DNA of 64,000 nt, from contig NZ_CP129992.1 in the NCBI RefSeq assembly GCF_030505615.1, forward strand, positions 2,604,001 through 2,668,000, written 5' to 3'. The notes beneath the pieces were generated by a model. The model did no database searches. It was not told where the DNA came from and saw only the letters and a program-made list of their open reading frames with translations. This DNA is from Salinibaculum rarum. GTDB taxonomy: Archaea; Halobacteriota; Halobacteria; Halobacteriales; Haloarculaceae. This document shows positions 1 to 64,000 of this stretch, piece by piece (position 1 is the first letter of the stretch; each line of letters opens with the position of its first letter). A program made the position numbers and the translations under genes.

Positions 1-135
1 CACGTCGACGACGCGACCCACGTCGGAAAGAGACTCGTCGACGACACGCGTTCCGACGCCAGGCACCGAATCGTCGGGACTCCGGACGACCGCGATTCCC
101 TGTGCCGTCCGGACCACCTCGCCGAGGCGTTTCAT
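1..135 (-). CDS. gar1: H/ACA RNA-protein complex protein Gar1 (5' part only)
   Basis: The first 45 codons are present; the gene runs off the left edge of the window. The start reads [19 protein letters not shown], then an acidic/Val-rich beta-strand pattern ending in GRVVDV, as in archaeal Gar1, a small beta-barrel subunit of the H/ACA pseudouridylation complex. The ATG overlaps the TGA of the preceding srp19 gene as ATGA, so the two are probably co-translated; the srp19-gar1 pairing is common in haloarchaea. The identification rests on this N-terminal piece and on synteny. Confidence 0.75.
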
Positions 136-410
136 CCGCGAATGACGTCGAGATAGGCCGCGACGGCCCCAAGGAGGTCGGTCTTGCTGGCGTCGTCGGC
201 ACCTTTCACGAGTACGCGCCCGCGTGGGTCGTACTCACGAGGATAGGTCTTCTCGCGCTCGATAACGGCGTCGTAGCCCACCTGCTGGACCGCCTGTGCA
301 ATCTCGTCGACGGTCGGCTCGCTGACTGCGAGTTCCGTCGATACCCGTCGCCCCTCGGCACGGGTACAGTCCGCATCGAGAAAGGCCGGCCAGATGACGT
401 TCTCGACCAT
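132..410 (-). CDS. srp19: Signal recognition particle 19 kDa protein
   Basis: This protein of about 92 residues binds the 7S RNA of the signal recognition particle and helps load SRP54. Visible SRP19 signatures are the N-terminal [19 protein letters not shown] and the later [15 protein letters not shown]. An in-frame ATG lies 27 bases further upstream, but the start at 410 (MVENVIWP) fits the family length and N-terminus. The stop overlaps the start of gar1 by ATGA. It is a core chromosomal gene, which places the left end of the window on the main replicon. Confidence 0.93.
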
Positions 411-467
411 ACCCTCACGTCGACGGGCGTGACACAAACGTCTTTCCAGTCGCGGCGTCGCCGGCGC

Positions 468-782
468 TCAGCCCTCGGTCAACACGTCGACCGCCTCCGC
501 GCCGACGTAGAGGTCACGCCGCCCGGTCTCCTTCTCGATGACGACCGCCCCGGCGGAGAAGTCGGGGTCGCCGTCGTCGTCGAAGAGTGCATCCGGCTTG
601 CCACCGATGCGTGTCGCCGACCCGACCGACAGCATCGCCTCCCGCCGGGCGTCAGCGCGGCTCTCCGCGCCGGCGATGTCAGTCGTCTCGACTGTTTCGG
701 GCCGGTCCTCGACCAGCCGTGCCACTTGTCGCCCAGTCTCGGTCGCCGCCGCGGAATCGAAGAGGAACTCCACTACGCGCAT
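468..782 (-). CDS. Conserved hypothetical protein, possibly thioredoxin-like
   Basis: A 104-residue acidic protein beginning MRVVEFLFDSAAATETGR. The pattern beta-strand, SAAAT turn, helix, then GAVVIEKETGRRDLYVG near the C-terminus could be a thioredoxin-like fold, but there is no CxxC and I do not recognise the family with certainty. It lies upstream of srp19-gar1 on the same strand (gap 57 bases) and may be co-transcribed with them. The opposite strand is also open here, but its composition is not protein-like. Confidence 0.6.
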   Translation of the reverse strand: MRVVEFLFDSAAATETGRQVARLVEDRPETVETTDIAGAESRADARREAMLSVGSATRIGGKPDALFDDDGDPDFSAGAVVIEKETGRRDLYVGAEAVDVLTEG

Positions 783-860
783 GGACAGCGTTGGGGCCGA
801 CAGCCCAAAGTTCCCCTCGGTTGGCGGGCCTTGATGAGCGGCGAGTGCCTATGTCGGGGT

Positions 861-1211
861 GTGTCTGACGACTCGCCTCCCGATACCGGCGGTATCGACA
901 ACACGCCGACGGTCACCTGTGCCCGGTGTGACCAGTCGTGGCGCCTCGACTACGAGCTGGATGACATGCAGGTTGGCAACCAGGCGGTCGAGCAGTTCGC
1001 CCTCGACCACTACCGCCACACCGGCCACTTCCCTGACGACGTGACGCCGTGGCTCGTCGACTGTCGCCACTGTCCCGACGGCGACCAGTTCCTCTCCGAA
1101 CAGCCCGCCCGCCGCTGGGCAGAAACGCACGTCCGGCACACGCGCCATACGGTCGCCGTCGAGGCGCCGACATCTGCCGAGACAGAGTTACTCGCTCCGG
1201 ACGGCGAGTAA
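861..1211 (+). CDS. Small zinc-ribbon-like hypothetical protein
   Basis: About 116 residues, starting at GTG 861 (VSDDSPPDTGG). An upstream in-frame ATG at 834 would add the unlikely MSGECLCRG. It has two metal-type knuckles, CARCDQSW and CRHC, about 55 residues apart, and two His-rich stretches (HYRHTGHF, HVRHTRHTV), so metal binding is likely. It is divergent from the gene starting at 782. No clear TATA box distinguishes the two starts. Function unknown. Confidence 0.6.
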   Translation: MSDDSPPDTGGIDNTPTVTCARCDQSWRLDYELDDMQVGNQAVEQFALDHYRHTGHFPDDVTPWLVDCRHCPDGDQFLSEQPARRWAETHVRHTRHTVAVEAPTSAETELLAPDGE

Positions 1212-1429
1212 CCGAAACCGACGCCAGTAATGGTTCTGTCCCTCTTCTGGAAACTACCGAGACCGAAACGGACGAAAAGATGTGGCGGGTAGAAGATTAC
1301 CCGAACATCTGGCGCATCATCTGTGTTTTGGGGACACACAGGGAACCCAACAGCGATGAATATCCAGGTCTACTCAGCAACAGAAGCTTCTGGAAATCCT
1401 TACTTCGCGGGTCGTCGTAAGTGTCGATA

Positions 1430-2512
1430 ATGAGCCACGAGTGCGACGATTGCAGACAAGAGTTTGACACACTCTCACGACTCCGCCTGCACGATTGTCC
1501 CGGCAACCAGCCTGCCGAAGCGACAGAGACCTCCACGACTGAGACGACAGACGAACCTACAAGAACCTCGCTTGAAGATTCCGGCCTTGACCGAGAGAAA
1601 CTCGAACGCGAGTACCCCGACGTAGTTGGAGACCTGCCTGAACTCTCTGACGACGCACGCGAAGGAGATTTGTCAGCCCTGTCTCGTGCGATTGCCGAAT
1701 ACGAACGAGTGCTGACGAAAGTCTCCCGCGGTGACGCACCAGGCGGCGACGACCTCCACAGTGACCTCTTGTTCGCCTATTATGAACCGCTCGCCGATGG
1801 ACTTGCGGCCGCCACTGAGACGAATGGATGGGAGGTACTTGTTGAGTTTGCCGACGCCTATGATCCGCGCGGACAGGACGCGTTCCCCGAAGTTGGGCAC
1901 GTCATCGCCAACGTACTCGGACGCTCGGTCATTCGGACCTGCCAAGACGACGGCGTCGACGCTATCCCGGCTGCCGCGCTGGCGTTTCTCGGCGCGATTC
2001 CCAAGTACGTTGACGAGCACCACGTCGCGTACGAAGAGTCGTACACCTACGGCTGGGGGATCGGTCACCCCGAGCATTCCGTCGCTGACCAGCTCCTTGC
2101 GCTCGCCGAAGACGAACCTAAGTTCGTGAAAATCACGCTGAACACCGCGTTCTACGTGGATCAGCACGCCGCCATCGACGTGTTCGAGACACTCGTCACC
2201 GATGAGGAGATCTCCGGCACGCGCAGTACACTCGGGCTGGAAACCGACCTCACGGAGTTCTACTTTCAAGCCGTGGCGGACCTCGAAACGGAGGCACTGC
2301 TCGGCCCGCACGCCCCGCCGTACTGGGACGAGGACGACGATCTCCCCCGCGTCATCGATGTTGATCCTGACGTGAAACAGCGGATCCGTGCCCTTGCCCA
2401 CGAGACCGGTGTCGCCGACGGACTTCCCGCCGAATGGGCACTTCGAGACCTTGAGCCAGGGCCGATGTCAGAGATGCTGGACATGATGAGTGCGAACGAC
2501 GACAATCCCTGA
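1430..2512 (+). CDS. Haloarchaeal hypothetical protein with N-terminal C2H2-like finger
   Basis: About 360 residues. The N-terminus MSHECDDCRQEFDTLSRLRLH resembles a single C2H2 finger (C-x2-C ... H), followed by a Thr/Glu-rich linker and an acidic helical body. A GTG at 1421 would add three residues; I prefer ATG 1430 because MSHECDDC is a natural start. It is followed after 51 bases by another hypothetical gene and then ccbP, and these three look like a neighbourhood unit. A regulatory or nucleic-acid-binding role is possible but not shown. Confidence 0.7.
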   Translation: MSHECDDCRQEFDTLSRLRLHDCPGNQPAEATETSTTETTDEPTRTSLEDSGLDREKLEREYPDVVGDLPELSDDAREGDLSALSRAIAEYERVLTKVSRGDAPGGDDLHSDLLFAYYEPLADGLAAATETNGWEVLVEFADAYDPRGQDAFPEVGHVIANVLGRSVIRTCQDDGVDAIPAAALAFLGAIPKYVDEHHVAYEESYTYGWGIGHPEHSVADQLLALAEDEPKFVKITLNTAFYVDQHAAIDVFETLVTDEEISGTRSTLGLETDLTEFYFQAVADLETEALLGPHAPPYWDEDDDLPRVIDVDPDVKQRIRALAHETGVADGLPAEWALRDLEPGPMSEMLDMMSANDDNP

Positions 2513-2534
2513 CTATCCCGACGGCCCCACACGA

Positions 2535-2540
2535 TTTTAG
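2535..2540 (+). promoter_or_regulatory. TATA-like box for the gene at 2564
   Basis: TTTTAG centred 27 bases before ATG 2564, the spacing expected for a leaderless haloarchaeal transcript. Confidence 0.45.
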
Positions 2541-2563
2541 TCGTTGCTCGCGTCACTCGACCT

Positions 2564-3559
2564 ATGTCGTTCAGTGTCTCGTGGCACACGCTTCTCGATG
2601 AACTCGATAATCTCCCCGAAGATGCCACGCTGCTCACGCCGCTGTCACACGACCGGTTTCACGTGACTGACGTTCAGGAGCAACGTGTCATCATCGCGTT
2701 TCTCGACCGCGACATTGACGAGACGCGGCCGCTCCAACGGGACCAGTTCGAAACGCTGTATCGCCGGGTCACCGACGAGCCGGGCGGCTTCGACCTCGAC
2801 AGGCTCCCACCCGACGCAGACCCGTATCCGGCCGTGTTGAGCGTGCATCCACGGTTCGAAATCGACGAAGACCAGGGTGTGATCGTCGAGAAAGAGGCCC
2901 CGACGGCCAGCCAACTCCTCGACGCCGAGGACGAAGCCGAGACTACGGAGGACCGAACCGAGCCAGAGCTGGACGTGTATGCTGATGCGCTGTTACTCGT
3001 GGATGCGCTCGAACGTCACGAGGTCGAAGTCCTCGAAGACATGGAGACGGACGCGCTGGTCAACCTCTACACGCTGCTCTCGGACGTCCAGCGGAACGCG
3101 AACGACCTCCGCCAAGACGTGGCCGACGTGCTGTTAAACCGGCTTCACCACGACCGGCCGGTGAGTGGGCCGTTCGGCTCCGTCCAGCGCACCACGCGGC
3201 GCAACCGCTCACTCAAAGACGACGACGAAGTGCTGGGAACCCTCGAAGCGGCTGGCATCGACCGCGAGCGCGTGTTGGGCGTGGATCGTGACAAGGTAGA
3301 CGACGCCTTGGACGTCACCGAACTGTCGGAGAGCGACGTGTACGAGATCGAGCAGTCCGAGTACGTCCGCAAAGCCGAGGTAGACGAAGAGCGCAAGGAG
3401 ACCCGGCTTCAGGGGCTCAAAGATCGACTTGCTGCCGCTGAGGGTGACGAGGCCGAGGAACTCCGCGAGGAGATCGAAGACCTCGAAGATCGCATCGAGG
3501 AGTTGACCGAGTTCAAATCGGGTGCATCGTTTCACACCCACGCTGGGGGTGAGCAATGA
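2564..3559 (+). CDS. Hypothetical acidic protein with C-terminal coiled coil
   Basis: 331 residues. The N-terminal ~100 residues form a compact domain (SWHTLLDELDNLP ... VIIAFLDRD). The middle is helical, and residues ~270-320 form a charged coiled coil rich in Glu/Arg heptads. ATG 2564 has a TATA-like box at the leaderless distance. The stop overlaps the start of the CcbP gene as ATGA, so the two are translationally coupled. I do not recognise the family. The coiled coil suggests self-assembly or a partner protein. Confidence 0.72.
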   Translation: MSFSVSWHTLLDELDNLPEDATLLTPLSHDRFHVTDVQEQRVIIAFLDRDIDETRPLQRDQFETLYRRVTDEPGGFDLDRLPPDADPYPAVLSVHPRFEIDEDQGVIVEKEAPTASQLLDAEDEAETTEDRTEPELDVYADALLLVDALERHEVEVLEDMETDALVNLYTLLSDVQRNANDLRQDVADVLLNRLHHDRPVSGPFGSVQRTTRRNRSLKDDDEVLGTLEAAGIDRERVLGVDRDKVDDALDVTELSESDVYEIEQSEYVRKAEVDEERKETRLQGLKDRLAAAEGDEAEELREEIEDLEDRIEELTEFKSGASFHTHAGGEQ

Positions 3560-3906
3560 CCGAGCGAGACGAGGACCGGGACCAGCGCATCGAGATGGAG
3601 ATCATCGTGGACGCCTATACTCAGGACGAGCAGGCGATGGGCTGGCACATCTATCTAGCGGAGACGATGGACTTCCCCTTCGACGCACGGTGTATCGAAC
3701 AGCAGGAGATTTCACCGCTGGAGGAAGGCGAGACGGTTCGTGTCGTGGACAAACCCTCGTCGGAGCCGTCGCTCCGCCAGCAATTCGTCACCATCGAGTG
3801 GAACGGCCGCGAGTTCGGCGTCCCACTGAGCCAACTGGAGCCTGTCGAAGCCAGCGCTGACACTGAGCAAGCTGTTGCCGACTGGCACTACTGGCTCGAA
3901 CGATAG
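3556..3906 (+). CDS. ccbP: CcbP-type calcium-binding protein
   Basis: 116 residues resembling the cyanobacterial calcium-binding protein CcbP family (Calci_bind_CcbP). The start RIEMEIIVDAYTQDEQAMGW, then YLAETMDFPFDARCI, and the closing DWHYWLER are the family hallmarks. Acidic residues around DAYTQDEQ and FPFDARC probably bind Ca2+. It follows the coiled-coil gene with an ATGA overlap. Its 3' two thirds and the DNA downstream recur at 12554-14343, where the gene is truncated. This copy looks complete. Confidence 0.85.
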   Translation: MTERDEDRDQRIEMEIIVDAYTQDEQAMGWHIYLAETMDFPFDARCIEQQEISPLEEGETVRVVDKPSSEPSLRQQFVTIEWNGREFGVPLSQLEPVEASADTEQAVADWHYWLER

Positions 3907-3920
3907 ACCCACCATCGTCC

Positions 3921-4055
3921 GTGAGAACGGACTCCACAAGCACGACGACGTACCGCTTTCGCGTCAAGTGTGACTACGGTCCAACCTCGCTGTGGCGAGA
4001 CATCGTCGTCGGCGCGGATCGCACCCTCAACGAGGTCCAGATACACCATCACTAA
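3921..4055 (+). pseudogene. Truncated pRiA4b ORF-3-like protein (copy A)
   Basis: A 44-residue frame from GTG 3921 contains TTYRFRVKCDYGPTSLWRDI followed by VVGADRTLNEVQ, the N-terminus of the plasmid pRiA4b ORF-3-like family, which is normally several times longer. It stops at IHHH just after the conserved start. The other copy (12781-12894) stops at the same place, so truncation preceded the duplication or the short form is maintained. It lies 14 bases after ccbP. Confidence 0.6.
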
Positions 4056-4199
4056 CCTGATACAACACGCACCCTTACCACGCCACCAGCACGCCCACGC
4101 ACCCACCCACCCGCAACACAATCATCACTCCTCACTCACACACCAACAGGACTCCTCATACTCGAGTCCCTAAACGCCGGCCACTGCCAAGCTACCTGC

Positions 4200-4720
4200 T
4201 TACCGGATTGTCAGCACTCCCACCAGAGACCACCTTCTCTCCGCCTTCCTCTCCTCCCTTCCACGGGGGGCAGACTTCCGTGGGCTTCTGTCCCTCGAGG
4301 AGCGGGGAAACCCCCGGCGCGACCCTCCGGAAGCGCGCCCGGGTCCTCGCGCGCACCTCTCAACAACCCGACCAAAACAACTCGACCCTCAAAAGGGCAG
4401 GCCGCACGGTCTGCTCGCCTGAGCGTCCCACCAGCATCACACAGCCCCACCGCACACCCACCCCCACGCGCCCCCTCGCGGGGGCGCCCCACACAAGAGA
4501 GGTGTGCCCCCTCTCCGCTCACGACCCCCGCACCCGCCACCCGCAGGAAATGACACACACCGTATGCAACGCACGACCAACTCACCAAGGCCGACTGCCG
4601 CCAGAAATCCGCCCACCAAGCGCACCCCCTCCACAATGAGCCCCTCCAACGGGGCCAAACCTCGTACGTCACCCTCTTTCTTGGGACGATTCCCTCCGAC
4701 GTACATGGGGGTTTTACCCC
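4200..4720. other. GC-rich structured block, no supported gene (copy A)
   Basis: C-rich on the + strand with many short inverted repeats, including a hairpin around 4706-4725 (GGGGG-TTTTA-CCCCC). Frames are open on both strands because the block is so GC-rich. One minus-strand frame (start ATG at 4706, MYVGGNRPKKEGDVRG) is conserved for ~55 residues in copy B before diverging. I cannot separate a small protein from a structured RNA or plain DNA element. Confidence 0.4.
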
Positions 4721-4923
4721 CTCTCACAACTTTAGATAGCTTTAGAGTTACTATTATACTCTCAAAATCCTCAGAATAGAGCCAACTGCCCGCGACGAAC
4801 GCCAATTACCCACTTAAAACGTTTTAGAGGGTCCTTTTCCCTATTCTAAAGACGTTATTTTTTGTTGCTATCAATTGAGTGAATGCATAAGAAAGAAATT
4901 CGTGACAAAATAAAATAATGGGA

Positions 4924-5425
4924 CTATAGTGAGACTATGGGTGTGGCGTTCAAACCCTCTACAACGAGAAATCTGGCAGTTCATACAAACTCGATAGTCC
5001 AAGATAATTATGAGTTTGGCGAAAACGCAGAATGGCGTCTCAGATGCTCTACTGCCCGGTACACCCTATGTAATATAGATGATTGCAAACTATAGTCTCA
5101 CTATAGACCCTGAAACACCAGGTGGTTTAATGGGCTCAACACCGAGAATCTGAAATCTGGTATCTGCCAATAAACATATGATTAAGGGAAAATTCAGTTC
5201 CCCGCACTCGCAGGTTTTATTCGCTAAAATAATGGTATGAATGATCATACTTACCTATAGGCTCACTATAGGTGTAGGAGAAACAGGACATAGCAAGCCA
5301 GTACACCAAGATATAGTTGATGCAGTCTTTGCAAATATCACACATGTGGAAATGGTTACTGGTGTCCGTATATTTCGCATTATTTCTTATCAAATGAAAA
5401 GTGTAGTCCTATAGTGAGACTATAG
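4924..5425. repeat. Array of four spaced dyads (copy A)
   Basis: Four 17-bp dyads with 7-bp arms and a 3-bp spacer. Sites: 4924-4940 (one arm imperfect), 5090-5106 (CTATAGTCTCACTATAG), 5255-5271 (CTATAGGCTCACTATAG) and 5409-5425 (CTATAGTGAGACTATAG). Start-to-start distances are 166, 165 and 154 bases. The array sits in ~600 bases of AT-rich DNA with no convincing gene. The form suggests binding sites for a dimeric protein. The same four sites recur in copy B at the same spacing. Confidence 0.85.
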
Positions 5426-5502
5426 AATGCCTGATTAATGGCAGACAAAGAGCTGATGGTGGCTATGAAAGAGTGTTCAAATAATGGAGAGTAAGTAAAC
5501 AA

Positions 5503-5524
5503 CCTCGGGCGCGGTGGCCCGAGG
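5503..5524. repeat. Right-end hairpin of the IS605-like element
   Basis: Stem CCTCGGGC / GCCCGAGG with loop GCGGTG. It lies just beyond the tnpB stop, where a TnpA-recognised end and the guide-RNA 3' region normally sit. The TTTT that follows it could also make it act as a terminator. Confidence 0.6.
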
Positions 5525-5538
5525 CTTTTGTAGTTTCC

Positions 5539-6159
5539 TCAGCTGTGCGCTAGCACTCCCTGTTCCGCAAGGGAACGGGATGAGGGTGGGCGGCTTACGC
5601 GCCCCGACCCGGACAGACGCACCAACCTAACTTGCGGCTGGGTTTTGTGAGTCCGGTAATTCGATTCGTCGCCGTCGAGTTTTACCTTCTCGCGCCACGC
5701 GATATTCACCGATGCGTTCCGGTCGGCGTGGTCTTGCGTCACTTTCTTGTAGGGTTGCGGGCTGATGCGGACTTGGACGCGGTTTGTGTCGTCGTCCACG
5801 GTGAGACGATACCCTTCCGTGTGCGCCATCACGAGTGGGTACGCACCAGTTTTGTCCGTACTTGGTGGTGTTGGCTTGCCTCCGTCAGGGTTGTCTTGGT
5901 TTTCCCACCAGTCTTTGAGTGACTGGTAGGAGTCCCACGTTTGGAGGGCCTTGCCAACGACTGCGCACTTGTTGTTCCGTAAGAAGTCGTCGCGGTCAAC
6001 CTCCTGCTGTATCTCGGTGCGCGTGTATCCCTGCTGTTTGAGGCGGATGGTTTGGTTGAAGATCTCGCGTGACGCGAGGCGGGCGTCGTGAAGCCACGAC
6101 CGTTCACCAGACGCGACGTGAAGGCGCGTCTGAATCGTTTTCGTGGCTTCTTCACCCAT
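5539..6159 (-). CDS. tnpB: TnpB with internal deletion (IS1341-type, nuclease-dead)
   Basis: About 206 residues where TnpB is normally ~400. The N-terminal helical part (residues 1-~150) is directly joined to a short tail with DRNASVNIAW, the third RuvC motif. The first two RuvC motifs and the zinc finger are missing, yet the frame is open. Start ATG 6159 (MGEEATKTIQTRLHV) was chosen because upstream starts enter the tnpA promoter region. It cannot be a nuclease. It may be a plain remnant or a retained RNA/DNA-binding fragment. Confidence 0.7.
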   Translation of the reverse strand: MGEEATKTIQTRLHVASGERSWLHDARLASREIFNQTIRLKQQGYTRTEIQQEVDRDDFLRNNKCAVVGKALQTWDSYQSLKDWWENQDNPDGGKPTPPSTDKTGAYPLVMAHTEGYRLTVDDDTNRVQVRISPQPYKKVTQDHADRNASVNIAWREKVKLDGDESNYRTHKTQPQVRLVRLSGSGRVSRPPSSRSLAEQGVLAHS

Positions 6160-6203
6160 ACCTTGACAATCGTTCCATACTATCATAAATGTAGGGATTC
6201 GGG

Positions 6204-6611
6204 ATGGAGAAGTATCGCAGTCATGCACATTCGGTTAGTTCCTGCAAGTATCACTTCGTCTGGTGTCCCGAGTACCGCCACCCGGTTCTCAACGTGGTCG
6301 AAGACGATGTGCAGGAGTTGTTTGGTGAGACTGCTGACCACTTTGGGCACGAGATTCTGGCGTTGGAAATCGTGGACGACCACGTACACTTGTTTGTGCA
6401 GACAGATCCAAAGCACAGTCCAGCCGACCTCGCCCGGCAGTTCAAGTCGTACTCGGGAAAGCACTTGCTGGAGCGGTACCCTGAGATTCGGGAGTCGTAT
6501 TTCTGGGGTGGTGGCTTCTGGAAGATCGGGTACTACGTGGGAACGACGGGTGCGGTATCGGAAGAGGTGGTTGAGCGGTATATCGAAGAGACGGAACACG
6601 CGCCGGAGTGA
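6204..6611 (+). CDS. tnpA: TnpA, Y1 HUH transposase of the IS200/IS605 family
   Basis: 135 residues, the full family length. The HUH motif is HVHLF (in IVDDHVHLFVQ), and the catalytic Tyr is probably in VERYIEETEH near the C-terminus. It excises and inserts the element as single-stranded DNA by recognising end hairpins. The N-terminus MEKYRSHAHSVSSCKYHFVW is typical. It is divergent from the shortened tnpB, with 44 bases between starts. All catalytic elements I can check are present. Confidence 0.93.
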   Translation: MEKYRSHAHSVSSCKYHFVWCPEYRHPVLNVVEDDVQELFGETADHFGHEILALEIVDDHVHLFVQTDPKHSPADLARQFKSYSGKHLLERYPEIRESYFWGGGFWKIGYYVGTTGAVSEEVVERYIEETEHAPE

Positions 6612-6621
6612 CGCGCTTCAC

Positions 6622-6643
6622 CCCCGCCTACGGTGGGGCGGGG
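6622..6643. repeat. Left-end hairpin of the IS605-like element
   Basis: Stem CCCCGCC / GGCGGGG with an 8-base loop, 11 bases after the tnpA stop. Position and form fit the TnpA recognition hairpin of the left end. Confidence 0.55.
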
Positions 6644-6761
6644 AACTTGCGCTGCTTTTCGTTTAGATGCTCAACTGGAGCTTTGGCCAACGACTGCACT
6701 CGACTTCGTTCATTCTGCGGGGTCGCGCTCGGCAGCAATAATTGTTGCCGCGAAAATTCTA

Positions 6762-6768
6762 TTTATTT
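6762..6768 (+). promoter_or_regulatory. TATA-like box before GTG 6793
   Basis: TTTATTT centred 28 bases upstream of GTG 6793. It supports a leaderless GTG start rather than the upstream ATG at 6742, which would precede the box. Confidence 0.55.
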
Positions 6769-6792
6769 GACTGCAACAAAAGGGGACAAAAT

Positions 6793-7047
6793 GTGACTGG
6801 AAAGTCTACAGGCAGTGGACTGCGTCACGGAATCGATACCGCGTGCGAAGAGATAGGCACACAAATCGCAGATGATTTCCCGACAACGCCGTCTGAAGTA
6901 CAATCACAGCTGAGTGACTTCCAATCCGGATCGATTGTGGAGTCCGATAACGTATCAGAACCGCTAGTTCGGAAAGCAATCAACGATTCGCCGCTCGGTA
7001 AGTATCTCAGCGAAACGTGCTTTGAAACAACCACAGACGACAAATGA
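6793..7047 (+). CDS. Small hypothetical protein upstream of a thioesterase
   Basis: 84 residues (VTGKSTGSGLRHGIDTACEE...), acidic, with no motif I recognise. The GTG start is set by a well placed TATA-like box. Its stop overlaps the next gene's ATG (ATGA), so it forms a two-gene operon with the PaaI-type thioesterase and may be its accessory partner. No signal peptide or membrane segment. Confidence 0.6.
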   Translation: MTGKSTGSGLRHGIDTACEEIGTQIADDFPTTPSEVQSQLSDFQSGSIVESDNVSEPLVRKAINDSPLGKYLSETCFETTTDDK

Positions 7048-7547
7048 GCGACAATACGAGTATCTCTGACGACGGAGAGACCGACTCACTCACTGCTGAC
7101 GTCGAACAGCGCAAACTGAAGAGCGTAGAAGAGTATTTCAACTATCTCCGAGAGTCAAATCCCTACTACAGCTGGCTGGATCCAGAGATTCTCACTGTTG
7201 ACCGGGGAGTCGTGCAACTCCGACAGCCAACTGACGAGCGGACACAGCCACCAGAAGTCGGGCCAGCGGACGGGATCAACGGCGGGATTCTCATGACCCT
7301 TGCCGACGCAGCAGGGATGGCAGCGATCATCACCGAGGCCCTCGAGCCGATCCCATTGGCCACCACGCAACTCAATATGTCATTCCACGACGGGGCCGAC
7401 GAGCCTCACATCATCCAAGCGGAGGTCCTCGACTTCGGCTCGACGCTAGCAACCGCTCAAATTAAAGTGCTTCCTGAAAGTGACCTCAACGCTTCGGAGC
7501 CGCGTCTTTTCGCCTCAGGGGAAGCGACAGCACGACTGTTTCAGTGA
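7044..7547 (+). CDS. PaaI-family hotdog-fold thioesterase
   Basis: 167 residues. A ~30-residue acidic N-terminal tail precedes a single hotdog domain. The conserved segment is GINGGILMTLADAAGMAAI, where PaaI enzymes carry the HGG...D-type active-site helix; here Asn replaces the usual His before GG, and Asp of LADAAG is retained. It would hydrolyse an acyl- or aryl-CoA ester in the cytoplasm; the substrate is unknown. Coupled by ATGA to the small gene upstream. Confidence 0.8.
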   Translation: MSDNTSISDDGETDSLTADVEQRKLKSVEEYFNYLRESNPYYSWLDPEILTVDRGVVQLRQPTDERTQPPEVGPADGINGGILMTLADAAGMAAIITEALEPIPLATTQLNMSFHDGADEPHIIQAEVLDFGSTLATAQIKVLPESDLNASEPRLFASGEATARLFQ

Positions 7548-8240
7548 CCTTCGATTAAATACAGGAAGGCGGTGGTGCAGAAGCCTTCACACACCCTGAA
7601 ATGCCCAATCTCGGTTTTTGAGTGGGACAAGCTTTCGCCCCGATATGAACGGTTATTGCCCTCCGAACATCGGTTCGGTTTATCCGAGCCCGATGAGCGA
7701 AATCCTCCAAGTTCGGCCTTGAGAACTATTCTCCACCACCGCCACTGCTGTGATTAAACCGACTTTCGTTGACGGTACAAGTTCAGTCGATCACATCGGG
7801 TTAGGGGAAGTGTCTGCTTTGGGAGGATGTGCAACAATGGCGGCGCCCCGCCGCGAGAGGCGCCGCCTCTGGAAGTGGCCGTTCACGGAGTTCTGTGAGA
7901 TGGTGCTGCGGGCCGCCTAGACAGCGCTCGGTGTGCGCAGGGCTGTTCCAGCGAACCAGCCACTCGACGACGATCCACGACCAGTACGATCTGATTCACC
8001 GGCATCAGACGAGATTACGCGGCTGTCGATGTGATCGACTGAATTTCGGTGTCGTGCTCACGAGCGAGTTCGAATCGAGAATAATAATATCGAAGTCGGT
8101 CTCGGAGAGTTCAGAGTTGCCTTCCGAGACAACCTCGTACTGCTCCTGTTGTTGTACCCAGTCGGCAAGTACTCATTGTTATTTTCGAATATATCGCCGT
8201 CTACTCAACACGGCTGAATGGTGAGGTTCGGTCAATGCGT
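7548..8240. other. Gene-free stretch, probably decayed DNA
   Basis: About 690 bases with no supported gene. Short open frames exist (around 7572-7757 and 7829-8224), but their translations are Arg-rich and unlike neighbouring proteins. The stretch is bounded by the thioesterase gene and the left end of a tnpB element, consistent with erosion or an old insertion. Confidence 0.5.
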
Positions 8241-8273
8241 CTGACCGCTCTCTCAGCAGTTTCGAGGCGGAGC

Positions 8274-8334
8274 CCCCGGCCTCAAGGAGCGAGAGCTTCC
8301 GACCAGTCGGAAGCGCGAAGCGAGTAGGCCGGGG
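8274..8334. repeat. Left-end nested hairpin of the tnpB element
   Basis: Outer stem CCCCGGCCT / AGGCCGGGG and inner stem CTTCCGAC / GTCGGAAG. Shares sequence blocks with the right end. Confidence 0.6.
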
Positions 8335-8422
8335 AGGAAGCCGACACATCCCGACACACATGACGGGACTGTTGCTGTCTGACTCCCGCATTATTAAGTA
8401 CCGTCAGAATAACATCTGAAAT

Positions 8423-9679
8423 ATGGAGGTCAGGCGTACCGCGCCGGTCAAACTCGTCGTCCCCGACGAATACCACGACGACCTCCACAAAACCGCCGAG
8501 CAATTCCTCTATTGTGCAAATGAGGCGAGTGACTACTGTTGGGACAACACCGACTACGAAGACTGCGTCACCTCGAACGTGAAAGCCAGAGATGCGTTGT
8601 ATGACCGACTCCGTGATGAAACAGACCTGACCGCGAATCTCGTCCAAGAAGCCATTCGGCGTGCCGTCCACGCCGTTGATAGTGGTGTTGACCGCTGGAA
8701 GAAGGGCAAGCGGACGAACAAACCAGAATTCACCTCTTGGAGTGTGGTCTACGACAAGCGGAGTGCGACGTTCTACCGCAACAAAATCTCGCTTTCGACG
8801 GTGAACGGACGCATCGAGTGTGACTTTGAGTTGCCAGTAGACAGTCCAACACCATACGAGGAGTACGTGCTTTCGGACGAGTACGAGTTTCGGACGAGTA
8901 CACTTCAGTACGACCAAGCCACCGACGAGTTCTACTTCCACATCAAAACGCGAAAGGTAGACACAGACGGTGAGGCTGTTGAAATCGAGGTTTCGGACGA
9001 TACCGGGAACCAGACAGTCCTCGGAATCGACCTCGGGGTGAACAGCCTTGCCGTGTCGTCAACAGGCACGTTCTGGAGTGGTGACGAGTACGACCACTGG
9101 ATACAGGAGTTTGAAAAACGCCGAGCGGAGATGCAACAGCGTGGCACACAAGCCGCTCATAACGCCTTGCTTCGGCTTGGAAAGCGAGAGCGAGCATGGC
9201 GGAAACAGTACATCCATACGGTCGCCAACGAGATCGTTGACGAAGCGGTTGACCACGACTGCGACGTGATCGTGTTCGAGGACTTGACCGATATCCGTGA
9301 GCGACTGCCTCACGCTGACTGGCATCACATCTGGGCGTTCCGTCGTCTCGTCGAGTACGTCGAGTACAAAGCGCCAGAACGCGGTGTGGCGGTTGAACAG
9401 GTCGAACCCGACCACACCAGCCAGCGGTGTTCACACTCCGACTGCGGGTTCACTCACGAAGACAACCGCGACGGCGAGCAGTTCAAGTGCCTCAAATGCG
9501 GGTACGAAATCAATGCGGACTACAATGGCGCGAAAAACGTCGGCCTGCGGTATATGCGGAAGCGACAACACAGACTGCGTTCCTCGCCCACGTCGGGGAG
9601 CGCAGACGCACCAGTAGACGTGCGTATACATGGTGGGACGTTGAACGGCGACGGCTATCGGCCAATCGCCGAAAGCTGA
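8423..9679 (+). CDS. tnpB: TnpB RNA-guided nuclease, apparently intact
   Basis: 418 residues. RuvC motif I is GIDLGVNSLAV (Asp ~203), motif II VFEDLTDIRE (Glu ~286) and motif III NADYNGAKNV (Asp ~366). The zinc finger is CSHSDCGF ... CLKCGY (from ~336). TnpB proteins are guided by an RNA copied from the tnpB 3' end and right terminus and cut DNA next to a short motif, helping the element persist. All three acidic residues and four Cys are present, unlike the other tnpB genes in this window. The C-terminal ~40 residues after motif III overlap the expected guide-RNA scaffold. Confidence 0.93.
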   Translation: MEVRRTAPVKLVVPDEYHDDLHKTAEQFLYCANEASDYCWDNTDYEDCVTSNVKARDALYDRLRDETDLTANLVQEAIRRAVHAVDSGVDRWKKGKRTNKPEFTSWSVVYDKRSATFYRNKISLSTVNGRIECDFELPVDSPTPYEEYVLSDEYEFRTSTLQYDQATDEFYFHIKTRKVDTDGEAVEIEVSDDTGNQTVLGIDLGVNSLAVSSTGTFWSGDEYDHWIQEFEKRRAEMQQRGTQAAHNALLRLGKRERAWRKQYIHTVANEIVDEAVDHDCDVIVFEDLTDIRERLPHADWHHIWAFRRLVEYVEYKAPERGVAVEQVEPDHTSQRCSHSDCGFTHEDNRDGEQFKCLKCGYEINADYNGAKNVGLRYMRKRQHRLRSSPTSGSADAPVDVRIHGGTLNGDGYRPIAES

Positions 9680-9757
9680 TCGCCGGGAGTCCACATCAAA
9701 GCCCCTCCCTCAAGGACCGAGGCGCGTCTGCGCCGAGGGAGTAGGGAGGGGTAGTTT
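9600..9757 (+). ncRNA. Probable guide RNA (omega/reRNA) region of the tnpB element
   Basis: The 3' end of tnpB and the following 78 bases fold into a strong hairpin (CCCCTCCCT 9702-9710 with AGGGAGGGG 9743-9751, inner GGCGC/GCGCC). By analogy with characterised TnpB systems this should be the guide-RNA scaffold, with the guide copied from DNA just beyond the right end, which here is the 3' end of the htr gene. No transcription evidence is available; boundaries are approximate. Confidence 0.5.
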
Positions 9758-11972
9758 ACTCCTGTTGACTGGCGCTGCCGCCGTCGCTCACCGCTGCTGA
9801 CTGGCTGCCAGTGGTTAACGACTGTGAACGATTACCGGTCGCTCCAACTTCGAATGCTGCTGCTTGATCGTTGAGTCTGTCTGCGAGCGTTGCCATCTCT
9901 TGAAGCGACGTTGCTGCCTCCGACAGGGACGCAGCCTGCTCTTCGGCCGCGGCAGACACGTTGCTTGCTTCACTGGCAGTCTGTTTGCTCACACTGGAAA
10001 CTGCATCCACCATCGAGACAACCTCCTCCGTCGAAGCCGCCTGGTCATCGGTCGCGTCACTAATCTCTCGGATACCGCCCTCAGCCTCTCGGACTGCGTT
10101 CGCGATCTCATCGAACATCTCGACCGCATCCTCGATCGTTTCGGCTCCGGACTCTACGGTTTCCCGCATTCCGTCAATTTCATCGACCGTAGAATCGGTC
10201 GTGTTTTGAACGTCTTCGATTCGCTCCTCAATCGTGGTCGTCGCATCTGCGGCTTCCTCGGCAAGCCCTTTGATTTCGTCGGCGACCACACCGAACCCTT
10301 CTCCGGCTTCGCCTGCTCGTGCCGCCTCAATGGAGGCGTTTAGCGCGAGCATGTTCGTCTGTTCGGCGATTTCGGTAATCATCTCGACAACTTCACCGAT
10401 TTCGTCCATCTTCGCATCGAGTTCTTGCACTTCTTTGGCCGCGTCGTTTGCCTGTGCTTTGATTGAATCAAGTTCGGTAGAGGCATCAGCCGCGGAATCG
10501 CGGCCCGCTTCGCCGCGATCAACGGCCGTCGAAGCGGTCGAAGCGACTTCTTCGGCCGAGGAGGCAATCTCTTCGATCGTTGCAGACATATCGTTCATTT
10601 CACCGGCGACTTCTTGGAGACTCTCGCTTTGGTTGTCCGCGCCGGCTGAGATCTCCTCGACGGACGTCGCAATCTCGCTGCTTGCCGTTTCGGTCTCTTC
10701 GATGCTCGCCGTGGTTTTCTCACTCGACTGAGCCACATCATCTGCAATCTCCTGGACCGATGCGATACTCGCGCTCAACTGGTCGATTCCGTCTTCGAGG
10801 TCGACGAGAACGTCTCCATAGGCACCCGGGAAGTCCGTCTCGATATCTTGCTCCAGATCTCCGGTCCGCAGGCCCTCGCTTGCCGTGGATATCTGGTCGA
10901 AACTGTCCGAGAGTTGCGCCGTGCCTGCTGAGAGGTCAGTGAGAACGGCTCCGTACGTCCCAGGGCGGTCCGTGTCTATGTCATAGTCGAGTTCCCCGTT
11001 CTGGAGGTCTTCGCTGATAGACTGTATCTCTTGGAAACTCGTCTGTAGCTCGACGGTTCCTGAATTCAGACTGTTCATGACATCCCCGTAGACACCGGGA
11101 AGATCCGTCTGAGTATCGTCGTCGAAGTCGCCACTCTCAAGGCCCTCGCTGACAGTCCTGAGTTGGTCGAACGACCCCTGTAGAACCGTCTGTAGCCTGT
11201 CAAACGACCCAGTCATCGACATGACTTCGTCGTTGACGTTCTCAGTCCCGTTCTGACCGGACCCTCCGGTGCTTACTTCCTGGAGCGCAGTTGCTCCGAA
11301 CTCACCATTCGCAAGTGCGTCCGCCGCGTCGGCAAGCTCTTGAATCGGGTCCGAGAGGACTCGACGAGCGAAGCGGATACTGACGATGAATACGATAATA
11401 TCAATCACCAGTAGACCAATCAGCAACTGCTTCATGAACCCGATTCTCGAGGATGAGACATCGGCAAACGCCCCCGTGAGGTCATCACTCGTTTTCAACA
11501 GCGAGTTACTATTGGACTTCACGAACTCAAGGGACTGCTGGAACTCTTCGGACTCGGGGTCAGCGTTGAGAATTGTCTCGATATGGGGGCGGTACTCGTT
11601 CCAGTCTTGTTTTTCAGCCTCAAGTTCGTCCTGGACTGCGTTGGGTGCTGGTTTCAGGGTGGCCCCGTTTGCAGTCCCTCCATTTTCGAGCGTCTCGAGG
11701 TTCGACTGATACTTTTCCATGGCGGCACGAAGGCCTTCGCGACTGTCTGCGGTGTTCCCGCCAGTTGCGACTTCGGCGGAATAGCGGGCCATTTGCTGGC
11801 TCAACATCCGCTGTTGGCCCGCCGTGTTGACAGAGTTACTCAGCGTATCAGTCTGGCCCATGAAATAATAGACTGCGCCGACGTTGACAGCAGCGATTAC
11901 CAGCATAATCCCAAGAAGGATTCCAATCTTGGCTTGAATGCTAAGCTTGCTATTCAAATGTTTGAGGTTCAT
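9756..11972 (-). CDS. Htr-type methyl-accepting transducer with PilJ-like sensor
   Basis: 738 residues. TM1 ~17-38, an extracellular domain with [15 protein letters not shown] (51-65) typical of PilJ/NarX-type sensors, TM2 ~181-202, then a HAMP-like segment. Next come three tandem 45-residue units each carrying DxPGxYGxV ([27 protein letters not shown]), and a long signalling coiled coil with the kinase-contact hairpin [20 protein letters not shown]. It would relay an external cue to CheA. The promoter region has a 14-bp palindrome at 12011-12024. It ends 5 bases from the right hairpin of the tnpB element, so it is intact. Confidence 0.92.
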
Positions 11973-12010
11973 GTCTCAATAATCATCACGCAATTGAATA
12001 GAACCTCTCT

Positions 12011-12024
12011 GCGAACATGTTCGC
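12011..12024. promoter_or_regulatory. Perfect 14-bp palindrome upstream of the transducer gene
   Basis: GCGAACATGTTCGC, 39 bases upstream of the htr start and about 10 bases upstream of a TTCAAT TATA-like element. The position suits an operator or activator site. Confidence 0.45.
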
Positions 12025-12067
12025 CAGAATTATCAAGATATGTAATAGGAGCGACCACACGTATTGA

Positions 12068-12553
12068 CCTCCTCCCCCGCAACGCGGGGGAATCCCGAGC
12101 GTTCGGATATTAGGGTCTGCGCGTCACCCGGCGGGCGCTCGCGGTTAGAATCCACGAGTCCGGCTGAAGTGGATGACGCTTGGCTGGGCCAACCAGCCGT
12201 TATCGCTATCCCCAAGTGGGGGAGTCACGCTTAGCGTTTCTTGCCTGATGTTGTCGGCTCCGTTCACGTCGTCATGCGCGACCACGCCGCACCGGTCGCA
12301 CTTCCACAGCCCACGTTCAACACGACTGTCCTCATCCTCGTGCCCGCATACGCTACACGCGGATGATGTCCCGCGTTCATCCGGCATTTCCACCTCTATC
12401 CCACGCTCTCGGGCTTTGAACTCGATGAGGTTCATCACCCGTTTGTACGCCCAGTTGTCCAAGCGTTTGTTGCCGTGCCTACCCCAGTCGTCTTCGTGTA
12501 CTCCGCTTGGGTCGCCTACAACGAGTGTTCCTACGTCATGCTCGACACACCGT
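12068..12553 (-). pseudogene. tnpB: 3' remnant of a tnpB element
   Basis: Only the C-terminal ~135 residues of a TnpB survive: VGTLVVGDPSG (region of RuvC II), a WGRHGNKRLDNWAY helix, the zinc finger CSVCGHEDEDSRVERGLWKC-DRC, and HDDVNGADNIRQ (RuvC III). The stop is at 12145, followed by the right-end hairpin CCCCCGC/GCGGGGG at 12074-12090. The 5' part is gone; at about 12554 the sequence changes to a truncated ccbP. The family differs from the intact tnpB at 8423. Confidence 0.85.
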
Positions 12554-12745
12554 CCGCTGAAAGAGGGCGAAACAGTTCGCGTCGTCGGGATGTCGTCAAC
12601 GGAACCGACGCTCAGCCAGCAGTACGTGACCGTCGAGTGGATGAACCGCGAACTCGGCGTGCCACTGGAGCAACTGGAACCTGTCGATGGTAGTGACGAC
12701 ACAACGCAAGCCATCGAAGACTGGCACTACTGGCTCGAACGATAG
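12554..12745 (+). pseudogene. ccbP: Truncated ccbP (copy B)
   Basis: The last 63 codons of a CcbP-type protein, from PLKEGETVRVV to DWHYWLER, match residues ~54-116 of the copy at 3556. The N-terminal half, including the putative Ca2+ ligands, was lost where the tnpB remnant joins. Third-position changes dominate between the copies, so this was once a functional paralogue rather than a fresh duplicate. Confidence 0.85.
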
Positions 12746-12780
12746 AACCACCAGCGCGCACGACCAACACCTAGACACCG

Positions 12781-12894
12781 ATGACCACCTCCCGCTCCTG
12801 CGTCAAATACGAGCACGACCCGGCGTCGCTGTGGCGAGACATCGTCGCCGGCGCGGATCGCACCCTCGACGGGTTCCAGCCACACCATCACTAA
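12781..12894 (+). pseudogene. Truncated pRiA4b ORF-3-like protein (copy B)
   Basis: 37 residues from ATG 12781: MTTSRSCVKYEHDPASLWRD, then IVAGADRTLDGFQ and the stop after PHHH. It ends at the same point as copy A, so the shortened form is shared by both repeats. Confidence 0.6.
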
Positions 12895-13029
12895 CCTGAT
12901 ACAACACGCACCCCTACCACGCCACCAGTACGCCCACACACCACGCCACGAACCCACCATCCACACCACATCCACACCCGCCACCACACCAACGAGACTC
13001 CTCATACTCGACTCCCTATGCACGGACAA

Positions 13030-13580
13030 CTGTCGCGCTACATGCTCACCGGATTGCCATCACTCGCACCTGGGCATCTCCCTCCCTCCGCCCTCCTCCT
13101 CCCCCTCCTTCTCCGGGGGGCAGAAGCCCACGGAAGTCTGCCCCCGCGGAGCGGGGGACCCCCGGCGCGACCCTCCGGAAGCGCGCCCGGGTCCTCGCGC
13201 ACACCTCTCAACAACCCGACCAAAACAACTCGACCCTCCAAAGGGCAGGCCGCACGGCCTGCTCGCCTGAGCATCCCAGCAACATCACACAGCCCCACCG
13301 CACACCCACCCCCACGCGCCCCCCTCGCGGGGGCGCCACACGGAAGAGAGGTGTGCCCCCTCTCCGCTCACGACCCCCGCAACCACCGTCAGCTGTACAT
13401 GACACACACCGTATGCAACGCACGACCAACTCACCAAGGCCGACTGCCGCCAGAAATCCGCCCACCAAGCGCACCCCCTCCACAATGAGCCCCTCCAACG
13501 GGGCCAAACCTCGTACGTCACCCTTTTGTTTAGGACGATTTCCCCCGACGTACATGGGGGTTTTACCCCCTCTCAAAACT
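13030..13580. other. GC-rich structured block, no supported gene (copy B)
   Basis: Equivalent of 4200-4720, very close in sequence except for a few indels that shift all reading frames. That argues against a conserved long protein on the + strand. The GGGGG-TTTTA-CCCCC hairpin is conserved. Confidence 0.4.
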
Positions 13581-13771
13581 TTAGATAGTTTTAGAGGCAC
13601 TATTATACTCTCAAAATCCTCAGAATAGAACTGATTACCCGCAGGAACCATCAATAAAACCCTCAAAACAGTTTAGAGGGTCTCTACCACATCCTAAAGA
13701 CGTTATTTTTTGTTGATGTCAATTGAGTGAATGCATAAGAAAGAAATTTGTGGCAAAATAAAATAATAGAA

Positions 13772-14274
13772 CTATAGTGAGACTATGGGTGTAGCGTTCA
13801 AACCCTCTACAACGAGAAATCTGGCAGTTTATACAAACTCGATGTTCCAAGATGATTATGAGTTTGACGAAAACGTAGAATGGCGTCTCAGATGCTCTAC
13901 TGCCCGGTACACCCTATGTAATATAGATGATTGCAAACTATAGTCTCACTATAGACCCTGGAATGCCAGGTGGTTCAATGGCTTTAACACCGAGAATCTG
14001 AAATCTGGCATCTCCCAATAAACATATGCTTATGGAGAAAATTCAGTTCCCCGCACTCGCGGGTTTTATTCGCTAAAATAATAGTATGAATAATCATACT
14101 TACCTATAGGCTCACTATAGGTATAGGAGAAACAGGACATAGAAAGCCAGTACACCAAGATATAGTTGGTGCAGTCTTCGCAAACATCGCACATGTGAAG
14201 ATAGTTACTGGTGTCCGTATATTTCGTATGATTTCTTATCAAATGAAAAGTGCAGTTCTATAGTGAGACTATAG
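13772..14274. repeat. Array of four spaced dyads (copy B)
   Basis: Dyads at 13772-13788 (imperfect right arm), 13938-13954, 14104-14120 and 14258-14274, with start-to-start spacing 166, 166 and 154. Each dyad is identical to its partner in copy A although point changes occur between them, suggesting selection on the dyads themselves. Confidence 0.85.
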
Positions 14275-14343
14275 AATGCCTGATTAATGGCAGACAAAGA
14301 GCTGGTGGTGACTATGAAAGAGTGTTCAAATAATGGAGAGTAA

Positions 14344-15098
14344 TTGGAGTGGTTTGCATGTTTGCGAAGACTCGTAATCACCTGGGTTTACCGTAGAAGA
14401 AAACCGGGTTGTTAGACTGTTTGCGGAGTGAATTCGCTGGGTTCGCGTTCAAGACACTGGGTGAATTAGTCCTCACCGGGATCGTATCTGGAAAGTTAAA
14501 TTTCTGCCGTGAAATCGACAGGGTGGGGAGAAGCGACGGTTCTTGTAGCCGTGATTGGAATGGATCGAGGACTTTATTCAGCGTGGTTAGTAGCGTGATT
14601 GCTCAAAGACTGCGTATTAATTTATCTCTTAGAGAGAGATGAATGCGCTTTGAATAGAGCACTGAAGATACGCAGAACTCTGAACAGAGAATGTGCATAT
14701 ATCAGTTTAGATATGGTACTGGTGAGAAGTAGAAAGGGGTTGAGACGGGAGGGCAAGTAGTTTCTTTGGCGAGAAAACGGTTGTTGAATGAACTAGTTTT
14801 GACTCGGGAATCATTGCGGGCGCTACTCAGAATAAAGTACAGACGAGAGCTGGAATATTCTTGGTCACATTCTGAATGACGCTCTACTAACTAACAACAT
14901 AGAGCTTTATTTTGGAGGGTGATTAATATTGAGGAAACACGAACGCTGAGAAAAATAATGCGACTCTTAGAGAAAAATTTTAAGAAGAGTGCGCAGTACA
15001 TAACTGGTGATGTGGGGCGTAAGAAATGTCGTGAGACACGAGTTGACTACTTACGTTCAATGAGAAGAAGAGAGTTAAATTAACGAGTGGATGCTGTT
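14344..15098. other. AT-rich gene-free stretch
   Basis: About 750 bases, purine-rich on the + strand, with a low-confidence open frame at 14409-14642. I find no family, repeat or transposon end. Its base composition is unlike nearby genes, so it may be remnant mobile-element or viral DNA. Confidence 0.5.
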
Positions 15099-15510
15099 TT
15101 ATTCAGTGGAACGATCGTTGTCAGGGAGACGGTCGTAGACCGCTTCTTCGAATGGAAGACTACGGTAAATTGAGTCGCCGCAGTTCTCCAGTCCGATGCA
15201 GAACTGGGAGAAGTTGCGGTTATCATTGTGGCAACTCACTGGGAGAGGTTCGTCGGTAGTTCCCGGTGCGTTTTGCTGCGTCTCATAACGAATTTGATAC
15301 CGGCTTGTCTGCTCATCGAACCATGGGTATTGCCGGAAATGTTCGACGATGTCATCGATGTCGAATGCGTAGACAAATTCGATCGGCGCCCATTCCTTCC
15401 GACGCCAAATGGACGTGTGATTCTAAGTCAAATTCGTCGTGATCTCTACAAGATGACTTGCCCCCGCGTCACCACGAACTCATGCCCCCACGACGAACCC
15501 ATCGATGACT
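15099..15510 (-). pseudogene. Frameshifted remnant of an unrecognised gene
   Basis: The minus strand has ~107 stop-free codons with protein-like composition and no start codon (WAPIEFVYAFDIDDIVEHF ... DNRNFSQFCIGLENCGDSIY ... ending DRSTE). Just upstream, two other frames continue plausible protein (ESHVHLASEGMG; MGSSWGHEFVVTRGQVIL). The simplest reading is one gene broken by two or more frameshifts. I do not recognise the protein. Confidence 0.4.
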
Positions 15511-15647
15511 ATGAGGCAGCCAATAACCGTATGGCGTACGAGTACGAGTCAGGCTTGGCTCTTTGCGTAGCCGGTAAACCTATTTTCGAAGCAGCACAAG
15601 ATAATTCTGAGTCGCTCCAAGCAGATACAACTAAAAGAGTGATATAT

Positions 15648-16052
15648 ATGACCGAAGTTGGTAAAAGACCTAGCGCTGAAGCCGAATCTGTCCGAGAATC
15701 TGCTGCCAAAGACCCAACTGTCGAGTACTGGTCTTTAGATCCGAATGTTGAAGATATGGACTGCGGTGATCGCATACGAATCACCACGGACATCCCTAAC
15801 AACGAGAGCATCGTTGGTCGCGTCACGTCGCACGGCAGCAAGCGCACCGTAATCAACGTCAATGACGGAGCAGACTATCTCCTCGATACCACGGGTGAAT
15901 CACGAACACTGCGAGCATACAGTGGACCACCCCGGCTGGATGTCCCAGCACGAGTTATCAAGATCGCTAAATTATCTCCGTATGCAGCCGACTCGGTCGA
16001 AGACGATCACGCCGAAGTAACTGGTTCACAGCGTCAGTTAGACTCGTTTTGA
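15648..16052 (+). CDS. Small hypothetical protein, possibly beta-barrel
   Basis: 134 residues starting MTEVGKRPSAEAESVRES. After a charged N-terminal tail, a compact beta-rich part follows (GDRIRITTDIPNNESIVGRV, then SKRTVINVNDGADYLLD), resembling a small barrel that could bind nucleic acid. The frame is open further upstream, but that region overlaps the broken minus-strand gene and is unlikely to be coding. No operon partner. Family not recognised. Confidence 0.5.
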   Translation: MTEVGKRPSAEAESVRESAAKDPTVEYWSLDPNVEDMDCGDRIRITTDIPNNESIVGRVTSHGSKRTVINVNDGADYLLDTTGESRTLRAYSGPPRLDVPARVIKIAKLSPYAADSVEDDHAEVTGSQRQLDSF

Positions 16053-16379
16053 TTCCATTCCAAACTTCGCGGATTTAGATAGTGAGCCATAAACAGAGGA
16101 ATGCAGCAATCATCGAATATCAAGAAGGAAAGAAGTCCCCCAAAGCCGTAGAAATATCTTGGAGAATTTACACCCGTTCGCACCATCGATTGCTTAGCAA
16201 GAGTGTGTCATCGAAACATCTTCACGAGATTTTTCATCGATATTCAGCTGAATCACCAGCTGAGTGTAGTGTGCAGACGGACCACTCAAAAATTCCAGAT
16301 GGATATAATATTTGCACTGATATGCAAGATAGAATGCGCGTTTGTGGCGATCCAGTGGTATCCCTGACTCAAAGACAGT
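16053..16379. other. Intergenic stretch without a supported gene
   Basis: A 110-codon frame begins at GTG 16082 but has no promoter, a poor acidic profile for a haloarchaeal protein, and runs into the lipoprotein gene's 3' end on the other strand. I leave it uncalled. Confidence 0.4.
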
Positions 16380-16799
16380 TCATGACCCACTGGTCGCGGT
16401 CCACGTCGCACTAGCCTCGACAGCATTCTCGAACGTGAGTTGCGCTACTTCTGGCGGAGAATCTTCTCCGCCCGCGGGGAGAAACTGAAATCTGAGTAGC
16501 TCTCCAGTCTTTCCAATTTGGGCTTTGAGAGTCACGATATCACCCTCATCAGCGGTGACGAACTCACGACGAACAACTGTTTCACCGCCAGCGACTTCGG
16601 TATCAAGTGAGGCATCATATTGATCCAATTTTGTGTTTACCGAGACTCTCGCAGGGCTATCACCCGTATTCTCGACGACCAGGGTGCCTCCCGGATACTC
16701 CGGGTTCTGATTACCGCCTGGAAGAATTCCCGAACAACCAGAGAGTGACACAGCACCAAAACAGCCCACAGTGGCGCGGAAATATTGTCTTCTCTGCAT
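16380..16799 (-). CDS. Tat-exported lipoprotein of unknown function
   Basis: 139 residues. The N-terminus MQRRQYFRATVGCFGAVSLS carries a twin-arginine signal (RRQYF), a hydrophobic stretch and the lipobox LSGC, so it is probably Tat-exported and lipid-anchored at Cys ~22, as is common in haloarchaea. The mature part is a beta-rich domain (GGTLVVENTGDSPARVSVNT...) resembling small immunoglobulin-like or BsuPI-like folds. No linked genes suggest a role. Confidence 0.82.
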   Translation of the reverse strand: MQRRQYFRATVGCFGAVSLSGCSGILPGGNQNPEYPGGTLVVENTGDSPARVSVNTKLDQYDASLDTEVAGGETVVRREFVTADEGDIVTLKAQIGKTGELLRFQFLPAGGEDSPPEVAQLTFENAVEASATWTATSGS

Positions 16800-16945
16800 A
16801 TCTAGACATCAAAATTGTTACGGAAGTGTCTTTTCATGAGCCAAGGATCCTCTGCTGACTTCATTCTCTATATTCAGCGGGCACTCTGTTGATGTGTCAC
16901 TGATATGCCGCCTTTGAATTCGGGGGCGCAGCGTTCTTGTGGTGG

Positions 16946-17650
16946 ATGACGGACGACTATCATCAGTCGAGTGAATGGGCACAGCAGCATCGACAATCCT
17001 TGACGACGCGGCACACCCACGAGGACGTACTCACGGACAGAGAGTTTGAACTCCTCCTGGAAGCGTGTAGTTCACTGCCGGAGCCGCGAGACTTGCAGGC
17101 ACGGTTCGTGTGTCTGGCTGCTGGCCGACTCGGACTCCGGGCTGGCGAGATTGCGCACTTCCGTGCAGATTGGCTCGATTGGGATCGGATGCTGCTTCGC
17201 ATTCCACAACACGAACCCTGCGAATGCGGCTATTGTCGTCGGCAAGCAACACAAGAGACGACTCACAATGAGGAACTTACACAGGAAGAAGCGATGGAAG
17301 CTCGCTGGCACCCGAAGACGGTTGCCTCCGCTCGGTCGATCCCCATTGATTTGTCGCTCCGGCTTGAGCTGTGTCTGGAGCGATTCACCGACCAGTATGA
17401 CTCGTTCCCTCGATCCCGTACTACTGTCAATAGACGAGTGACAGCTGCCGCCGAGGCAGCAGATATTGATGGCCGGGTCTATCCGCATTGTCTCCGTGCG
17501 ACCGCTGCCAGCTACCACGCCTACCAAGGGGTTGCGCCGGTACCACTTCAAGCGCTCATGGGTTGGAGCGACTTGGCAACAGCGCAGAAGTACATCCGCA
17601 TCTCCGGGCGAGCCACGGCTGACGCTCTTCGGCAAGTCCACCATCGATGA
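16946..17650 (+). CDS. Tyrosine recombinase (phage integrase family)
   Basis: About 234 residues. Catalytic-domain motifs are visible: Arg in GLRAGEIAH, the H-x-x-R box PHCLRATAASYHAY, Trp in LMGWSD, and the nucleophilic Tyr in AQKYIRISG. The N-terminal DNA-binding arm is very short, typical of small haloarchaeal integrase-like proteins. A CxCxxC (CECGYC) between R-I and the H box suggests a zinc-stabilised insert. It lies at the edge of the gene-poor region and may have mobilised it. No attachment site was found. ATG 16946 chosen over a TTG nine bases upstream. Confidence 0.85.
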   Translation: MTDDYHQSSEWAQQHRQSLTTRHTHEDVLTDREFELLLEACSSLPEPRDLQARFVCLAAGRLGLRAGEIAHFRADWLDWDRMLLRIPQHEPCECGYCRRQATQETTHNEELTQEEAMEARWHPKTVASARSIPIDLSLRLELCLERFTDQYDSFPRSRTTVNRRVTAAAEAADIDGRVYPHCLRATAASYHAYQGVAPVPLQALMGWSDLATAQKYIRISGRATADALRQVHHR

Positions 17651-18075
17651 AAGCGGTCTAATATCCGTCAACTCTCACAATCCGTGCTGAATTGAAGGCG
17701 CGTATTTTGTACGGTTTGACGTTCAGATTGGAGCTCAAGAACCGGTCCCTTAATGGACTCTTTCTACGGGACCGTCACGCTCTGTATCTTGCACGGCCCG
17801 CGTGACAGGTACTGGATAAATCACATTGCGGCGCGATATTTTGCAAGCCGTTCTCAGCAAGTCAGTATCCGGCCATGGTGGAAGTCAGTGCGGGTGCGCG
17901 TGACTTGAGGAGATGGGTGAGCACGGGACGTGGAATCAGGCGGGTCAGCGAGAACTCATCCTAGTCCTGTGTTTTTAAACATGATACATATGTCAGTGGC
18001 GTGTTTCTCGTTGTCAATCCGGTTTATTCTGGTTCGTGGTAACGATTAACTAACATTGGTTTATCGAACTGGTTG
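17651..18075. promoter_or_regulatory. Control region of the acetone-carboxylase cluster
   Basis: 425 bases without a gene. A TATA-like TTAACTAA at 18046-18053 lies 27 bases before ATG 18076, implying a leaderless transcript. An imperfect dyad around TGATACATATGTCA (17984-17997) is a candidate regulator site. Confidence 0.5.
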
Positions 18076-20247
18076 ATGGCAAGTTCAGAAGATAATCCCT
18101 CAGAGCATCACAACGCAGAGATACTGTCAATCGACGCTGGCGGGACGATGACGGACACCTTCCTGATGGATTCGAACGGCGAATTCACTGTTGGGAAAGC
18201 AAAGACGACACCGGATGATGAATCGCGTGGGTTCATCAAGTCCTCCCAGGACGCCCTAGAAGATTGGGACCTGAGTGTTGAGGAAGGGTTCCCGAATCTC
18301 GTGTCGACGGTGTACTCTGGGACGGCGATGTTGAATCGTCTCGTCGAGCGTGAGAGCGAGGTTGACGTGGGAATTCTCATCACCGGCGGGATGGAGGATA
18401 CACTCCGGATGGGACGTGGTCGGCAGTCCTACACCGGGTACTCCTATTCCGATCGGCTCCACGTCAACACGCACAAACACCCCGAACCGCTGATCCCGCG
18501 CAATCAGATCCGTGGCGTCCGAGAGCGCATTGACGTCAAGGGAAACAAACTGGTTCCGCTGTACGAGGACGACGTGCGGGAGAGTGTCAACGACCTACTT
18601 GACCAGGACGTTGACCACATCGTCGTCATGTATCTCCACTCGTACAAGAACGGCGATCACGAACACCGCACCCAGGAGATCGCCGAGGAAATCATCGACG
18701 AGCGGGGGATGGACACGACAGTGATGCTGTCCAGTGAGTACTACCCGACGTTGAAAGAATCTGAGCGGCTGAACACGGTTACTGCGGAAGCGTTTGCCGC
18801 AGAGCCCTCGCGTGACCAGCTGACGAACATCCAGGAATCCGTTGATGAACAGGGCGGGAACGTCGGTGTTCGCGTCATGGCGAGCCACGGCGGTACTATC
18901 GACATCCACGCCAACGAACTGGCCCGGACGCTCATTTCCGGCCCCATCGGCGGGATGATTGGTGCCAACTATTTCGGCGAGAAACTCGATTACGAGAATC
19001 TGGTCTGTACTGACATCGGCGGGACCAGCTTCGATATGGGCATCATCATCGGTAACGACTGGCAAATAGACTACAGCCCGGAGATGGCTCGCCTTCTCCT
19101 GTCCCTGCCGATGGTCAACATGGAGAGTGTTGGCGCGGGAACGGGCAGTTACGTCCGGGTGAATCCCACGTTCGACAAGATCGAACTCGGCCCCGAAAGC
19201 GCCGGCGACCAGGTCGGCGTTAGTGCGGTGGAAACCGACGTGGAGACTGTGACTGTCACTGACTGTCACGTCGCAATGGGGTGGATCAATCCTGAGAACT
19301 TCCTGGGTGGGGATATGCCCATTGACCGCGAGGTGGCCGAAGAGGAGATAAAGAAGCAAATAGCGGACCCGCTCGATATGGGCGTCTATGAGGCCGCGCA
19401 GGGCGTCATCGACATTCTGGAAAGTAAACTCCGAAACGATCTCGAAGCAGTCGTGACTGGCGAAGGGTACGCCCCATCGAACTTCAAGTGCCTTTCCTAC
19501 GGTGGTGGCGGCCCGGTCCACACGGCGGGTTACACGAAAGATCTTGGCTTCGACGAGGTTCTCATCCCAGAATGGGCGGCTGGGTTCTCGGCGTTTGGCT
19601 GTGGCGCTGCCGATTACGAGTATCGCTACGACCAGACAACGAGTATCGACATCGATCCCGATCTCTCGATGGAGGAGGCTGCAAAGACAGCCGGGGAAGA
19701 ACTGACGGAGGTTTGGAAGAACCTCGAGCAGAAGGTCGAAGACGAGTTCGAGAACAGCAATATCGGCCGGAGCGAGATCGAGTTCCAGTACAACATCCTC
19801 GGCCAGTATCAGGGCCAGCTCAACAGCATCGACATCGAGTCGCCGGTCAGCCGTGTCGACACGCCGGAGAAGCTCGAACGGTTGCTGGACACCTTCGAAG
19901 CAGAGTACCGACGCACGTACTCCGAGGAGGCCCGCTCCCCGGAACTCGGACACACCGTTACGCAGGCCTCGGTTCGGGGCGTCCGAGACGTCGTCAAGCC
20001 GGAGATTCCGACCGAAGAGACTCAGGGCCCGGAACCGCCCGAGGAGGCCTTCAAGGAGACCCGAGAGGCATATTGGGATGGTGAGTGGATGGAGACTGAG
20101 ATTTACGATCTCCATGCGCTCCAGCCAGGGAACAGGCTCAGTGGCCCAGCTGTGATGGAGGGTGCAGCGACGACGTACGCGCTCCCGCCGGACTGTGAAA
20201 CCTACCTCGATGAGCACCGTGTCCACCACCTGACCAGAACTGAATAA
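18076..20247 (+). CDS. acxA: Acetone carboxylase beta subunit (HyuA family)
   Basis: 723 residues, close to bacterial AcxA (~717). An ASKHA-type nucleotide-binding start SIDAGGTMTDTFLMD and a second ATPase element CTDIGGTSFDMG mark the hydantoinase A/oxoprolinase fold. In acetone carboxylase, alpha, beta and gamma subunits convert acetone, bicarbonate and ATP to acetoacetate. The order beta-alpha-gamma here matches acxABC. ATG 18076 fits a TATA box 27 bases upstream. A relative such as acetophenone carboxylase or N-methylhydantoinase remains possible, but the small gamma-like gene favours a ketone carboxylase. Confidence 0.85.
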   Translation: MASSEDNPSEHHNAEILSIDAGGTMTDTFLMDSNGEFTVGKAKTTPDDESRGFIKSSQDALEDWDLSVEEGFPNLVSTVYSGTAMLNRLVERESEVDVGILITGGMEDTLRMGRGRQSYTGYSYSDRLHVNTHKHPEPLIPRNQIRGVRERIDVKGNKLVPLYEDDVRESVNDLLDQDVDHIVVMYLHSYKNGDHEHRTQEIAEEIIDERGMDTTVMLSSEYYPTLKESERLNTVTAEAFAAEPSRDQLTNIQESVDEQGGNVGVRVMASHGGTIDIHANELARTLISGPIGGMIGANYFGEKLDYENLVCTDIGGTSFDMGIIIGNDWQIDYSPEMARLLLSLPMVNMESVGAGTGSYVRVNPTFDKIELGPESAGDQVGVSAVETDVETVTVTDCHVAMGWINPENFLGGDMPIDREVAEEEIKKQIADPLDMGVYEAAQGVIDILESKLRNDLEAVVTGEGYAPSNFKCLSYGGGGPVHTAGYTKDLGFDEVLIPEWAAGFSAFGCGAADYEYRYDQTTSIDIDPDLSMEEAAKTAGEELTEVWKNLEQKVEDEFENSNIGRSEIEFQYNILGQYQGQLNSIDIESPVSRVDTPEKLERLLDTFEAEYRRTYSEEARSPELGHTVTQASVRGVRDVVKPEIPTEETQGPEPPEEAFKETREAYWDGEWMETEIYDLHALQPGNRLSGPAVMEGAATTYALPPDCETYLDEHRVHHLTRTE

Positions 20248-20265
20248 GAGCGGTCTTCCGCTCTT
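20246..20265 (+). terminator. Hairpin between acxA and acxB
   Basis: Stem AAGAGCGG / CCGCTCTT with loop TCTT, starting inside the acxA stop codon. There is no strong T-tract, so it is more likely an RNA-processing or attenuation element that sets subunit ratios than a full terminator. Confidence 0.5.
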
Positions 20266-20377
20266 GTACAGTCATGCATCTATCTCGCCGTCGGATCCAC
20301 GGCTGGCGGCGGGGTGGGTGCACTGTACGAGCCCGCATCTGGCTCCGAGCAGATGCTCTTAACAACGATATCACACC

Positions 20378-22900
20378 ATGAGCTCAGAACACGAATCAGG
20401 GGAGAACTTTCCCCGTATGCGACGCGAGAAGGAGAAAGTCCATGAGAAACTGGAAAACGGTGAAGGAATTGGCTGGGACGGGAAGACGCTCCGGGAACAG
20501 TTCGAAGAACTTGAGCAGAAGACCGAGGAGTCAGACCACTACGCTGGCTTCGAGAAACTCGAGTTCAAAAACGAAGAACCGATCGAGTACGAACAGATGT
20601 TTGCGCAGTTGCGGGGTGACCTCGTGACTGCACGGGAAACATCGAAGGAGGTGGCCGCAACACCAATCGTTGAGCAGGAGGGTGAACTCTGTTATGGCCT
20701 GTTCACTCCGGAAGGCGACTCTATCGCTGTCTCGACGGGGATCATCGTGCACATCCACACGATGAGCGAGGCCATCAAATACATGATTAACCACGATTAC
20801 GAGGAGAGTCCCGGTATCGAACCGGGCGATATCTTCGTCAACAACGACACGCACGTGGGCGACGTGCACCCGTGCGACATCATGACACTCATCCCCATCT
20901 TCCATGAGGGTGAACTTGTCGCTTGGGCCGGTGGCGTCAACCACGTTATCGACGCCGGTGCGATTGGTCCTGGTAGTATGAACGTCTCGCAGGCCTCGCG
21001 CTTCGGTGACGGTGCCTACTACACAGCCCGGAAGATCGGCGAAGACCTCGAGATATACAACTCTTGGAAGAACGACTTCCCAGACAAGACACGGACGCCG
21101 GACTTCCTGAAACTCGATGAGAAGACGCGGATGACTGGCTGTTTGATGATTCGGAACGCGGTCAACGACATCATCGACGAGTATGGCATCGAGCGGTTCA
21201 AGCAGCTCTCGCGTGAGGCAGTCGAAGACGGTCGTCGGGGCTTCCGGAGTCGCATCCAGAAAACGATGCTTCCGGGCACCTATCGAGGGGCCTCTTTCGT
21301 CGACGCCCTTTACGAGGGACAGAGCAACCTCACCCGTGAGTATGCAAATGAGAACCACCTCATGCATGCTCCCTCTGAGCTGCACGTCCGCGAAGACGGG
21401 TCCTTCCAAGTCTCTTTCGAGGGCGCGAACAAGTGGGGGTGGCATCCGTACAACTGCACGCCAGCCGCCATTCAGGGTGGTATCTGGGTGATGCTCACCC
21501 AAACGGTCATCCCTAACTCGAACGTCAACGACGGCGCGTACTACAGTTGTGACTTCCACCTACCGGTCGGGTCGTGGGCAAACACACAGAATACGGAAAC
21601 CGCCCACGCGTATGCCTGGCACTTCCTTGTCTCCGCTTGGGCTCCGCTCTGGCAGCACCTCTCACGAGGCTACTACTCACGCGGCTTCTGGGAGGAAATC
21701 AACGCGGGCAACGCTAACACTTCGAACTGGCTCCAAGGCGGCGGTATCGACCAGTTCGATAAGCTCCACGCGGTCAACTCCTTCGAGTCGGCCTGTGAGG
21801 GCGTCGGTGCCCGGTACGTTGAGGACGGCGAACCTCACGCCGCAGCTATTTGGAACCCTGAGGGTGACATGGGTGACGCCGAAGTCTGGGAGATGACTGA
21901 GCCGCTGCCGTTCCTCGGCCGCGCAGTCAAGCCCAACACGGGTGGCGCAGGACGCCGCTCGGGTGGTGCCGGCTTCGAGTCGATGCGGACAGTCAAGGAC
22001 GTGAGCCGCTGGTTGCTCTACGAGATGGGCAATGGATACATGACCAGTGACGGTGGTCTTTTCGGTGGCTACCCCGCGGCATCGGGCTACATTCTCAACG
22101 CCCAAGACACGGACCTCAAAGAGCGCTTCGAGAACGGCGAGGACTACCCACAGCACGACCTCGACCCCGAAAGCGGCGAGTTCGAGTCCAAAATTGACGG
22201 CGAGATCACCCGTCGTCCTGAAGGTATCAGCACGCCCAAGCAGTTCGATGATTACGACATGTACCTGAACTACCTCCGTGGCGGTTCAGGCTTGGGCGAT
22301 CCGCTTGAGCGAGAGCCCGAAGACGTCCTCTCTGACATCCACGATGGCTACGTCCTTCCACGGCACGCCAGGGATGCGTACGCCGTTGTCGTCGAGAAAG
22401 TCAACGACGAGGCAAAGCACAACTCCGCGGTTCAGGGTGAGTGGGAACTTGACGAAGACGCAACCGAGGAACTCCGTGAAGAGCGGATGCAAGAGCGTGC
22501 CGAGAAGGCACAACCTGTCTCGGAGTGGTACGAAGAAGAGCGCGATCGAATCCAGAACGAGGACAACCTCATCGACGACGTGAAAAAGACCTACGAGAGC
22601 AGTATGCGGATGAGCAAGCAGTTCGCCGACTTCTACCACGAGTTCTGGGAGCTGCCGGAAGACTTCGAGTTCACTCTCAGCGAGAAAGCCGAGCGGTCGC
22701 TCGACAACCGGTTCAAAACGGGCACGAAAAAGAAGTGGAAGAACCCGACGAAAGGCCACGAAACGTGGCTTGGCGTCGGTCGTGACGACGAACCGGAGGT
22801 GCCGTACACATGGACGGCCGAGCGGTCGATCCGCGACCTGCCGACCCCGAAAGCATCGTTCGGTGACGAAACCACCGGAAAAGCAATGGACGACGACTAA
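20378..22900 (+). CDS. acxB: Acetone carboxylase alpha subunit (HyuB family)
   Basis: 840 residues. HyuB/AcxB-type core: TPIVEQEGELCYGLFTPEGD, GDIFVNNDTHVGDVHPCD (probable metal and substrate site), GGVNHVIDAGAIGPGSM, and RRSGGAGFESMRTVKDVSRW. In acetone carboxylase the alpha subunit holds the Mn centre where the ketone enolate meets CO2. The gap to acxA is 130 bases with a hairpin; acxC follows after 13 bases. A close paralogue lies at 27694-30207. Confidence 0.88.
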   Translation: MSSEHESGENFPRMRREKEKVHEKLENGEGIGWDGKTLREQFEELEQKTEESDHYAGFEKLEFKNEEPIEYEQMFAQLRGDLVTARETSKEVAATPIVEQEGELCYGLFTPEGDSIAVSTGIIVHIHTMSEAIKYMINHDYEESPGIEPGDIFVNNDTHVGDVHPCDIMTLIPIFHEGELVAWAGGVNHVIDAGAIGPGSMNVSQASRFGDGAYYTARKIGEDLEIYNSWKNDFPDKTRTPDFLKLDEKTRMTGCLMIRNAVNDIIDEYGIERFKQLSREAVEDGRRGFRSRIQKTMLPGTYRGASFVDALYEGQSNLTREYANENHLMHAPSELHVREDGSFQVSFEGANKWGWHPYNCTPAAIQGGIWVMLTQTVIPNSNVNDGAYYSCDFHLPVGSWANTQNTETAHAYAWHFLVSAWAPLWQHLSRGYYSRGFWEEINAGNANTSNWLQGGGIDQFDKLHAVNSFESACEGVGARYVEDGEPHAAAIWNPEGDMGDAEVWEMTEPLPFLGRAVKPNTGGAGRRSGGAGFESMRTVKDVSRWLLYEMGNGYMTSDGGLFGGYPAASGYILNAQDTDLKERFENGEDYPQHDLDPESGEFESKIDGEITRRPEGISTPKQFDDYDMYLNYLRGGSGLGDPLEREPEDVLSDIHDGYVLPRHARDAYAVVVEKVNDEAKHNSAVQGEWELDEDATEELREERMQERAEKAQPVSEWYEEERDRIQNEDNLIDDVKKTYESSMRMSKQFADFYHEFWELPEDFEFTLSEKAERSLDNRFKTGTKKKWKNPTKGHETWLGVGRDDEPEVPYTWTAERSIRDLPTPKASFGDETTGKAMDDD

Positions 22901-22907
22901 GAGGTGA
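22901..22907 (+). promoter_or_regulatory. Shine-Dalgarno sequence of acxC
   Basis: GAGGTGA immediately after the acxB stop and 6 bases before ATG 22914. A strong internal ribosome site in a genome where first genes are mostly leaderless. Confidence 0.7.
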
Positions 22908-22913
22908 ATACAC

Positions 22914-23429
22914 ATGCCAGAATCCTACCCACGCGAACACATCGAAGACCTTGTCGACGACAACCTAGAGTGGAACCAGTTGCACAACATGATGAGCGAC
23001 TTCAAAGATGCGGACCGATTCCAGAAGGTCCGTGATGTCTTGCAGGAGCGGGTTGATTGGGACGACCCAATCGTCATCCCGTATGCAGACCACCTGTATG
23101 TCGTTGCGAAATCCGAAGACCGATGGGTCATCAAGTGTGACTGCGGCCACGAGTTCTGCGAACACGACGAGAACTGGAAAGCAGACGCGCTCATCAACGT
23201 CCGCGACTCCGAAGAAGAGTATCTCGAGATCTACCCGGAGGATATGCATCCCCACCCCGATTATATGGAACTGCGGGAGTTCTTCTGCCCGGGCTGTAAG
23301 ACTCTACTTGAAGTGACGAACGTCATGCCGGGCTACCCGCTCATTCACGAGTTCGAGCCGGATATTGAGACGTTCTACAACGACTGGATCGACGAGCCGA
23401 TTCCGACCCCAGAAGGCCAGTCGGCGTAA
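22914..23429 (+). CDS. acxC: Acetone carboxylase gamma subunit
   Basis: 171 residues, matching AcxC (~168). Zinc-type Cys are visible in KCDCGHEFCEHD (residues ~76-87) and FFCPGCKTLLEV (~123-134). The subunit caps the alpha-beta core in the bacterial enzyme. Its presence distinguishes a ketone carboxylase from a simple hydantoinase. Preceded by a clear Shine-Dalgarno site and followed after 42 bases by the CoA ligase gene. Confidence 0.85.
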   Translation: MPESYPREHIEDLVDDNLEWNQLHNMMSDFKDADRFQKVRDVLQERVDWDDPIVIPYADHLYVVAKSEDRWVIKCDCGHEFCEHDENWKADALINVRDSEEEYLEIYPEDMHPHPDYMELREFFCPGCKTLLEVTNVMPGYPLIHEFEPDIETFYNDWIDEPIPTPEGQSA

Positions 23430-23471
23430 CATCCTGGCGATTTCCTTTCATTCCACATTCGAGAAACAACC

Positions 23472-25049
23472 ATGTTAGAACAGAGTCCACCGACGCTGAA
23501 GCATCTCTATGAGTCGGTTCTTCGTAGGTACGAGAACGCACCCGCGATTACGTTCGGCGATGAGACGCTGACCTATGGTGACCTTGAGGAGCATTCGGCG
23601 CGTCTCGCCAGTGCACTCGTTGAGCGTGGCCTCCAGTCTGAGGACCGCGTCGGGATTTTGCTGTCGAACTGCCCGGAGTACGCCGTGAGCGACGTCGCAC
23701 TCGCTCGTGCAGGTCTCGCAAAAGTGCCGCTAAACGACATGCTGTCGGCAGCGGACATCGAGTATATGTTGGACAACAGCGACGCAAGTGCGCTTATCGT
23801 CGGGCCGAACTTCGTCGAGACTGTTGAGGCAGTCGCCCCGAACGTACCGACGTTGGAACAAATCATCACCGTTGACGGCCCAGGTAGCCCAGAGCTGGAG
23901 CGCACACACCAGGTCGAATCATTCGACCACCTGGTCGAAACGGCCGATCCGGTCGCTCCGGATGTCGAAGTTTCGAAGTCTGCTCTTGCCGGTGTCTTCC
24001 ACACGGGTGGGACAACCGGTGACCCCAAGGGCGTGAAACACACTCAAGAGAATCTCGCGTTGAACGCGATCGCACACGCAATCGAGCTCAACATCCAACC
24101 CCGTGACAGGCTCTTGTTGATGACACCTCTCCCACACTCGGCTGGCCTCATCATGGCTGGCGGGTTGACACAGGGAAGCCATCACGTCGTAACACAGGGG
24201 TTTGACGCCGAGCGCGCGCTCAAACTCATCGACCAAGAGGACATCTCATGGACGTTCATGGTGCCGACGATGGTGTACCGGATCCTCGATTTGCTTGACA
24301 CAGATGAGTACGACACGTCGACGCTTGAGACGCTCGTCTACGGCGCGGCACCGATGAAGCCAGATCGATTGCGTGAAGGACTGAACAAGCTTGGCAACGT
24401 CTTCCTCCAACTGTACGGGCAATACGAAACCCCGGACCTCATCACTGTCCTGCCAAAAGCAGCTCATGATCCTGCTGACGAAGAACGGTTGTCGTCATGT
24501 GGTCTCCCAACCACGATGTGTGAAGTGAAAGTTGTTGACGAGAGCGGCGAACAGGTCCCACCCGGCCAGCCGGGTGAGATTCTGGCACGCGCCGCCTACT
24601 CTATGGACGGATACTACGAGATGCCAAAAAAGACCGCAGAGACAGTTGAGAACGGTTGGGTTCACACTGGCGATATAGGGAAGATGGATGAAGACGGCTA
24701 CTTTTACATCGTTGACCGGGATTCAGATGTCATCGTCAGCGGCGGGATGAACGTCTACTCCGTCACCGTCGAAGAAGTCGTTCAGCAACACGACCAGGTC
24801 GCAAACGTCGCCGTCATCGGCGTGCCTGATGACGAATGGGGCGAAGCGGTCAAAGCCGTCGTTGTCCCAGAAGGCGACACCGTTGACCAGGCGGACATCA
24901 GGTCGTTCTGTCTTGATCATTTGGCAGATTACGAGGTGCCGAAATCCGTTGATGTTGTCGAAGAACTTCCGACAACGCCCTACGGAAAGCTCGATAAAAA
25001 ACGGCTCCGCGAACCCTACTGGCAGGACCACTCACGCCAAATTAGCTGA
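23472..25049 (+). CDS. AMP-forming acyl-CoA ligase, probably acetoacetate-activating
   Basis: 525 residues. Adenylation-family motifs: FHTGGTTGDPKGVKHT (ATP loop), YGQYETPD, WVHTGDIGKMDEDGYFYIVD, and the C-terminal PTTPYGKLDKKRLR with catalytic Lys. Position directly after acxABC suggests it activates the 3-oxoacid product to its CoA ester (acetoacetyl-CoA or a homologue) for thiolysis; this is inference. The substrate pocket cannot be read from sequence alone. It is followed after 3 bases by the epimerase-like gene. Confidence 0.88.
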   Translation: MLEQSPPTLKHLYESVLRRYENAPAITFGDETLTYGDLEEHSARLASALVERGLQSEDRVGILLSNCPEYAVSDVALARAGLAKVPLNDMLSAADIEYMLDNSDASALIVGPNFVETVEAVAPNVPTLEQIITVDGPGSPELERTHQVESFDHLVETADPVAPDVEVSKSALAGVFHTGGTTGDPKGVKHTQENLALNAIAHAIELNIQPRDRLLLMTPLPHSAGLIMAGGLTQGSHHVVTQGFDAERALKLIDQEDISWTFMVPTMVYRILDLLDTDEYDTSTLETLVYGAAPMKPDRLREGLNKLGNVFLQLYGQYETPDLITVLPKAAHDPADEERLSSCGLPTTMCEVKVVDESGEQVPPGQPGEILARAAYSMDGYYEMPKKTAETVENGWVHTGDIGKMDEDGYFYIVDRDSDVIVSGGMNVYSVTVEEVVQQHDQVANVAVIGVPDDEWGEAVKAVVVPEGDTVDQADIRSFCLDHLADYEVPKSVDVVEELPTTPYGKLDKKRLREPYWQDHSRQIS

Positions 25050-25052
25050 CCC

Positions 25053-25475
25053 ATGGTCTCGAAAATCGACCACCTTGGTATCCTCGTTGCTGACATCAAC
25101 GCCACCAAGGAGGTGTTTGAGGTGCTCGGCCTTGAAGTCGGAGCCGTCGAACATGTCCCGACGTTCGGCGTCGAGATCGCGTTCATTAGGGTCGGTGACA
25201 GTTTAGTTGAGCTTGTTGAACCGGTTGACGATGACTCGGAGATTGCTGGTGATCTTGAAGCGACGCCGCAGTCGGCACTGTTACACCACGTTGCGTTCCG
25301 CGTCAATGATATTGAATCCAAATTGGCGAAACTCCGCGACGCTGGTGTGCCACTAGCAGACGAAGAGCCTCGCCGGGGTGCAGGCGGCGCGAGCGTCGCG
25401 TTTCTTGACCGACAGGCGGCCAACGGCGTCCGGGTTGAACTTGTTGAGCGAGAGGCGGATGTAGTACTTGACTAG
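25053..25475 (+). CDS. VOC-family protein, methylmalonyl-CoA epimerase-like
   Basis: 140 residues with two glyoxalase-fold half-domains. Start KIDHLGILVADINATKEVFE; probable metal ligands are His in IDHLG, Glu in LVELVEP, His in LHHVAFRV and Glu in VRVELVE. This matches methylmalonyl-CoA epimerases, which interconvert the two epimers on the propionyl-CoA to succinyl-CoA route. In this operon it hints at substrates giving propionyl-CoA, such as butanone, in addition to acetone. A different VOC activity cannot be excluded. Confidence 0.75.
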   Translation: MVSKIDHLGILVADINATKEVFEVLGLEVGAVEHVPTFGVEIAFIRVGDSLVELVEPVDDDSEIAGDLEATPQSALLHHVAFRVNDIESKLAKLRDAGVPLADEEPRRGAGGASVAFLDRQAANGVRVELVEREADVVLD

Positions 25476-25514
25476 CTACTGGAAGAAAGACCTCCAATTT
25501 ATACGGAACACAGG

Positions 25515-26340
25515 AGAAAACCCACGGCTGGCCGTGGGTAGCTCAAACTGGTCAGCGAGGTGAATACCCCGACCCACCGTGGTCGGGCATGAAGCCGACC
25601 CACAGGGAGACAAACCATCAACTCGAAACATCACTAATCAGGAGACAGCGATGGAATACAGTCACCGCTACCACGCCCACCCGACCGGGAAGGTAGCGGA
25701 CAGGCTGGAACACCATCTCGACGTTCATCGCCAACTCTACAACCACGTCCGCTGGGACTACGAGAACAGTCCCGAGGGCGACAAGCCGTCCGAGTACGAC
25801 CAGAACAACAAACTCCCCGAGTGGAAGCGCAAGTGGCCGGTGTTCGGTGAGTTGCACTCGAAGGCCGCACAAGCCACCGTTGCACGCTTCCACCGTAATC
25901 TCTTGAACCTTCGCAAGAAGAAAGAGAAGGGATACGGTGTTGGTCGGCTCAAACGGCAATCACCAACCGACTACCGGAGCGTGACGTACAGCCAGTCTGG
26001 TTTCGACCTGTACGGCACGCACGTCGTGCAAGTCGAAGCACGAGGGACAACGAAGGAGTGCGCCCGGTGTGGTGTGGAGACGGCGAAGCCCATCTGGGTC
26101 AGGGAACACTCCTGCCCGTCATGTGGATTCGAGTGTGACCGTGACGCGAACGCTGCGATGAACGTCTTACAGAGAGGGTTTCAGGAGTTAGGGCTGGGAT
26201 GGCCCGAAGCAACGCCTGTGGAGACTGTGACCGCTACGGACACCGCTGATTTCCAGTGCGTGTCTGCAAGTCACGTCGTCGAAGCAGGAAGCCTGCCCTC
26301 GTGAGAGCAGGATTCCCCGCGCCACCGTGCGCGGGGTAAC
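25515..26340 (+). mobile_element. Miniature IS1341-type element with shortened tnpB
   Basis: Flanked by a left hairpin CCCACGGC-TG-GCCGTGGG (25521-25538) and a right hairpin CCCCGCGC-CACCGT-GCGCGGGG (26315-26336), with a shortened tnpB between. It sits between the epimerase-like gene and the regulator and could separate their transcription. No target duplication, as expected. Confidence 0.75.
25651..26304 (+). CDS. tnpB: TnpB with internal deletion (nuclease-dead)
   Basis: 217 residues from MEYSHRYHAHPTGKVADRLE. The N-terminal domain (~115 residues) is fused in frame to the C-terminal zinc finger CARCGVETAKPIW ... CPSCGF and RuvC III DRDANAAMNV; RuvC motifs I and II are missing. The frame is open throughout, as in the independently deleted gene at 5539-6159. 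Likely a non-autonomous derivative; retained RNA or DNA binding is possible but unproven. Confidence 0.8.
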   Translation: MEYSHRYHAHPTGKVADRLEHHLDVHRQLYNHVRWDYENSPEGDKPSEYDQNNKLPEWKRKWPVFGELHSKAAQATVARFHRNLLNLRKKKEKGYGVGRLKRQSPTDYRSVTYSQSGFDLYGTHVVQVEARGTTKECARCGVETAKPIWVREHSCPSCGFECDRDANAAMNVLQRGFQELGLGWPEATPVETVTATDTADFQCVSASHVVEAGSLPS

Positions 26341-26555
26341 ATTCAAAACAGCGAAACATATGCCAGCAGTATTCGTGGCAATACTTAATTAGAAGAATTA
26401 CCTCGTAGGTTGGTACCAGCCACCAGACTCATATGACGTGGATACAATCGGCAACAGTACGTAGTTCATGCGTCAACGTTGTTGCAACCGGAGCTACAGT
26501 CGGGAGAAATAGGACATGATACTAGGCTTAACACATAGAGTCGTTCTCTGAACAG

Positions 26556-27236
26556 ATGCTCAGAATCGAATTTCAGATACAGTTGTCCGGTATTTCGTCA
26601 CGAATCGTTGACATCGACGACCAAGTCGGGAGTGTTGAGATAGACAATGCATTGCCAGTGGCGGGTGATTCGGTCTTTCTCTTTCTAACTGCCCAGTTCG
26701 ATTCTGATGTTTCGGAGAAAGAACTCGCAGAGAAGCTATCTGACATACGAATAGTAGATATGTCGAAGGCAGAGGTGAACCAGCATACATACTATCTCGG
26801 TGTGATAGCTCCGCTTTCGGACGCATCTGTACTTTCAATACTGACCGAAAACCAGGCAATTCCGCATCGGATCGTCGGGCAGAATGCACACCTTGATGTG
26901 GTCGCATCGGTCCGCGACTGGAACCACCTCAAGGAAGTCGCCAGTACTATCGAAGACGAGCACGGTTCACTGGAACTAGTCGGAACGACACAGACTGAGA
27001 CGATTGGGTACCCACTCGGCGGCAACAAAATCAAACAGAGTATGTCTGGTAAATTATCAGACAAACAGCTGGAGGTGCTGGAAACCGCCTACAAGATGGG
27101 GTATTTCAAAGTCCCACAAGAGGTGACGGCAGAAGAGATTGCAGGCGAACTTGATATTAGTAGATCGACGCTGAGCGAACGGCTCCGCCGGGTTGAGCAT
27201 AACTTCTGTGAATTACTGTTCGGGGCCCAAGAATGA
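26556..27236 (+). CDS. HTH_10 (Bat-type) transcriptional regulator
   Basis: 226 residues. An N-terminal ~150-residue sensing part is followed by the bacterio-opsin-activator-type helix-turn-helix: KLSDKQLEVLETAYKMGYFK, then the recognition helix of ITAEEIAGELDISRSTLSE-type (here VTAEEIAGELDISRSTLSER) and LRRVEHNFCELLF. Placed between two carboxylase gene sets, it is the obvious candidate regulator of acx expression. Coupled by ATGA to the UspA-like gene. Start ATG 26556 gives the usual family length. Confidence 0.88.
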   Translation: MLRIEFQIQLSGISSRIVDIDDQVGSVEIDNALPVAGDSVFLFLTAQFDSDVSEKELAEKLSDIRIVDMSKAEVNQHTYYLGVIAPLSDASVLSILTENQAIPHRIVGQNAHLDVVASVRDWNHLKEVASTIEDEHGSLELVGTTQTETIGYPLGGNKIKQSMSGKLSDKQLEVLETAYKMGYFKVPQEVTAEEIAGELDISRSTLSERLRRVEHNFCELLFGAQE

Positions 27237-27628
27237 CGACGATCCTCATTATCAACTCCGTCGAACAACAGCCTACCGTCAAAGAAGTTCTGGGCTCGGT
27301 TGTGAGCCAAGGCGAGACAGTTTACTTTCTCCGATTGCCAACTGTCCGCTGTCTCGGCCCACTGATTCAGGACGTAAACCCGATGCTCGAATACGGTGTC
27401 GAATACACTATCAATTGTCTCTCGAAGGGGTACGACGTTGCAGAACTTGTCGAATTTGCTGTCGAAACTGACGCCGATCGCATCTGTATCGGGATTTCCG
27501 AACGGACAGTAACCGGCAAAGCCCGAATCGATGACTTGACACAATCGGTGCTACTTCACGACCGGATCTCTGGCGACTGCGTGGTCGGTGAGCACGTCAT
27601 CATTCTGGAGGAACTCGAATATGCGTAG
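27233..27628 (+). CDS. UspA-like small protein
   Basis: 131 residues. Start TTILIINSVEQQPTV; the universal-stress signature is in the second half (ELVEFAVETDADRICIGISE, then RTVTGKARIDDLTQSVLLH), where the usual G-x2-G-x9-G-[ST] loop is only partly kept. It may bind a nucleotide weakly or not at all. Overlaps the regulator stop (ATGA), and 65 bases separate it from the second alpha-subunit gene, so the three are likely one operon. Confidence 0.65.
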   Translation: MTTILIINSVEQQPTVKEVLGSVVSQGETVYFLRLPTVRCLGPLIQDVNPMLEYGVEYTINCLSKGYDVAELVEFAVETDADRICIGISERTVTGKARIDDLTQSVLLHDRISGDCVVGEHVIILEELEYA

Positions 27629-27693
27629 TGACGTGATCATCCGGTTGACGCGCCCGCATCAAGCCGTTACATCACCAACGGAGAAAAGCAACA

Positions 27694-30207
27694 ATGAGTC
27701 AAACTGACCAGAACAAGGCCGAAGAGCGTCGCACGGAAGTGCGCGAAGAAAAGGAGAAAGTCCGTAAGAAACAGCAGCGAAACGAAGGCATCGGTTGGGA
27801 CGGTAGGACACTCCGCGAACAACTGGCTGAACTTGAAGACAAGACGGAGGCAACGGGTCACTACGCGGGATTCACAGAGTTATCGCTGAAAGATGACGAG
27901 CCGATACGATACGAGCAACTCTTTTCTCGTCTTCGAGGAGATCTCGTTACTGCACGAGAAACCTCGAAAGAAGTCTCTGCAACTCCCATCGTCGAGCAGG
28001 AAGGTGAACTTTGCTACGGCCTGTTCACCCCAGAAGGAGATTCTATCGCCGTTTCAACGGGCATTATTGTCCACGTCCATACGATGAGTGAGGCAATCAA
28101 GTTCATGATAAATCACGATTATGAGGAAAGTCCCGGTATCGAACCGGGTGATATCTTCGTCAACAACGACCCTCACGTCGGGGACGTTCACCCCTGTGAC
28201 TTGATGACACTCATTCCTATTTTTCATGAAGGAGAACTCGTCGCTTGGGCCGGTGGCGTCAACCACGTTATCGATACGGGTGCTATCGGTCCTGGTAGCA
28301 TGAACGTCTCACAGGCCTCGCGCTTCGGTGACGGTGCCTACTACACCGCACGAAAGATTGGTGAGGACTTTGAACTGTACAACTCTTGGAAGAAGGAATA
28401 CCCCGCTAAGACGCGGACACCAAACTTCCTGAAACTCGACGAACGAACCCGTATTACTGGCTGTTTGATGATCCGGGACTCGGTCAAGGAGATGATTGGG
28501 AAAACGGGGGTTGATACATTCAAACAACTCTCGCGGGAAGCAATCGAGGACGGCCGTCGGGGCTTCCGCAGTCGAATCAAGGAAACAATGCTTCCGGGCA
28601 CCTATCGTGGCGCCTCCTTCGTCGACGCTCTCTATGAGGGACAAGAGAACGTTACCCGCGAGTACGCAAAAGAGAACCATCTCATGCATGCTCCCTCTGA
28701 GCTGCACATTCGCGAAGACGGCTCCTTTCAGGTCTCTTTCGAGGGCGCAAACAAGTGGGGCTGGCATCCGTACAACTGCACGCCAGCCGCCATCCAGGGC
28801 GGCATCTGGGTGATGCTCACCCAGACTGTGATCCCAAATGAGTTGGTCAACGACGGCGCGTACTACGCCTGTGATTTCCACCTACCGGTCGGGTCGTGGG
28901 CAAACACACAGAACACTGAAACCGCCCACGCGTATGCCTGGCACTTCCTCGTCTCTGCCTGGGCTCCGCTCTGGCAGCATCTCTCACGTGGGTATTATGC
29001 ACGCGGCTTCTGGGAGGAAATCAACGCGGGCAACGCCAACACTTCAAACTGGCTCCAAGGCGGTGGTATCGACCAATTCGATAAGCTCCACGCAGTCAAC
29101 TCCTTTGAAGCCGCCTGTGAGGGTGTTGGTGCCCGATACGTTGAAGACGGAGAGCCACACGCATCGGCAATCTGGAATCCCGAAGGTGACATGGGCGACG
29201 CTGAAGCATGGGAACGAGTCGAACCATTACCGTTCCTCGGCCGCGCGGTCAAACCGAATACAGGTGGCGCTGGTCGTCGTGCGGGTGGGGCGGGTTTTGA
29301 ATCAATGCGAACGATCAAGGATGTGAGCCGCTGGTTGCTCTACGAGATGGGCAACGGCTACATGACTAGCGATAGCGGTCTGTTCGGCGGCTATCCCGCA
29401 GCCTCAGGGTATATTCTCAACGCTGAGGACACAGATCTCGAAGAGCGCTTCGAGAACGGCGAGGACTACCCACAGCACGACCTCGACCCTGAGAGCGGCG
29501 AGTTCGAGTCCAAAATCGACGGCGAAGTGACTCGGCGACCAGAAGGTATCAGCACACCAAAAGAATTTGACGACTACGATGTGTATCTGAACTACCTCCG
29601 TGGGGGTTCTGGACTTGGTGACCCGTTAGAGCGTGACCCTGAAGATGTATTGTCTGACATTCATGATGGATATGTCCTCCCGAGACACGCCAAAGATGCG
29701 TACGCTGTCGTCGTTGAGAAGATCGATCACGACGCGAAACACAATTCTGCCGTCCAAGGGGAGTGGGTGCTTGACGAAAAAGCCACCGAGAAACTTCGTG
29801 AACAACGGATTGATGAGCGTGCCGAGAAAGCCCAACCAGTCTCCGAGTGGTACGACGAGCAGCGCGACCGCATTCGGGACAACGGAGACCTGATTGACGA
29901 CGTAAAAAAGACCTACGCGAGCAGCATGCGGATGAGTAACCAGTTTGCTAACTTCTTCCGCGAGTTCTGGGATTTGCCCGATGACTTCGAATTCGATCTC
30001 AGCGACCAAGCTCAGCAATCACTGGACAACCGATTTGACTCCGGACTCCGTCCGATGTGGGATAATTTCACACAACGACACAAAACTTGGCTCAACGTTG
30101 ACGACGAACCATACGTACCGTACACATGGACGAACCGGTCAATTCAGGATCTCCCCAACCCAGCATCAACATTCAAAAACGAGGAACAAACAACCGATCA
30201 CGAGTGA
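27694..30207 (+). CDS. acxB: Second acetone carboxylase alpha subunit (HyuB family)
   Basis: 837 residues, closely similar to the protein at 20378-22900 over the full length. Differences concentrate in the first ~60 and last ~80 residues and in a few surface helices. Core motifs are kept (GDIFVNNDPHVGDVHPCD; RRAGGAGFESMRTIKDVSRW). No second beta or gamma gene is nearby, so it probably shares AcxA and AcxC, giving an alternative alpha subunit perhaps with another ketone preference. It ends 5 bases before the stop of the convergent helicase gene. Confidence 0.87.
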   Translation: MSQTDQNKAEERRTEVREEKEKVRKKQQRNEGIGWDGRTLREQLAELEDKTEATGHYAGFTELSLKDDEPIRYEQLFSRLRGDLVTARETSKEVSATPIVEQEGELCYGLFTPEGDSIAVSTGIIVHVHTMSEAIKFMINHDYEESPGIEPGDIFVNNDPHVGDVHPCDLMTLIPIFHEGELVAWAGGVNHVIDTGAIGPGSMNVSQASRFGDGAYYTARKIGEDFELYNSWKKEYPAKTRTPNFLKLDERTRITGCLMIRDSVKEMIGKTGVDTFKQLSREAIEDGRRGFRSRIKETMLPGTYRGASFVDALYEGQENVTREYAKENHLMHAPSELHIREDGSFQVSFEGANKWGWHPYNCTPAAIQGGIWVMLTQTVIPNELVNDGAYYACDFHLPVGSWANTQNTETAHAYAWHFLVSAWAPLWQHLSRGYYARGFWEEINAGNANTSNWLQGGGIDQFDKLHAVNSFEAACEGVGARYVEDGEPHASAIWNPEGDMGDAEAWERVEPLPFLGRAVKPNTGGAGRRAGGAGFESMRTIKDVSRWLLYEMGNGYMTSDSGLFGGYPAASGYILNAEDTDLEERFENGEDYPQHDLDPESGEFESKIDGEVTRRPEGISTPKEFDDYDVYLNYLRGGSGLGDPLERDPEDVLSDIHDGYVLPRHAKDAYAVVVEKIDHDAKHNSAVQGEWVLDEKATEKLREQRIDERAEKAQPVSEWYDEQRDRIRDNGDLIDDVKKTYASSMRMSNQFANFFREFWDLPDDFEFDLSDQAQQSLDNRFDSGLRPMWDNFTQRHKTWLNVDDEPYVPYTWTNRSIQDLPNPASTFKNEEQTTDHE

Positions 30208-30212
30208 GAGGA

Positions 30213-33200
30213 TTATTCTGACGCACAGGAGAGTTGGTTGTGTTGACACCAGCGACAGTGATCACCAGACGCGAACCGGTCAAACGACAGGTCCGAGATC
30301 TCGTTCATCATCGTCGTGACTTCGGACTTAACTGCTGAGAGGTCAGCCTCGCTGAAGCGCCGGGATTCGATTTTCGGGCCGATCTCGCCGACATATGCGT
30401 ATCCGGCCCGCGTAACCGGCTCGTCGTACAAGCCACGGCATGCGAGCAAGTAGATCGGTAGTTGCTTGTCGTCGTCCAAATCTCGATGCCGTTCGGTCGC
30501 CTTGTAATCGACAACGACCAATTCGTCAGCGGACGTTCGGTAGACCGCGTCGATATACCCGGTGAGTTCGTGCCCGTTGAGGTTGATCTCGAATTCGCGT
30601 TCGGCATCAATAATCTCGTAGTCGGAGATGTCCAGTTCGAAGTACCGGTCAATACACTGCATGGCCGCTGGCAGTGCGTCCTCGGCGCGGCGCTGACTGG
30701 CGAGACGCTCGCAAATTTCGTACCACTCCTCGCGGTTCTGGACACTCTGGTTTGCAGCTTGCTCAGCGGTGTCGTGGAAGAGAAGTCCGATATCGCGTTG
30801 CGACACACCATCAGTACCCTCACCGGTCGATGCCTGGTAATCCGGGAACGCGTTGATCACGTAGTCGAGGTAGTGGCTGCGCGGGCACTCCTCGTACGCC
30901 GCCAGCGACGTGTAACTGTGCGAAAGCGACGGATTCGGCGTCGGCGGCCCAGTCAGTGCCTCAACGTGGAGTGTCGACCGCTCACCGGCTGTTGTCAGGT
31001 TACCATCGAGCGATGCTGTAGCGAGATTTAACACGCGGTCGCGCGCTGTCTCAACCGCGACGTCGTCGCCAGCATAACGGACTGTGCCGCCAACCCCGCC
31101 AACCGTGTCCAGCGCCACGGTGTCGGTCCAATCGACTGCCGCTGGTGGGAGACACTCTTGGACATCATCCCAAATCGGGAGATGGCCACGCTCTGGCTGC
31201 CACGGAATCCGGGACGGCAGCATCTCACGAACTGCGTCGGACATGAGAGTGGTGTCCTCACCAGCGTCATCTACCTCGCTGCCACCCTGTAGAACGAGAA
31301 CATCTTCGGCGCGCGTAATCCCGACATGGAACACACGCCGGGTCTCACGAGCATCACGCTCGACGAAATCCTCGGCGAACGCTGCCTCTGCGCCATCCGA
31401 GAGGCTGGTTTCGAGCGCGTCGTAGGTGCGTGAACTCGGCGCCCACTCGTCAGCCGTGACTTGCGGAATGAGAACCACCGGGAAGTCCAGACCCTTGCTC
31501 TTGTGGATGGTCATCACGTTGACCGCGTCGTCGGCGACATCCGGCTGACTCGTCGGCGTGGACCCGCTCTCGTCGAACAGCGAGTCGTAGTGTTCGAGCG
31601 AGTCGATGAACTCCGGAGTCAGCGGCGGCTGGACGGCGCTATCACCATACTGTTCGATCACATCCTCGAGTTGCACGAGGTCACGGCGCTCTTGCTCACT
31701 GAGGTACCACTCAATGTTCGTGATATCCGTGAGTTCGCGGTACAGGTGGCTGAGCGACGCGGAGTCCCGGATATCAAGGAGTTCTGTGACGTGCTTGCGA
31801 GCCTCCGCGACACGGTCGGGCTCTTCGAACTCCTCGAGCGGCGCTCCCCGAAGCGTATCCACGAGAGAATCGTCGCCCGCGTTGAGTGTGCGGAGATCTG
31901 CGTCGCACACGCGGTACCGCATTTGCAAGACGCGATTCCAACTCACCTCGTCGTCGGTCCGCGCGAGCGCTTTCAGGTACGCGGTGACGGTCCCGACACC
32001 AACCGACTCCGTGGCCAAATCACCAGCCACCTGGTACGGGATCCCGGCGTCTTCGAATTCCTCGATAACAGGCGTTGCGTGATCGTTCTTCCGGACAAGC
32101 AGCGCAATATCACCTGGGTCATACGCCTCGTCGAGTTGCTCAGCGTCGCCGCTCAGCAAATTCTGGACGACAGTGCGAAGCTGGCCTGGGCCGTCCGCCT
32201 CGGCATCCTCGTCCGGCAGTTCAATGGTGGCGACAGTATCGCCGTCGTACGCGGGTTCGTCGATGCGGGTGAGCGTCTTGTGTCGCTCGCGGTGGTCGAG
32301 TTTCTGAATCGCTTCGTTGGCGAGGTCGAGGATCGGCTGCCGAGAACGGAAATTCTCCTCCAGTGGTTCGTCGGTGAGCGCGTCGAACACGGCGTCGAGT
32401 TCGTCGGTGATGTTGGCGACGTGCGCGCCGCGCCACTCGTAGATCGCTTGGTCGTCGTCGCCGACGACGAACAGGTTGTCCTCGGTAACCAGCGACGTGA
32501 CGAGGTCGAACTGGAGGCGATCCGTGTCCTGGAATTCGTCGCAGAACACGTAGTCCCACCTGTCAGCAATCTCCTCGCCGACAGGCGAGTCCAGCAGCGC
32601 AGCTGTCTCCACGACGAGCCCGTCGAAGTCAATGAGATTCCGGTCGTCGAGTTCGCGTTCGTACGCCGCATACCCCGCCGTCAGGTCGCACGCTGTGAGA
32701 CAGTCCGAAAGGAACGAATCGAGATGATCAGTGAGTTCGAGATCAAGATCGTCAGGGATGCCTGCCGGCGCACCACTCGCGTACCCCCCGAGCAGATATT
32801 TCGGGAGCTTGTACGCGTTGTCCGGTAACTCCTGCTCGCCCGCCTCGTGTGCTTCGAACGCAGCTTCCAGCGCGTCGCAGAGATCCACAAGACGGTCGAG
32901 GAAATCGCGTACGCTGGCTTCCATTCCATCCGTGCCCAACTGGTCACGTTCTTTGACGATGTCCGCGCGTGCGTCAGAGAGCGAGTCCAGCACGCTCGAC
33001 ACTGAACGGCCGCCCAGATGGTCGCTGGCAATCGCTTCGACACGGTCGGGGAGCTCAGCGAGCTCGTAGACGCGGTCAGCGGGGCCGAGGAAGGCGTCGA
33101 TGTCAGCCGGCGTGATGCCGCTGCGCTTCATCGACCCGATGAAGTTCAGCAGCTTCGACGCGGCGCCCGACGCGTACCCGTCACTCCCGTACACGTTGGG

Positions 33201-33641
33201 TTTGACCGAGCGATACTCGATCTCGTCCAAGACATCCAACACAATAGCGTACTTCTCGGCGTCCGTTGCTACCTCGAAGTCCGGATCGATCCCCGCTTCG
33301 TACGCGTAGTCGGTGAGGATCTCGCTACAGATCGAGTGGTACGTGTACGCGTCGATGTCGTACCCTGCTGTCCCGAGTTTCGCGTTGAGCTTCTCACGCA
33401 TCGAGTCCGCGGCGTTGTTCGTGAACGTCAACGCGAGAATCCGGTCCGGCGAGACGTCTTCCTCGTCGATGAGGTGCTCGATTTTCCGCACCATCGTGAA
33501 CGTCTTCCCCGTCCCCGCCCCGGCTAGGACACGCATCGGGTACGCATCAGAGTCAATGATGGTCTGCTGTTGGGGCTCCGGCGAGATGTCCTCCTCCGGA
33601 ACCGGGAACCACGACGGATACTCGTCACGATCGTCGCTCAT
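30213..33641 (-). CDS. AddA/UvrD-like helicase with C-terminal Fe-S nuclease
   Basis: 1142 residues. Superfamily 1A helicase motifs: VLAGAGTGKT (Walker A, 41-47), CDEFQDTDRLQ (Walker B), VVGDDDQAIYEWRGA, MTIHKSKGLDFPVVLIP and FHVGITRAEDVLVL. The last ~210 residues are a RecB-type PD-(D/E)XK nuclease (GYIDAVYR ... VVDYKAT) with Cys in YEECPRS and C1129-x2-C1132-x6-C1139 for a probable [4Fe-4S] cluster. Likely the motor of a double-strand-break end-processing complex with the next two genes; the ATG overlaps the nuclease gene's stop (ATGA). Confidence 0.9.
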   Translation of the reverse strand: MSDDRDEYPSWFPVPEEDISPEPQQQTIIDSDAYPMRVLAGAGTGKTFTMVRKIEHLIDEEDVSPDRILALTFTNNAADSMREKLNAKLGTAGYDIDAYTYHSICSEILTDYAYEAGIDPDFEVATDAEKYAIVLDVLDEIEYRSVKPNVYGSDGYASGAASKLLNFIGSMKRSGITPADIDAFLGPADRVYELAELPDRVEAIASDHLGGRSVSSVLDSLSDARADIVKERDQLGTDGMEASVRDFLDRLVDLCDALEAAFEAHEAGEQELPDNAYKLPKYLLGGYASGAPAGIPDDLDLELTDHLDSFLSDCLTACDLTAGYAAYERELDDRNLIDFDGLVVETAALLDSPVGEEIADRWDYVFCDEFQDTDRLQFDLVTSLVTEDNLFVVGDDDQAIYEWRGAHVANITDELDAVFDALTDEPLEENFRSRQPILDLANEAIQKLDHRERHKTLTRIDEPAYDGDTVATIELPDEDAEADGPGQLRTVVQNLLSGDAEQLDEAYDPGDIALLVRKNDHATPVIEEFEDAGIPYQVAGDLATESVGVGTVTAYLKALARTDDEVSWNRVLQMRYRVCDADLRTLNAGDDSLVDTLRGAPLEEFEEPDRVAEARKHVTELLDIRDSASLSHLYRELTDITNIEWYLSEQERRDLVQLEDVIEQYGDSAVQPPLTPEFIDSLEHYDSLFDESGSTPTSQPDVADDAVNVMTIHKSKGLDFPVVLIPQVTADEWAPSSRTYDALETSLSDGAEAAFAEDFVERDARETRRVFHVGITRAEDVLVLQGGSEVDDAGEDTTLMSDAVREMLPSRIPWQPERGHLPIWDDVQECLPPAAVDWTDTVALDTVGGVGGTVRYAGDDVAVETARDRVLNLATASLDGNLTTAGERSTLHVEALTGPPTPNPSLSHSYTSLAAYEECPRSHYLDYVINAFPDYQASTGEGTDGVSQRDIGLLFHDTAEQAANQSVQNREEWYEICERLASQRRAEDALPAAMQCIDRYFELDISDYEIIDAEREFEINLNGHELTGYIDAVYRTSADELVVVDYKATERHRDLDDDKQLPIYLLACRGLYDEPVTRAGYAYVGEIGPKIESRRFSEADLSAVKSEVTTMMNEISDLSFDRFASGDHCRWCQHNQLSCASE

Positions 33642-34543
33642 CGTCGCACCTCCTCCGAGAGGCGATCAGCGCACATCTCCCGATAGTCACAGTCCGGGCA
33701 CGCTTCCTCGTTAATGAGGTCGAACGGCTCGGGCTCGTAGGAGTCGCTCGTGATGCCGTCGTGCGCGGCGCGAATGAGCGCCCAGATCGTGTCATAGTGC
33801 TCGTCGTAGATGGCCGTGGTTTCCCGCGGATACCCGCGCGCAGACACCTCGTACCCACTCGGGGTACTCTCAAAGGACGTGCTGTTGAGCACCCCGTAGA
33901 AACTGAACCGGACCTCCATCCCGTCCTCGTAGAACGGTTCGTTCTTCACGCCCTCAATATACGCCGCGGTCTGGAACGCATTCCGGACCCGCTTTGGCTC
34001 GTGGCTCTCTCCATCAAGGTGCTCACCGAGATACGCCGCTGTCCCGGACGACAGTACGCCGCGCGTGTTCCGTTTGTAGTCGATGACGTGGAGCCCGTCT
34101 TCGGTCCGAAGGACGTTATCTGCTTTTCCGTGCAGCGCACGCCCGTCCCGTTCGCACTCCACCCAGCACTCAGTAGCGAGTGACTGGCGAGCGTGGTCAA
34201 TGCCGTCCCCGCCGTCTGGATCGAAGAACGCGTCAATCCCAGCGCGGTTCTCAGCTCGCTGGTACTCCTGATGGGCCTCGGATTCGTAGTCCTCCGGCGT
34301 GCTGTGTTCGGCCCACTTCGCCTCGAAGATGTTCATCGCGCGCTCGTGGATTGTCTCTGGCGCGTCGTCTGCGTCAGTCGCGTCACACACGTCCTCGATT
34401 GTCTCGTGATAGATTATCCCCTGGTTGAGATACAGTTCGGTGCGGTCCGGCGTGGTGACGTCCTGGGCGTACCCGTAGTCGTACTGTCGCGGACATGTCG
34501 CGTACGTCGCCAACCGAGACGGAGAGAGCGAACCGTCGCTCAT
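33638..34543 (-). CDS. Stand-alone RecB-family Fe-S nuclease
   Basis: 301 residues. PD-(D/E)XK core: HGKADNVL (Asp ~142) and HVIDYKRN (Asp ~155, Lys ~157), preceded by YHETIED. Cys17 (TCPRQ) and C282-x2-C285-x5-C291 form the AddB/Cas4-type [4Fe-4S] pattern. ATGA overlaps on both sides place it between the AddB-like scaffold and the AddA-like helicase, so it probably supplies the nuclease domain that bacterial AddB carries as its own C-terminus. Confidence 0.85.
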   Translation of the reverse strand: MSDGSLSPSRLATYATCPRQYDYGYAQDVTTPDRTELYLNQGIIYHETIEDVCDATDADDAPETIHERAMNIFEAKWAEHSTPEDYESEAHQEYQRAENRAGIDAFFDPDGGDGIDHARQSLATECWVECERDGRALHGKADNVLRTEDGLHVIDYKRNTRGVLSSGTAAYLGEHLDGESHEPKRVRNAFQTAAYIEGVKNEPFYEDGMEVRFSFYGVLNSTSFESTPSGYEVSARGYPRETTAIYDEHYDTIWALIRAAHDGITSDSYEPEPFDLINEEACPDCDYREMCADRLSEEVRR

Positions 34544-36621
34544 CGCCGCACCTCCCCGTTCGCGAACTCGACACGCGCACGCAACGCGTCCCGGAGCTCA
34601 TCACCGCGCTCCCCACTCTGCGCAAGCAAGTCTTGAATTTCTCCCAGTTCCGCTTCGACTTCGTCAAGCGACACTGTCACGTCTTGACTATTCGCGCGGC
34701 GGACATCGGCGAGCGCGTCGTCAACCCGCGACAGGAGGTACTTTTCTGCCGCTTGCTCACTCGTAATCTGTGGCTCGTCGGCTTCGGTCACCCATGGGAG
34801 ATCCTCATACGCCGCTGTGAGGAACCGCGACGCCTGCGCGCGTTCTTCGAGTGCTGTGTCCTCGTACTCGTAGAGACAACAGTACAGCCGCTCCGTCGCC
34901 GCACCCGCACCGACAGCCAACAGTCGCCGCGCGTGCTCTGTGTGATACCGCGCGAACGGCCGACTTGACGCCGTCGACGTCGTCGGGAACGTCGCACCCA
35001 CATCTGCTCCATCGAGTTGCGTGACGCCCGGGTAATCCGGCATCGACGCGACACGCGCCGTCGGGAACAACCGCGTCAGGAACGCGTCGCCCGGGTACTC
35101 GCTATCGACGAGATTCACGAGAAACACCGCGCGGAACGACTCGTTTTTGATCGCTTGCAAGTGGTCCACGCGGACACCGCCGTCGAGATCCGTCGCGCTC
35201 GTCTGGTTCTGCTGTGGCGCGTACTCGTGGGCGCGCTCAAGCATCTCCTCGAAGGACTCCCACGTCGCGTCCAGAAACTCGGTGTCTTCGAGAAACTCGG
35301 CCATTCGGAACGCCCGACGGACGTTTCCGAACTGCGCCCGTGCATCCAACGGACCCGCCCGTTCCGCAATCCGCTCTTTTAATCCGGCGTCTGTCGCCCA
35401 CCAGCGAATCCCCTCTTCGAGGCCGTCCATCTCGCGGACGCGATCCAACCGCTCCGTCTCGAGACCCGCGCCGTGATTCGGTACCTCATCCTCATCCTCA
35501 TCCTCGTCGGCGGCCGCAAGATGCCGGACGGCAGCGAGAAGTTCTCGAATCGCAGGATCATCACCAAACCCAGTGACAGTCGTCGATTCCGTCGGAATCC
35601 CAGTGCCTTCGAGGGCTTCGATAGTGTCCGTAACAGCACCGCCGCTTTGCTTCGTGGCAACAGCGATGTCGTCGTATCCCCACCCCGACTGCGCAACGAG
35701 CTCTTCGATCTCGTTGGCGATCTCGGCGAGTTGTTCGTCACTGGAATCAGTAGCAAGGACAGAAACCGACCCGACATCCGGATCTGCCGGGATCGTTTCC
35801 TCGGCGAAGTACTCCGCCGTTGCGGCTGGCCGCGTCGACGGCGTCCCCGCTTGCCCACGTCGGGACTCACTGAACGAGACGTAGTCCGTGACTGGCCCTG
35901 CCTCAACCCACGTCCGGCGTACACTCCCGTTTTCCTCGGCGACACAAACGAGGTCACAGTCCCCTACGAGCGCGTCGAGATACGCGCGATCCAGCGGGAA
36001 GAACTCCTCAAACTCGACTGCGAGCACCGCCTCGAAATCCACGACATCGTCGCGGGCATCCCCGGTGAGGACATCCAGCGCCTCCGAAATGAGTTGCCCG
36101 CGCTCCATGTGCTCGTGCGCGGCGAGCCACTCGTGGAACACGTCAAGCGCAGCTGCGATGTCACGGAGTTCCGGGGTTTCCTCAGGTGTGACCGTCTGCC
36201 AAGAGAGCGTACCCATCACGGTGTCCACATCCTCGATGAACGACGGCTGGTCAGACGCCCGTTGGAGGTACGCCGTGTCCCACTCATAGTCCTCGAGGAA
36301 CCGGTGCAGCAGTTCACGTCTCAACGCATCAGAGAGAATGACGCGGTCGTCCGTCTGGTTGAGGACATCAGTCGCATGCACGACGAGCGACGTCACATAC
36401 GGCGTCGCCGCGCCAGGCAACTCCGCACCTAACGTCTCCCGGAACGTGTCCGTACTCGTCGGGGCACCCGTAATGACGAGCACATCCTCAGAATCGTACT
36501 CCTCGAGGAGCATTCGGTATTCATCTCGCGCCGTGCGTGCCACATTCCCAGCCCCGAATGGCGTCGTGAGTAACACCCCATCGAACCGCCGAAGACCTGA
36601 CTCACGAGTCACGAAATCCAC
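34540..36621 (-). CDS. AddB/RecC-like scaffold without nuclease domain
   Basis: 693 residues. Weak helicase-like architecture: DGVLLTTPFGAGNVART in place of a P-loop (no GKT), VAVEFEEFFPLDRAY, and VRVDHLQAIKNESFRAVFLV followed by VDSEYPGDAF, matching the AddB/RecC segment around motifs V-VI. No PD-(D/E)XK motif at the C-terminus. Best read as an inactive-helicase scaffold that may scan DNA, first gene of the operon. Start ATG 36621 is followed at once by a plausible N-terminal strand. Function inferred from partners. Confidence 0.72.
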   Translation of the reverse strand: MDFVTRESGLRRFDGVLLTTPFGAGNVARTARDEYRMLLEEYDSEDVLVITGAPTSTDTFRETLGAELPGAATPYVTSLVVHATDVLNQTDDRVILSDALRRELLHRFLEDYEWDTAYLQRASDQPSFIEDVDTVMGTLSWQTVTPEETPELRDIAAALDVFHEWLAAHEHMERGQLISEALDVLTGDARDDVVDFEAVLAVEFEEFFPLDRAYLDALVGDCDLVCVAEENGSVRRTWVEAGPVTDYVSFSESRRGQAGTPSTRPAATAEYFAEETIPADPDVGSVSVLATDSSDEQLAEIANEIEELVAQSGWGYDDIAVATKQSGGAVTDTIEALEGTGIPTESTTVTGFGDDPAIRELLAAVRHLAAADEDEDEDEVPNHGAGLETERLDRVREMDGLEEGIRWWATDAGLKERIAERAGPLDARAQFGNVRRAFRMAEFLEDTEFLDATWESFEEMLERAHEYAPQQNQTSATDLDGGVRVDHLQAIKNESFRAVFLVNLVDSEYPGDAFLTRLFPTARVASMPDYPGVTQLDGADVGATFPTTSTASSRPFARYHTEHARRLLAVGAGAATERLYCCLYEYEDTALEERAQASRFLTAAYEDLPWVTEADEPQITSEQAAEKYLLSRVDDALADVRRANSQDVTVSLDEVEAELGEIQDLLAQSGERGDELRDALRARVEFANGEVRR

Positions 36622-36810
36622 CTTCTAGTTGCAGAGACCATAGTGTGCGTTTGATAGTGTATCGACCACCAAGTAGCCACGATCAAATAGAACTTCGCCA
36701 TCGACAGACAGCTATCCTCCGCTACAAATCCGTTTCCGAATCAGAAGGCAAAGCGACTGTCAACCCTGATTCCCGACAAAAACACCGCAGAATCCGCGAG
36801 TCCCGGGGAA

Positions 36811-36816
36811 CTTATC
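36811..36816 (+). promoter_or_regulatory. TATA-like box for the gene at 36841
   Basis: CTTATC centred 27 bases before GTG 36841, supporting a leaderless GTG start. Confidence 0.45.
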
Positions 36817-36840
36817 CGCCAGGGTGCAGAGTACACGACA

Positions 36841-38013
36841 GTGTCCGATTCGCATCTCGAAGATCAACTATTAGAAATCGAGCAGCAGCTGGACAGCGTT
36901 GAGGAGGTGCCAGCGACAACACTGTCGATCATCGGCCAGCCACGAAAGGAGAAATACTGGGAAGATCTCCTCGTCTACTTTCTCGATCACACGAACCCAC
37001 ACGGGTTTGGGACTGATGTCCTGGATGCGTTCGTGCGGTCGATTGCAGCACACAGTGCCACGAAGCTGCCGCGACCGAGTACCGACCTCACAGCAGTCCA
37101 AGTGCAGTCCCAAGTTCCGACCGCAAGCGGGCCGTTCGATATCCTCCTCTGGCTCGAAAATGAGTGGTTCGTTTGTCTCGAGTTGAAAAGCAAATCACCA
37201 GAATCCAACGCGCAAACAGTTCGCTACGCAGAGGCACCACAGCTTGGCGACCTCGACGTCGAGACCCACGAGGGCGTGGCCGAATACGTGTACTTAGCGC
37301 CAGCGACAGCGGCACCCTCTCAATCCGAGAGATTTGTCGACATCACTTGGGAGCACGTCATCGAGTACTTTGAGCAACTCATGACCGAGAGCCGGGGGCA
37401 GTATCCAGCGAAGAGTGAAGCACAGCTCGCTGACTACATCGACACGATCAAACACGAACTCAACATGGGAGACATCACTGACATTTCGACGGAGACCGAG
37501 CTGTACATTAAATACGCAGACACGATCGAAACCCTCACAGAAAACTTCGAACGCGACAAAAAGAAGATCTTCAACAGCCTCACCGAGGCGTTCTTTGCCA
37601 CCGGAGAGTGCCAGAAAAGTGGCTGGACGGTAAATCGGACGCAAAACTACGTGAACTTCTACAAGCCCTCGTGGCGTGACGTCGGCCCCGGTGTCAACAT
37701 CGAATACGAACCGCACATCGAACTCCAACGTGCACAACCAGTCATCCGTCTCCGACTCGACATCGAGCACGGGGACAAAGAGGCAGTCCGGGAGCAGGTC
37801 ACAGCGAAATTAACTCCGGGCGACCGTGAGGCGCTTGAGGCTGCCGACTGGGAGTTCACTGACGGGAGTTGGTCGTACCTCGCAAAGCCAGTCCACTTCG
37901 ATGTAACCGACCCAGAAGCCTCAATCCGCACCGCCGCACACGAACTGCACAACCTCCGCGACATAATTGAGCCACACATCGACTCGACAGTCGAGACCTA
38001 CTCCAACTCCTGA
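36841..38013 (+). CDS. PD-(D/E)XK nuclease superfamily protein
   Basis: 390 residues from GTG. The N-terminal ~150 residues carry the restriction-like fold: EKYWEDLLVYFLD, then GPFDILLWLENEWFVCLELK (Asp, Glu-x-Lys catalytic pattern) and a following QTVRYAE. This resembles PD-(D/E)XK families found in defence neighbourhoods. The C-terminal half is a separate alpha/beta domain ending in an acidic helix. Divergent from the AddB-like gene, it could be a DNA-protecting nuclease, but no partner is evident. Confidence 0.75.
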   Translation: MSDSHLEDQLLEIEQQLDSVEEVPATTLSIIGQPRKEKYWEDLLVYFLDHTNPHGFGTDVLDAFVRSIAAHSATKLPRPSTDLTAVQVQSQVPTASGPFDILLWLENEWFVCLELKSKSPESNAQTVRYAEAPQLGDLDVETHEGVAEYVYLAPATAAPSQSERFVDITWEHVIEYFEQLMTESRGQYPAKSEAQLADYIDTIKHELNMGDITDISTETELYIKYADTIETLTENFERDKKKIFNSLTEAFFATGECQKSGWTVNRTQNYVNFYKPSWRDVGPGVNIEYEPHIELQRAQPVIRLRLDIEHGDKEAVREQVTAKLTPGDREALEAADWEFTDGSWSYLAKPVHFDVTDPEASIRTAAHELHNLRDIIEPHIDSTVETYSNS

Positions 38014-38077
38014 CCGCCACTCCAGTGACCTCAAGAAAGCAAGCCTAACAGACAGGACCCCAACCGGATAACGTGGC

Positions 38078-38749
38078 ATGAATCGGCCGTCGCCTCTACC
38101 TACCCTGAAGGCTGCGCTTCGAGCATATCCCGACGCGAAGTCTCCCGTCACGAACCTGTTGCTTGGTCTCGTCGTGCTCGTCTTCTCCATGGAAGTCGCG
38201 TTGACAAGCATGCTCCCTCCCGCGACGATCCGGACGGTTGCCACGGGCCTGTTCGGCGTGTATCCCGTGATTGCGTGGCTGTTCGCACCCGTGCTTCACA
38301 GCGGCATTCTACATGTCAGTGCCACTGTGCTGGGACTCGTTGTCGTGGGCATCCCCGTTGAACAGCACTGGTCACGACTCCGATACGCGGCATTTCTCCT
38401 GCTCACCGGATACGCGACAATTGGAGCTGGCGCCGGAGTGTTATGGCTCTTTTCGGGACAACAAGTCGCATTCTACGGGACGAGCGGGGTGATATACGCG
38501 CTTGCCGGATTCGCGCTGACCAATTTCCCCCGTCACGGCGACGCGCTCTCGCCAATCGAGACCGCAGCCATCCTCGTCGGCGGGATCGCAGCCCTCTTAG
38601 TGCTCATCGATCCGCTCACCGGGCCCTATCTTGCGCCTCGCTGGATAAACGGCGGGCATACAACCGGGCTCCTGCTTGGACTCCTCACTGGGTGGACAGA
38701 GCGAGGCAACTCCCACACCCGCATCCCGGATTCTCCTGACTCTCAGTGA
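38078..38749 (+). CDS. Rhomboid-family intramembrane serine protease
   Basis: 223 residues with about six membrane segments. Catalytic Ser in FYGTSGVIYALAGF (GxSG) and catalytic His in INGGHTTGLLLGLL in the last membrane helix; the HSGILHVSATVLGL segment corresponds to the conserved H/N helix. It cleaves membrane-anchored substrates within the bilayer. Begins 64 bases after the nuclease-like gene, probably an independent unit. Confidence 0.88.
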   Translation: MNRPSPLPTLKAALRAYPDAKSPVTNLLLGLVVLVFSMEVALTSMLPPATIRTVATGLFGVYPVIAWLFAPVLHSGILHVSATVLGLVVVGIPVEQHWSRLRYAAFLLLTGYATIGAGAGVLWLFSGQQVAFYGTSGVIYALAGFALTNFPRHGDALSPIETAAILVGGIAALLVLIDPLTGPYLAPRWINGGHTTGLLLGLLTGWTERGNSHTRIPDSPDSQ

Positions 38750-38959
38750 GCCACTGTCCACGAGCAACACCCGTACAAGGACGCCGTCTCCCAGAGTGCC
38801 CCCTGCTCAAGTCCCGTGTTGTTCTCATCCTCATTATTTATAGTACCGTTCGAAGCGTGGACTGACTAGTTGGGAACTGAACCAAATCCGTCATGACCCT
38901 CAATCAGACATCGAGTGCACTCTTCGGAGTAGATTTGGGACGGAACTAAAATATGAGTG

Positions 38960-39658
38960 TTATTTCTCCACGTAGGACGGCCGTTCGGCGTAGTCGATGG
39001 GATCTGTCGCTCCGAGATTTTGGAATGCCTGGAGTCGAAACGCGCACGCGTCACACGTCCCGCAAGCCGGTTCTTCCGCTCGGTAGCAACTCCACGTCAA
39101 TTCGTAGGGGACGTTGAGTTCAAGTCCGCGCTCGGCGATCTCTGTTTTCGACCACTCAACGAAAGGCGCAATAAGGTCGATGTTCGTCTCGGGTTTGGTT
39201 CCAACGTTCATCACTTGCTGAAACGCGTCGAAAAACTGCGGGCGGCAATCTGGGTATCCGGAGAAGTCCTCGCTGTGCGCGCCGATAAACACCGCTGAAC
39301 AGTCGTGTGCCTCGGCATAGGAAGTTGCCATCGATAACAGATTCGCATTCCGGAACGGGACGTAGGAACTCGGGATCTCCTCACTCTCCAAATCGGCGTC
39401 CTCCACGTCGATATCTGCATCAGTAAGGCTGGAGGTACCGATTCGAGCAAGGTGCCGTGTTTCAACATGGAGAAAGTCTGCTGCGTCAACCTCCTCTGCA
39501 AGGGCTTTTGCACACTCGCGTTCCTTGATTTCCGTTTCCTGGCCGTACGAGGTGTGAAAAAAATACGGGTCGTAACCGCGTTTCATCGCCTCGTAAACCG
39601 CCGTCGCGCTATCCATGCCGCCCGATACGAGGATCACTGCTCGATTATTGTCTGTCAT
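38960..39658 (-). CDS. queC: 7-cyano-7-deazaguanine (preQ0) synthase QueC
   Basis: 232 residues. PP-loop ATPase start VILVSGGMDSATAVYEA and a C-terminal zinc site CYRAEEPACGTCDAC. It turns 7-carboxy-7-deazaguanine into preQ0 using ATP and ammonia. In haloarchaea preQ0 feeds tRNA archaeosine; next to a DpdA-like gene it could also feed DNA modification. 83 bases downstream of queE in a queD-queE-queC transcript. Confidence 0.95.
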   Translation of the reverse strand: MTDNNRAVILVSGGMDSATAVYEAMKRGYDPYFFHTSYGQETEIKERECAKALAEEVDAADFLHVETRHLARIGTSSLTDADIDVEDADLESEEIPSSYVPFRNANLLSMATSYAEAHDCSAVFIGAHSEDFSGYPDCRPQFFDAFQQVMNVGTKPETNIDLIAPFVEWSKTEIAERGLELNVPYELTWSCYRAEEPACGTCDACAFRLQAFQNLGATDPIDYAERPSYVEK

Positions 39659-39741
39659 GAGTTGCTAGTCAAGATTTTCCCAAGCCGTCTTCGAGTGCTG
39701 CCACTCCCTGCTGCTGATCATTGCGCATGCAGCTTCACAGG

Positions 39742-40521
39742 TCATGTTCCTGGTGCGTCGTTCCATAGATCGACATGCAGCCGTGGCGTGTACCGATACC
39801 CGTACTCTGTCGCCAGTTCCGCCACCTCATTTCGAGTCTGTTCCAACTGGTCACGGGTCATCCCTTCCGGCATCAACAAGACATCCGAGTCAGCTACGGT
39901 CGTACTCGTCGCAGAGCGGACTTGCTTAATGATTGTTTCAATCTCCGGCATATCGTCAGGCCCCGTTACGACGAACTTCAGTTGGCTCTCGTAACTGTCG
40001 ACGAGTTCCGCAAGCGCTTCCATATTGAGCCGGCGCTTCTCGTGGCGTTCAGCCCACTCGCCGTCACCTTTTGGATCTTTCTGTTCGGTTGGTGTGCTAC
40101 TCGTCAGTTTCGGGCTGATGCTGGCCAGGTCTATTTGCGCATCTTGGTAGAGAGTCCCGTTTGTCTCGACTGTCGTGTGATAGCCTGCTTCGCTGAGACG
40201 GTCAAGCAAGCCTGCTGTCTTGTCGTGCATCAGTGGCTCACCGCCAGTCACCACCACATGGTCAGCCTGGTCATGACTCTCGACCTCGGCGATGATCTTC
40301 TCGATGCTCATCCATGCTTGCGTCGGCTCCCACGATGTATGATAGGAATCGCAGAACCAACACCGGAGATTACACCCACTAGTCCGGACGAACACAGACG
40401 GGACACCCGCGAGCATGCCCTCCCCTTGCAGTGAGTAGAACAATTCGTTAACAGGGAGACCATCCTCAACATCTGGCTGAGACCGCTCTTCTCGGGTGTC
40501 AGCGTCAGCATTAACGGGCAT
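39742..40521 (-). CDS. queE: 7-carboxy-7-deazaguanine synthase QueE
   Basis: 259 residues. Radical SAM motif CNLRCWFC (CxxxCxxC, residues ~50-57) and a glycine-rich VVVTGGEPLMH. Converts carboxy-tetrahydropterin to 7-carboxy-7-deazaguanine. The ATG at 40521 overlaps the queD stop (TGATG); a TTG just before it is less likely. The middle gene of the preQ0 operon. Confidence 0.95.
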   Translation of the reverse strand: MPVNADADTREERSQPDVEDGLPVNELFYSLQGEGMLAGVPSVFVRTSGCNLRCWFCDSYHTSWEPTQAWMSIEKIIAEVESHDQADHVVVTGGEPLMHDKTAGLLDRLSEAGYHTTVETNGTLYQDAQIDLASISPKLTSSTPTEQKDPKGDGEWAERHEKRRLNMEALAELVDSYESQLKFVVTGPDDMPEIETIIKQVRSATSTTVADSDVLLMPEGMTRDQLEQTRNEVAELATEYGYRYTPRLHVDLWNDAPGT

Positions 40522-40982
40522 CAATAAGTAGCACAGAGTTCGCCCGTTTCCCGCACTTCAACACCGACATCGGACACGGTATCTGGGAACTCATCGAGCA
40601 TCCGCTCCTCGAGAACGACACTCATCACTTCTGCCGTTGGGGGATGCTCAAGGACAACTAAGGCGTCCTCATCACCGCTCATCTCAAACGCTTCGATCAA
40701 AGGGTCACCTCGTTCAACGAGGAATTTATGATCCCAATCAGATATTACGGAAGTAATTTCTCCTTTATCAACAATCCAGCCTTCATCAGTGAGTTCTCCA
40801 GTAACCTCCACTTGGATCTCATAATTGTGTCCATGCGGTCGTGAACACTTCCCGTCATGGTGGAGAATCCGGTGCCCACTACTGATTCGGATTGGTCGGT
40901 CAGAACCAACTTTCAAGACTCGTTTATCAGCAGTTAGATCCGTTGTATGTTCTTGACCTTCTTCGAGTAAACTTGAGGGCAT
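40521..40982 (-). CDS. queD: 6-carboxytetrahydropterin synthase QueD
   Basis: 153 residues. Zinc/active site ISSGHRILHHDGKCSRPHGH with Cys and the HGHNY motif, then Asp/His in ISDWDHKFL and Glu in HPPTAEVM. Makes 6-carboxytetrahydropterin from dihydroneopterin triphosphate. First gene of the operon, with a TATA-like TTTTAAGTAA (41003-41012) 26 bases upstream. A longer charged N-terminus (~30 residues) than in bacteria is usual for halophiles. Confidence 0.93.
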   Translation of the reverse strand: MPSSLLEEGQEHTTDLTADKRVLKVGSDRPIRISSGHRILHHDGKCSRPHGHNYEIQVEVTGELTDEGWIVDKGEITSVISDWDHKFLVERGDPLIEAFEMSGDEDALVVLEHPPTAEVMSVVLEERMLDEFPDTVSDVGVEVRETGELCATY

Positions 40983-41254
40983 ACCATGGGATTACTGCGA
41001 TATTACTTAAAATTGCCTATCAGCACGAAAACAATTCTGTCCGGCCCGTTACTCTTTGATAAATCCCGTATCGTTTCAGTAACAGAGAAAGTGTACCCAA
41101 CACGTTCTACTTAGTACGAGTATGTTCATGACATTTCACAAAATATTTTCAAATCACGCATATGGAAGAAACGACACCGAAATAACTACTTCCGGTGGGG
41201 TTTAGCAGGATTCAAATAACAGGATACATACCTCAGTGTAGGTGACTGAGGAAG
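40983..41254. promoter_or_regulatory. Divergent control region queD / dpdA
   Basis: 272 bases. Leftward: TATA-like box at 41003-41012 for queD. Rightward: two candidate TATA elements, TTTAGC (~41201) and CAAATAAC (~41213), before dpdA. AT-rich centre. The shared region implies the preQ0 genes and the transglycosylase operon can be controlled together. Confidence 0.5.
41231..41251 (+). promoter_or_regulatory. Perfect hairpin covering the dpdA ribosome site
   Basis: CCTCAGT / ACTGAGG with a 7-base loop. The right arm contains GAGG, the likely Shine-Dalgarno site 3-4 bases before GTG 41255. If transcribed (start near 41229) it would hide the ribosome site; if transcription starts inside it, it would instead be an operator. 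Confidence 0.55.
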
Positions 41255-43546
41255 GTGCGATTTTATGTACCGGAATGGGAGGATCATGTTGACGCGGAGT
41301 ATGACTTCGCGACCGACGAGCACTCATCTATCACACGGAGTGAGCGGAATCTTGCGTACATATGGGATGTCTTTGATAGAGATCCCACGGAGACGCCAAT
41401 CGATGGTATTCTAATATCGCGCGAACAGATCGAGGAGAGCCCTGAGCGTGCACGCCGATTGAAAGAATATGGAGTATACGATGCGCCAGATGATGGGACC
41501 ACCCTTGCTGTCCCAGAGTGGTTGCCGACGATCAGCGATTGTGGTGCCTGGGGGTACAAGGAGCTCCCCTTCCCGCCTTATGGGAACGAAGAGATGCTCT
41601 CCTTTTATGAGAATCTCAACGTCGATATCGGGGTGACGATTGACCACCTCGTACTTGGGAGCGGTCATGCTGCACGACTCTATCTAAACGAGACTGCATT
41701 TCCGGACGACTTTGGGGAAACCGATTTACCCGACGTAATCACGGATCACATTGATGTGATGATTGATGAGTGGCCAGAACCTGAATCCTGGCCAGATTAT
41801 GTCGAAAGCCATGAGCCATCAATAACGAAGGTTGGACCGGCAGAAATGCCAGCAGACCGGCTGTTCGAGATCGCCCTGGGTGAAATCGATCCTGAGGAGG
41901 AAGCTGATGAGGTAAAGCGTCGTGTCAAGACCTATCTTCGGAATATCGCTGACGATCCGCGAATTGTCTACCGTGATGACGATATGCAGTTCCGGTATGA
42001 CTTGACACTAGAAAACCTTCGCCAGATGCGAGAGTACTACGAGTCCGGCGACTATTCGTTCAGGCTCATGTGCGCTATTCAGGGGTGGGATACTGCATCC
42101 TACGCTAATGCCACGCGAGCGGCCCTCGCAGCAGGATACAATTATCTCGGGATTGGCGGTGTCGCGGGGAGCCAAGAAGATGCTGTGAAGCGGTACGTCT
42201 CTGCGGTTGGCGAGGTGGTGAAAGACTACGAGCGTGCCCATGAAACACGCGTCGACACACACGTCTTTGGCTTTGCCAAGACGGGGGCATTCGACACCAT
42301 CGGGCGTAGCGGTATGTCGAGTTTCGACAGTGCGAGTATGCTTCGTGCAGCGTGGACTGGTGGGGAGAACTACCACTTGGATACGCCAGGGCAACGTCGT
42401 CGGTACGATGCCCTTCGCGTCCGGTATCCAGGACATGCGGGTGATCTTACAGATGCGATCGAGACAGCCCTATGGAGTCAAGAAATCCTCACCGCTCTGC
42501 GTGCGTACGACCGTGGCAACGCTCTGACTGACGCAATTGAAACGTGGCACACAGAAGCGAAGCGGTCACTGGCAGCACTCGAGGGACACCTCGCTGAGAA
42601 CCGTTGGAAGGAGCCGTACAACCAGCACCGAATCCGGGATCTCAAGGAAGCATTCCGTACTGAATATGAGTACGGTCGTGAAGTGAAGGCAAACTTCAGC
42701 GACCGGTTTAGGAAGGCGATAATCAAACTCCTTCGAGACGACAACCCCGACAACCCGAAGGACTTCGATGAATATCTTGAGGTCATCCAGAAAGCAGAGG
42801 AGTCTCTGGAGCAGTTCCCGCAGACCGTTGACCGGATAAATTACCAACTTGAAAGAGGAGTCCCTGAATGCTCTTTTGGGACGGTGTGGACCGTTGTCGA
42901 AGCCTATACAGAATTTACTGGTGATGAGGACCACCGTGACGGGTACCGATCCTTGCTTCGGGATCGGGCGTGGGAAGACTGTTCGTGTCCTGTCTGTACT
43001 AGTCTCGGTATTGATGTTGCAATCTTCCGGGGAAACAATCGAAACCGTCGACGTGGGTTCCATAATACGCGCCGATTCTACGACCAATTCGAGCATGAAT
43101 TGCCAAAACTACTCGTCCTCACGAAAGGTGGAACATCATTAACACCTAGACAACCGGTTGAAGACTTTCTCAGCGAACACCGCAGTCACTTCTGGAAACA
43201 CGTCCACGACTTACCCGTCGCCGAAGTTGGAGTTGTCACTGCGGAGGGTGTTCATGAGTGGTGGGACCAGCCACCAGAAACCCTGTCATTCGCACCACAC
43301 AAACTCAAAGAGCAACTCGTCGAACAGTGTGGTCGGTACCAAGCTATCTATATTGATGGGGCGAATTGGGACACGTCGAAGGAGATGCAAACCGCACTTG
43401 AATCGGCTGGATGTGACGTGTGGGTATTCGAGACGCCTGCTGACTTACGGGCAGCAGTTCTTGACAGGCTAGACTACGATGAACGGACGATTCCACCGCA
43501 TCCTGAGCGAGAGAAGGCCAACCAAGTCGGACTCACAGATTTCTAA
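41255..43546 (+). CDS. dpdA: DpdA-like transglycosylase (TGT family, 763 aa)
   Basis: TGT-superfamily protein. Signs: VDIGVTIDHLVLGS (~128-141), the strand LMCAIQGWDTASYANATRAA followed by YNYLGIGGVAG, a nucleophile-type SSFDSASMLRAAW (Asp ~358), and a zinc site CSCPVC (~576) with a later His. A ~150-residue C-terminal extension follows. DpdA enzymes exchange guanine for preQ0 in DNA; this one sits opposite queC/E/D and starts a five-gene operon. The size and position argue against an ordinary archaeosine tRNA enzyme, but a tRNA target is not excluded. GTG start 41255 keeps the RFYVPEW beginning. Confidence 0.78.
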   Translation: MRFYVPEWEDHVDAEYDFATDEHSSITRSERNLAYIWDVFDRDPTETPIDGILISREQIEESPERARRLKEYGVYDAPDDGTTLAVPEWLPTISDCGAWGYKELPFPPYGNEEMLSFYENLNVDIGVTIDHLVLGSGHAARLYLNETAFPDDFGETDLPDVITDHIDVMIDEWPEPESWPDYVESHEPSITKVGPAEMPADRLFEIALGEIDPEEEADEVKRRVKTYLRNIADDPRIVYRDDDMQFRYDLTLENLRQMREYYESGDYSFRLMCAIQGWDTASYANATRAALAAGYNYLGIGGVAGSQEDAVKRYVSAVGEVVKDYERAHETRVDTHVFGFAKTGAFDTIGRSGMSSFDSASMLRAAWTGGENYHLDTPGQRRRYDALRVRYPGHAGDLTDAIETALWSQEILTALRAYDRGNALTDAIETWHTEAKRSLAALEGHLAENRWKEPYNQHRIRDLKEAFRTEYEYGREVKANFSDRFRKAIIKLLRDDNPDNPKDFDEYLEVIQKAEESLEQFPQTVDRINYQLERGVPECSFGTVWTVVEAYTEFTGDEDHRDGYRSLLRDRAWEDCSCPVCTSLGIDVAIFRGNNRNRRRGFHNTRRFYDQFEHELPKLLVLTKGGTSLTPRQPVEDFLSEHRSHFWKHVHDLPVAEVGVVTAEGVHEWWDQPPETLSFAPHKLKEQLVEQCGRYQAIYIDGANWDTSKEMQTALESAGCDVWVFETPADLRAAVLDRLDYDERTIPPHPEREKANQVGLTDF

Positions 43547-43548
43547 CG

Positions 43549-44253
43549 ATGGACATACTTGTTATCGATCAGTGTTCCAAGTCCAAGGAATATCGTGATG
43601 AGTTCTTGCCATACGATGCTGAGACTATCGATGCAAACACAATAGAGGACCTCCGAGAACGACCACAGACGCCAGTAATAGAAGCCCGAAAATTGTATTC
43701 TGGCCGCCAGCAGCAGTACGTCGATGACGCACTCGGCAAACTACGGGAGAATGGAGACACTGTCGATCGGTATTTCATTAGCGCAGGATTTGGTTTGGTG
43801 GAGGAGACTGACCCCCTCCCGCCGTACAATGTCACTTTTGCTGACTTCTCTCCAACTGAGATTCGGGAGCGGGCTGAAGAGCTTGACATCCAATCCGATA
43901 TTTTGGCGCTGGTGACCCAGGAGTACGATATTATTTTCTTCGCCTTGGGGAGCGACTACATCAAGACAATGGCTCTTAAGACGGTGCTTGATGCAGTCCC
44001 CCAAGATACGTGGGCCGTCTGTTTCAATCAAGAGTCCGTGACTGAGAGATTTTCTAATGCTCTCTCACTGCCGGCACGAACGGAAGAAGCGAAGGCTCAA
44101 GAAACGATCGTCGTTGCTCTTAAGGGACGGTACTTACAGAACTTCGCTGATCACCGATCACACGGAAAACAGGTTTCAAGCCTTGGAGATATTGAGACGT
44201 TCTGTACGACGGAATACACCGCTCAAAGTGACCTCGATATATCCGATTTCTGA
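43549..44253 (+). CDS. DUF6884-like protein linked to the transglycosylase
   Basis: 234 residues, two bases after dpdA. Pattern: DILVIDQCSKSKEY at the start, then ARKLYSGRQQQYVDDAL and DRYFISAGFGLVEETDPLPP, YNVTF. This matches the DUF6884/YaaA-like family (CS-x-SK ... LY-x-G-R ... SA-x-x-G-L). Such proteins recur beside TGT-like genes. It could process the inserted base or bind modified DNA; that is inference. Confidence 0.65.
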   Translation: MDILVIDQCSKSKEYRDEFLPYDAETIDANTIEDLRERPQTPVIEARKLYSGRQQQYVDDALGKLRENGDTVDRYFISAGFGLVEETDPLPPYNVTFADFSPTEIRERAEELDIQSDILALVTQEYDIIFFALGSDYIKTMALKTVLDAVPQDTWAVCFNQESVTERFSNALSLPARTEEAKAQETIVVALKGRYLQNFADHRSHGKQVSSLGDIETFCTTEYTAQSDLDISDF

Positions 44254-44314
44254 ACTGTAATTTTCATTTCATTAACTTTATTACCCAGCCCGAGCTACCC
44301 GAGCGCGTCGCGCT

Positions 44315-45349
44315 ATGCTGTATCGAGAACGAACTTTGGAGACCCCACATGGGACAGTCAAAACCCCTGTCCTTTTTCCCGTGAGAAATATCGGGAAGCG
44401 GTCTTCTGATAACACACCGGAGTACGTGGATAGTATCCCTGATCTGAATACAGGGATGGTGAACGCTCGGGCAATCAGACAACGCGATCCTCAGTGGGAG
44501 CGTATTCAACAGGGGGCGTCGATTCGAGACGAAATGGAGGTCCCGGACGAGACAGTCCTGTTTGCAGATAGTGGTGGCTTCGACTTTGCGGATGATGCGG
44601 TTGACACCACCCCAGAACGAACCCTCGAAACGCAACGGGCTATTGGTGCGGATATCTTTGGCACTGTTGATTTACCCATCGCGCGTGAGAACCGGTCAGC
44701 AGAAAATCAGCGCCGTATCGAAGAGAGCACGAGACTTGCGCTCACAGCGAGTGATTTGCATGACGGAGAGGAGTTACTCCTCGCAAGTGTTCACGGATAT
44801 GACCCTGAAACGGTCCGGAATACACTCCGTCATCTTGAGCGAAACGGCGACTTCGATGGGTACGCCGTGGGGAGTATGGTCCCCATTAGGACGGACTATG
44901 AAAAGGTTACAAAACTGATACTTGCTGCACGGCAAGCAACTGACAAGCATCTTCATGTGTATGGCCTCGGCGGAATCGTATATCAGCCACTGCTATTGTA
45001 TCTGGGAGTCGATAGTTTCGACTCAACCGCATTCATTCGAAGTGCAGGGAACCGGAACTACCTGATCCCAGGGTTCGGTGGTGAAGAGTTGCAAAATGTC
45101 GAAGAGCTAGATCATCTCCCGTGTTCGTGCCCCGTCTGTAGTTCTCACGACTACCAGACTATTCGGGCTGACCGGGATCTATTGACCCAACATAATCTCT
45201 GGTCGCTCGTGACAGAGTTGCGTCGGTTCCGGTTCATGGCCGCTGCCGACGAAGAAATCGAGTCGTACCTCGATCTCCGTTTCCAGGGGAATGCTGTGAC
45301 ACAACGTGCATATCAAATCGCCAAACAACAAGTCCGGAGGCTCACATGA
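44315..45349 (+). CDS. Second TGT-family transglycosylase (344 aa)
   Basis: Full TGT catalytic core: ETVLFADSGGFDFADDAV (DSGGF, Asp ~85), YAVGSMVP, HVYGLGG, nucleophile VDSFDSTAFIRSA (Asp ~236), and zinc site CSCPVC (~270) plus a later His. It lacks the PUA-type tail of archaeosine tRNA enzymes, pointing to a different substrate, plausibly DNA. Stop overlaps the next gene (ATGA). Two TGT paralogues in one operon suggest strand, site or base division of labour, or a heteromer. Confidence 0.82.
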   Translation: MLYRERTLETPHGTVKTPVLFPVRNIGKRSSDNTPEYVDSIPDLNTGMVNARAIRQRDPQWERIQQGASIRDEMEVPDETVLFADSGGFDFADDAVDTTPERTLETQRAIGADIFGTVDLPIARENRSAENQRRIEESTRLALTASDLHDGEELLLASVHGYDPETVRNTLRHLERNGDFDGYAVGSMVPIRTDYEKVTKLILAARQATDKHLHVYGLGGIVYQPLLLYLGVDSFDSTAFIRSAGNRNYLIPGFGGEELQNVEELDHLPCSCPVCSSHDYQTIRADRDLLTQHNLWSLVTELRRFRFMAAADEEIESYLDLRFQGNAVTQRAYQIAKQQVRRLT

Positions 45350-46248
45350 GTGGACGACCCACAGTCCGTCCAGTGACACTAGCCCGGTTGGTCGAACTGA
45401 CCAATGCCTGCGGCGAGCGTGCCCGAACAACCGAGGCCCTCGAAAGCGAATTGGAGGTAAGTCATCGCCGGGCCCGAGAAACGATTCTCGAGGCAGTGCG
45501 AATTGGTCTATTGGATGAAAATACCGCTGAGGATGGGGATGGTCCCGAATATTTGACGACGACCGTCGGGGCAAAGTTTCTCACGGCAGTTCAGAACCAA
45601 CAGTGGCAGCAAGCAAGTGCGATTCTGATGACTCGGAGTCCACACTACGGTGCGTTTCTCGAGACAGTCGCCAAACTCGAACCGGCCGAACCACAAACAA
45701 TCCTCGAGCGCCTCCAAGCGGACCACGAACACTCCCCATATGATTTCAACCAGACGAGTATCGACATCGTCGGCGATTGGGGAGAGCGATTGGGTGCGAT
45801 TCAACGGAACGCATTCACTGGTTCGTACTACCGTGCAACAGAAACAACCGCGCCACCGAATTTTCCGTTCATTCTCCTCATGGTGTTCGATGAATTGGAG
45901 GAGACAGCTGGTGTCAACCTGAGTCAGCGGTATCTCTCGATTCCGGAGTTGCGAGAACACGTCTGCGAGCGGTGTGGATGCGTCCGGGCAGCCTTCGATA
46001 AAGCGCTGCTACAACTGGCCAACCAGAACATCGGGAAGGTAGAATTATCGGGTGCACCGATGGATACCGGCGCGAAAGAGGCGAAACTCGGCATCAAGCA
46101 GATTTCGCTCGCAGAGTCCGGTGGCTTAGTCTCGACTAACCAATCGACTGACCTCGTGATGAACGGCGTTGAACAGCACGGCAAGCAGTATTACTACCTC
46201 GCTATCCACGACGACAACCTCACATACACACAGGAGACAAACAAATGA
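45346..46248 (+). CDS. Winged-helix protein of the modification operon
   Basis: 300 residues. An N-terminal winged-helix stretch (VTLARLVELTNACGERARTT then ESELEVSHRRARETILEAV), a helical middle, and a CERCGC knuckle near residue 206. ATGA overlaps on both sides tie it to the transglycosylase and the ATPase. It resembles, in role and place rather than in recognised sequence, the small wHTH partner of ATPases in defence operons. Function not known. Confidence 0.65.
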   Translation: MSGRPTVRPVTLARLVELTNACGERARTTEALESELEVSHRRARETILEAVRIGLLDENTAEDGDGPEYLTTTVGAKFLTAVQNQQWQQASAILMTRSPHYGAFLETVAKLEPAEPQTILERLQADHEHSPYDFNQTSIDIVGDWGERLGAIQRNAFTGSYYRATETTAPPNFPFILLMVFDELEETAGVNLSQRYLSIPELREHVCERCGCVRAAFDKALLQLANQNIGKVELSGAPMDTGAKEAKLGIKQISLAESGGLVSTNQSTDLVMNGVEQHGKQYYYLAIHDDNLTYTQETNK

Positions 46249-47399
46249 GCAACGACGCATTCACCATTACAGACACCGAGCGCGATTACTCGATGTATGA
46301 CATCGAAGCAAACCCGTTCCCGTATAGCCCCGTTCCAGACGAGGATCCAGAGGTATACTGCGGGCAGGACCACGTCGCCGAGGCGGTGAGCGATACCGTG
46401 TCGACACTGCTCGGGTCGGGGAAGTCGAAGCACTTGGTGATTACTGGGAAGTACGGCAATGGGAAGTCACACACCCTGAAATACGCACGATCACTGGTGC
46501 GGGACCGAGACGATGTCCTCGTCGGCTATGTGGCACAACCAGGCGAAGGCTTTCTGGATATTTACCACGAGTTCATGTATGACGTCGGATTTGATCGACT
46601 CCAGGAGATTGCCTACGAATTCTTAGCTGCTGTGGCCCGAGAGGAGATTGACGCGAACCCAATGGGTGCCAACGCAATGGAGGAACTCATTGACAGCGGT
46701 GATGTACTGCTTTCGGAGATAGTGCCGACAGCGATTCAGCGACTGAGCGACATCACAAAATTCGCTGATTTCGCCCGCGCGATTGTTCATATGGTCTACG
46801 AGGATACGAATCTCTATGCCTGGCAGTGGCTGACTGCGGAGGGTATTCGCTACGAGCAGCGCAAAGAGATGGAGATTCATAGCGCCTTAGATGATGACAC
46901 TATGGGTGTCCGGGCGTTCACGTCGTTCAAGAATCTCTTGCTGGAGTTGGGATATACTGGTGTCTTTGTCTTCATCGACGAGTTCGAAGCGATTGCACGA
47001 CTGAGTAATAAGGACAAGCAGGCAACTCTAAACAGTATTCGGCATCTGATGGATCAGAACAGTTCGGGGTTGTCAATCCTGTTTGGATGTGCTCCGGAAG
47101 TATGGCAGGATGTGATGAGTGAGTACCACGCCTTTTCTGAGCGAATTGGAAATGAGGTGGCTCTTAAACCACTCACCGACGATCATATTCGCGAACTCGT
47201 CGCAAACTACTTGGATACGACACGGAACAACCGATCCACGTCAATTACTCCCTTTACCCAAGACAGTCTCTCAGTCATACTACAGATGTCGCAAGGGAAC
47301 ATCAGACAGGTATTGTCGACGTGTAGTCAGGCCCTTGATGCCGCAGTCGAAGACGGCCGCGAATCTATTGATGCCGAATTCGTACAAGAGACACTCTGA
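46245..47399 (+). CDS. AAA-type P-loop ATPase of the modification operon
   Basis: 384 residues. Walker A GKYGNGKSH (68-76), Walker B FVFIDEFEAIA (~239-249), sensor-type LSILFGCAPEVW, and a C-terminal lid (DDHIRELVANYLD ... QGNIRQVLSTC). This ORC/Cdc6-like or BREX-type ATPase layout fits a DNA loader or checkpoint. Last gene of the operon with dpdA. It may act with the winged-helix partner to select or gate DNA for modification. Confidence 0.8.
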   Translation: MSNDAFTITDTERDYSMYDIEANPFPYSPVPDEDPEVYCGQDHVAEAVSDTVSTLLGSGKSKHLVITGKYGNGKSHTLKYARSLVRDRDDVLVGYVAQPGEGFLDIYHEFMYDVGFDRLQEIAYEFLAAVAREEIDANPMGANAMEELIDSGDVLLSEIVPTAIQRLSDITKFADFARAIVHMVYEDTNLYAWQWLTAEGIRYEQRKEMEIHSALDDDTMGVRAFTSFKNLLLELGYTGVFVFIDEFEAIARLSNKDKQATLNSIRHLMDQNSSGLSILFGCAPEVWQDVMSEYHAFSERIGNEVALKPLTDDHIRELVANYLDTTRNNRSTSITPFTQDSLSVILQMSQGNIRQVLSTCSQALDAAVEDGRESIDAEFVQETL

Positions 47400-47644
47400 A
47401 CAAGCCAGGGGATACACAACTACGCTCAGTAACCCAGGAACCGTTTTTGGATTTTACTAGGCTGATCAATGAGGATTTTGTCAAAATCGAATACAATCAA
47501 ATATATTCAAAAGTATCTACGAGAACGATTAAAAACAATCGCTTTCAGTATTGATTCTACACCCGGGGTCCAATTGTAGCTGTGCTTCGAGAATTTTACC
47601 GAACAGTCGGCCGCAATGCAAGCTTCGCAACTTGGTCTATCACG
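47400..47644. other. Intergenic stretch between convergent genes
   Basis: About 245 AT-rich bases between the ATPase stop and the stop of the minus-strand gene at 47645. No gene, clear terminator or transposon end seen. Confidence 0.5.
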
Positions 47645-48301
47645 CTACGGCCACTCAGGGTGATAAAGTGTCTGTAGGTTCTCGTGCACTTGCTGGCCAA
47701 ACCCGGTCGTATTGAGTTCATTATGGCTGGTTTCGTAAGCAAGATCAAGATGGAGCGCCCACGCGAGGTGTGCTTGAACTTTTTTCTTCCAAGCGTTGAT
47801 ACTGTCGACGTTTCGGTATCCATCAAGATGCTCTATTCTCATTTGGAATTTTTCTGCTCGCACTTCTGTTTCAGTGTCTGCAACTGGTTCTGTCGCCAGC
47901 AAGTTGACTGTTGCAAGCATCGGAACCCAGTTTCGCTCAAACAGCAGCGAACCGAACAGTGATTGCTCGACCGGCGATAGAGTTTCTTTGGCCCCCACAT
48001 TTGGTTCTCCGTCAAGTCCCTGTTGGGAGGGAGACTCAAAATTGCGGGCTAACCACATTCCCTGTGGACGAAGCGACCCATCTTCGCCGAGTAGTCCCAA
48101 TTTATTCGATCCTAAAAAAGTCCGTATCTGGCTGGGTTTAGTCTGTTCCGCATCAATAGCTACCTGTTCGATTATATCTTCTTCAGTTTCTCCCGATCTA
48201 TCCCAATGTGCTTTCACAAGTTCACATGCGTAGGGAAGGTCTCCCCAAGTAGGTTGTGCACCTGAAAGGTGTGGAGAATCAGACGCAGTTGGATCATACA
48301 T
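47645..48301 (-). CDS. Hypothetical protein in the modification island
   Basis: 218 residues from MYDPTASDSPHLSGAQPTWG. Mostly helical with a winged-helix-like first half (LVKAHWDRSGETEEDIIEQV, then QIRTFLGSNKLGLLGEDG). ATG 48301 has TATA-like GATTATAATC 27 bases upstream, so the start is well supported. Family not recognised. Divergent from the methyltransferase-like gene, with a shared promoter. Confidence 0.65.
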   Translation of the reverse strand: MYDPTASDSPHLSGAQPTWGDLPYACELVKAHWDRSGETEEDIIEQVAIDAEQTKPSQIRTFLGSNKLGLLGEDGSLRPQGMWLARNFESPSQQGLDGEPNVGAKETLSPVEQSLFGSLLFERNWVPMLATVNLLATEPVADTETEVRAEKFQMRIEHLDGYRNVDSINAWKKKVQAHLAWALHLDLAYETSHNELNTTGFGQQVHENLQTLYHPEWP

Positions 48302-48322
48302 GTTGCCAAGTTTTTGCCCTTT

Positions 48323-48332
48323 GATTATAATC
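48323..48332. promoter_or_regulatory. Symmetrical TATA-like element, possibly bidirectional
   Basis: GATTATAATC is a perfect palindrome. It lies 27 bases from the leftward start at 48301 and ~76 bases before the rightward start at 48404, so one element could serve both genes, the right one with a leader of about 50 bases. Confidence 0.45.
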
Positions 48333-48403
48333 CTGGGGGAGCATGTGGAGAGCGCAACGTATAGGTGAATCCCCGCCCGCTCTGCTGACAACAAGGTTCA
48401 CAC

Positions 48404-49174
48404 ATGCCGGAGACTATTCATGAGGTCCGCGACAATCAACGGTATATCGTTGGTGACGTCGAGGACGTTCTTCCTACTCTCGAGTTGAACGCAGACGTGA
48501 TTTGTCTCGATGACGCCTGGGCCCGTCCGCAGCGTGCGGATTGGTTCGGGGTCGAGTACGAGACCCACGATTTCTCTTCGGGTGCGGATTCTGATGGAAT
48601 CACCACGACCGATATTTTGGATCTATGTAAGGATTCGCTGGTCGAGGGTGGGTGGTTGATTGCTGATGCCGATGATTGGCTGTTGCCTCGACTAATCAAT
48701 TATCTCCGTAAAGACTGGGGTGATGTTGCTGCGAGTTACGATGGAGGGGGATACCGCCGAATCGGTGGTGTAACGTTCCAAACGAAGGCTGGAGAACCAG
48801 ACAAAAGCACGCCTGGAATGTATCTCTCGAATGGTGGTTATCCAGTTGTTTTCGCTCATAAGGGAGAGACAGACAGAAGGACATCAGTGTCTGCACGTCA
48901 GATAACACGTCAAGCATCATTTGACGGGGATTGGGGCAGCGTGAAACCAATTGATCCATATCAGGCCTGGCTGGCCGGTCTACTGAATGAGGGAGAACAT
49001 CTGGTGGTACCTTGTGCTGGGACTGCACCTGCTGCGATCGCCGCAGAGCAACTGTTTGGTGAAGACATCCAGTACACATGCATCGACAAAGAGCCGAAAG
49101 CCCTCGAGATGTTCAAAAAGCGTCGGGATGAGGTCAAACTCACTGACGAAGGCGAATTATCGACTTTCGAATAA
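48404..49174 (+). CDS. DNA methyltransferase-like protein with altered catalytic loop
   Basis: 256 residues. The layout resembles a beta-class DNA methyltransferase: early VGDVEDVLPTLELNADVICL then DDAWARP where (D/N/S)PP(Y/W/F) is expected, and late LVVPCAGTAPAAIAAEQLFG followed by YTCIDKEPKAL, like the SAM-binding FxGxG and acidic loop. The catalytic tetrapeptide is not canonical. It may bind rather than methylate, or act on a modified base. No target-recognition partner is evident. Confidence 0.65.
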   Translation: MPETIHEVRDNQRYIVGDVEDVLPTLELNADVICLDDAWARPQRADWFGVEYETHDFSSGADSDGITTTDILDLCKDSLVEGGWLIADADDWLLPRLINYLRKDWGDVAASYDGGGYRRIGGVTFQTKAGEPDKSTPGMYLSNGGYPVVFAHKGETDRRTSVSARQITRQASFDGDWGSVKPIDPYQAWLAGLLNEGEHLVVPCAGTAPAAIAAEQLFGEDIQYTCIDKEPKALEMFKKRRDEVKLTDEGELSTFE

Positions 49175-49214
49175 CGCGTCTCGCGGTCAATATACGGTAC
49201 GCAGCATGCTTTGG

Positions 49215-49220
49215 TTTAAG
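49215..49220 (+). promoter_or_regulatory. TATA-like box for the gene at 49246
   Basis: TTTAAG centred 28-29 bases before ATG 49246, supporting that start over the internal ATG at 49291. Confidence 0.5.
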
Positions 49221-49245
49221 CTATAAGAGCTCTCACACCCCGTAG

Positions 49246-50169
49246 ATGGCCAGAGGTTCTTTGCGTTGGCCTCCAAATCGCTATCCAACCATGTCAGTGG
49301 ATAAAATCACAGGTGTCAGGACTGACTCCGTAATCATACTCAAGGATTCTCTAACAGCTTCTAACAACTCAGGAAATCAGATGGGCTATCTTCGCTCACT
49401 CCCCTATCTATACGAGGAGGGTATCTCTCGTTATACGTTCCCCCCTGGATGGCTTCGGCGGCGATCTCCAGAAACGTTCGATGAAGTCCTAGAAGAGGCA
49501 GAGGATGACTCATGGTTTAATTACCGCGCATTGCCGCCATTCCCCTTCGAGTACACTATAATCGACCAGAATATGGAATCTGACGAACTCTCGTACCAAC
49601 ACATATGTCAATATACTAATCAGGAGATGGAGTGTTATAGTAACGCTCGGACTACGCATAAACTCCTGAGAGCATACCTAAACGAACGCATTGAAGAGCT
49701 ATTCCTTGTGACAGACCAGTCTTCATTCTCTATTAGTGACACGGTGTCGAAAAAACCTCTTCGGGAGGAATTACAACATGCAGAGGTCTTATCCTACGAG
49801 AATATTGCAAAGCAGTATCTTCGACGGGAGTTTGGCACCCCTAGCCTATCGTTCGGAACTACGCTCAACATCTGGCTCCATAGAGCGGCTGCTGATTACC
49901 AGGAGGCAATGGAAGAAACTCCGCGCCGGATCGCGGATCTATTCGAGTTCGATGTTTTAGAACCCGGAATCCGAACCTGGGACTTGTTTGAGTTCTTAGC
50001 GTCAGAGGTCTCGCATGAGAGCACCGATCACATCAACGCGACCGTTAGGCCGTGGATTGAGTCCGATATAACCAAAGTCGAAACTAACATCCGAAACGCC
50101 CTTCAGGAGTTTGATTACGATCGAGAGGCCGTTCGTAGGTTCAGAGAGTCCGGCACCCGACCAGACTAA
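49246..50169 (+). CDS. Unrecognised 307-residue protein of the island
   Basis: Starts MARGSLRWPPNRYPTMSVDK. Rich in aromatic and acidic residues, no Cys clusters or P-loop. Largely helical C-terminal half (IWLHRAAADYQEAMEETPRR, VRPWIESDITKVETNIRN). It overlaps the 3' end of the convergent Csa3-like gene by 4 bases. Lower GC than core genes. No function assigned; position suggests an effector or accessory part of the island. Confidence 0.6.
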   Translation: MARGSLRWPPNRYPTMSVDKITGVRTDSVIILKDSLTASNNSGNQMGYLRSLPYLYEEGISRYTFPPGWLRRRSPETFDEVLEEAEDDSWFNYRALPPFPFEYTIIDQNMESDELSYQHICQYTNQEMECYSNARTTHKLLRAYLNERIEELFLVTDQSSFSISDTVSKKPLREELQHAEVLSYENIAKQYLRREFGTPSLSFGTTLNIWLHRAAADYQEAMEETPRRIADLFEFDVLEPGIRTWDLFEFLASEVSHESTDHINATVRPWIESDITKVETNIRNALQEFDYDREAVRRFRESGTRPD

Positions 50170-50639
50170 TCCTGCTCAACGGACTTCATTTGGGAACGAA
50201 GTTCTCCAGAGAATGTTGACTTCACATATTTTGTCTTGCCACGCATCTCAGCGGTGACGACGTTGGCTGCCTCAAGTTGTCGAACGTGCCTTGAGATGGT
50301 ACTTTTTGCTCTATTGAGCTCTTCCGCGAGTTCAGGGATTCCTATCGCTGATTCGTTTCTAACTACTGCATCAAGTGTCTCAGTTGCGGACTCGGGAATT
50401 GCTCCCGTTATTTGAGGGAGCGGAATTTCTTCGACACTCCCATCAAGATCACTGAACTGGAGTGTTTTGTCTACTGAATCAGGGTGTGCGAGAGTGGCCG
50501 TTCCAATAGCCAGATACAATTCGCGGGGGCCTCCACCAAAGTTGATAACCAACTCACCTTCATTCTCAATTATCACTCTGCTGCACTCCAAAACTGAAGT
50601 TTGAAAGTCCTCAAGTGGAATTGCTCGCTTTGTCACTTT
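50166..50639 (-). pseudogene. csa3: CARF-HTH regulator (Csa3-like), 3' half
   Basis: C-terminal ~155 residues of a regulator split by an IS66 insertion. The end of the CARF fold (CSRVIIENEGELVINFGGGP, then RELYLAIG) is followed by a winged helix (IGIPELAEELNRAKSTISRH, VRQLEAANVV). Joined to the other half (53406-53599) through one copy of the 8-bp target site, the frame continues without change as PDVKV-TKRAIPLEDFQ. Csa3-type proteins sense cyclic oligoadenylate or related ligands and control defence genes. The insertion should abolish it unless excised precisely. Confidence 0.82.
50632..50639. repeat. Target-site duplication, left
   Basis: GTCACTTT, identical to 53406-53413; 8 bases is the length typical of IS66. 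Confidence 0.9.
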
Positions 50640-50647
50640 GTACGTGT

Positions 50648-52093
50648 TTACCCCGAGGATTCAACGGCCGGCACAGCCTGAGTCCGTGAAATCATCTCGT
50701 TGTCTCGGGAAACTCGCTTGAGTTCGTCGTAGGGATTGCGTCCCTGCTGGCGCCACGTCGCCAGCAGGGACAGCAGCGTCTCATGAACGAACATTCCGCG
50801 ATCGTTCCGGAGCGTTCCGATAAGTTTCCGTAGGACCACCGGTTCACGGAGCGCGTTTTCGGCGGCGTTGTTTGTCGGAGAGACCGCTGGCTCACCGACG
50901 AAGGTGAGCCAGTGGTCGAGGCCACCTTCTATCTTTCCGAGCAGTGTTGCCACTGGTCCGTCGGGAACTGACCGCTCAATCAACGACTCAACCTCTCTAC
51001 GTGCTACGCGCTGTAGTTCAGCTCGCTCACGAATGGTCAAGTCGCTCTCCAGCCGAGTCTGGAGAGCGACGTACAACTGCTTGAGAGAGTCGTAGATCGG
51101 TTTGCCTTCTGGCTGCTTCTCAGCGACATCTTCAGCCTCTCGCAGAATATGTGCCCAACACCGCTGTAAGTTGTCGCTGAAGGCTGGATAGGCCGTCCAT
51201 CCATCACAGATGACCGTTCCCGCGAAGTCCTCGCCGAGGACTTCCGCGGGAACATCGCTCCCACGACTCTCTCTAACTGCGTACAGCGTGTGGCTCTCGG
51301 TGGTGAACGTCCAGATCCAGGCCTGCTCGCCGTCACGCTTGATTCCTGTCTCATCGACATGAACAACGTCAGCCTGCTGGATCTGACGGCGAATCTGGTT
51401 GTATTCACAGCGACCGGCGCGCGCAGCGCGCTCGGTCGCGTGCCATGCGGACGCGCCCGACAACTCCAGTCCATGCAACTGGTCGAAACGGTCTGCAATC
51501 TTCCGATAGGGGAAGCGATAATCATACCTCGACAGTGCTGATTGGGCGATAACGTTCACCCCGAACTGCCCCTCATCGGGGCAGTCGGGGTGTGTAGCGA
51601 CTGTCTCAGTCCCACAGGAGTCGCACTGGTAGCAGTGGCGGTTGTATTGCGTGACTTCTGGTGGCTGTGGGTCCGGAATCTCCTCGACGAGTCGGGGGCT
51701 GACGCCCACCGACTCGTCGAAGTGTTGGCCACACTCTGGACAACAGTCACAGGTGACCTCAACTTCTTCGTCTGGATCAGCTGTAGAGCGCCACTCCGGG
51801 TCGTGACCGTCCTTTCGTCCGGGAGTGCCGCCATCAGTTCTGACATCGTCGTCTTCGTCGTCTTGCGAGGTCGGGGACTCGTCAGTCCCCGACCGTCGCT
51901 TACTCGGTGGTGTATGTGGATTCTCGTATTTGCGAAGGCGTGTTTCGAGTTCTTCGATTCGCTCTTGCTGCTCTTCGATTCGTTCGTCCTTTTGCTCAAG
52001 TTTCTCCTCCAGCTCGTCAATTCGCTCTTCCATCTGGAGAAACCGTGAGAGAAGTTCGTCTTTGCTGAGGTCATCCCAATCCACTATGACCAC
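50648..52093 (-). CDS. tnpC: IS66-family transposase (TnpC type)
   Basis: 481 residues from GTG. An N-terminal Glu/Arg coiled coil (LQMEERIDELEEKLEQKDER), a zinc-ribbon CDCCPECGQHF, then the DDE core: VHVDETGIKRDG, VICDGWTAYPAF and TNNAAENALREPV. The stop is 8 bases inside the left end. The IS630 insertion lies 9 bases upstream of the start and probably cuts it off from its promoter. Confidence 0.93.
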   Translation of the reverse strand: MVIVDWDDLSKDELLSRFLQMEERIDELEEKLEQKDERIEEQQERIEELETRLRKYENPHTPPSKRRSGTDESPTSQDDEDDDVRTDGGTPGRKDGHDPEWRSTADPDEEVEVTCDCCPECGQHFDESVGVSPRLVEEIPDPQPPEVTQYNRHCYQCDSCGTETVATHPDCPDEGQFGVNVIAQSALSRYDYRFPYRKIADRFDQLHGLELSGASAWHATERAARAGRCEYNQIRRQIQQADVVHVDETGIKRDGEQAWIWTFTTESHTLYAVRESRGSDVPAEVLGEDFAGTVICDGWTAYPAFSDNLQRCWAHILREAEDVAEKQPEGKPIYDSLKQLYVALQTRLESDLTIRERAELQRVARREVESLIERSVPDGPVATLLGKIEGGLDHWLTFVGEPAVSPTNNAAENALREPVVLRKLIGTLRNDRGMFVHETLLSLLATWRQQGRNPYDELKRVSRDNEMISRTQAVPAVESSG

Positions 52094-52103
52094 CTCAGCG
52101 TTA

Positions 52104-53338
52104 CCTCAGCAGGGCTACCGGGATGGTCTCCGATAGTGACTAGACTAACTTATTGAGATAGTTGTCAAGATGATTCTCGATCCACGAGGAGGCGAAGCTA
52201 AGTTGGTTGGTCAAATTTCCGAACAGTTCTGTGATTCGTCTTCGATACTCATCTCCACCTTCGACAATGAATGGCGAAGATTCCCACTTGAGACTCTTCC
52301 AAACTGGCTCGATCGGATTGAGATCGGGCGATCCCACTGGAAGAAATATCAAATCTATCCCGAGTTCGTGTGCTCGCTTGCGCGTGTACTTACACACGTG
52401 TGACGAGAAATTATCCAACACGAGCAGAATCCGCTTGCCAGGATTCTGCTCGCGGACCTTCTCGAAACACCCGCAAATCTTCTCTTTCTCCTGATTCGGT
52501 GGAAACGACAGGACACTCTCACCGTTGAGGGCGTAGAATCCAGCTGCTGGTGTGTCGATCTTCACCAACTTCCGCTCAATGTGTGGCTCATCAACCGTAT
52601 ACATCCGCTGAGAATTGTCCCACGGTTGTGGGTGAGAGATATCGAAGAATCCGACAACAGCGCCTCCGTCTGTTCGGATATCCTCGTCGCGGTCCCAGTC
52701 TTCGTCGTCAGTATCATCTTCGCGTTTGTTGTGAGGTTGCTCAAGAGCCTCCTCGTCGAACGCGTACCTGACGCGTTCGTCGAGGATTTCTTCGGCGTTC
52801 TCTGGTCGCTCAGGGCGTTTTGTTCGAGGAATGGCGTAGTGGAGGCCGAGTTTATCCAGAAACGTTGGGAGGTAATGTGGGTGATATTCGACATCGAACT
52901 CCTCGTTGAGAAGATGCTGAATCTCTTGTTTCTTCCAGGGCTGTCCCTCACGGAGGCGTGCAATGAGTTGTTCTTGTTCTGCTTCGTCGAGCTTCGGGGG
53001 CCTGCCGCCCCCGAAGTTCGGCGTCAGTTTTCCGAGTCCACCTTCGTTCCACCGTGTCACCCAGTTACTTGCCGTTCCTTGTGAGATCCCTATATCTTCG
53101 GCAGCAGTTGCCAGCGTTGCACCATTGTAGAGCCGTTTGAGAAAGGTGAGGCGTTTGTATTCCTTTATGTCGTCTGCCTCAGCCTGTAATCGGTCAAGTT
53201 CTCCCTCACTCAGATGTTTGACGACATTTCTCTCACGGCCAACCATACACCGTCCAACTCACGCCAGCTTCACAAAAGCTTCCCTGAGATACTAGCGGAG
53301 ACCATCCCTGGAGAAATTCAATTAGCCCTTGTTGAGGG
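52104..53338 (-). mobile_element. IS630-family element nested in the IS66 element
   Basis: Inverted ends share CCTCA-CA-GGGCTA and, further in, GGGATGGTCTCCG-TAGT (52120-52137 and ~53290-53309). TA is duplicated at 52102-52103 and 53339-53340, as for IS630/Tc1-type elements. One transposase gene. About 1.24 kb. Confidence 0.85.
52140..53246 (-). CDS. IS630-family transposase
   Basis: 368 residues. An N-terminal helix-turn-helix (ATAAEDIGISQGTASNWVTR), a linker with RPPKLDEAEQEQL, then the DDE catalytic core: VVGFFDISHPQPW, ILLVLDNFSSHVC and FLPVGSPDLNPIEPVWKSLK. The frame is intact, so the element may be active. An acidic insert (REDDTDDEDWDRDED) in the core is a halophilic trait. Confidence 0.93.
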   Translation of the reverse strand: MVGRERNVVKHLSEGELDRLQAEADDIKEYKRLTFLKRLYNGATLATAAEDIGISQGTASNWVTRWNEGGLGKLTPNFGGGRPPKLDEAEQEQLIARLREGQPWKKQEIQHLLNEEFDVEYHPHYLPTFLDKLGLHYAIPRTKRPERPENAEEILDERVRYAFDEEALEQPHNKREDDTDDEDWDRDEDIRTDGGAVVGFFDISHPQPWDNSQRMYTVDEPHIERKLVKIDTPAAGFYALNGESVLSFPPNQEKEKICGCFEKVREQNPGKRILLVLDNFSSHVCKYTRKRAHELGIDLIFLPVGSPDLNPIEPVWKSLKWESSPFIVEGGDEYRRRITELFGNLTNQLSFASSWIENHLDNYLNKLV

Positions 53339-53405
53339 TACATATCGCCCCGATTGGTCGCCTGTTACGAGATAGTGGCGAAATTCATCGGGGCTAAACA
53401 CGTAC

Positions 53406-53413
53406 GTCACTTT
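53406..53413. repeat. Target-site duplication, right
   Basis: GTCACTTT, matching 50632-50639. Confidence 0.9.
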
Positions 53414-53599
53414 CACATCTGGTTGTATCTGCTGAACCATTCTTTCGACATCCTCGATCGCCTCTGCTGCTCGCTTGTCACTTTCCTCGCCATCCGGACG
53501 TAACAAAACAATCTGGTCGCCTTTGTCGATCCCCTCACTCAAAATGGGTCGAGTAATTCGCGTACTATCGTACCCAATGGGTGATATATATACGGTCAT
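53406..53599 (-). pseudogene. csa3: CARF-HTH regulator (Csa3-like), 5' half
   Basis: Start MTVYISPIGYDSTRITRPIL, followed by a helix with ESDKRAAEAIEDVERMVQQI: the Rossmann-like first half of a CARF domain. The reading frame runs into the IS66 element after PDVKVTYV. ATG 53599 is preceded at 27 bases by a TATA-like TTGTATAGT (53621-53629). Divergent from the ATPase-helicase operon, so it was probably its regulator. Confidence 0.82.
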
Positions 53600-53741
53600 A
53601 CAAGTTATTTCGTTTCGTCTTACTATACAAGTTCTGTTGCAGAGAAATGGAATAGAACAAGTGTAACTCACGACTCTCGACTGGCAGATATTAAGACAGA
53701 GTTGATACAACCAATTGTTCTATTGTCTTATTGTACATATC

Positions 53742-53766
53742 GGCCCATAACTTCGAAATTTATGGC
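53742..53766. promoter_or_regulatory. Imperfect dyad in the csa3 / helicase-operon control region
   Basis: GGCCCATAA and TTTATGGCC around a TTCGAA centre, in the 335-base region between the divergent csa3-like gene and the ATPase-helicase operon. Candidate binding site for the regulator. Confidence 0.4.
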
Positions 53767-53901
53767 CGCTGACTCTACCATATCCGAATAATTATTTTAT
53801 TCCCGATACTTTCAATACGGAGGCGTTTCAAGAGACTTTGGTAGGAGAGACCTAATGAGCCTGACCTGCCATCCTGAAGGGAGAAATGATTGATATGTTC
53901 G

Positions 53902-53908
53902 GTATTTT
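53902..53908 (+). promoter_or_regulatory. TATA-like box for the upstream mini-frame and operon
   Basis: TATTTTC centred ~30 bases before ATG 53935, so the transcript should begin at or next to the 12-codon frame. Confidence 0.5.
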
Positions 53909-53934
53909 CAACTGAGTTCTAGGTGGTGCATAAG

Positions 53935-53973
53935 ATGAGTGTTCGACATATTCCCGCGCGTTTTGATAAATGA
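53935..53973 (+). CDS. 12-codon leader frame overlapping the operon start
   Basis: MSVRHIPARFDK then TGA, where the stop shares bases with the ATG of the next gene (ATGA). A TATA-like box sits at leaderless distance from this ATG, and none precedes ATG 53970. Ribosomes would start on the leader and re-initiate, coupling the operon to translation of the mini-frame. Could equally be an alternative N-terminus lost by frameshift; no other copy to compare. Confidence 0.45.
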   Translation: MSVRHIPARFDK

Positions 53974-54734
53974 CCATACTAATCCGTAATGTTACCGGGG
54001 CAGATGTATTGACAATTCGAAAAACAGTATCAGACGACGGACCGATAAACAGGGACGCACTCATTAACGCGTATTTTCCGGGGGACGGATCGAACCCACA
54101 AACGTCTGATCAACGGAAACCGCTTGAAGACGCCATTGAGTTTTTGATTGAGACTGACCAGATACACGAGACCAGTGATGGCTACGAACTGACTTCTACG
54201 GCAGCAGCGTTCGACGACTCCCGTCTTTCCCTATTATCTGGGATACGGTCAGCAGACGGCGAAGATGCTGCATACAACGAGGTGCTTGAGTACCTAGCAG
54301 AACAGACTGAGACGCTCGCTGATAGTGGTGGGGAGCTTCTGGACGAAATGAGCGATAGGGTGCCGAATGCCAACTGGAATAAGCAGAAGCTCAGGTACTG
54401 GTCCCGTGTTATGGCGGAACTAGGAGTTCTAAAGGAGATCAACGGCGAGAAGTCGAACCTCTTGATTGGTCCAAGCCGCGATCTAACGCTCCGCATGCTC
54501 ACCGACGTGGCAGGAGAAGGAACTGCGTCGACGGCGTCGGTGGTAACCGACATCGACGAACGATATCTTCCTGTGCTAGGCGAAGGGAGGGACGTTGCCC
54601 CGTATTTTGAACAGACGCTACTCTCACTTCAAGAGACGAACGACGTATTGTTGCAAACGGTCAGCGACATTGGCCAGAGTGTGGACATCGGCGGGACAAG
54701 CTATAGCGCTATCGAGGTGATGACGAATGAGTGA
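53970..54734 (+). CDS. Winged-helix-like first protein of the ATPase-helicase operon
   Basis: 254 residues. Several helix-turn-helix-like stretches (INRDALINAYFP, LEDAIEFLIETDQIHETSDG; then KLRYWSRVMAELGVLKEING). Overlaps the ATPase gene by 8 bases. Pairing of a small winged-helix protein with a P-loop ATPase repeats the arrangement at 45346-47399. Family not recognised. Probably an adaptor that recruits the ATPase to DNA. Confidence 0.65.
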   Translation: MTILIRNVTGADVLTIRKTVSDDGPINRDALINAYFPGDGSNPQTSDQRKPLEDAIEFLIETDQIHETSDGYELTSTAAAFDDSRLSLLSGIRSADGEDAAYNEVLEYLAEQTETLADSGGELLDEMSDRVPNANWNKQKLRYWSRVMAELGVLKEINGEKSNLLIGPSRDLTLRMLTDVAGEGTASTASVVTDIDERYLPVLGEGRDVAPYFEQTLLSLQETNDVLLQTVSDIGQSVDIGGTSYSAIEVMTNE

Positions 54735-57700
54735 AACATACAACATCCAGTATCCTAAAAATTGGACGCACGAGGCTATTCAAACATACCTCACACAGGA
54801 GTCACAGCAAAAGAGCCGCGAGCGGTTCGAAAAAACCCATGTCCCAATCCGCCGGATTAGGGTCACCCGCAATAATAACGTCCCTGGATTTGATGAGGAT
54901 TATATTGATGAGCAAGCGTTTAGAAACGGGGTGATTGCGTCCGATCTTAAGGATGACAACCGGATGTTCTTCGTTGTTGGCGAATCTGGAAGTGGTAAGT
55001 CAGAACTCTGCCAGTGGCTTCAGTACAAACTTCAAGACCGAGCCGAATCAGACGATTCTGAGTTCACGCATGTACCGATCCACATTCCACGCCAGGTTCG
55101 AGAACCCCGCGAAGTTCTAGGTCGTCTTGCAGACTATCTCGAGGATGAAGATCTCGATGAAGCAAAGCAGCTTGCCAATTTACCTCCGTCGGGCGTCTTC
55201 GAAAAAACGATCGGAACCATCACCGTCGCTTTCGAAAAAGGCGATGCAGTAGTTGAACTCGTGGAAGACGAGCAGTTCCGAGAGACGATTCGAGAGAATC
55301 TTGAAGAATACGTCGACTCCTTTGACGACCCAGAGTCAGAGCTCGAGTTCGAACCAATCTCTCAGGCGACGATCTCAGACTTATTGGAAAAGTACCCAGC
55401 AGTCAGAGAAGAACGGGGTCAACAGGATGCATCTGCCTCGGAGGAGTTGTTCGACATTATCACTCGACAAGCAAAGGAAGCAATAAAAGATATGCTATTT
55501 GTTGGGGATTTAAAAGAAACCCTCCGACAAATCAACCAGCGCTTTCAGGAGCGCAACGAACGCCCGGTCCTCATAATAGAAGATCTCACTGGCTTCACAA
55601 TTTTCCAGCATGAAATCCTATCATTCTTCTCCGATTTAGGAGCCTCGAACTGGGATGTCATTATTGGTGTGACGACAGGTATGGAACAGAAGCTCGTTGA
55701 GGGTCGGCGTGCAGATATCGCATCACAGGATACGATTAATGACCGCATCTCTGCCCGGGTTACTCTTACCGAGCAGACTGAGGAAGGGTCGAAAACACTG
55801 TTCCTCGAACAGGAAGGAGTCTACATTGAGCTTGCACGGACATATCTGGACGCAATCAAAGAAGAATCTGATAGAGAGTTTACTCCTGGCCCCGGGCTTT
55901 CAAACGACGAACTTAACGACGTATTCGGAGATGGACTGTACCCTTTCAACGAGGAGTTTTTGACCCGAATCTACGAGAACCTCCAAGAAGACGATCAGCG
56001 CAAACAAACTCCACGGGTCTTCCTGAAGTTCGTGCTTGAAGGATTGCTTGATAATGACAAGCCACCATTTCAACATGCGGAAATACTGGATACCCTTGGA
56101 AAGGTCCGTTGTATGATCACGGCCGACTATAAGGGCGCTGACCGGAATATTTTGAAATGGTACGGAACGGAAGAAAAGGAAGAAGGCGTTCAGCGTGTCA
56201 ATCCACAGATTCCAGAGGTGTTTGGAATCGAGAGTGATGGCAAAGGGCCGCTGACAGTTGGTGATTCAAACCTCTGTCCAGAGTGTAGTGCTCCGATGGA
56301 GAACACCGAAAGTGGTGCGCTCGTCTGTCGCAACTGCGACACGACATGTGATGACTGCGGTGCACGAATGGAGAAGAGCGATGAGTACTGGATCTGTACT
56401 GAGAACCCGTCTCACAAGAAGCCTATCGGTGGGAAGAGAGGTCTATACGAAAAGCGGCTACAGGATCTACTTGATTGGCGGGGAGAAGGGTCCGAATTTA
56501 ACAAGACATCACATATCGAAGATGGTGCCGAGCAGGCAATCCGATTCTTCTACAAACACCCGACGAGCCTCGTGAGAGAGGAGTGCCGATCTAGCAATGC
56601 CGCCGCATTCTGGTGGAGTAAAGGTGGTAGGAAAGTTCCCATACACATCGATAATGGAGATGAACCAGATTACCGTAAGGTGGTGCTTAGTCGTGATCTC
56701 CCGGAATCTTTGTTGAAAGACCTCCTTCGTCTAGGAATTTATGACGAAAGTACGACCGAAGAGCATATCCAAAATGGAGCAGTGAACGCTCACCAACTCC
56801 GAACGTGGGCCGACGACGCTGTCGAGGAACTTCGAACTGGCCTGGAGACGGATATTAGAGACGAGTTCGGATCTGACATTGACAAAACAGCTTTGCTTGG
56901 CAAGTATCTCTTGAATATCTTTACCGGAAACGGGGATGAGTTCTCGGCAAAAGCGCTTGCACAACCGGTTGATATGAATAACTTCCTTAGGTCCGCAAAA
57001 CCAAGAAATCTGGATGTCAAGATAGGGGATCTTGAGGATTACGGCGAGTCGCTTCTTGGATTATTCCACGCGCGGTTCCATCTCCGAGCGAATATGATTG
57101 ATTATGAGCGCCTCAAATCCCACGTCGACGCCACCTCGCCGCACGAACTCTGTGCAGCAGTCGGTCAAATGTCCTCTGGGATTACTGGATTTAAATTAGG
57201 CCCAACACGAAGCGATGCGATTGACCTCAAGGACTTTCTCACAGAGCCAACTCACTTTGGGATCCGGTCTCACGCCCGATCACTCAAGGAATATTATGAA
57301 GACGAACAGTATCGAGAGAAAATACACGGACTGAAGGGGACATTCTCTAACCTCCATAGTTTCTACGCTCCAATAGATTCGTTCGACGAAATTGGTTTAT
57401 CAGAAATAGAAAGCGCGTACGATCATTTGCCAAGTACACATCCACCGGAATCGATAACGAACTTCCAGGGCCTTGATGACGATCAGCAGGAACGGTACGA
57501 GCAAACGTTGAAGCAGCTTGGGGCCATCACTGACAAATTGAGTGAAGTGTCCACTGTCTGGGAATTCTTCAGTGTATACTATGACGTCGCTCAGGTCAAA
57601 TACGGTAAGTACAGCGAATACTATAATAATCTTGATGACTTGCTGACGGATTTAGATGATTTAGACAGTGATCTTGAGCGAGAGGTGAACAAACTTGAAG

Positions 57701-57792
57701 ATAAAATACAGATCGATATCGACACCCAACCACTTTCAGACTGTCAAAACACAGCTAACGGGTTATTAGAGGAAATGGAGGGAACAAGATGA
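54727..57792 (+). CDS. Large zinc-ribbon P-loop ATPase (1021 aa)
   Basis: Walker A GESGSGKSE (85-93), Walker B RPVLIIEDLTG (~279-289), arginine-finger region around NDRISARVTLTEQ, then two tandem zinc ribbons from ~517 (CPECSAPMENTE ... CRNC; CDDCGARMEKSDEYWIC), and a long helical C-terminus. The layout recalls ATPases of BREX, Dpd and phosphorothioate-linked defence modules. Probably an energy-using DNA sensor or loader for the helicase. Overlaps both neighbours. Confidence 0.75.
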   Translation: MSETYNIQYPKNWTHEAIQTYLTQESQQKSRERFEKTHVPIRRIRVTRNNNVPGFDEDYIDEQAFRNGVIASDLKDDNRMFFVVGESGSGKSELCQWLQYKLQDRAESDDSEFTHVPIHIPRQVREPREVLGRLADYLEDEDLDEAKQLANLPPSGVFEKTIGTITVAFEKGDAVVELVEDEQFRETIRENLEEYVDSFDDPESELEFEPISQATISDLLEKYPAVREERGQQDASASEELFDIITRQAKEAIKDMLFVGDLKETLRQINQRFQERNERPVLIIEDLTGFTIFQHEILSFFSDLGASNWDVIIGVTTGMEQKLVEGRRADIASQDTINDRISARVTLTEQTEEGSKTLFLEQEGVYIELARTYLDAIKEESDREFTPGPGLSNDELNDVFGDGLYPFNEEFLTRIYENLQEDDQRKQTPRVFLKFVLEGLLDNDKPPFQHAEILDTLGKVRCMITADYKGADRNILKWYGTEEKEEGVQRVNPQIPEVFGIESDGKGPLTVGDSNLCPECSAPMENTESGALVCRNCDTTCDDCGARMEKSDEYWICTENPSHKKPIGGKRGLYEKRLQDLLDWRGEGSEFNKTSHIEDGAEQAIRFFYKHPTSLVREECRSSNAAAFWWSKGGRKVPIHIDNGDEPDYRKVVLSRDLPESLLKDLLRLGIYDESTTEEHIQNGAVNAHQLRTWADDAVEELRTGLETDIRDEFGSDIDKTALLGKYLLNIFTGNGDEFSAKALAQPVDMNNFLRSAKPRNLDVKIGDLEDYGESLLGLFHARFHLRANMIDYERLKSHVDATSPHELCAAVGQMSSGITGFKLGPTRSDAIDLKDFLTEPTHFGIRSHARSLKEYYEDEQYREKIHGLKGTFSNLHSFYAPIDSFDEIGLSEIESAYDHLPSTHPPESITNFQGLDDDQQERYEQTLKQLGAITDKLSEVSTVWEFFSVYYDVAQVKYGKYSEYYNNLDDLLTDLDDLDSDLEREVNKLEDKIQIDIDTQPLSDCQNTANGLLEEMEGTR

Positions 57793-58559
57793 GTATCGTT
57801 GAGAGAGTTGATAGCATCAATACTCGTCAAGAACGTATAGATGAGTTGGCCAACGATGTTGATGAAATAGAGGAACGTCGTCGGAAAGCCGAACGGAAAA
57901 ATGACGCTTTACGGAGTCTCAAGTCGGAACTGGTGGCTTTTCAGAGCGATTACAAGACTGTTTCCAAGTGGCAATCATTAGCCGATAAGATGGAGGTGCA
58001 GTACAAATCAGAAGCACTTGAAAAAATAGAGGCCGGTATAGAGCGCGACCTTCGTCAGTTCACGAAGAAAGATTTCGAGGAGTTCGCTGATGCTGAGGAA
58101 ATCCGCGAACTGGAGCGGGGTTTCAGCACTCGGCACAACAAGTTAGATGAGCGGCAACAGGACATCCAACAGAGTATTGAGAGCCGATGCGGAGAGTTCT
58201 TAGACGAGTTGGCGACAAAGCGAACGGTGTTGAGAATCCCAGATATCGGGTCTGATGATGACGAGAAAACTATCGAAGAATTCCAGAGTTTCCTTCAAAA
58301 ACACAAAAACGGGAATCTAGGCAAAAAACCGGCAGCGCGGTACGCAGAGTTGGCGGCGGCATACGAGGATGTTGAGATCAGTTTTGGAGGAGTCCAAGAT
58401 GAGTACAATATTGGCGATGAATCAATGGCAGAGCTCAAGAAACTGCTGAAAAACAAGAGAGTAACGCTGGCTGAGATTGACGAGACCGTGCTCAGAGACC
58501 TCAAGAACCTCTCAGAGTTCAGTCAACTACTCACAATTCAGTTCCAGGAGGATAATTAA
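57789..58559 (+). CDS. Coiled-coil protein between ATPase and helicase
   Basis: 256 residues, almost wholly helical and charged, e.g. LANDVDEIEERRRKAERKND and EELANDIQQSIESR-like heptads through ~150, then a small C-terminal helical part. No catalytic motif. ATGA overlap upstream and a single base before the helicase start make it part of the complex. A structural tether or DNA clamp is the best guess. Confidence 0.7.
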   Translation: MSIVERVDSINTRQERIDELANDVDEIEERRRKAERKNDALRSLKSELVAFQSDYKTVSKWQSLADKMEVQYKSEALEKIEAGIERDLRQFTKKDFEEFADAEEIRELERGFSTRHNKLDERQQDIQQSIESRCGEFLDELATKRTVLRIPDIGSDDDEKTIEEFQSFLQKHKNGNLGKKPAARYAELAAAYEDVEISFGGVQDEYNIGDESMAELKKLLKNKRVTLAEIDETVLRDLKNLSEFSQLLTIQFQEDN

Positions 58560-58560
58560 A

Positions 58561-61500
58561 TGACATCTGAATTTAATCCGATCGAACTCGGAAAACACGC
58601 CCAACAGAACTACGCGAACTACCTCATTGGAAACAATCAGCGTGGCTATCAAGGACTGCTGGAGAACTTTGCTCACGATGAGGACGAAACCACCGAACAA
58701 GCGTTCATCCGTTCGAAGGGGCCGTACCTCCAAGGGGTCGCATCAGCCGCCTGGAGTGACACCTCGTGGGCCGACTTCGCCAATCAGGTTGAGGGGGAGT
58801 TTGCACCAAATGGGTTAGAAAAGCCGTTAATCGACGCGTTCGAAGCCGAAGGGTTCGAAAATCTACAGGTGCACCAGGAAGAAGCCATTGAGTGGCTTTC
58901 TGACGACAACCACGCACTTATAGCGGCAGGGACCGGGCGTGGAAAGACTGAATCCTGGTTCATTCCGATTATGCAGTATATCTTGCGTGCGAAGCAAAAT
59001 CGGATTGATGGGGTGGCACCGAAGAGTATCAAGGCGCTGTTGACATATCCAACAAAAGCACTTGCCCAAGACCAACTCAAACGATTCATAGAGTATCTCT
59101 GGTTTGTCAACCGGAAATCCAGCCTTGCTGAAGACGAGTATATCACTATCGGGGTATACGACGGTGACACGCCGAGGCGTGGGCACCGAAAAGACGGTAA
59201 GAGCACTCATAAGTATCTTGAAGACTCGTTCGAATACTTCGAACTCCCAGATCGGATCGCCGACGAACTCGCTGAAAGTGACTCGATTCGGGAAAACGAA
59301 GCACCTAACCTCCATGTTAAAAAAGACGGGCAGGAGTACTATCTCAAGGCGAGGGGCGGCTATGGTGGTGAGTTCCTCCGATTCGTGCACTTGACTCGAG
59401 ATCGGATCGAAGAGGAACAGCCCGACATACTACTAACAAACCCGGACGCCATCAACTATCGATTGTTTAACATCAACGATCGCAATGCCCACAATCTGTT
59501 TGTCGATCAGCCCAAATTCCTTGTGTTTGACGAGGTCCACACCTACCAGGGGCTGTTCGGTGCCCACGCGTCGATGTTGGTGAAGCGACTCAGAAAGCTC
59601 CGAGATTCGCGAGGTGTGGAGGATCCGTTGCGACTCATCGCCGCAAGCGCAACCATTGGCCAGAAGGAAGAATTGTTCCAACGACTCTTCGGAATTCGCC
59701 GTGGCGACCCATACAAAGTTATCGAAGAAGAGGTGGGATTCGATGATGATACTGAAGAGACTGATCGAATGCCACCAGGGACACTCCCGGAGTTCATGCG
59801 GACAGCACAACTGGATGCCGAGACTGTTGAAGACGATCTTGAACGTTGGCGAGAGGGCGAAGATCCACGGACCCATGGATGGATTGCGGACCTAGACGTT
59901 GACCCACAATACGGTCGTGGCCCGGGTGCAGTTCTAGAACTAGCAGCAAAGAGGGGGTCTCTGGGTTATCTTGTCCACCTTCACCAGGCACTTCAGCAAC
60001 CCAGTGACGAAGAGTATGGACTTCCCGACGCACCACGCGCAGCGGATTTCGTGGAATATATTCACAATACTTACGCCTCAGTCGGCGACGAGGAGACCGC
60101 TCGCCGCGTCGCTCAGAACGCACTTGAGCTATTCGAACTCGCTGGGTATGAAGTTCGGATTCATGTGTTCAACTGGCCAGTGGACGGTTACTACAAATGC
60201 CTTCACTGCCACAAGATCTACGCGAAACCCCAGTCCTGTGACTGTGGAGAAGAGGGTGAGCACAGTCGTTACGTCACCAAAATCCGGCTCTGTAACAAGT
60301 GTGGTGAACAAGTCTACGAAGGTTGGTACTGTCCCGACTGCGGCGACGTGAGACCGGTAACACAGGAAACAGAAGGTGAGTATCTCTACGCCGATGAACC
60401 AGAGTGTGCCCACGAGAATCATGGAACACTGACTCGCGTATACTGGACACCAGATTATGAATGCACTGAGTGCGGACGAGAGGCCCATCCATCGGAGGCG
60501 CTTGGAGACTGTCAGCAGTGTGGCGGAGCACTCACCCGAACTGCCGACGGGATTGTCTGCAAGAATCCCGACTGCGGGGCGACCGTTGACCGGTCAGCGA
60601 GCGACTGTTACCACTGTGGAGGCGGATTAGAACTCGAAGATGACGTTTCTTACGAGTGCTCTGATCCAGAGTGCTCTCTCCATGGGCAGTCACAGGATGG
60701 ACTCTCTTGCGCGGACTGTGACAGTCACCTAGTTCCCAAACTCGTCCTCCCGTGGATATGCGCCAATGAGGAACACGGAGCGAAGCACGGCCCAACGCCG
60801 CCAACCGAGGGATGTGAGTGTAATACCAGTACCTTTGTTTTACAAGGTTATCTCGATACACAGGAAGCAGACTACTGCCACGAATGCAACGCTGATCGCT
60901 CAGATGTCTACTATTTAGCCGGAACTGGGTGTGCAATCCACGATGACGATGCCGTCGAACGGGTCCAGAAGTCGTTCAACCTCCGTGTGGCTTACCTCGA
61001 CACAAGTGGAAACGTTCGGCTCGAAACACCCTCGAAAGGCCGGCACGCCGTTCCATGCTATCACCCCTACCGAGACTACGACACGTTGATGCGGTCACCA
61101 ATAAACACGGGGGTTACCATGAGCCAGTTTATGCTTCGGCGACTGGCGGATGCGGAGTCGGCATCACAGCGCCAGGCCAAACTCATGTCGTTTGCCGATT
61201 CCTACCGCGATATGGAACGATTGGCCAATGACTTCGATGAGCCGGAGCGCCTACTGTTCATCCAACAGGTTCTTCTCTCATACATGGCTGACGAGCGTCG
61301 AGCGACGCTCAAAGATGTACTTGATGACACGATCCAGCAGGCCCGTGAGTACTGGGATGTCTTCGAAAACAAGGATGACATCATCAATGACGTCATCGGT
61401 TATATCGAATGGCGCCACACCATCACTGGCCAACTAATTCAGGGTAGTTACCGATTGTTCAACGGAGACTTTGGCCGTGAGTATGGCCGGCTAGTCAATG

Positions 61501-64000
61501 ACGGGTTACTCGACGTCGGATTAAAAAAGCGACCGAAGACAGACGCTGAACGACACGTTTGTCAGGAATTGTTCGAGGGGAACCGTCAGGATCAAGATCG
61601 CCTCATTGAATCACTCCGAGACGATAGAGGTCTCGAGAATCCGACCGAGACGATTAGCAATTTGCAGGATCGCGGGATCATCCAAGTCAGCGACCAGAGT
61701 GATCGTGTTTCCTTTGATCCGGAGACAATCGAGGTTCGATTCGTTGATGACAATCAGCCCATGCGGTACCTCCACGAAGTGGACCAGTTCGTTAGTGATC
61801 TCAAAGCCGAGGTGACCCCAGAGAAAAACTACGAACATGCTATTGACTTCACGAGTTCGTACGAGGAGCGGGCCGATCTTTCGTCCCCACATTTCACGCG
61901 GACCGCTTATTGGGCTGCCGGAACTGGGGCTCGGATGTTGCTCAGCCAGGTATACAAGGGAGATCAACAGGCAGACGAACGCCGACGGATAGAACACGAA
62001 TTTAAGCGCAACGCCACGCCAAACTTCCTCTCAACGGGGCCTGCGATGGAAATTGGGATCGACATCGGTGACCTAAACAGTCTTCTTCTGCTGGGAACGC
62101 CACCGAACACGAATGCATATCTCCAGCGCATCGGGCGTGCAGGCCGGTCGAGTGGGAAATCACTCGTGACGACGATCAGTAAGCGAAACCCGATTGACTT
62201 TTATTACCACAAACGGCCGGACGAGCTTATCGAGTCTGAGGAGAAACCGGTTCCGCTGAACCAGCACAACGAACATGTGCTCAAGTCTGCACTTACGTGG
62301 GCGATCATGGATTACATCGCAGCGTACTATGCGATACCCTGGAAGAAAGCTGACGAGATTGAGGGAACCAAAATTACTCCACCTGCACCGAACGAGTGGG
62401 ACCGTTTCAAGAAGGAAAGCCCTAGCGAACAGGCATCGAGTGAATTCGAATCGTTCACGAGCATCTACTACCGAAACATCCAGGAGGTCACGGACGGGAA
62501 ATGTTTGGCAGTTCTGAAGCAAATCGCGACGCAAGACGAGGGTGTCCGTGCTTGGCTTGAGGATTTGCTGGACTACGCGTATTGCCAACAGTGTGGGCAC
62601 ATGTTCGACGCTGATGTTAGTGGGACTTGTGACAATTGCGAGAGCACGGAGGAACTTAGGGTTGCCCGCCGTGAGTTTCGCGACATTATCGACGAAACGA
62701 TCGAGCAGTTCGGCCACCGGCTCGTGACCTTTGCCAAAGAGTACAAATCCGATATTAAAGAGGAACTCGAAGAACTCGAGGACAACAAAGCCGATCTCCG
62801 AGAAGTCGTTGAGGACGAGGATGACTGGGGATGGGATGAGGATGACGGCCAAGACGATACGGAGGAGGCTCAGCGAAAACTCGAACGGGTCCGCTCGCAA
62901 ATCAGAACACTCGAAGACTTACTCGATGAGTACAAGGAAGCGACACTCTCGGACATCCACCAGCAATCGAACCGCTCAGCTTATGTCCCTCAGATGCGAG
63001 CCTTCGGGAATAATGTCTCTGTGACTCGCCACGTCTACGACTCTGACAGCGGTGAGACGAGAGCAACCCAGGACTCCAACTGGGATCGTGATGAATCCAT
63101 GGCGCTGCGTGAACTCCATCCCTACTCCTACAGTTTGAAGAGTAAAAGGGGGTACGTCACCACGCGAGTCCATGAGGATACCGAAGAGACGCGCGCGCTC
63201 AAGAAGCGACTTGGGGAAAAACGCCTCTTTTGTGAGGCGTGTGGCTTCGAAGGTCGCTATGAAGGACAGGCCGGATGTCCAGAATGTGGTGAAACAGATG
63301 CTGTTAGAACCATTGAACCAATTTCCCTCAAGCGAGTCGAGCTCTCCGATAAATCCAGGCAGTTCGAGGCCGCGAGAGCGAACGAAATATATCCGCTCTC
63401 AGATTACCACACAAATCCTCAGAGTACGTATGCCAACGTTGAGACGACCGTAGAGGAATTCAAGCCCAGTCAGAAATTAACCCTTCAATCTGCGTCCGGT
63501 GAGAGTCTGGTTACGATCGAACACGGTGGTCTAGAGATTATCGAAACGGTTAGCTCATACAGTACGTCTTATAATGGCGGTGCACGCGATCCGGGAGACC
63601 AGCCGTTGACCCTTTGTCGTGAGAGCCACTGCAACAGTGTGGTCGTCCAGCAGAAAGATGAAGATCAGGTCTGCCTTCGGGATCCTAAACACAATCAGTC
63701 GGCACAACAAGACGTGATGGTCGGTCGTACATTCCAAACCAAGGGATTGCGGTTGAAAGCAATCGACCGTCGAGTTTCGCCGGAGACACTTCACACTCTA
63801 GTTCATGGGTTCAGACTTGCACTTCAGCGGATCGGTGGAATAGAAATTCGCAGTCTTGATGAATCGTTTAACGACGGTGATTCTGAGGCGTTCATCTTCG
63901 AGGGCACTATTGGTGGCAACGGAGTGACGAAGCTCCTATTTGATCAATCTGATGCGGGCTTGCGGCAACTCGAAGATGCTCTGAAAGTCATGGAGGAGAA
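58561..64000 (+). CDS. Giant DEVH helicase with zinc ribbons and DUF1998-like end (incomplete)
   Basis: At least 1813 residues; the stop is beyond the window. Motifs: AAGTGRGKTESW (Walker A, ~122), TYPTKALAQDQ, LLTNPDAINYR, FDEVHTYQG (~322), AASATIG, a long run of CxxC ribbons (~543-720), STGPAMEIGIDIG, and LQRIGRAGRSSGK (~1189). The end, HGFRLALQRIGGIEIRSLD with FEGTIGGNGVTKLLFD, matches the DUF1998 family found in MrfA, DISARM and Druantia helicases. Fourth gene of the operon; likely the DNA-translocating effector. Confidence 0.88.

What the first reader, a model, noticed from the sequence alone, without database searches (positions are those of the whole stretch)
38960..47399. Probable archaeal DNA 7-deazaguanine modification island
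queC, queE and queD face a five-gene operon led by a 763-aa DpdA-like transglycosylase, then a DUF6884-like protein, a second transglycosylase, a winged-helix protein and an ATPase. In bacterial Dpd islands preQ0 genes plus DpdA insert preQ0-type bases in DNA. The order and the extra transglycosylase differ from the bacterial layout I know, so this may be an undescribed archaeal form. The genes could still serve tRNA archaeosine only.
Basis: partly seen in the sequence, partly recalled or inferred. Interest (0 to 1): 0.93.

Follow-up and report, generated by a model that had tools for sequence, protein, structure and literature searches.

The report
Two-transglycosylase archaeal DNA-marking defence island
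A salt-loving archaeon carries two related gene islands predicted to swap some guanines in its DNA for an altered base and likely to attack DNA without that mark; unlike classic bacterial versions, each island encodes two different enzymes of the base-swapping family, which suggests an untested variant of the chemistry.

Summary
The genes are real and placed as described, but the island is larger. It runs from queC (38960) through DpdA, a DpdC-like protein, a second transglycosylase (TGT2), a winged-helix protein and a BrxD-like ATPase into a predicted restriction module: DpdH-like ATPase and an 1867-aa YprA/DruE-type helicase, with a PLD nuclease just past the window end. The genome holds a second, diverged island (44-77% protein identity) and, elsewhere, ordinary TgtA and ArcS genes for tRNA, so a tRNA-only reading is unlikely. 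DpdA groups with bacterial DpdA; TGT2 forms its own clade beside TgtA, keeps the catalytic and zinc residues compared, and lacks TgtA's C-terminal extension. Of 391 genomes of the class, 56 have DpdA, 57 TGT2, 55 both. The class of system matches, or is close to, BRIGADE (2025 preprint, haloarchaea). Not in the passages I read: the second transglycosylase, its relatives in archaea outside the class, and second transglycosylases beside bacterial DpdA (31 of 83 loci sampled; one origin of all rejected, p 0.004). Modified bases in DNA, and what TGT2 does, are untested. A new variant of a known kind.

The parts
38960..39658 (-). queC, preQ0 synthase
   Evidence: NCBIfam TIGR00364 176 bits over cut-off 150; one of only two full QueC found in the genome
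39742..40524 (-). queE, radical SAM 7-carboxy-7-deazaguanine synthase
   Evidence: Radical_SAM 64 bits; PHROG QueE-like 6e-57
40521..40982 (-). queD, 6-carboxytetrahydropterin synthase
   Evidence: PTPS 70 bits; QueD 73 bits, below the curated 89
41255..43546 (+). DpdA, predicted DNA-guanine transglycosylase
   Evidence: NCBIfam DpdA 245 bits over cut-off 200; PDB 7UI4 DNA-guanine transglycosylase 2.4e-35; in the DpdA clade, 100/99; catalytic Asp and zinc site kept
43549..44253 (+). DpdC-like protein (DUF6884/YaaA fold), predicted dPreQ0 nitrile hydrolase
   Evidence: PADLOC DpdC 3.5e-10; profile match to bacterial DpdC, probability 97.6, 3.3e-12; model pLDDT 92.6, best PDB match YaaA 5CAJ E 5.7e-5
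44315..45349 (+). TGT2, second transglycosylase, without the C-terminal extension of TgtA
   Evidence: Pfam TGT 113 bits; TgtA model only 147 of 350 bits needed; own clade 100/93 beside TgtA; three catalytic-site Asp and four zinc ligands kept in 55 of 55 archaeal TGT2
45346..46248 (+). winged-helix protein, predicted DNA-binding
   Evidence: no family match; model pLDDT 83.9, Foldseek matches to winged-helix proteins (RPC62, MarR, SspB at TM 0.40), all weak
46245..47399 (+). BrxD-like AAA ATPase
   Evidence: PF10923 BrxC_BrxD 65 bits over cut-off 22; PADLOC BrxD 5.6e-12
47645..48394 (-). island-associated protein of unknown function (family f13)
   Evidence: family present in 12 of 59 loci, just before dpdA in several
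48404..49174 (+). uncharacterised protein (family f51), doubtful member
   Evidence: family in 2 of 59 loci; no family match
49246..50169 (+). effector-module protein, weak relative of the Salinigranum 288-aa protein
   Evidence: 24% identity, 1.4e-6
50166..50636 (-). C-terminal part of a Csa3-like regulator split by insertion elements
   Evidence: matches residues 67-207 of Salinigranum csa3, 4.5e-27
50648..52093 (-). IS66 transposase inserted in the island
   Evidence: DDE_Tnp_IS66 143.6 bits; a 99.9% identical copy beside island 2
52140..53246 (-). DDE_3-type transposase inserted in the island
   Evidence: DDE_3 53.9 bits
53318..53710 (-). N-terminal part of the same Csa3-like regulator
   Evidence: matches residues 1-62 of Salinigranum csa3, 2e-15; Csa3_N 28.4 bits
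53970..54734 (+). effector-module protein in the place of family f17
   Evidence: position before the dpdH-like gene only; no sequence match of its own; f17 of relatives matches a protein beside a bacterial DpdH-like NTPase, probability 97.2
54727..57792 (+). DpdH-like AAA ATPase
   Evidence: PADLOC DpdH 2.6e-13; archaeal family against bacterial DpdH probability 99.6, 5e-25
57789..58559 (+). small effector-module protein
   Evidence: short 36% match to the Salinigranum 284-aa protein, 7e-6; only weak family matches
58560..64000 (+). YprA-family helicase, 1867 aa, continues to 64163; followed outside the window by a 653-aa PLD nuclease at 64225-66186
   Evidence: PADLOC DruE 1.2e-52, DpdJ 4.9e-36; PLDc_2 31.8 bits over cut-off 27 for the nuclease

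Best explanation
This is a Dpd/BRIGADE-type island that encodes two TGT-family transglycosylases and is predicted to mark host DNA with a 7-deazaguanine base and likely to restrict unmarked DNA. Predicted working (each step inferred from homology): GTP is turned into preQ0 by FolE (found in island 2 only), QueD, QueE and QueC. DpdA exchanges guanine in DNA for preQ0, and the DpdC-like protein would hydrolyse the nitrile to give dADG. The winged-helix protein and the BrxD-like ATPase would load the enzymes on DNA. TGT2 would be a second, catalytically competent DNA transglycosylase working with DpdA, probably as a hetero-oligomer partner or for a second target site, in the place that DpdB has in classic Dpd islands. 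The DpdH-like ATPase, the YprA-family helicase and the PLD nuclease would then recognise and degrade DNA without the mark. Shown here: the gene content, the families, the conserved active sites, the co-occurrence and the phylogeny. Not shown: any base in DNA, any activity, any complex.
For: DpdA over the NCBIfam cut-off and matching the solved DNA-guanine transglycosylase 7UI4. DpdC domain in 59 of 59 haloarchaeal loci, fused to the end of DpdA in 32 and a separate gene in 27. DpdA and TGT2 in 55 shared genomes of 391, p 1.6e-63 with kinship ignored; both within 25 kb in 52 of those 55, the other 3 on different contigs of drafts (positions). DpdA+TGT2+WH+ATPase together in 46 of 59 loci. TGT2-WH recurs in 5 genomes outside the class, with the ATPase in 4, and DpdA 16-23 kb away in 4. 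Asp89, Asp143 and Asp264 (E. coli numbering) in 55 of 55 archaeal TGT2 and 59 of 59 haloarchaeal DpdA; four zinc ligands in 55 of 55 TGT2. TGT2 ends 51 residues after the zinc histidine, TgtA 183.5 (medians). Separate TgtA and ArcS genes over their cut-offs in this genome. preQ0 supply swaps: queC, D or E in 26 of 59 loci, a YhhQ-type transporter in 5 others (4 genomes), none with both, 28 with neither. DpdH-like ATPase, DruE/DpdJ-type helicase and PLD nuclease in the island. A Haloarcula vallismortis protein of the WH family exists; its virus HVTV-1 carries about 30% dPreQ1 without a DpdA of its own (PMC6884629, passages).
Against: No DNA was analysed. The partner role of TGT2 rests on co-occurrence and residues; no model of a complex was made. 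'In the place of DpdB' is weak: second TGT and DpdB never share a locus (31 and 5 of 83), but Fisher p is only 0.09, 47 loci have neither, and one haloarchaeal locus (L044) has a DGQHR protein beside TGT2. TGT2 has His instead of Gln at E. coli position 187 in 51 of 55, so it may handle another base. The window island lacks folE, has only one YprA helicase, and its Csa3-like regulator is cut by two insertion elements. Its queCDE probably also serve tRNA. 13 of 59 loci miss TGT2, WH or ATPase within the stretch fetched.
Confidence: 0.7

Rival explanations
1. Both transglycosylases and queCDE serve tRNA archaeosine only.
For: TGT2 is nearer to TgtA than to DpdA; the genome's only two full QueC genes found lie in the islands, so preQ0 for tRNA must come from them or from uptake.
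Against: TgtA (615 bits) and ArcS (842 bits) side by side elsewhere in the genome; TGT2 lacks the C-terminal extension; DpdA fits the solved DNA enzyme; DpdA is patchy, 56 of 391 genomes, while TGT matches of any type occur in 388 of 391; restriction genes in the neighbourhood.
Confidence: 0.05
2. Two marks, not one: DpdA with DpdC makes dADG, while TGT2 with the winged-helix protein and ATPase independently inserts another base or marks other sites.
For: TGT2, WH and ATPase form a unit that overlaps by 4 bases and is 16-23 kb from DpdA in 4 genomes outside the class; Gln of TgtA at position 187 is His in 51 of 55 TGT2; both enzymes keep full active sites.
Against: Almost strict co-occurrence of DpdA and TGT2 points to one joint function; no second base-tailoring gene was recognised.
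Confidence: 0.25
3. TGT2 is not a DNA enzyme but a sensor or effector, for example acting on RNA or detecting deazaguanine-bearing viral DNA.
For: Its nearest kin are RNA enzymes; its gene overlaps WH, which overlaps an ATPase of a BREX-like family.
Against: Full catalytic site, loss of the C-terminal extension, no link of TGT2 to one effector type: it stays while neighbours change.
Confidence: 0.12
4. The window island is a decaying, non-working copy, and island 2 is the active one.
For: Regulator split by two insertion elements, no folE, lower GC than most of its left neighbours.
Against: The other core frames are open and of the usual length; catalytic residues intact; a folE is present in island 2; helicase and nuclease frames open.
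Confidence: 0.15

Closest known systems
BRIGADE (Bell et al., bioRxiv 2025, PMC12458937; abstract, outline and passages seen)
   Same: Haloarchaeal, Dpd homologues with a predicted 7-deazaguanine gene cluster, YprA-family helicase scoring best with the Druantia-type model, PLD nuclease.
   Different: The preprint says BRIGADE usually has two YprA helicases; this island has one. Its main text has no hit for transglycosylase, TGT or DpdA; the second transglycosylase, WH-ATPase pair and DpdC fusion are not in the passages seen. Supplements could not be read. It reports BRIGADE in haloarchaea only.
Bacterial Dpd system (Salmonella Montevideo type; compared with E. cloacae pPOL9A)
   Same: preQ0 genes, DpdA, DpdC-like protein, DpdH-like ATPase, large helicase and PLD nuclease.
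   Different: No island protein had a DpdB, DpdD, DpdE or DpdG match among the PADLOC hits listed (for the helicase 25 of 51 hits were listed); a second transglycosylase, winged-helix protein and BrxD-like ATPase instead.
Bacterial DpdA loci with a second TGT (Paenibacillus pART37; Nostoc and Picosynechococcus plasmids)
   Same: DpdA plus a second, shorter TGT-family protein; DpdC domain fused to DpdA; DpdJ/DpdK-type effectors in Paenibacillus.
   Different: Their second TGTs belong to two other branches of the tree; the DpdC domain is at the front of DpdA, not its end; no WH match and only one 15-bit ATPase match in the 84 bacterial loci.
BRC systems (PMC12839542, passages)
   Same: A TGT beside BREX-related ATPases.
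   Different: BRC has PglZ, DUF6079, HerA/FtsK and no DpdC; no such match among the island proteins scanned.
Archaeosine TGT (TgtA, PDB 1IQ8)
   Same: TGT2 aligns to its catalytic part, E 7.8e-26.
   Different: TGT2 has 147 of the 350 bits required and lacks the C-terminal extension.

Membership tests
BRIGADE | occurs in halophilic archaea | tested here: met
   Island-2 DpdA 80% identical to Salarchaeum sp. JOR-1; the names among the 120 listed hits are haloarchaeal; the eight best TGT2 plasmid hits are haloarchaeal.
BRIGADE | predicted 7-deazaguanine biosynthetic cluster with Dpd homologues | tested here: met
   queC, queE, queD, DpdA, DpdC-like, DpdH-like
BRIGADE | YprA helicase of the BRIGADE clade | tested here: inconclusive
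   Helicase scores higher with DruE (177 bits) than DpdJ (122 bits); no helicase tree with BRIGADE references was made
BRIGADE | usually two YprA helicases (stated as usual, not obligatory) | tested here: not met
   One helicase, 58560-64163, then the PLD gene; no second one in the next 14 kb. A complete relative, Salinigranum marinum, has two
BRIGADE | PLD or PD-(D/E)XK nuclease in the neighbourhood | tested here: met
   PLDc_2 31.8 bits over cut-off 27 at 64225-66186
classic bacterial Dpd | DpdA | tested here: met
   245 bits over cut-off 200, clade 100/99
classic bacterial Dpd | DpdB (DGQHR protein) | tested here: not met
   phmmer with E. cloacae DpdB: one hit (L044) in the 59 haloarchaeal loci, none in the window's stretch
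classic bacterial Dpd | DpdC | tested here: met
   PADLOC 3.5e-10; profile comparison 97.6
classic bacterial Dpd | restriction genes DpdD to DpdK | tested here: inconclusive
   DpdH-like yes (99.6); helicase nearer DruE than DpdJ; PLD family against DpdK only 23.6; DpdD, E, G, I not recognised
classic bacterial Dpd | dPreQ0 or dADG in DNA | not testable with these tools
   needs nucleoside mass spectrometry
TgtA (tRNA archaeosine transglycosylase), for TGT2 | full-length TgtA model and C-terminal extension | tested here: not met
   147 of 350 bits; 51 against 183.5 residues after the zinc His; a separate TgtA scores 615 bits
BRC | PglZ, DUF6079, HerA/FtsK, GNAT beside the TGT | tested here: not met
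   none among the island proteins scanned

The most novel reading that the evidence does not exclude
DNA deazaguanylation by a pair of transglycosylases: TGT2 is a second DNA-guanine transglycosylase and obligate partner of DpdA, and nature has recruited such a partner at least twice from different TGT branches (archaea, cyanobacterial type, Paenibacillus/Chloroflexi type), replacing DpdB and giving a heteromeric enzyme that sets the target sites, or both strands, of the mark.
Probability: 0.35. Interest if true: 0.85.

Novelty: new variant of a known kind. Interest (0 to 1): 0.66.

Why it matters
If right, a base long known from archaeal tRNA is also an archaeal self-mark in DNA, made by a two-enzyme version of the Dpd chemistry. 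It would offer a candidate for how HVTV-1, a halovirus without a DpdA, gets about 30% of its guanines replaced, help explain why DpdB is thought dispensable in some bacterial clusters (a point stated in PMC12839542), and show that searches requiring dpdA plus dpdB, such as GATOR-GC (PMC11888242), miss islands of this kind. A conserved core with exchangeable neighbours would be a natural testing ground for how a DNA mark is read by different restriction machines.

Tried and rejected
tRNA-only function: rejected because TgtA and ArcS lie elsewhere. TGT2 as a viral gene: tblastn against 50,697 phage records found nothing; a viral-contig scan gave two distant TGTs at 25-27%. A strict 'TGT2 or DpdB' rule: not significant (p 0.09) and one counter-example (L044). 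One common origin of all second TGTs: rejected (p 0.004), but archaeal plus cyanobacterial-type as one clade is not rejected (p 0.27). Bacterial equivalents of the winged-helix protein: none by profile comparison with eleven bacterial families. The solved-structure searches with the WH, DpdC-like and ATPase profiles gave only chance-level hits; the Foldseek match of WH to SspB has TM 0.40 only. Two early trees held wrong-strand or wrong-frame picks for several TgtA rows; these were replaced before the tree used here. Literature: the searches listed no paper on a second transglycosylase in Dpd islands that I recognised, and the passages that I opened of five papers do not mention one; no paper was read whole. 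The three founding Dpd papers are not held, so what they say is recalled or taken from later papers.


Full report
What is there. The eight genes of the finding are present at the stated coordinates. queC, queE and queD lie on the minus strand; a 763-aa DpdA, a DpdC-like DUF6884 protein, a second TGT-family protein (TGT2), a winged-helix protein (WH) and a BrxD-like ATPase follow on the plus strand. dpdA and dpdC are 2 bases apart and tgt2-wh-atp overlap by 4 bases each, so they look like one operon. Transposases aside, the island's genes have a GC of 0.45-0.55; the four genes to the left have 0.55-0.62.

The island is longer than described. To the right come a Csa3-like regulator in two parts with two insertion elements between them, a DpdH-like ATPase (54727-57792), a small protein, and a helicase that starts at 58560 and runs off the window. 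The whole-genome sequence shows the helicase ending at 64163 (1867 aa) and a 653-aa PLD nuclease at 64225-66186. The helicase scores 177 bits with a DruE model and 122 with a DpdJ model. A plasmid of Salinigranum marinum carries a complete relative in one piece: queC folE queE queD, DpdA, DpdC, TGT2, WH, ATPase, HNH, csa3, four more genes, two DEAD helicases and a PLD protein, with three small genes in between.

A second island. The same genome has another copy at C1:1489-1498 kb with DpdA and the DpdC domain fused into one 967-aa protein, TGT2, WH, ATPase, queD, queE, folE and queC. Protein identities between the two islands are 51% (DpdA), 44% (DpdC domain), 71% (TGT2), 58% (WH), 76% (ATPase) and 67-77% (queCDE). 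It continues into other effector-like genes: a UvrD/PD-(D/E)XK protein, a GmrSD-like protein and a six-gene block also seen beside the core in another genome. The genome also has a TgtA (615 bits, cut-off 350) and an ArcS (842 bits, cut-off 440) side by side at C1:276-280 kb; the two TGT2 score 148 and 136 bits with the TgtA model. Its only two full QueC matches are the two island copies, so preQ0 from the islands probably also feeds tRNA. In a search of 37 chosen genomes, 10 of 10 DpdA-bearing genomes without queC in the locus had one QueC elsewhere, while in several others the island copy was the only one.

How general it is. Of 391 genomes drawn from the class, 56 have a relative of this DpdA at E 1e-20. 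With TGT2 as query the scores fall in two groups: 57 genomes with 424-776 bits and then TgtA-type matches at 112 bits or less. 55 genomes have both, one DpdA only (G166, contig end), two TGT2 only (G131, which has a diverged DpdA of 301 bits by NCBIfam; and G034, a remnant); p 1.6e-63, kinship ignored. Among 59 loci (57 fetched ones plus the two of this genome) the DpdC domain is present in all, fused in 32 (checked by profile) and separate in 27; ATPase in 52, TGT2 in 50, WH in 48; the four together in 46, with 13 missing at least one, some of them at contig ends. queD, queE or queC is in 26; five of the others, from four genomes, have a YhhQ-type (Pfam Vut_1) gene; none has both and 28 have neither. 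A DruE/DpdJ-type helicase is in 20, a PLD-type family in 19, both in 17; other neighbours are GmrSD (5), UvrD-nuclease (4) and DpdH-like (3 and 5 for two families). The picture is a fixed modification core with changing neighbours. Counts of neighbours are lower bounds because each locus shows only about 8 kb on each side.

Outside the class. A WH profile found 15 of 294 genomes of the phylum, 5 of them outside the class. In these, TGT2 (37-40% identity) and WH stand together, the ATPase too in 4; DpdA over the NCBIfam cut-off lies 16-23 kb away in those 4, and the fifth showed no DpdA match at all. Between them lies a multi-gene block, in three of the four with a full relative of a helicase that matches DpdJ at 5e-68. 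All five have a separate, longer TGT.

Bacteria. A scan of genome contigs with a DpdA alignment gave 80 loci, the best 80 of 249. With four plasmid loci, three of them picked because they had a second TGT, that makes 84, of which 83 have DpdA over 150 bits. 31 have a second TGT, 5 have DpdB, none both; 47 have neither within reach. The difference is suggestive only (p 0.09), and the sample leans towards relatives of the Paenibacillus query. A DpdC domain is fused to DpdA in 55 of 83.

Tree and active sites. In a tree of 77 proteins DpdA is one clade (100/99) including the window's; archaeal TGT2 is one clade (100/93) beside TgtA and E. coli Tgt (98/76 for the join); bacterial second TGTs fall in two places. 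One clade of all second TGTs is rejected (p 0.004); archaeal plus cyanobacterial type is not (p 0.27); archaeal TGT2 plus TgtA without E. coli Tgt is rejected at p 0.03. Only one bacterial tRNA Tgt was included and it has a long branch, so deep order is uncertain. Asp89, Asp143 and Asp264 are kept in every group compared; the zinc ligands are kept in archaeal TGT2 (55 of 55), in the Paenibacillus/Chloroflexi type (22 of 22) and nearly all DpdA, but not in the cyanobacterial type. The Gln at E. coli position 187 is His in 51 of 55 archaeal TGT2 and Gln in 8 of 8 TgtA and 59 of 59 haloarchaeal DpdA. That these residues are catalytic or base-contacting, and that the C-terminal part of TgtA binds tRNA, is recalled from work on Tgt, not taken from a call.

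Structures. The DpdC-like model (pLDDT 92.6) matches YaaA of the DUF328 family best (E 5.7e-5, TM 0.45); PMC12839542 calls DpdC a DUF328 protein. The WH model (83.9) has only weak matches, mostly winged-helix proteins, SspB among them.

How it probably works. preQ0 is made by the que genes or taken up; DpdA puts it into DNA; the DpdC-like protein makes dADG; WH and ATPase target or drive the reaction; TGT2 is a second DNA transglycosylase acting with DpdA; DpdH-like ATPase, helicase and nuclease attack unmarked DNA. All of this is inference. The roles of DpdA, DpdB and DpdC in bacteria and the dispensability of DpdB are taken from passages of PMC12839542 and PMC11888242.

Against the literature. 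BRIGADE (PMC12458937) covers the class in haloarchaea: Dpd homologues, a 7-deazaguanine cluster, YprA helicases, PLD nuclease. This island fits, except that it has one helicase where two are usual and its helicase was not placed in a tree. The main text has no hit for transglycosylase, TGT or DpdA. Hutinet et al. (PMC6884629) already noted a DpdA homologue in Haloarcula vallismortis and proposed that it modifies HVTV-1; a WH protein of the present family from that strain turned up. A survey of archaeal tailed viruses (PMC8651126, passages) reports preQ0 genes and a DpdA homologue in haloviruses. Hence the novelty lies in the second transglycosylase and its repeated recruitment, not in the island as such.

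Noticed in passing
L009:9914-10753 and L110:8367-9200 (contig C3 of the same genome): Two short viral-type DpdA-like proteins on the 560-kb contig (Pfam DpdA 2.9e-16 for the first), the second near a YhhQ-type transporter gene (L110:11372-12109).
   Followed up: partly
window 50640-52133 and L007:710-2201: IS66 copies 99.9% identical over 1.5 kb lie beside both Dpd islands; the window copy and a second transposase split the Csa3-like regulator.
   Followed up: partly
L204:4869-18585: Beyond island 2: a GmrSD-like protein and a six-gene block (213-1572 aa) that also stands beside the Dpd core in L019, a further candidate effector module.
   Followed up: partly
L044:12772-14226: A 484-aa DGQHR (DpdB/DndB-like) protein between DpdC and TGT2, the only one of 59 haloarchaeal loci with a DpdB match.
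   Followed up: partly
L187, L189, L190 near 10001: DpdA with a separate DpdC-like gene in bins titled Lokiarchaeota, Thorarchaeota and archaeon; no second TGT recognised there.
   Followed up: no
window 33638-38013: PD-(D/E)XK proteins and a 693-aa protein left of the island, mostly with higher GC; probably not part of it.
   Followed up: no
L115:7599-12298: Haladaptatus plasmid with two long proteins annotated as tRNA-guanine transglycosylase, distant from TGT2 (31%).
   Followed up: no
L082:6931-8829: A 632-aa protein with weak PglZ C-terminal matches (2e-6) beside TGT2 and a diverged DpdA in G131.
   Followed up: no
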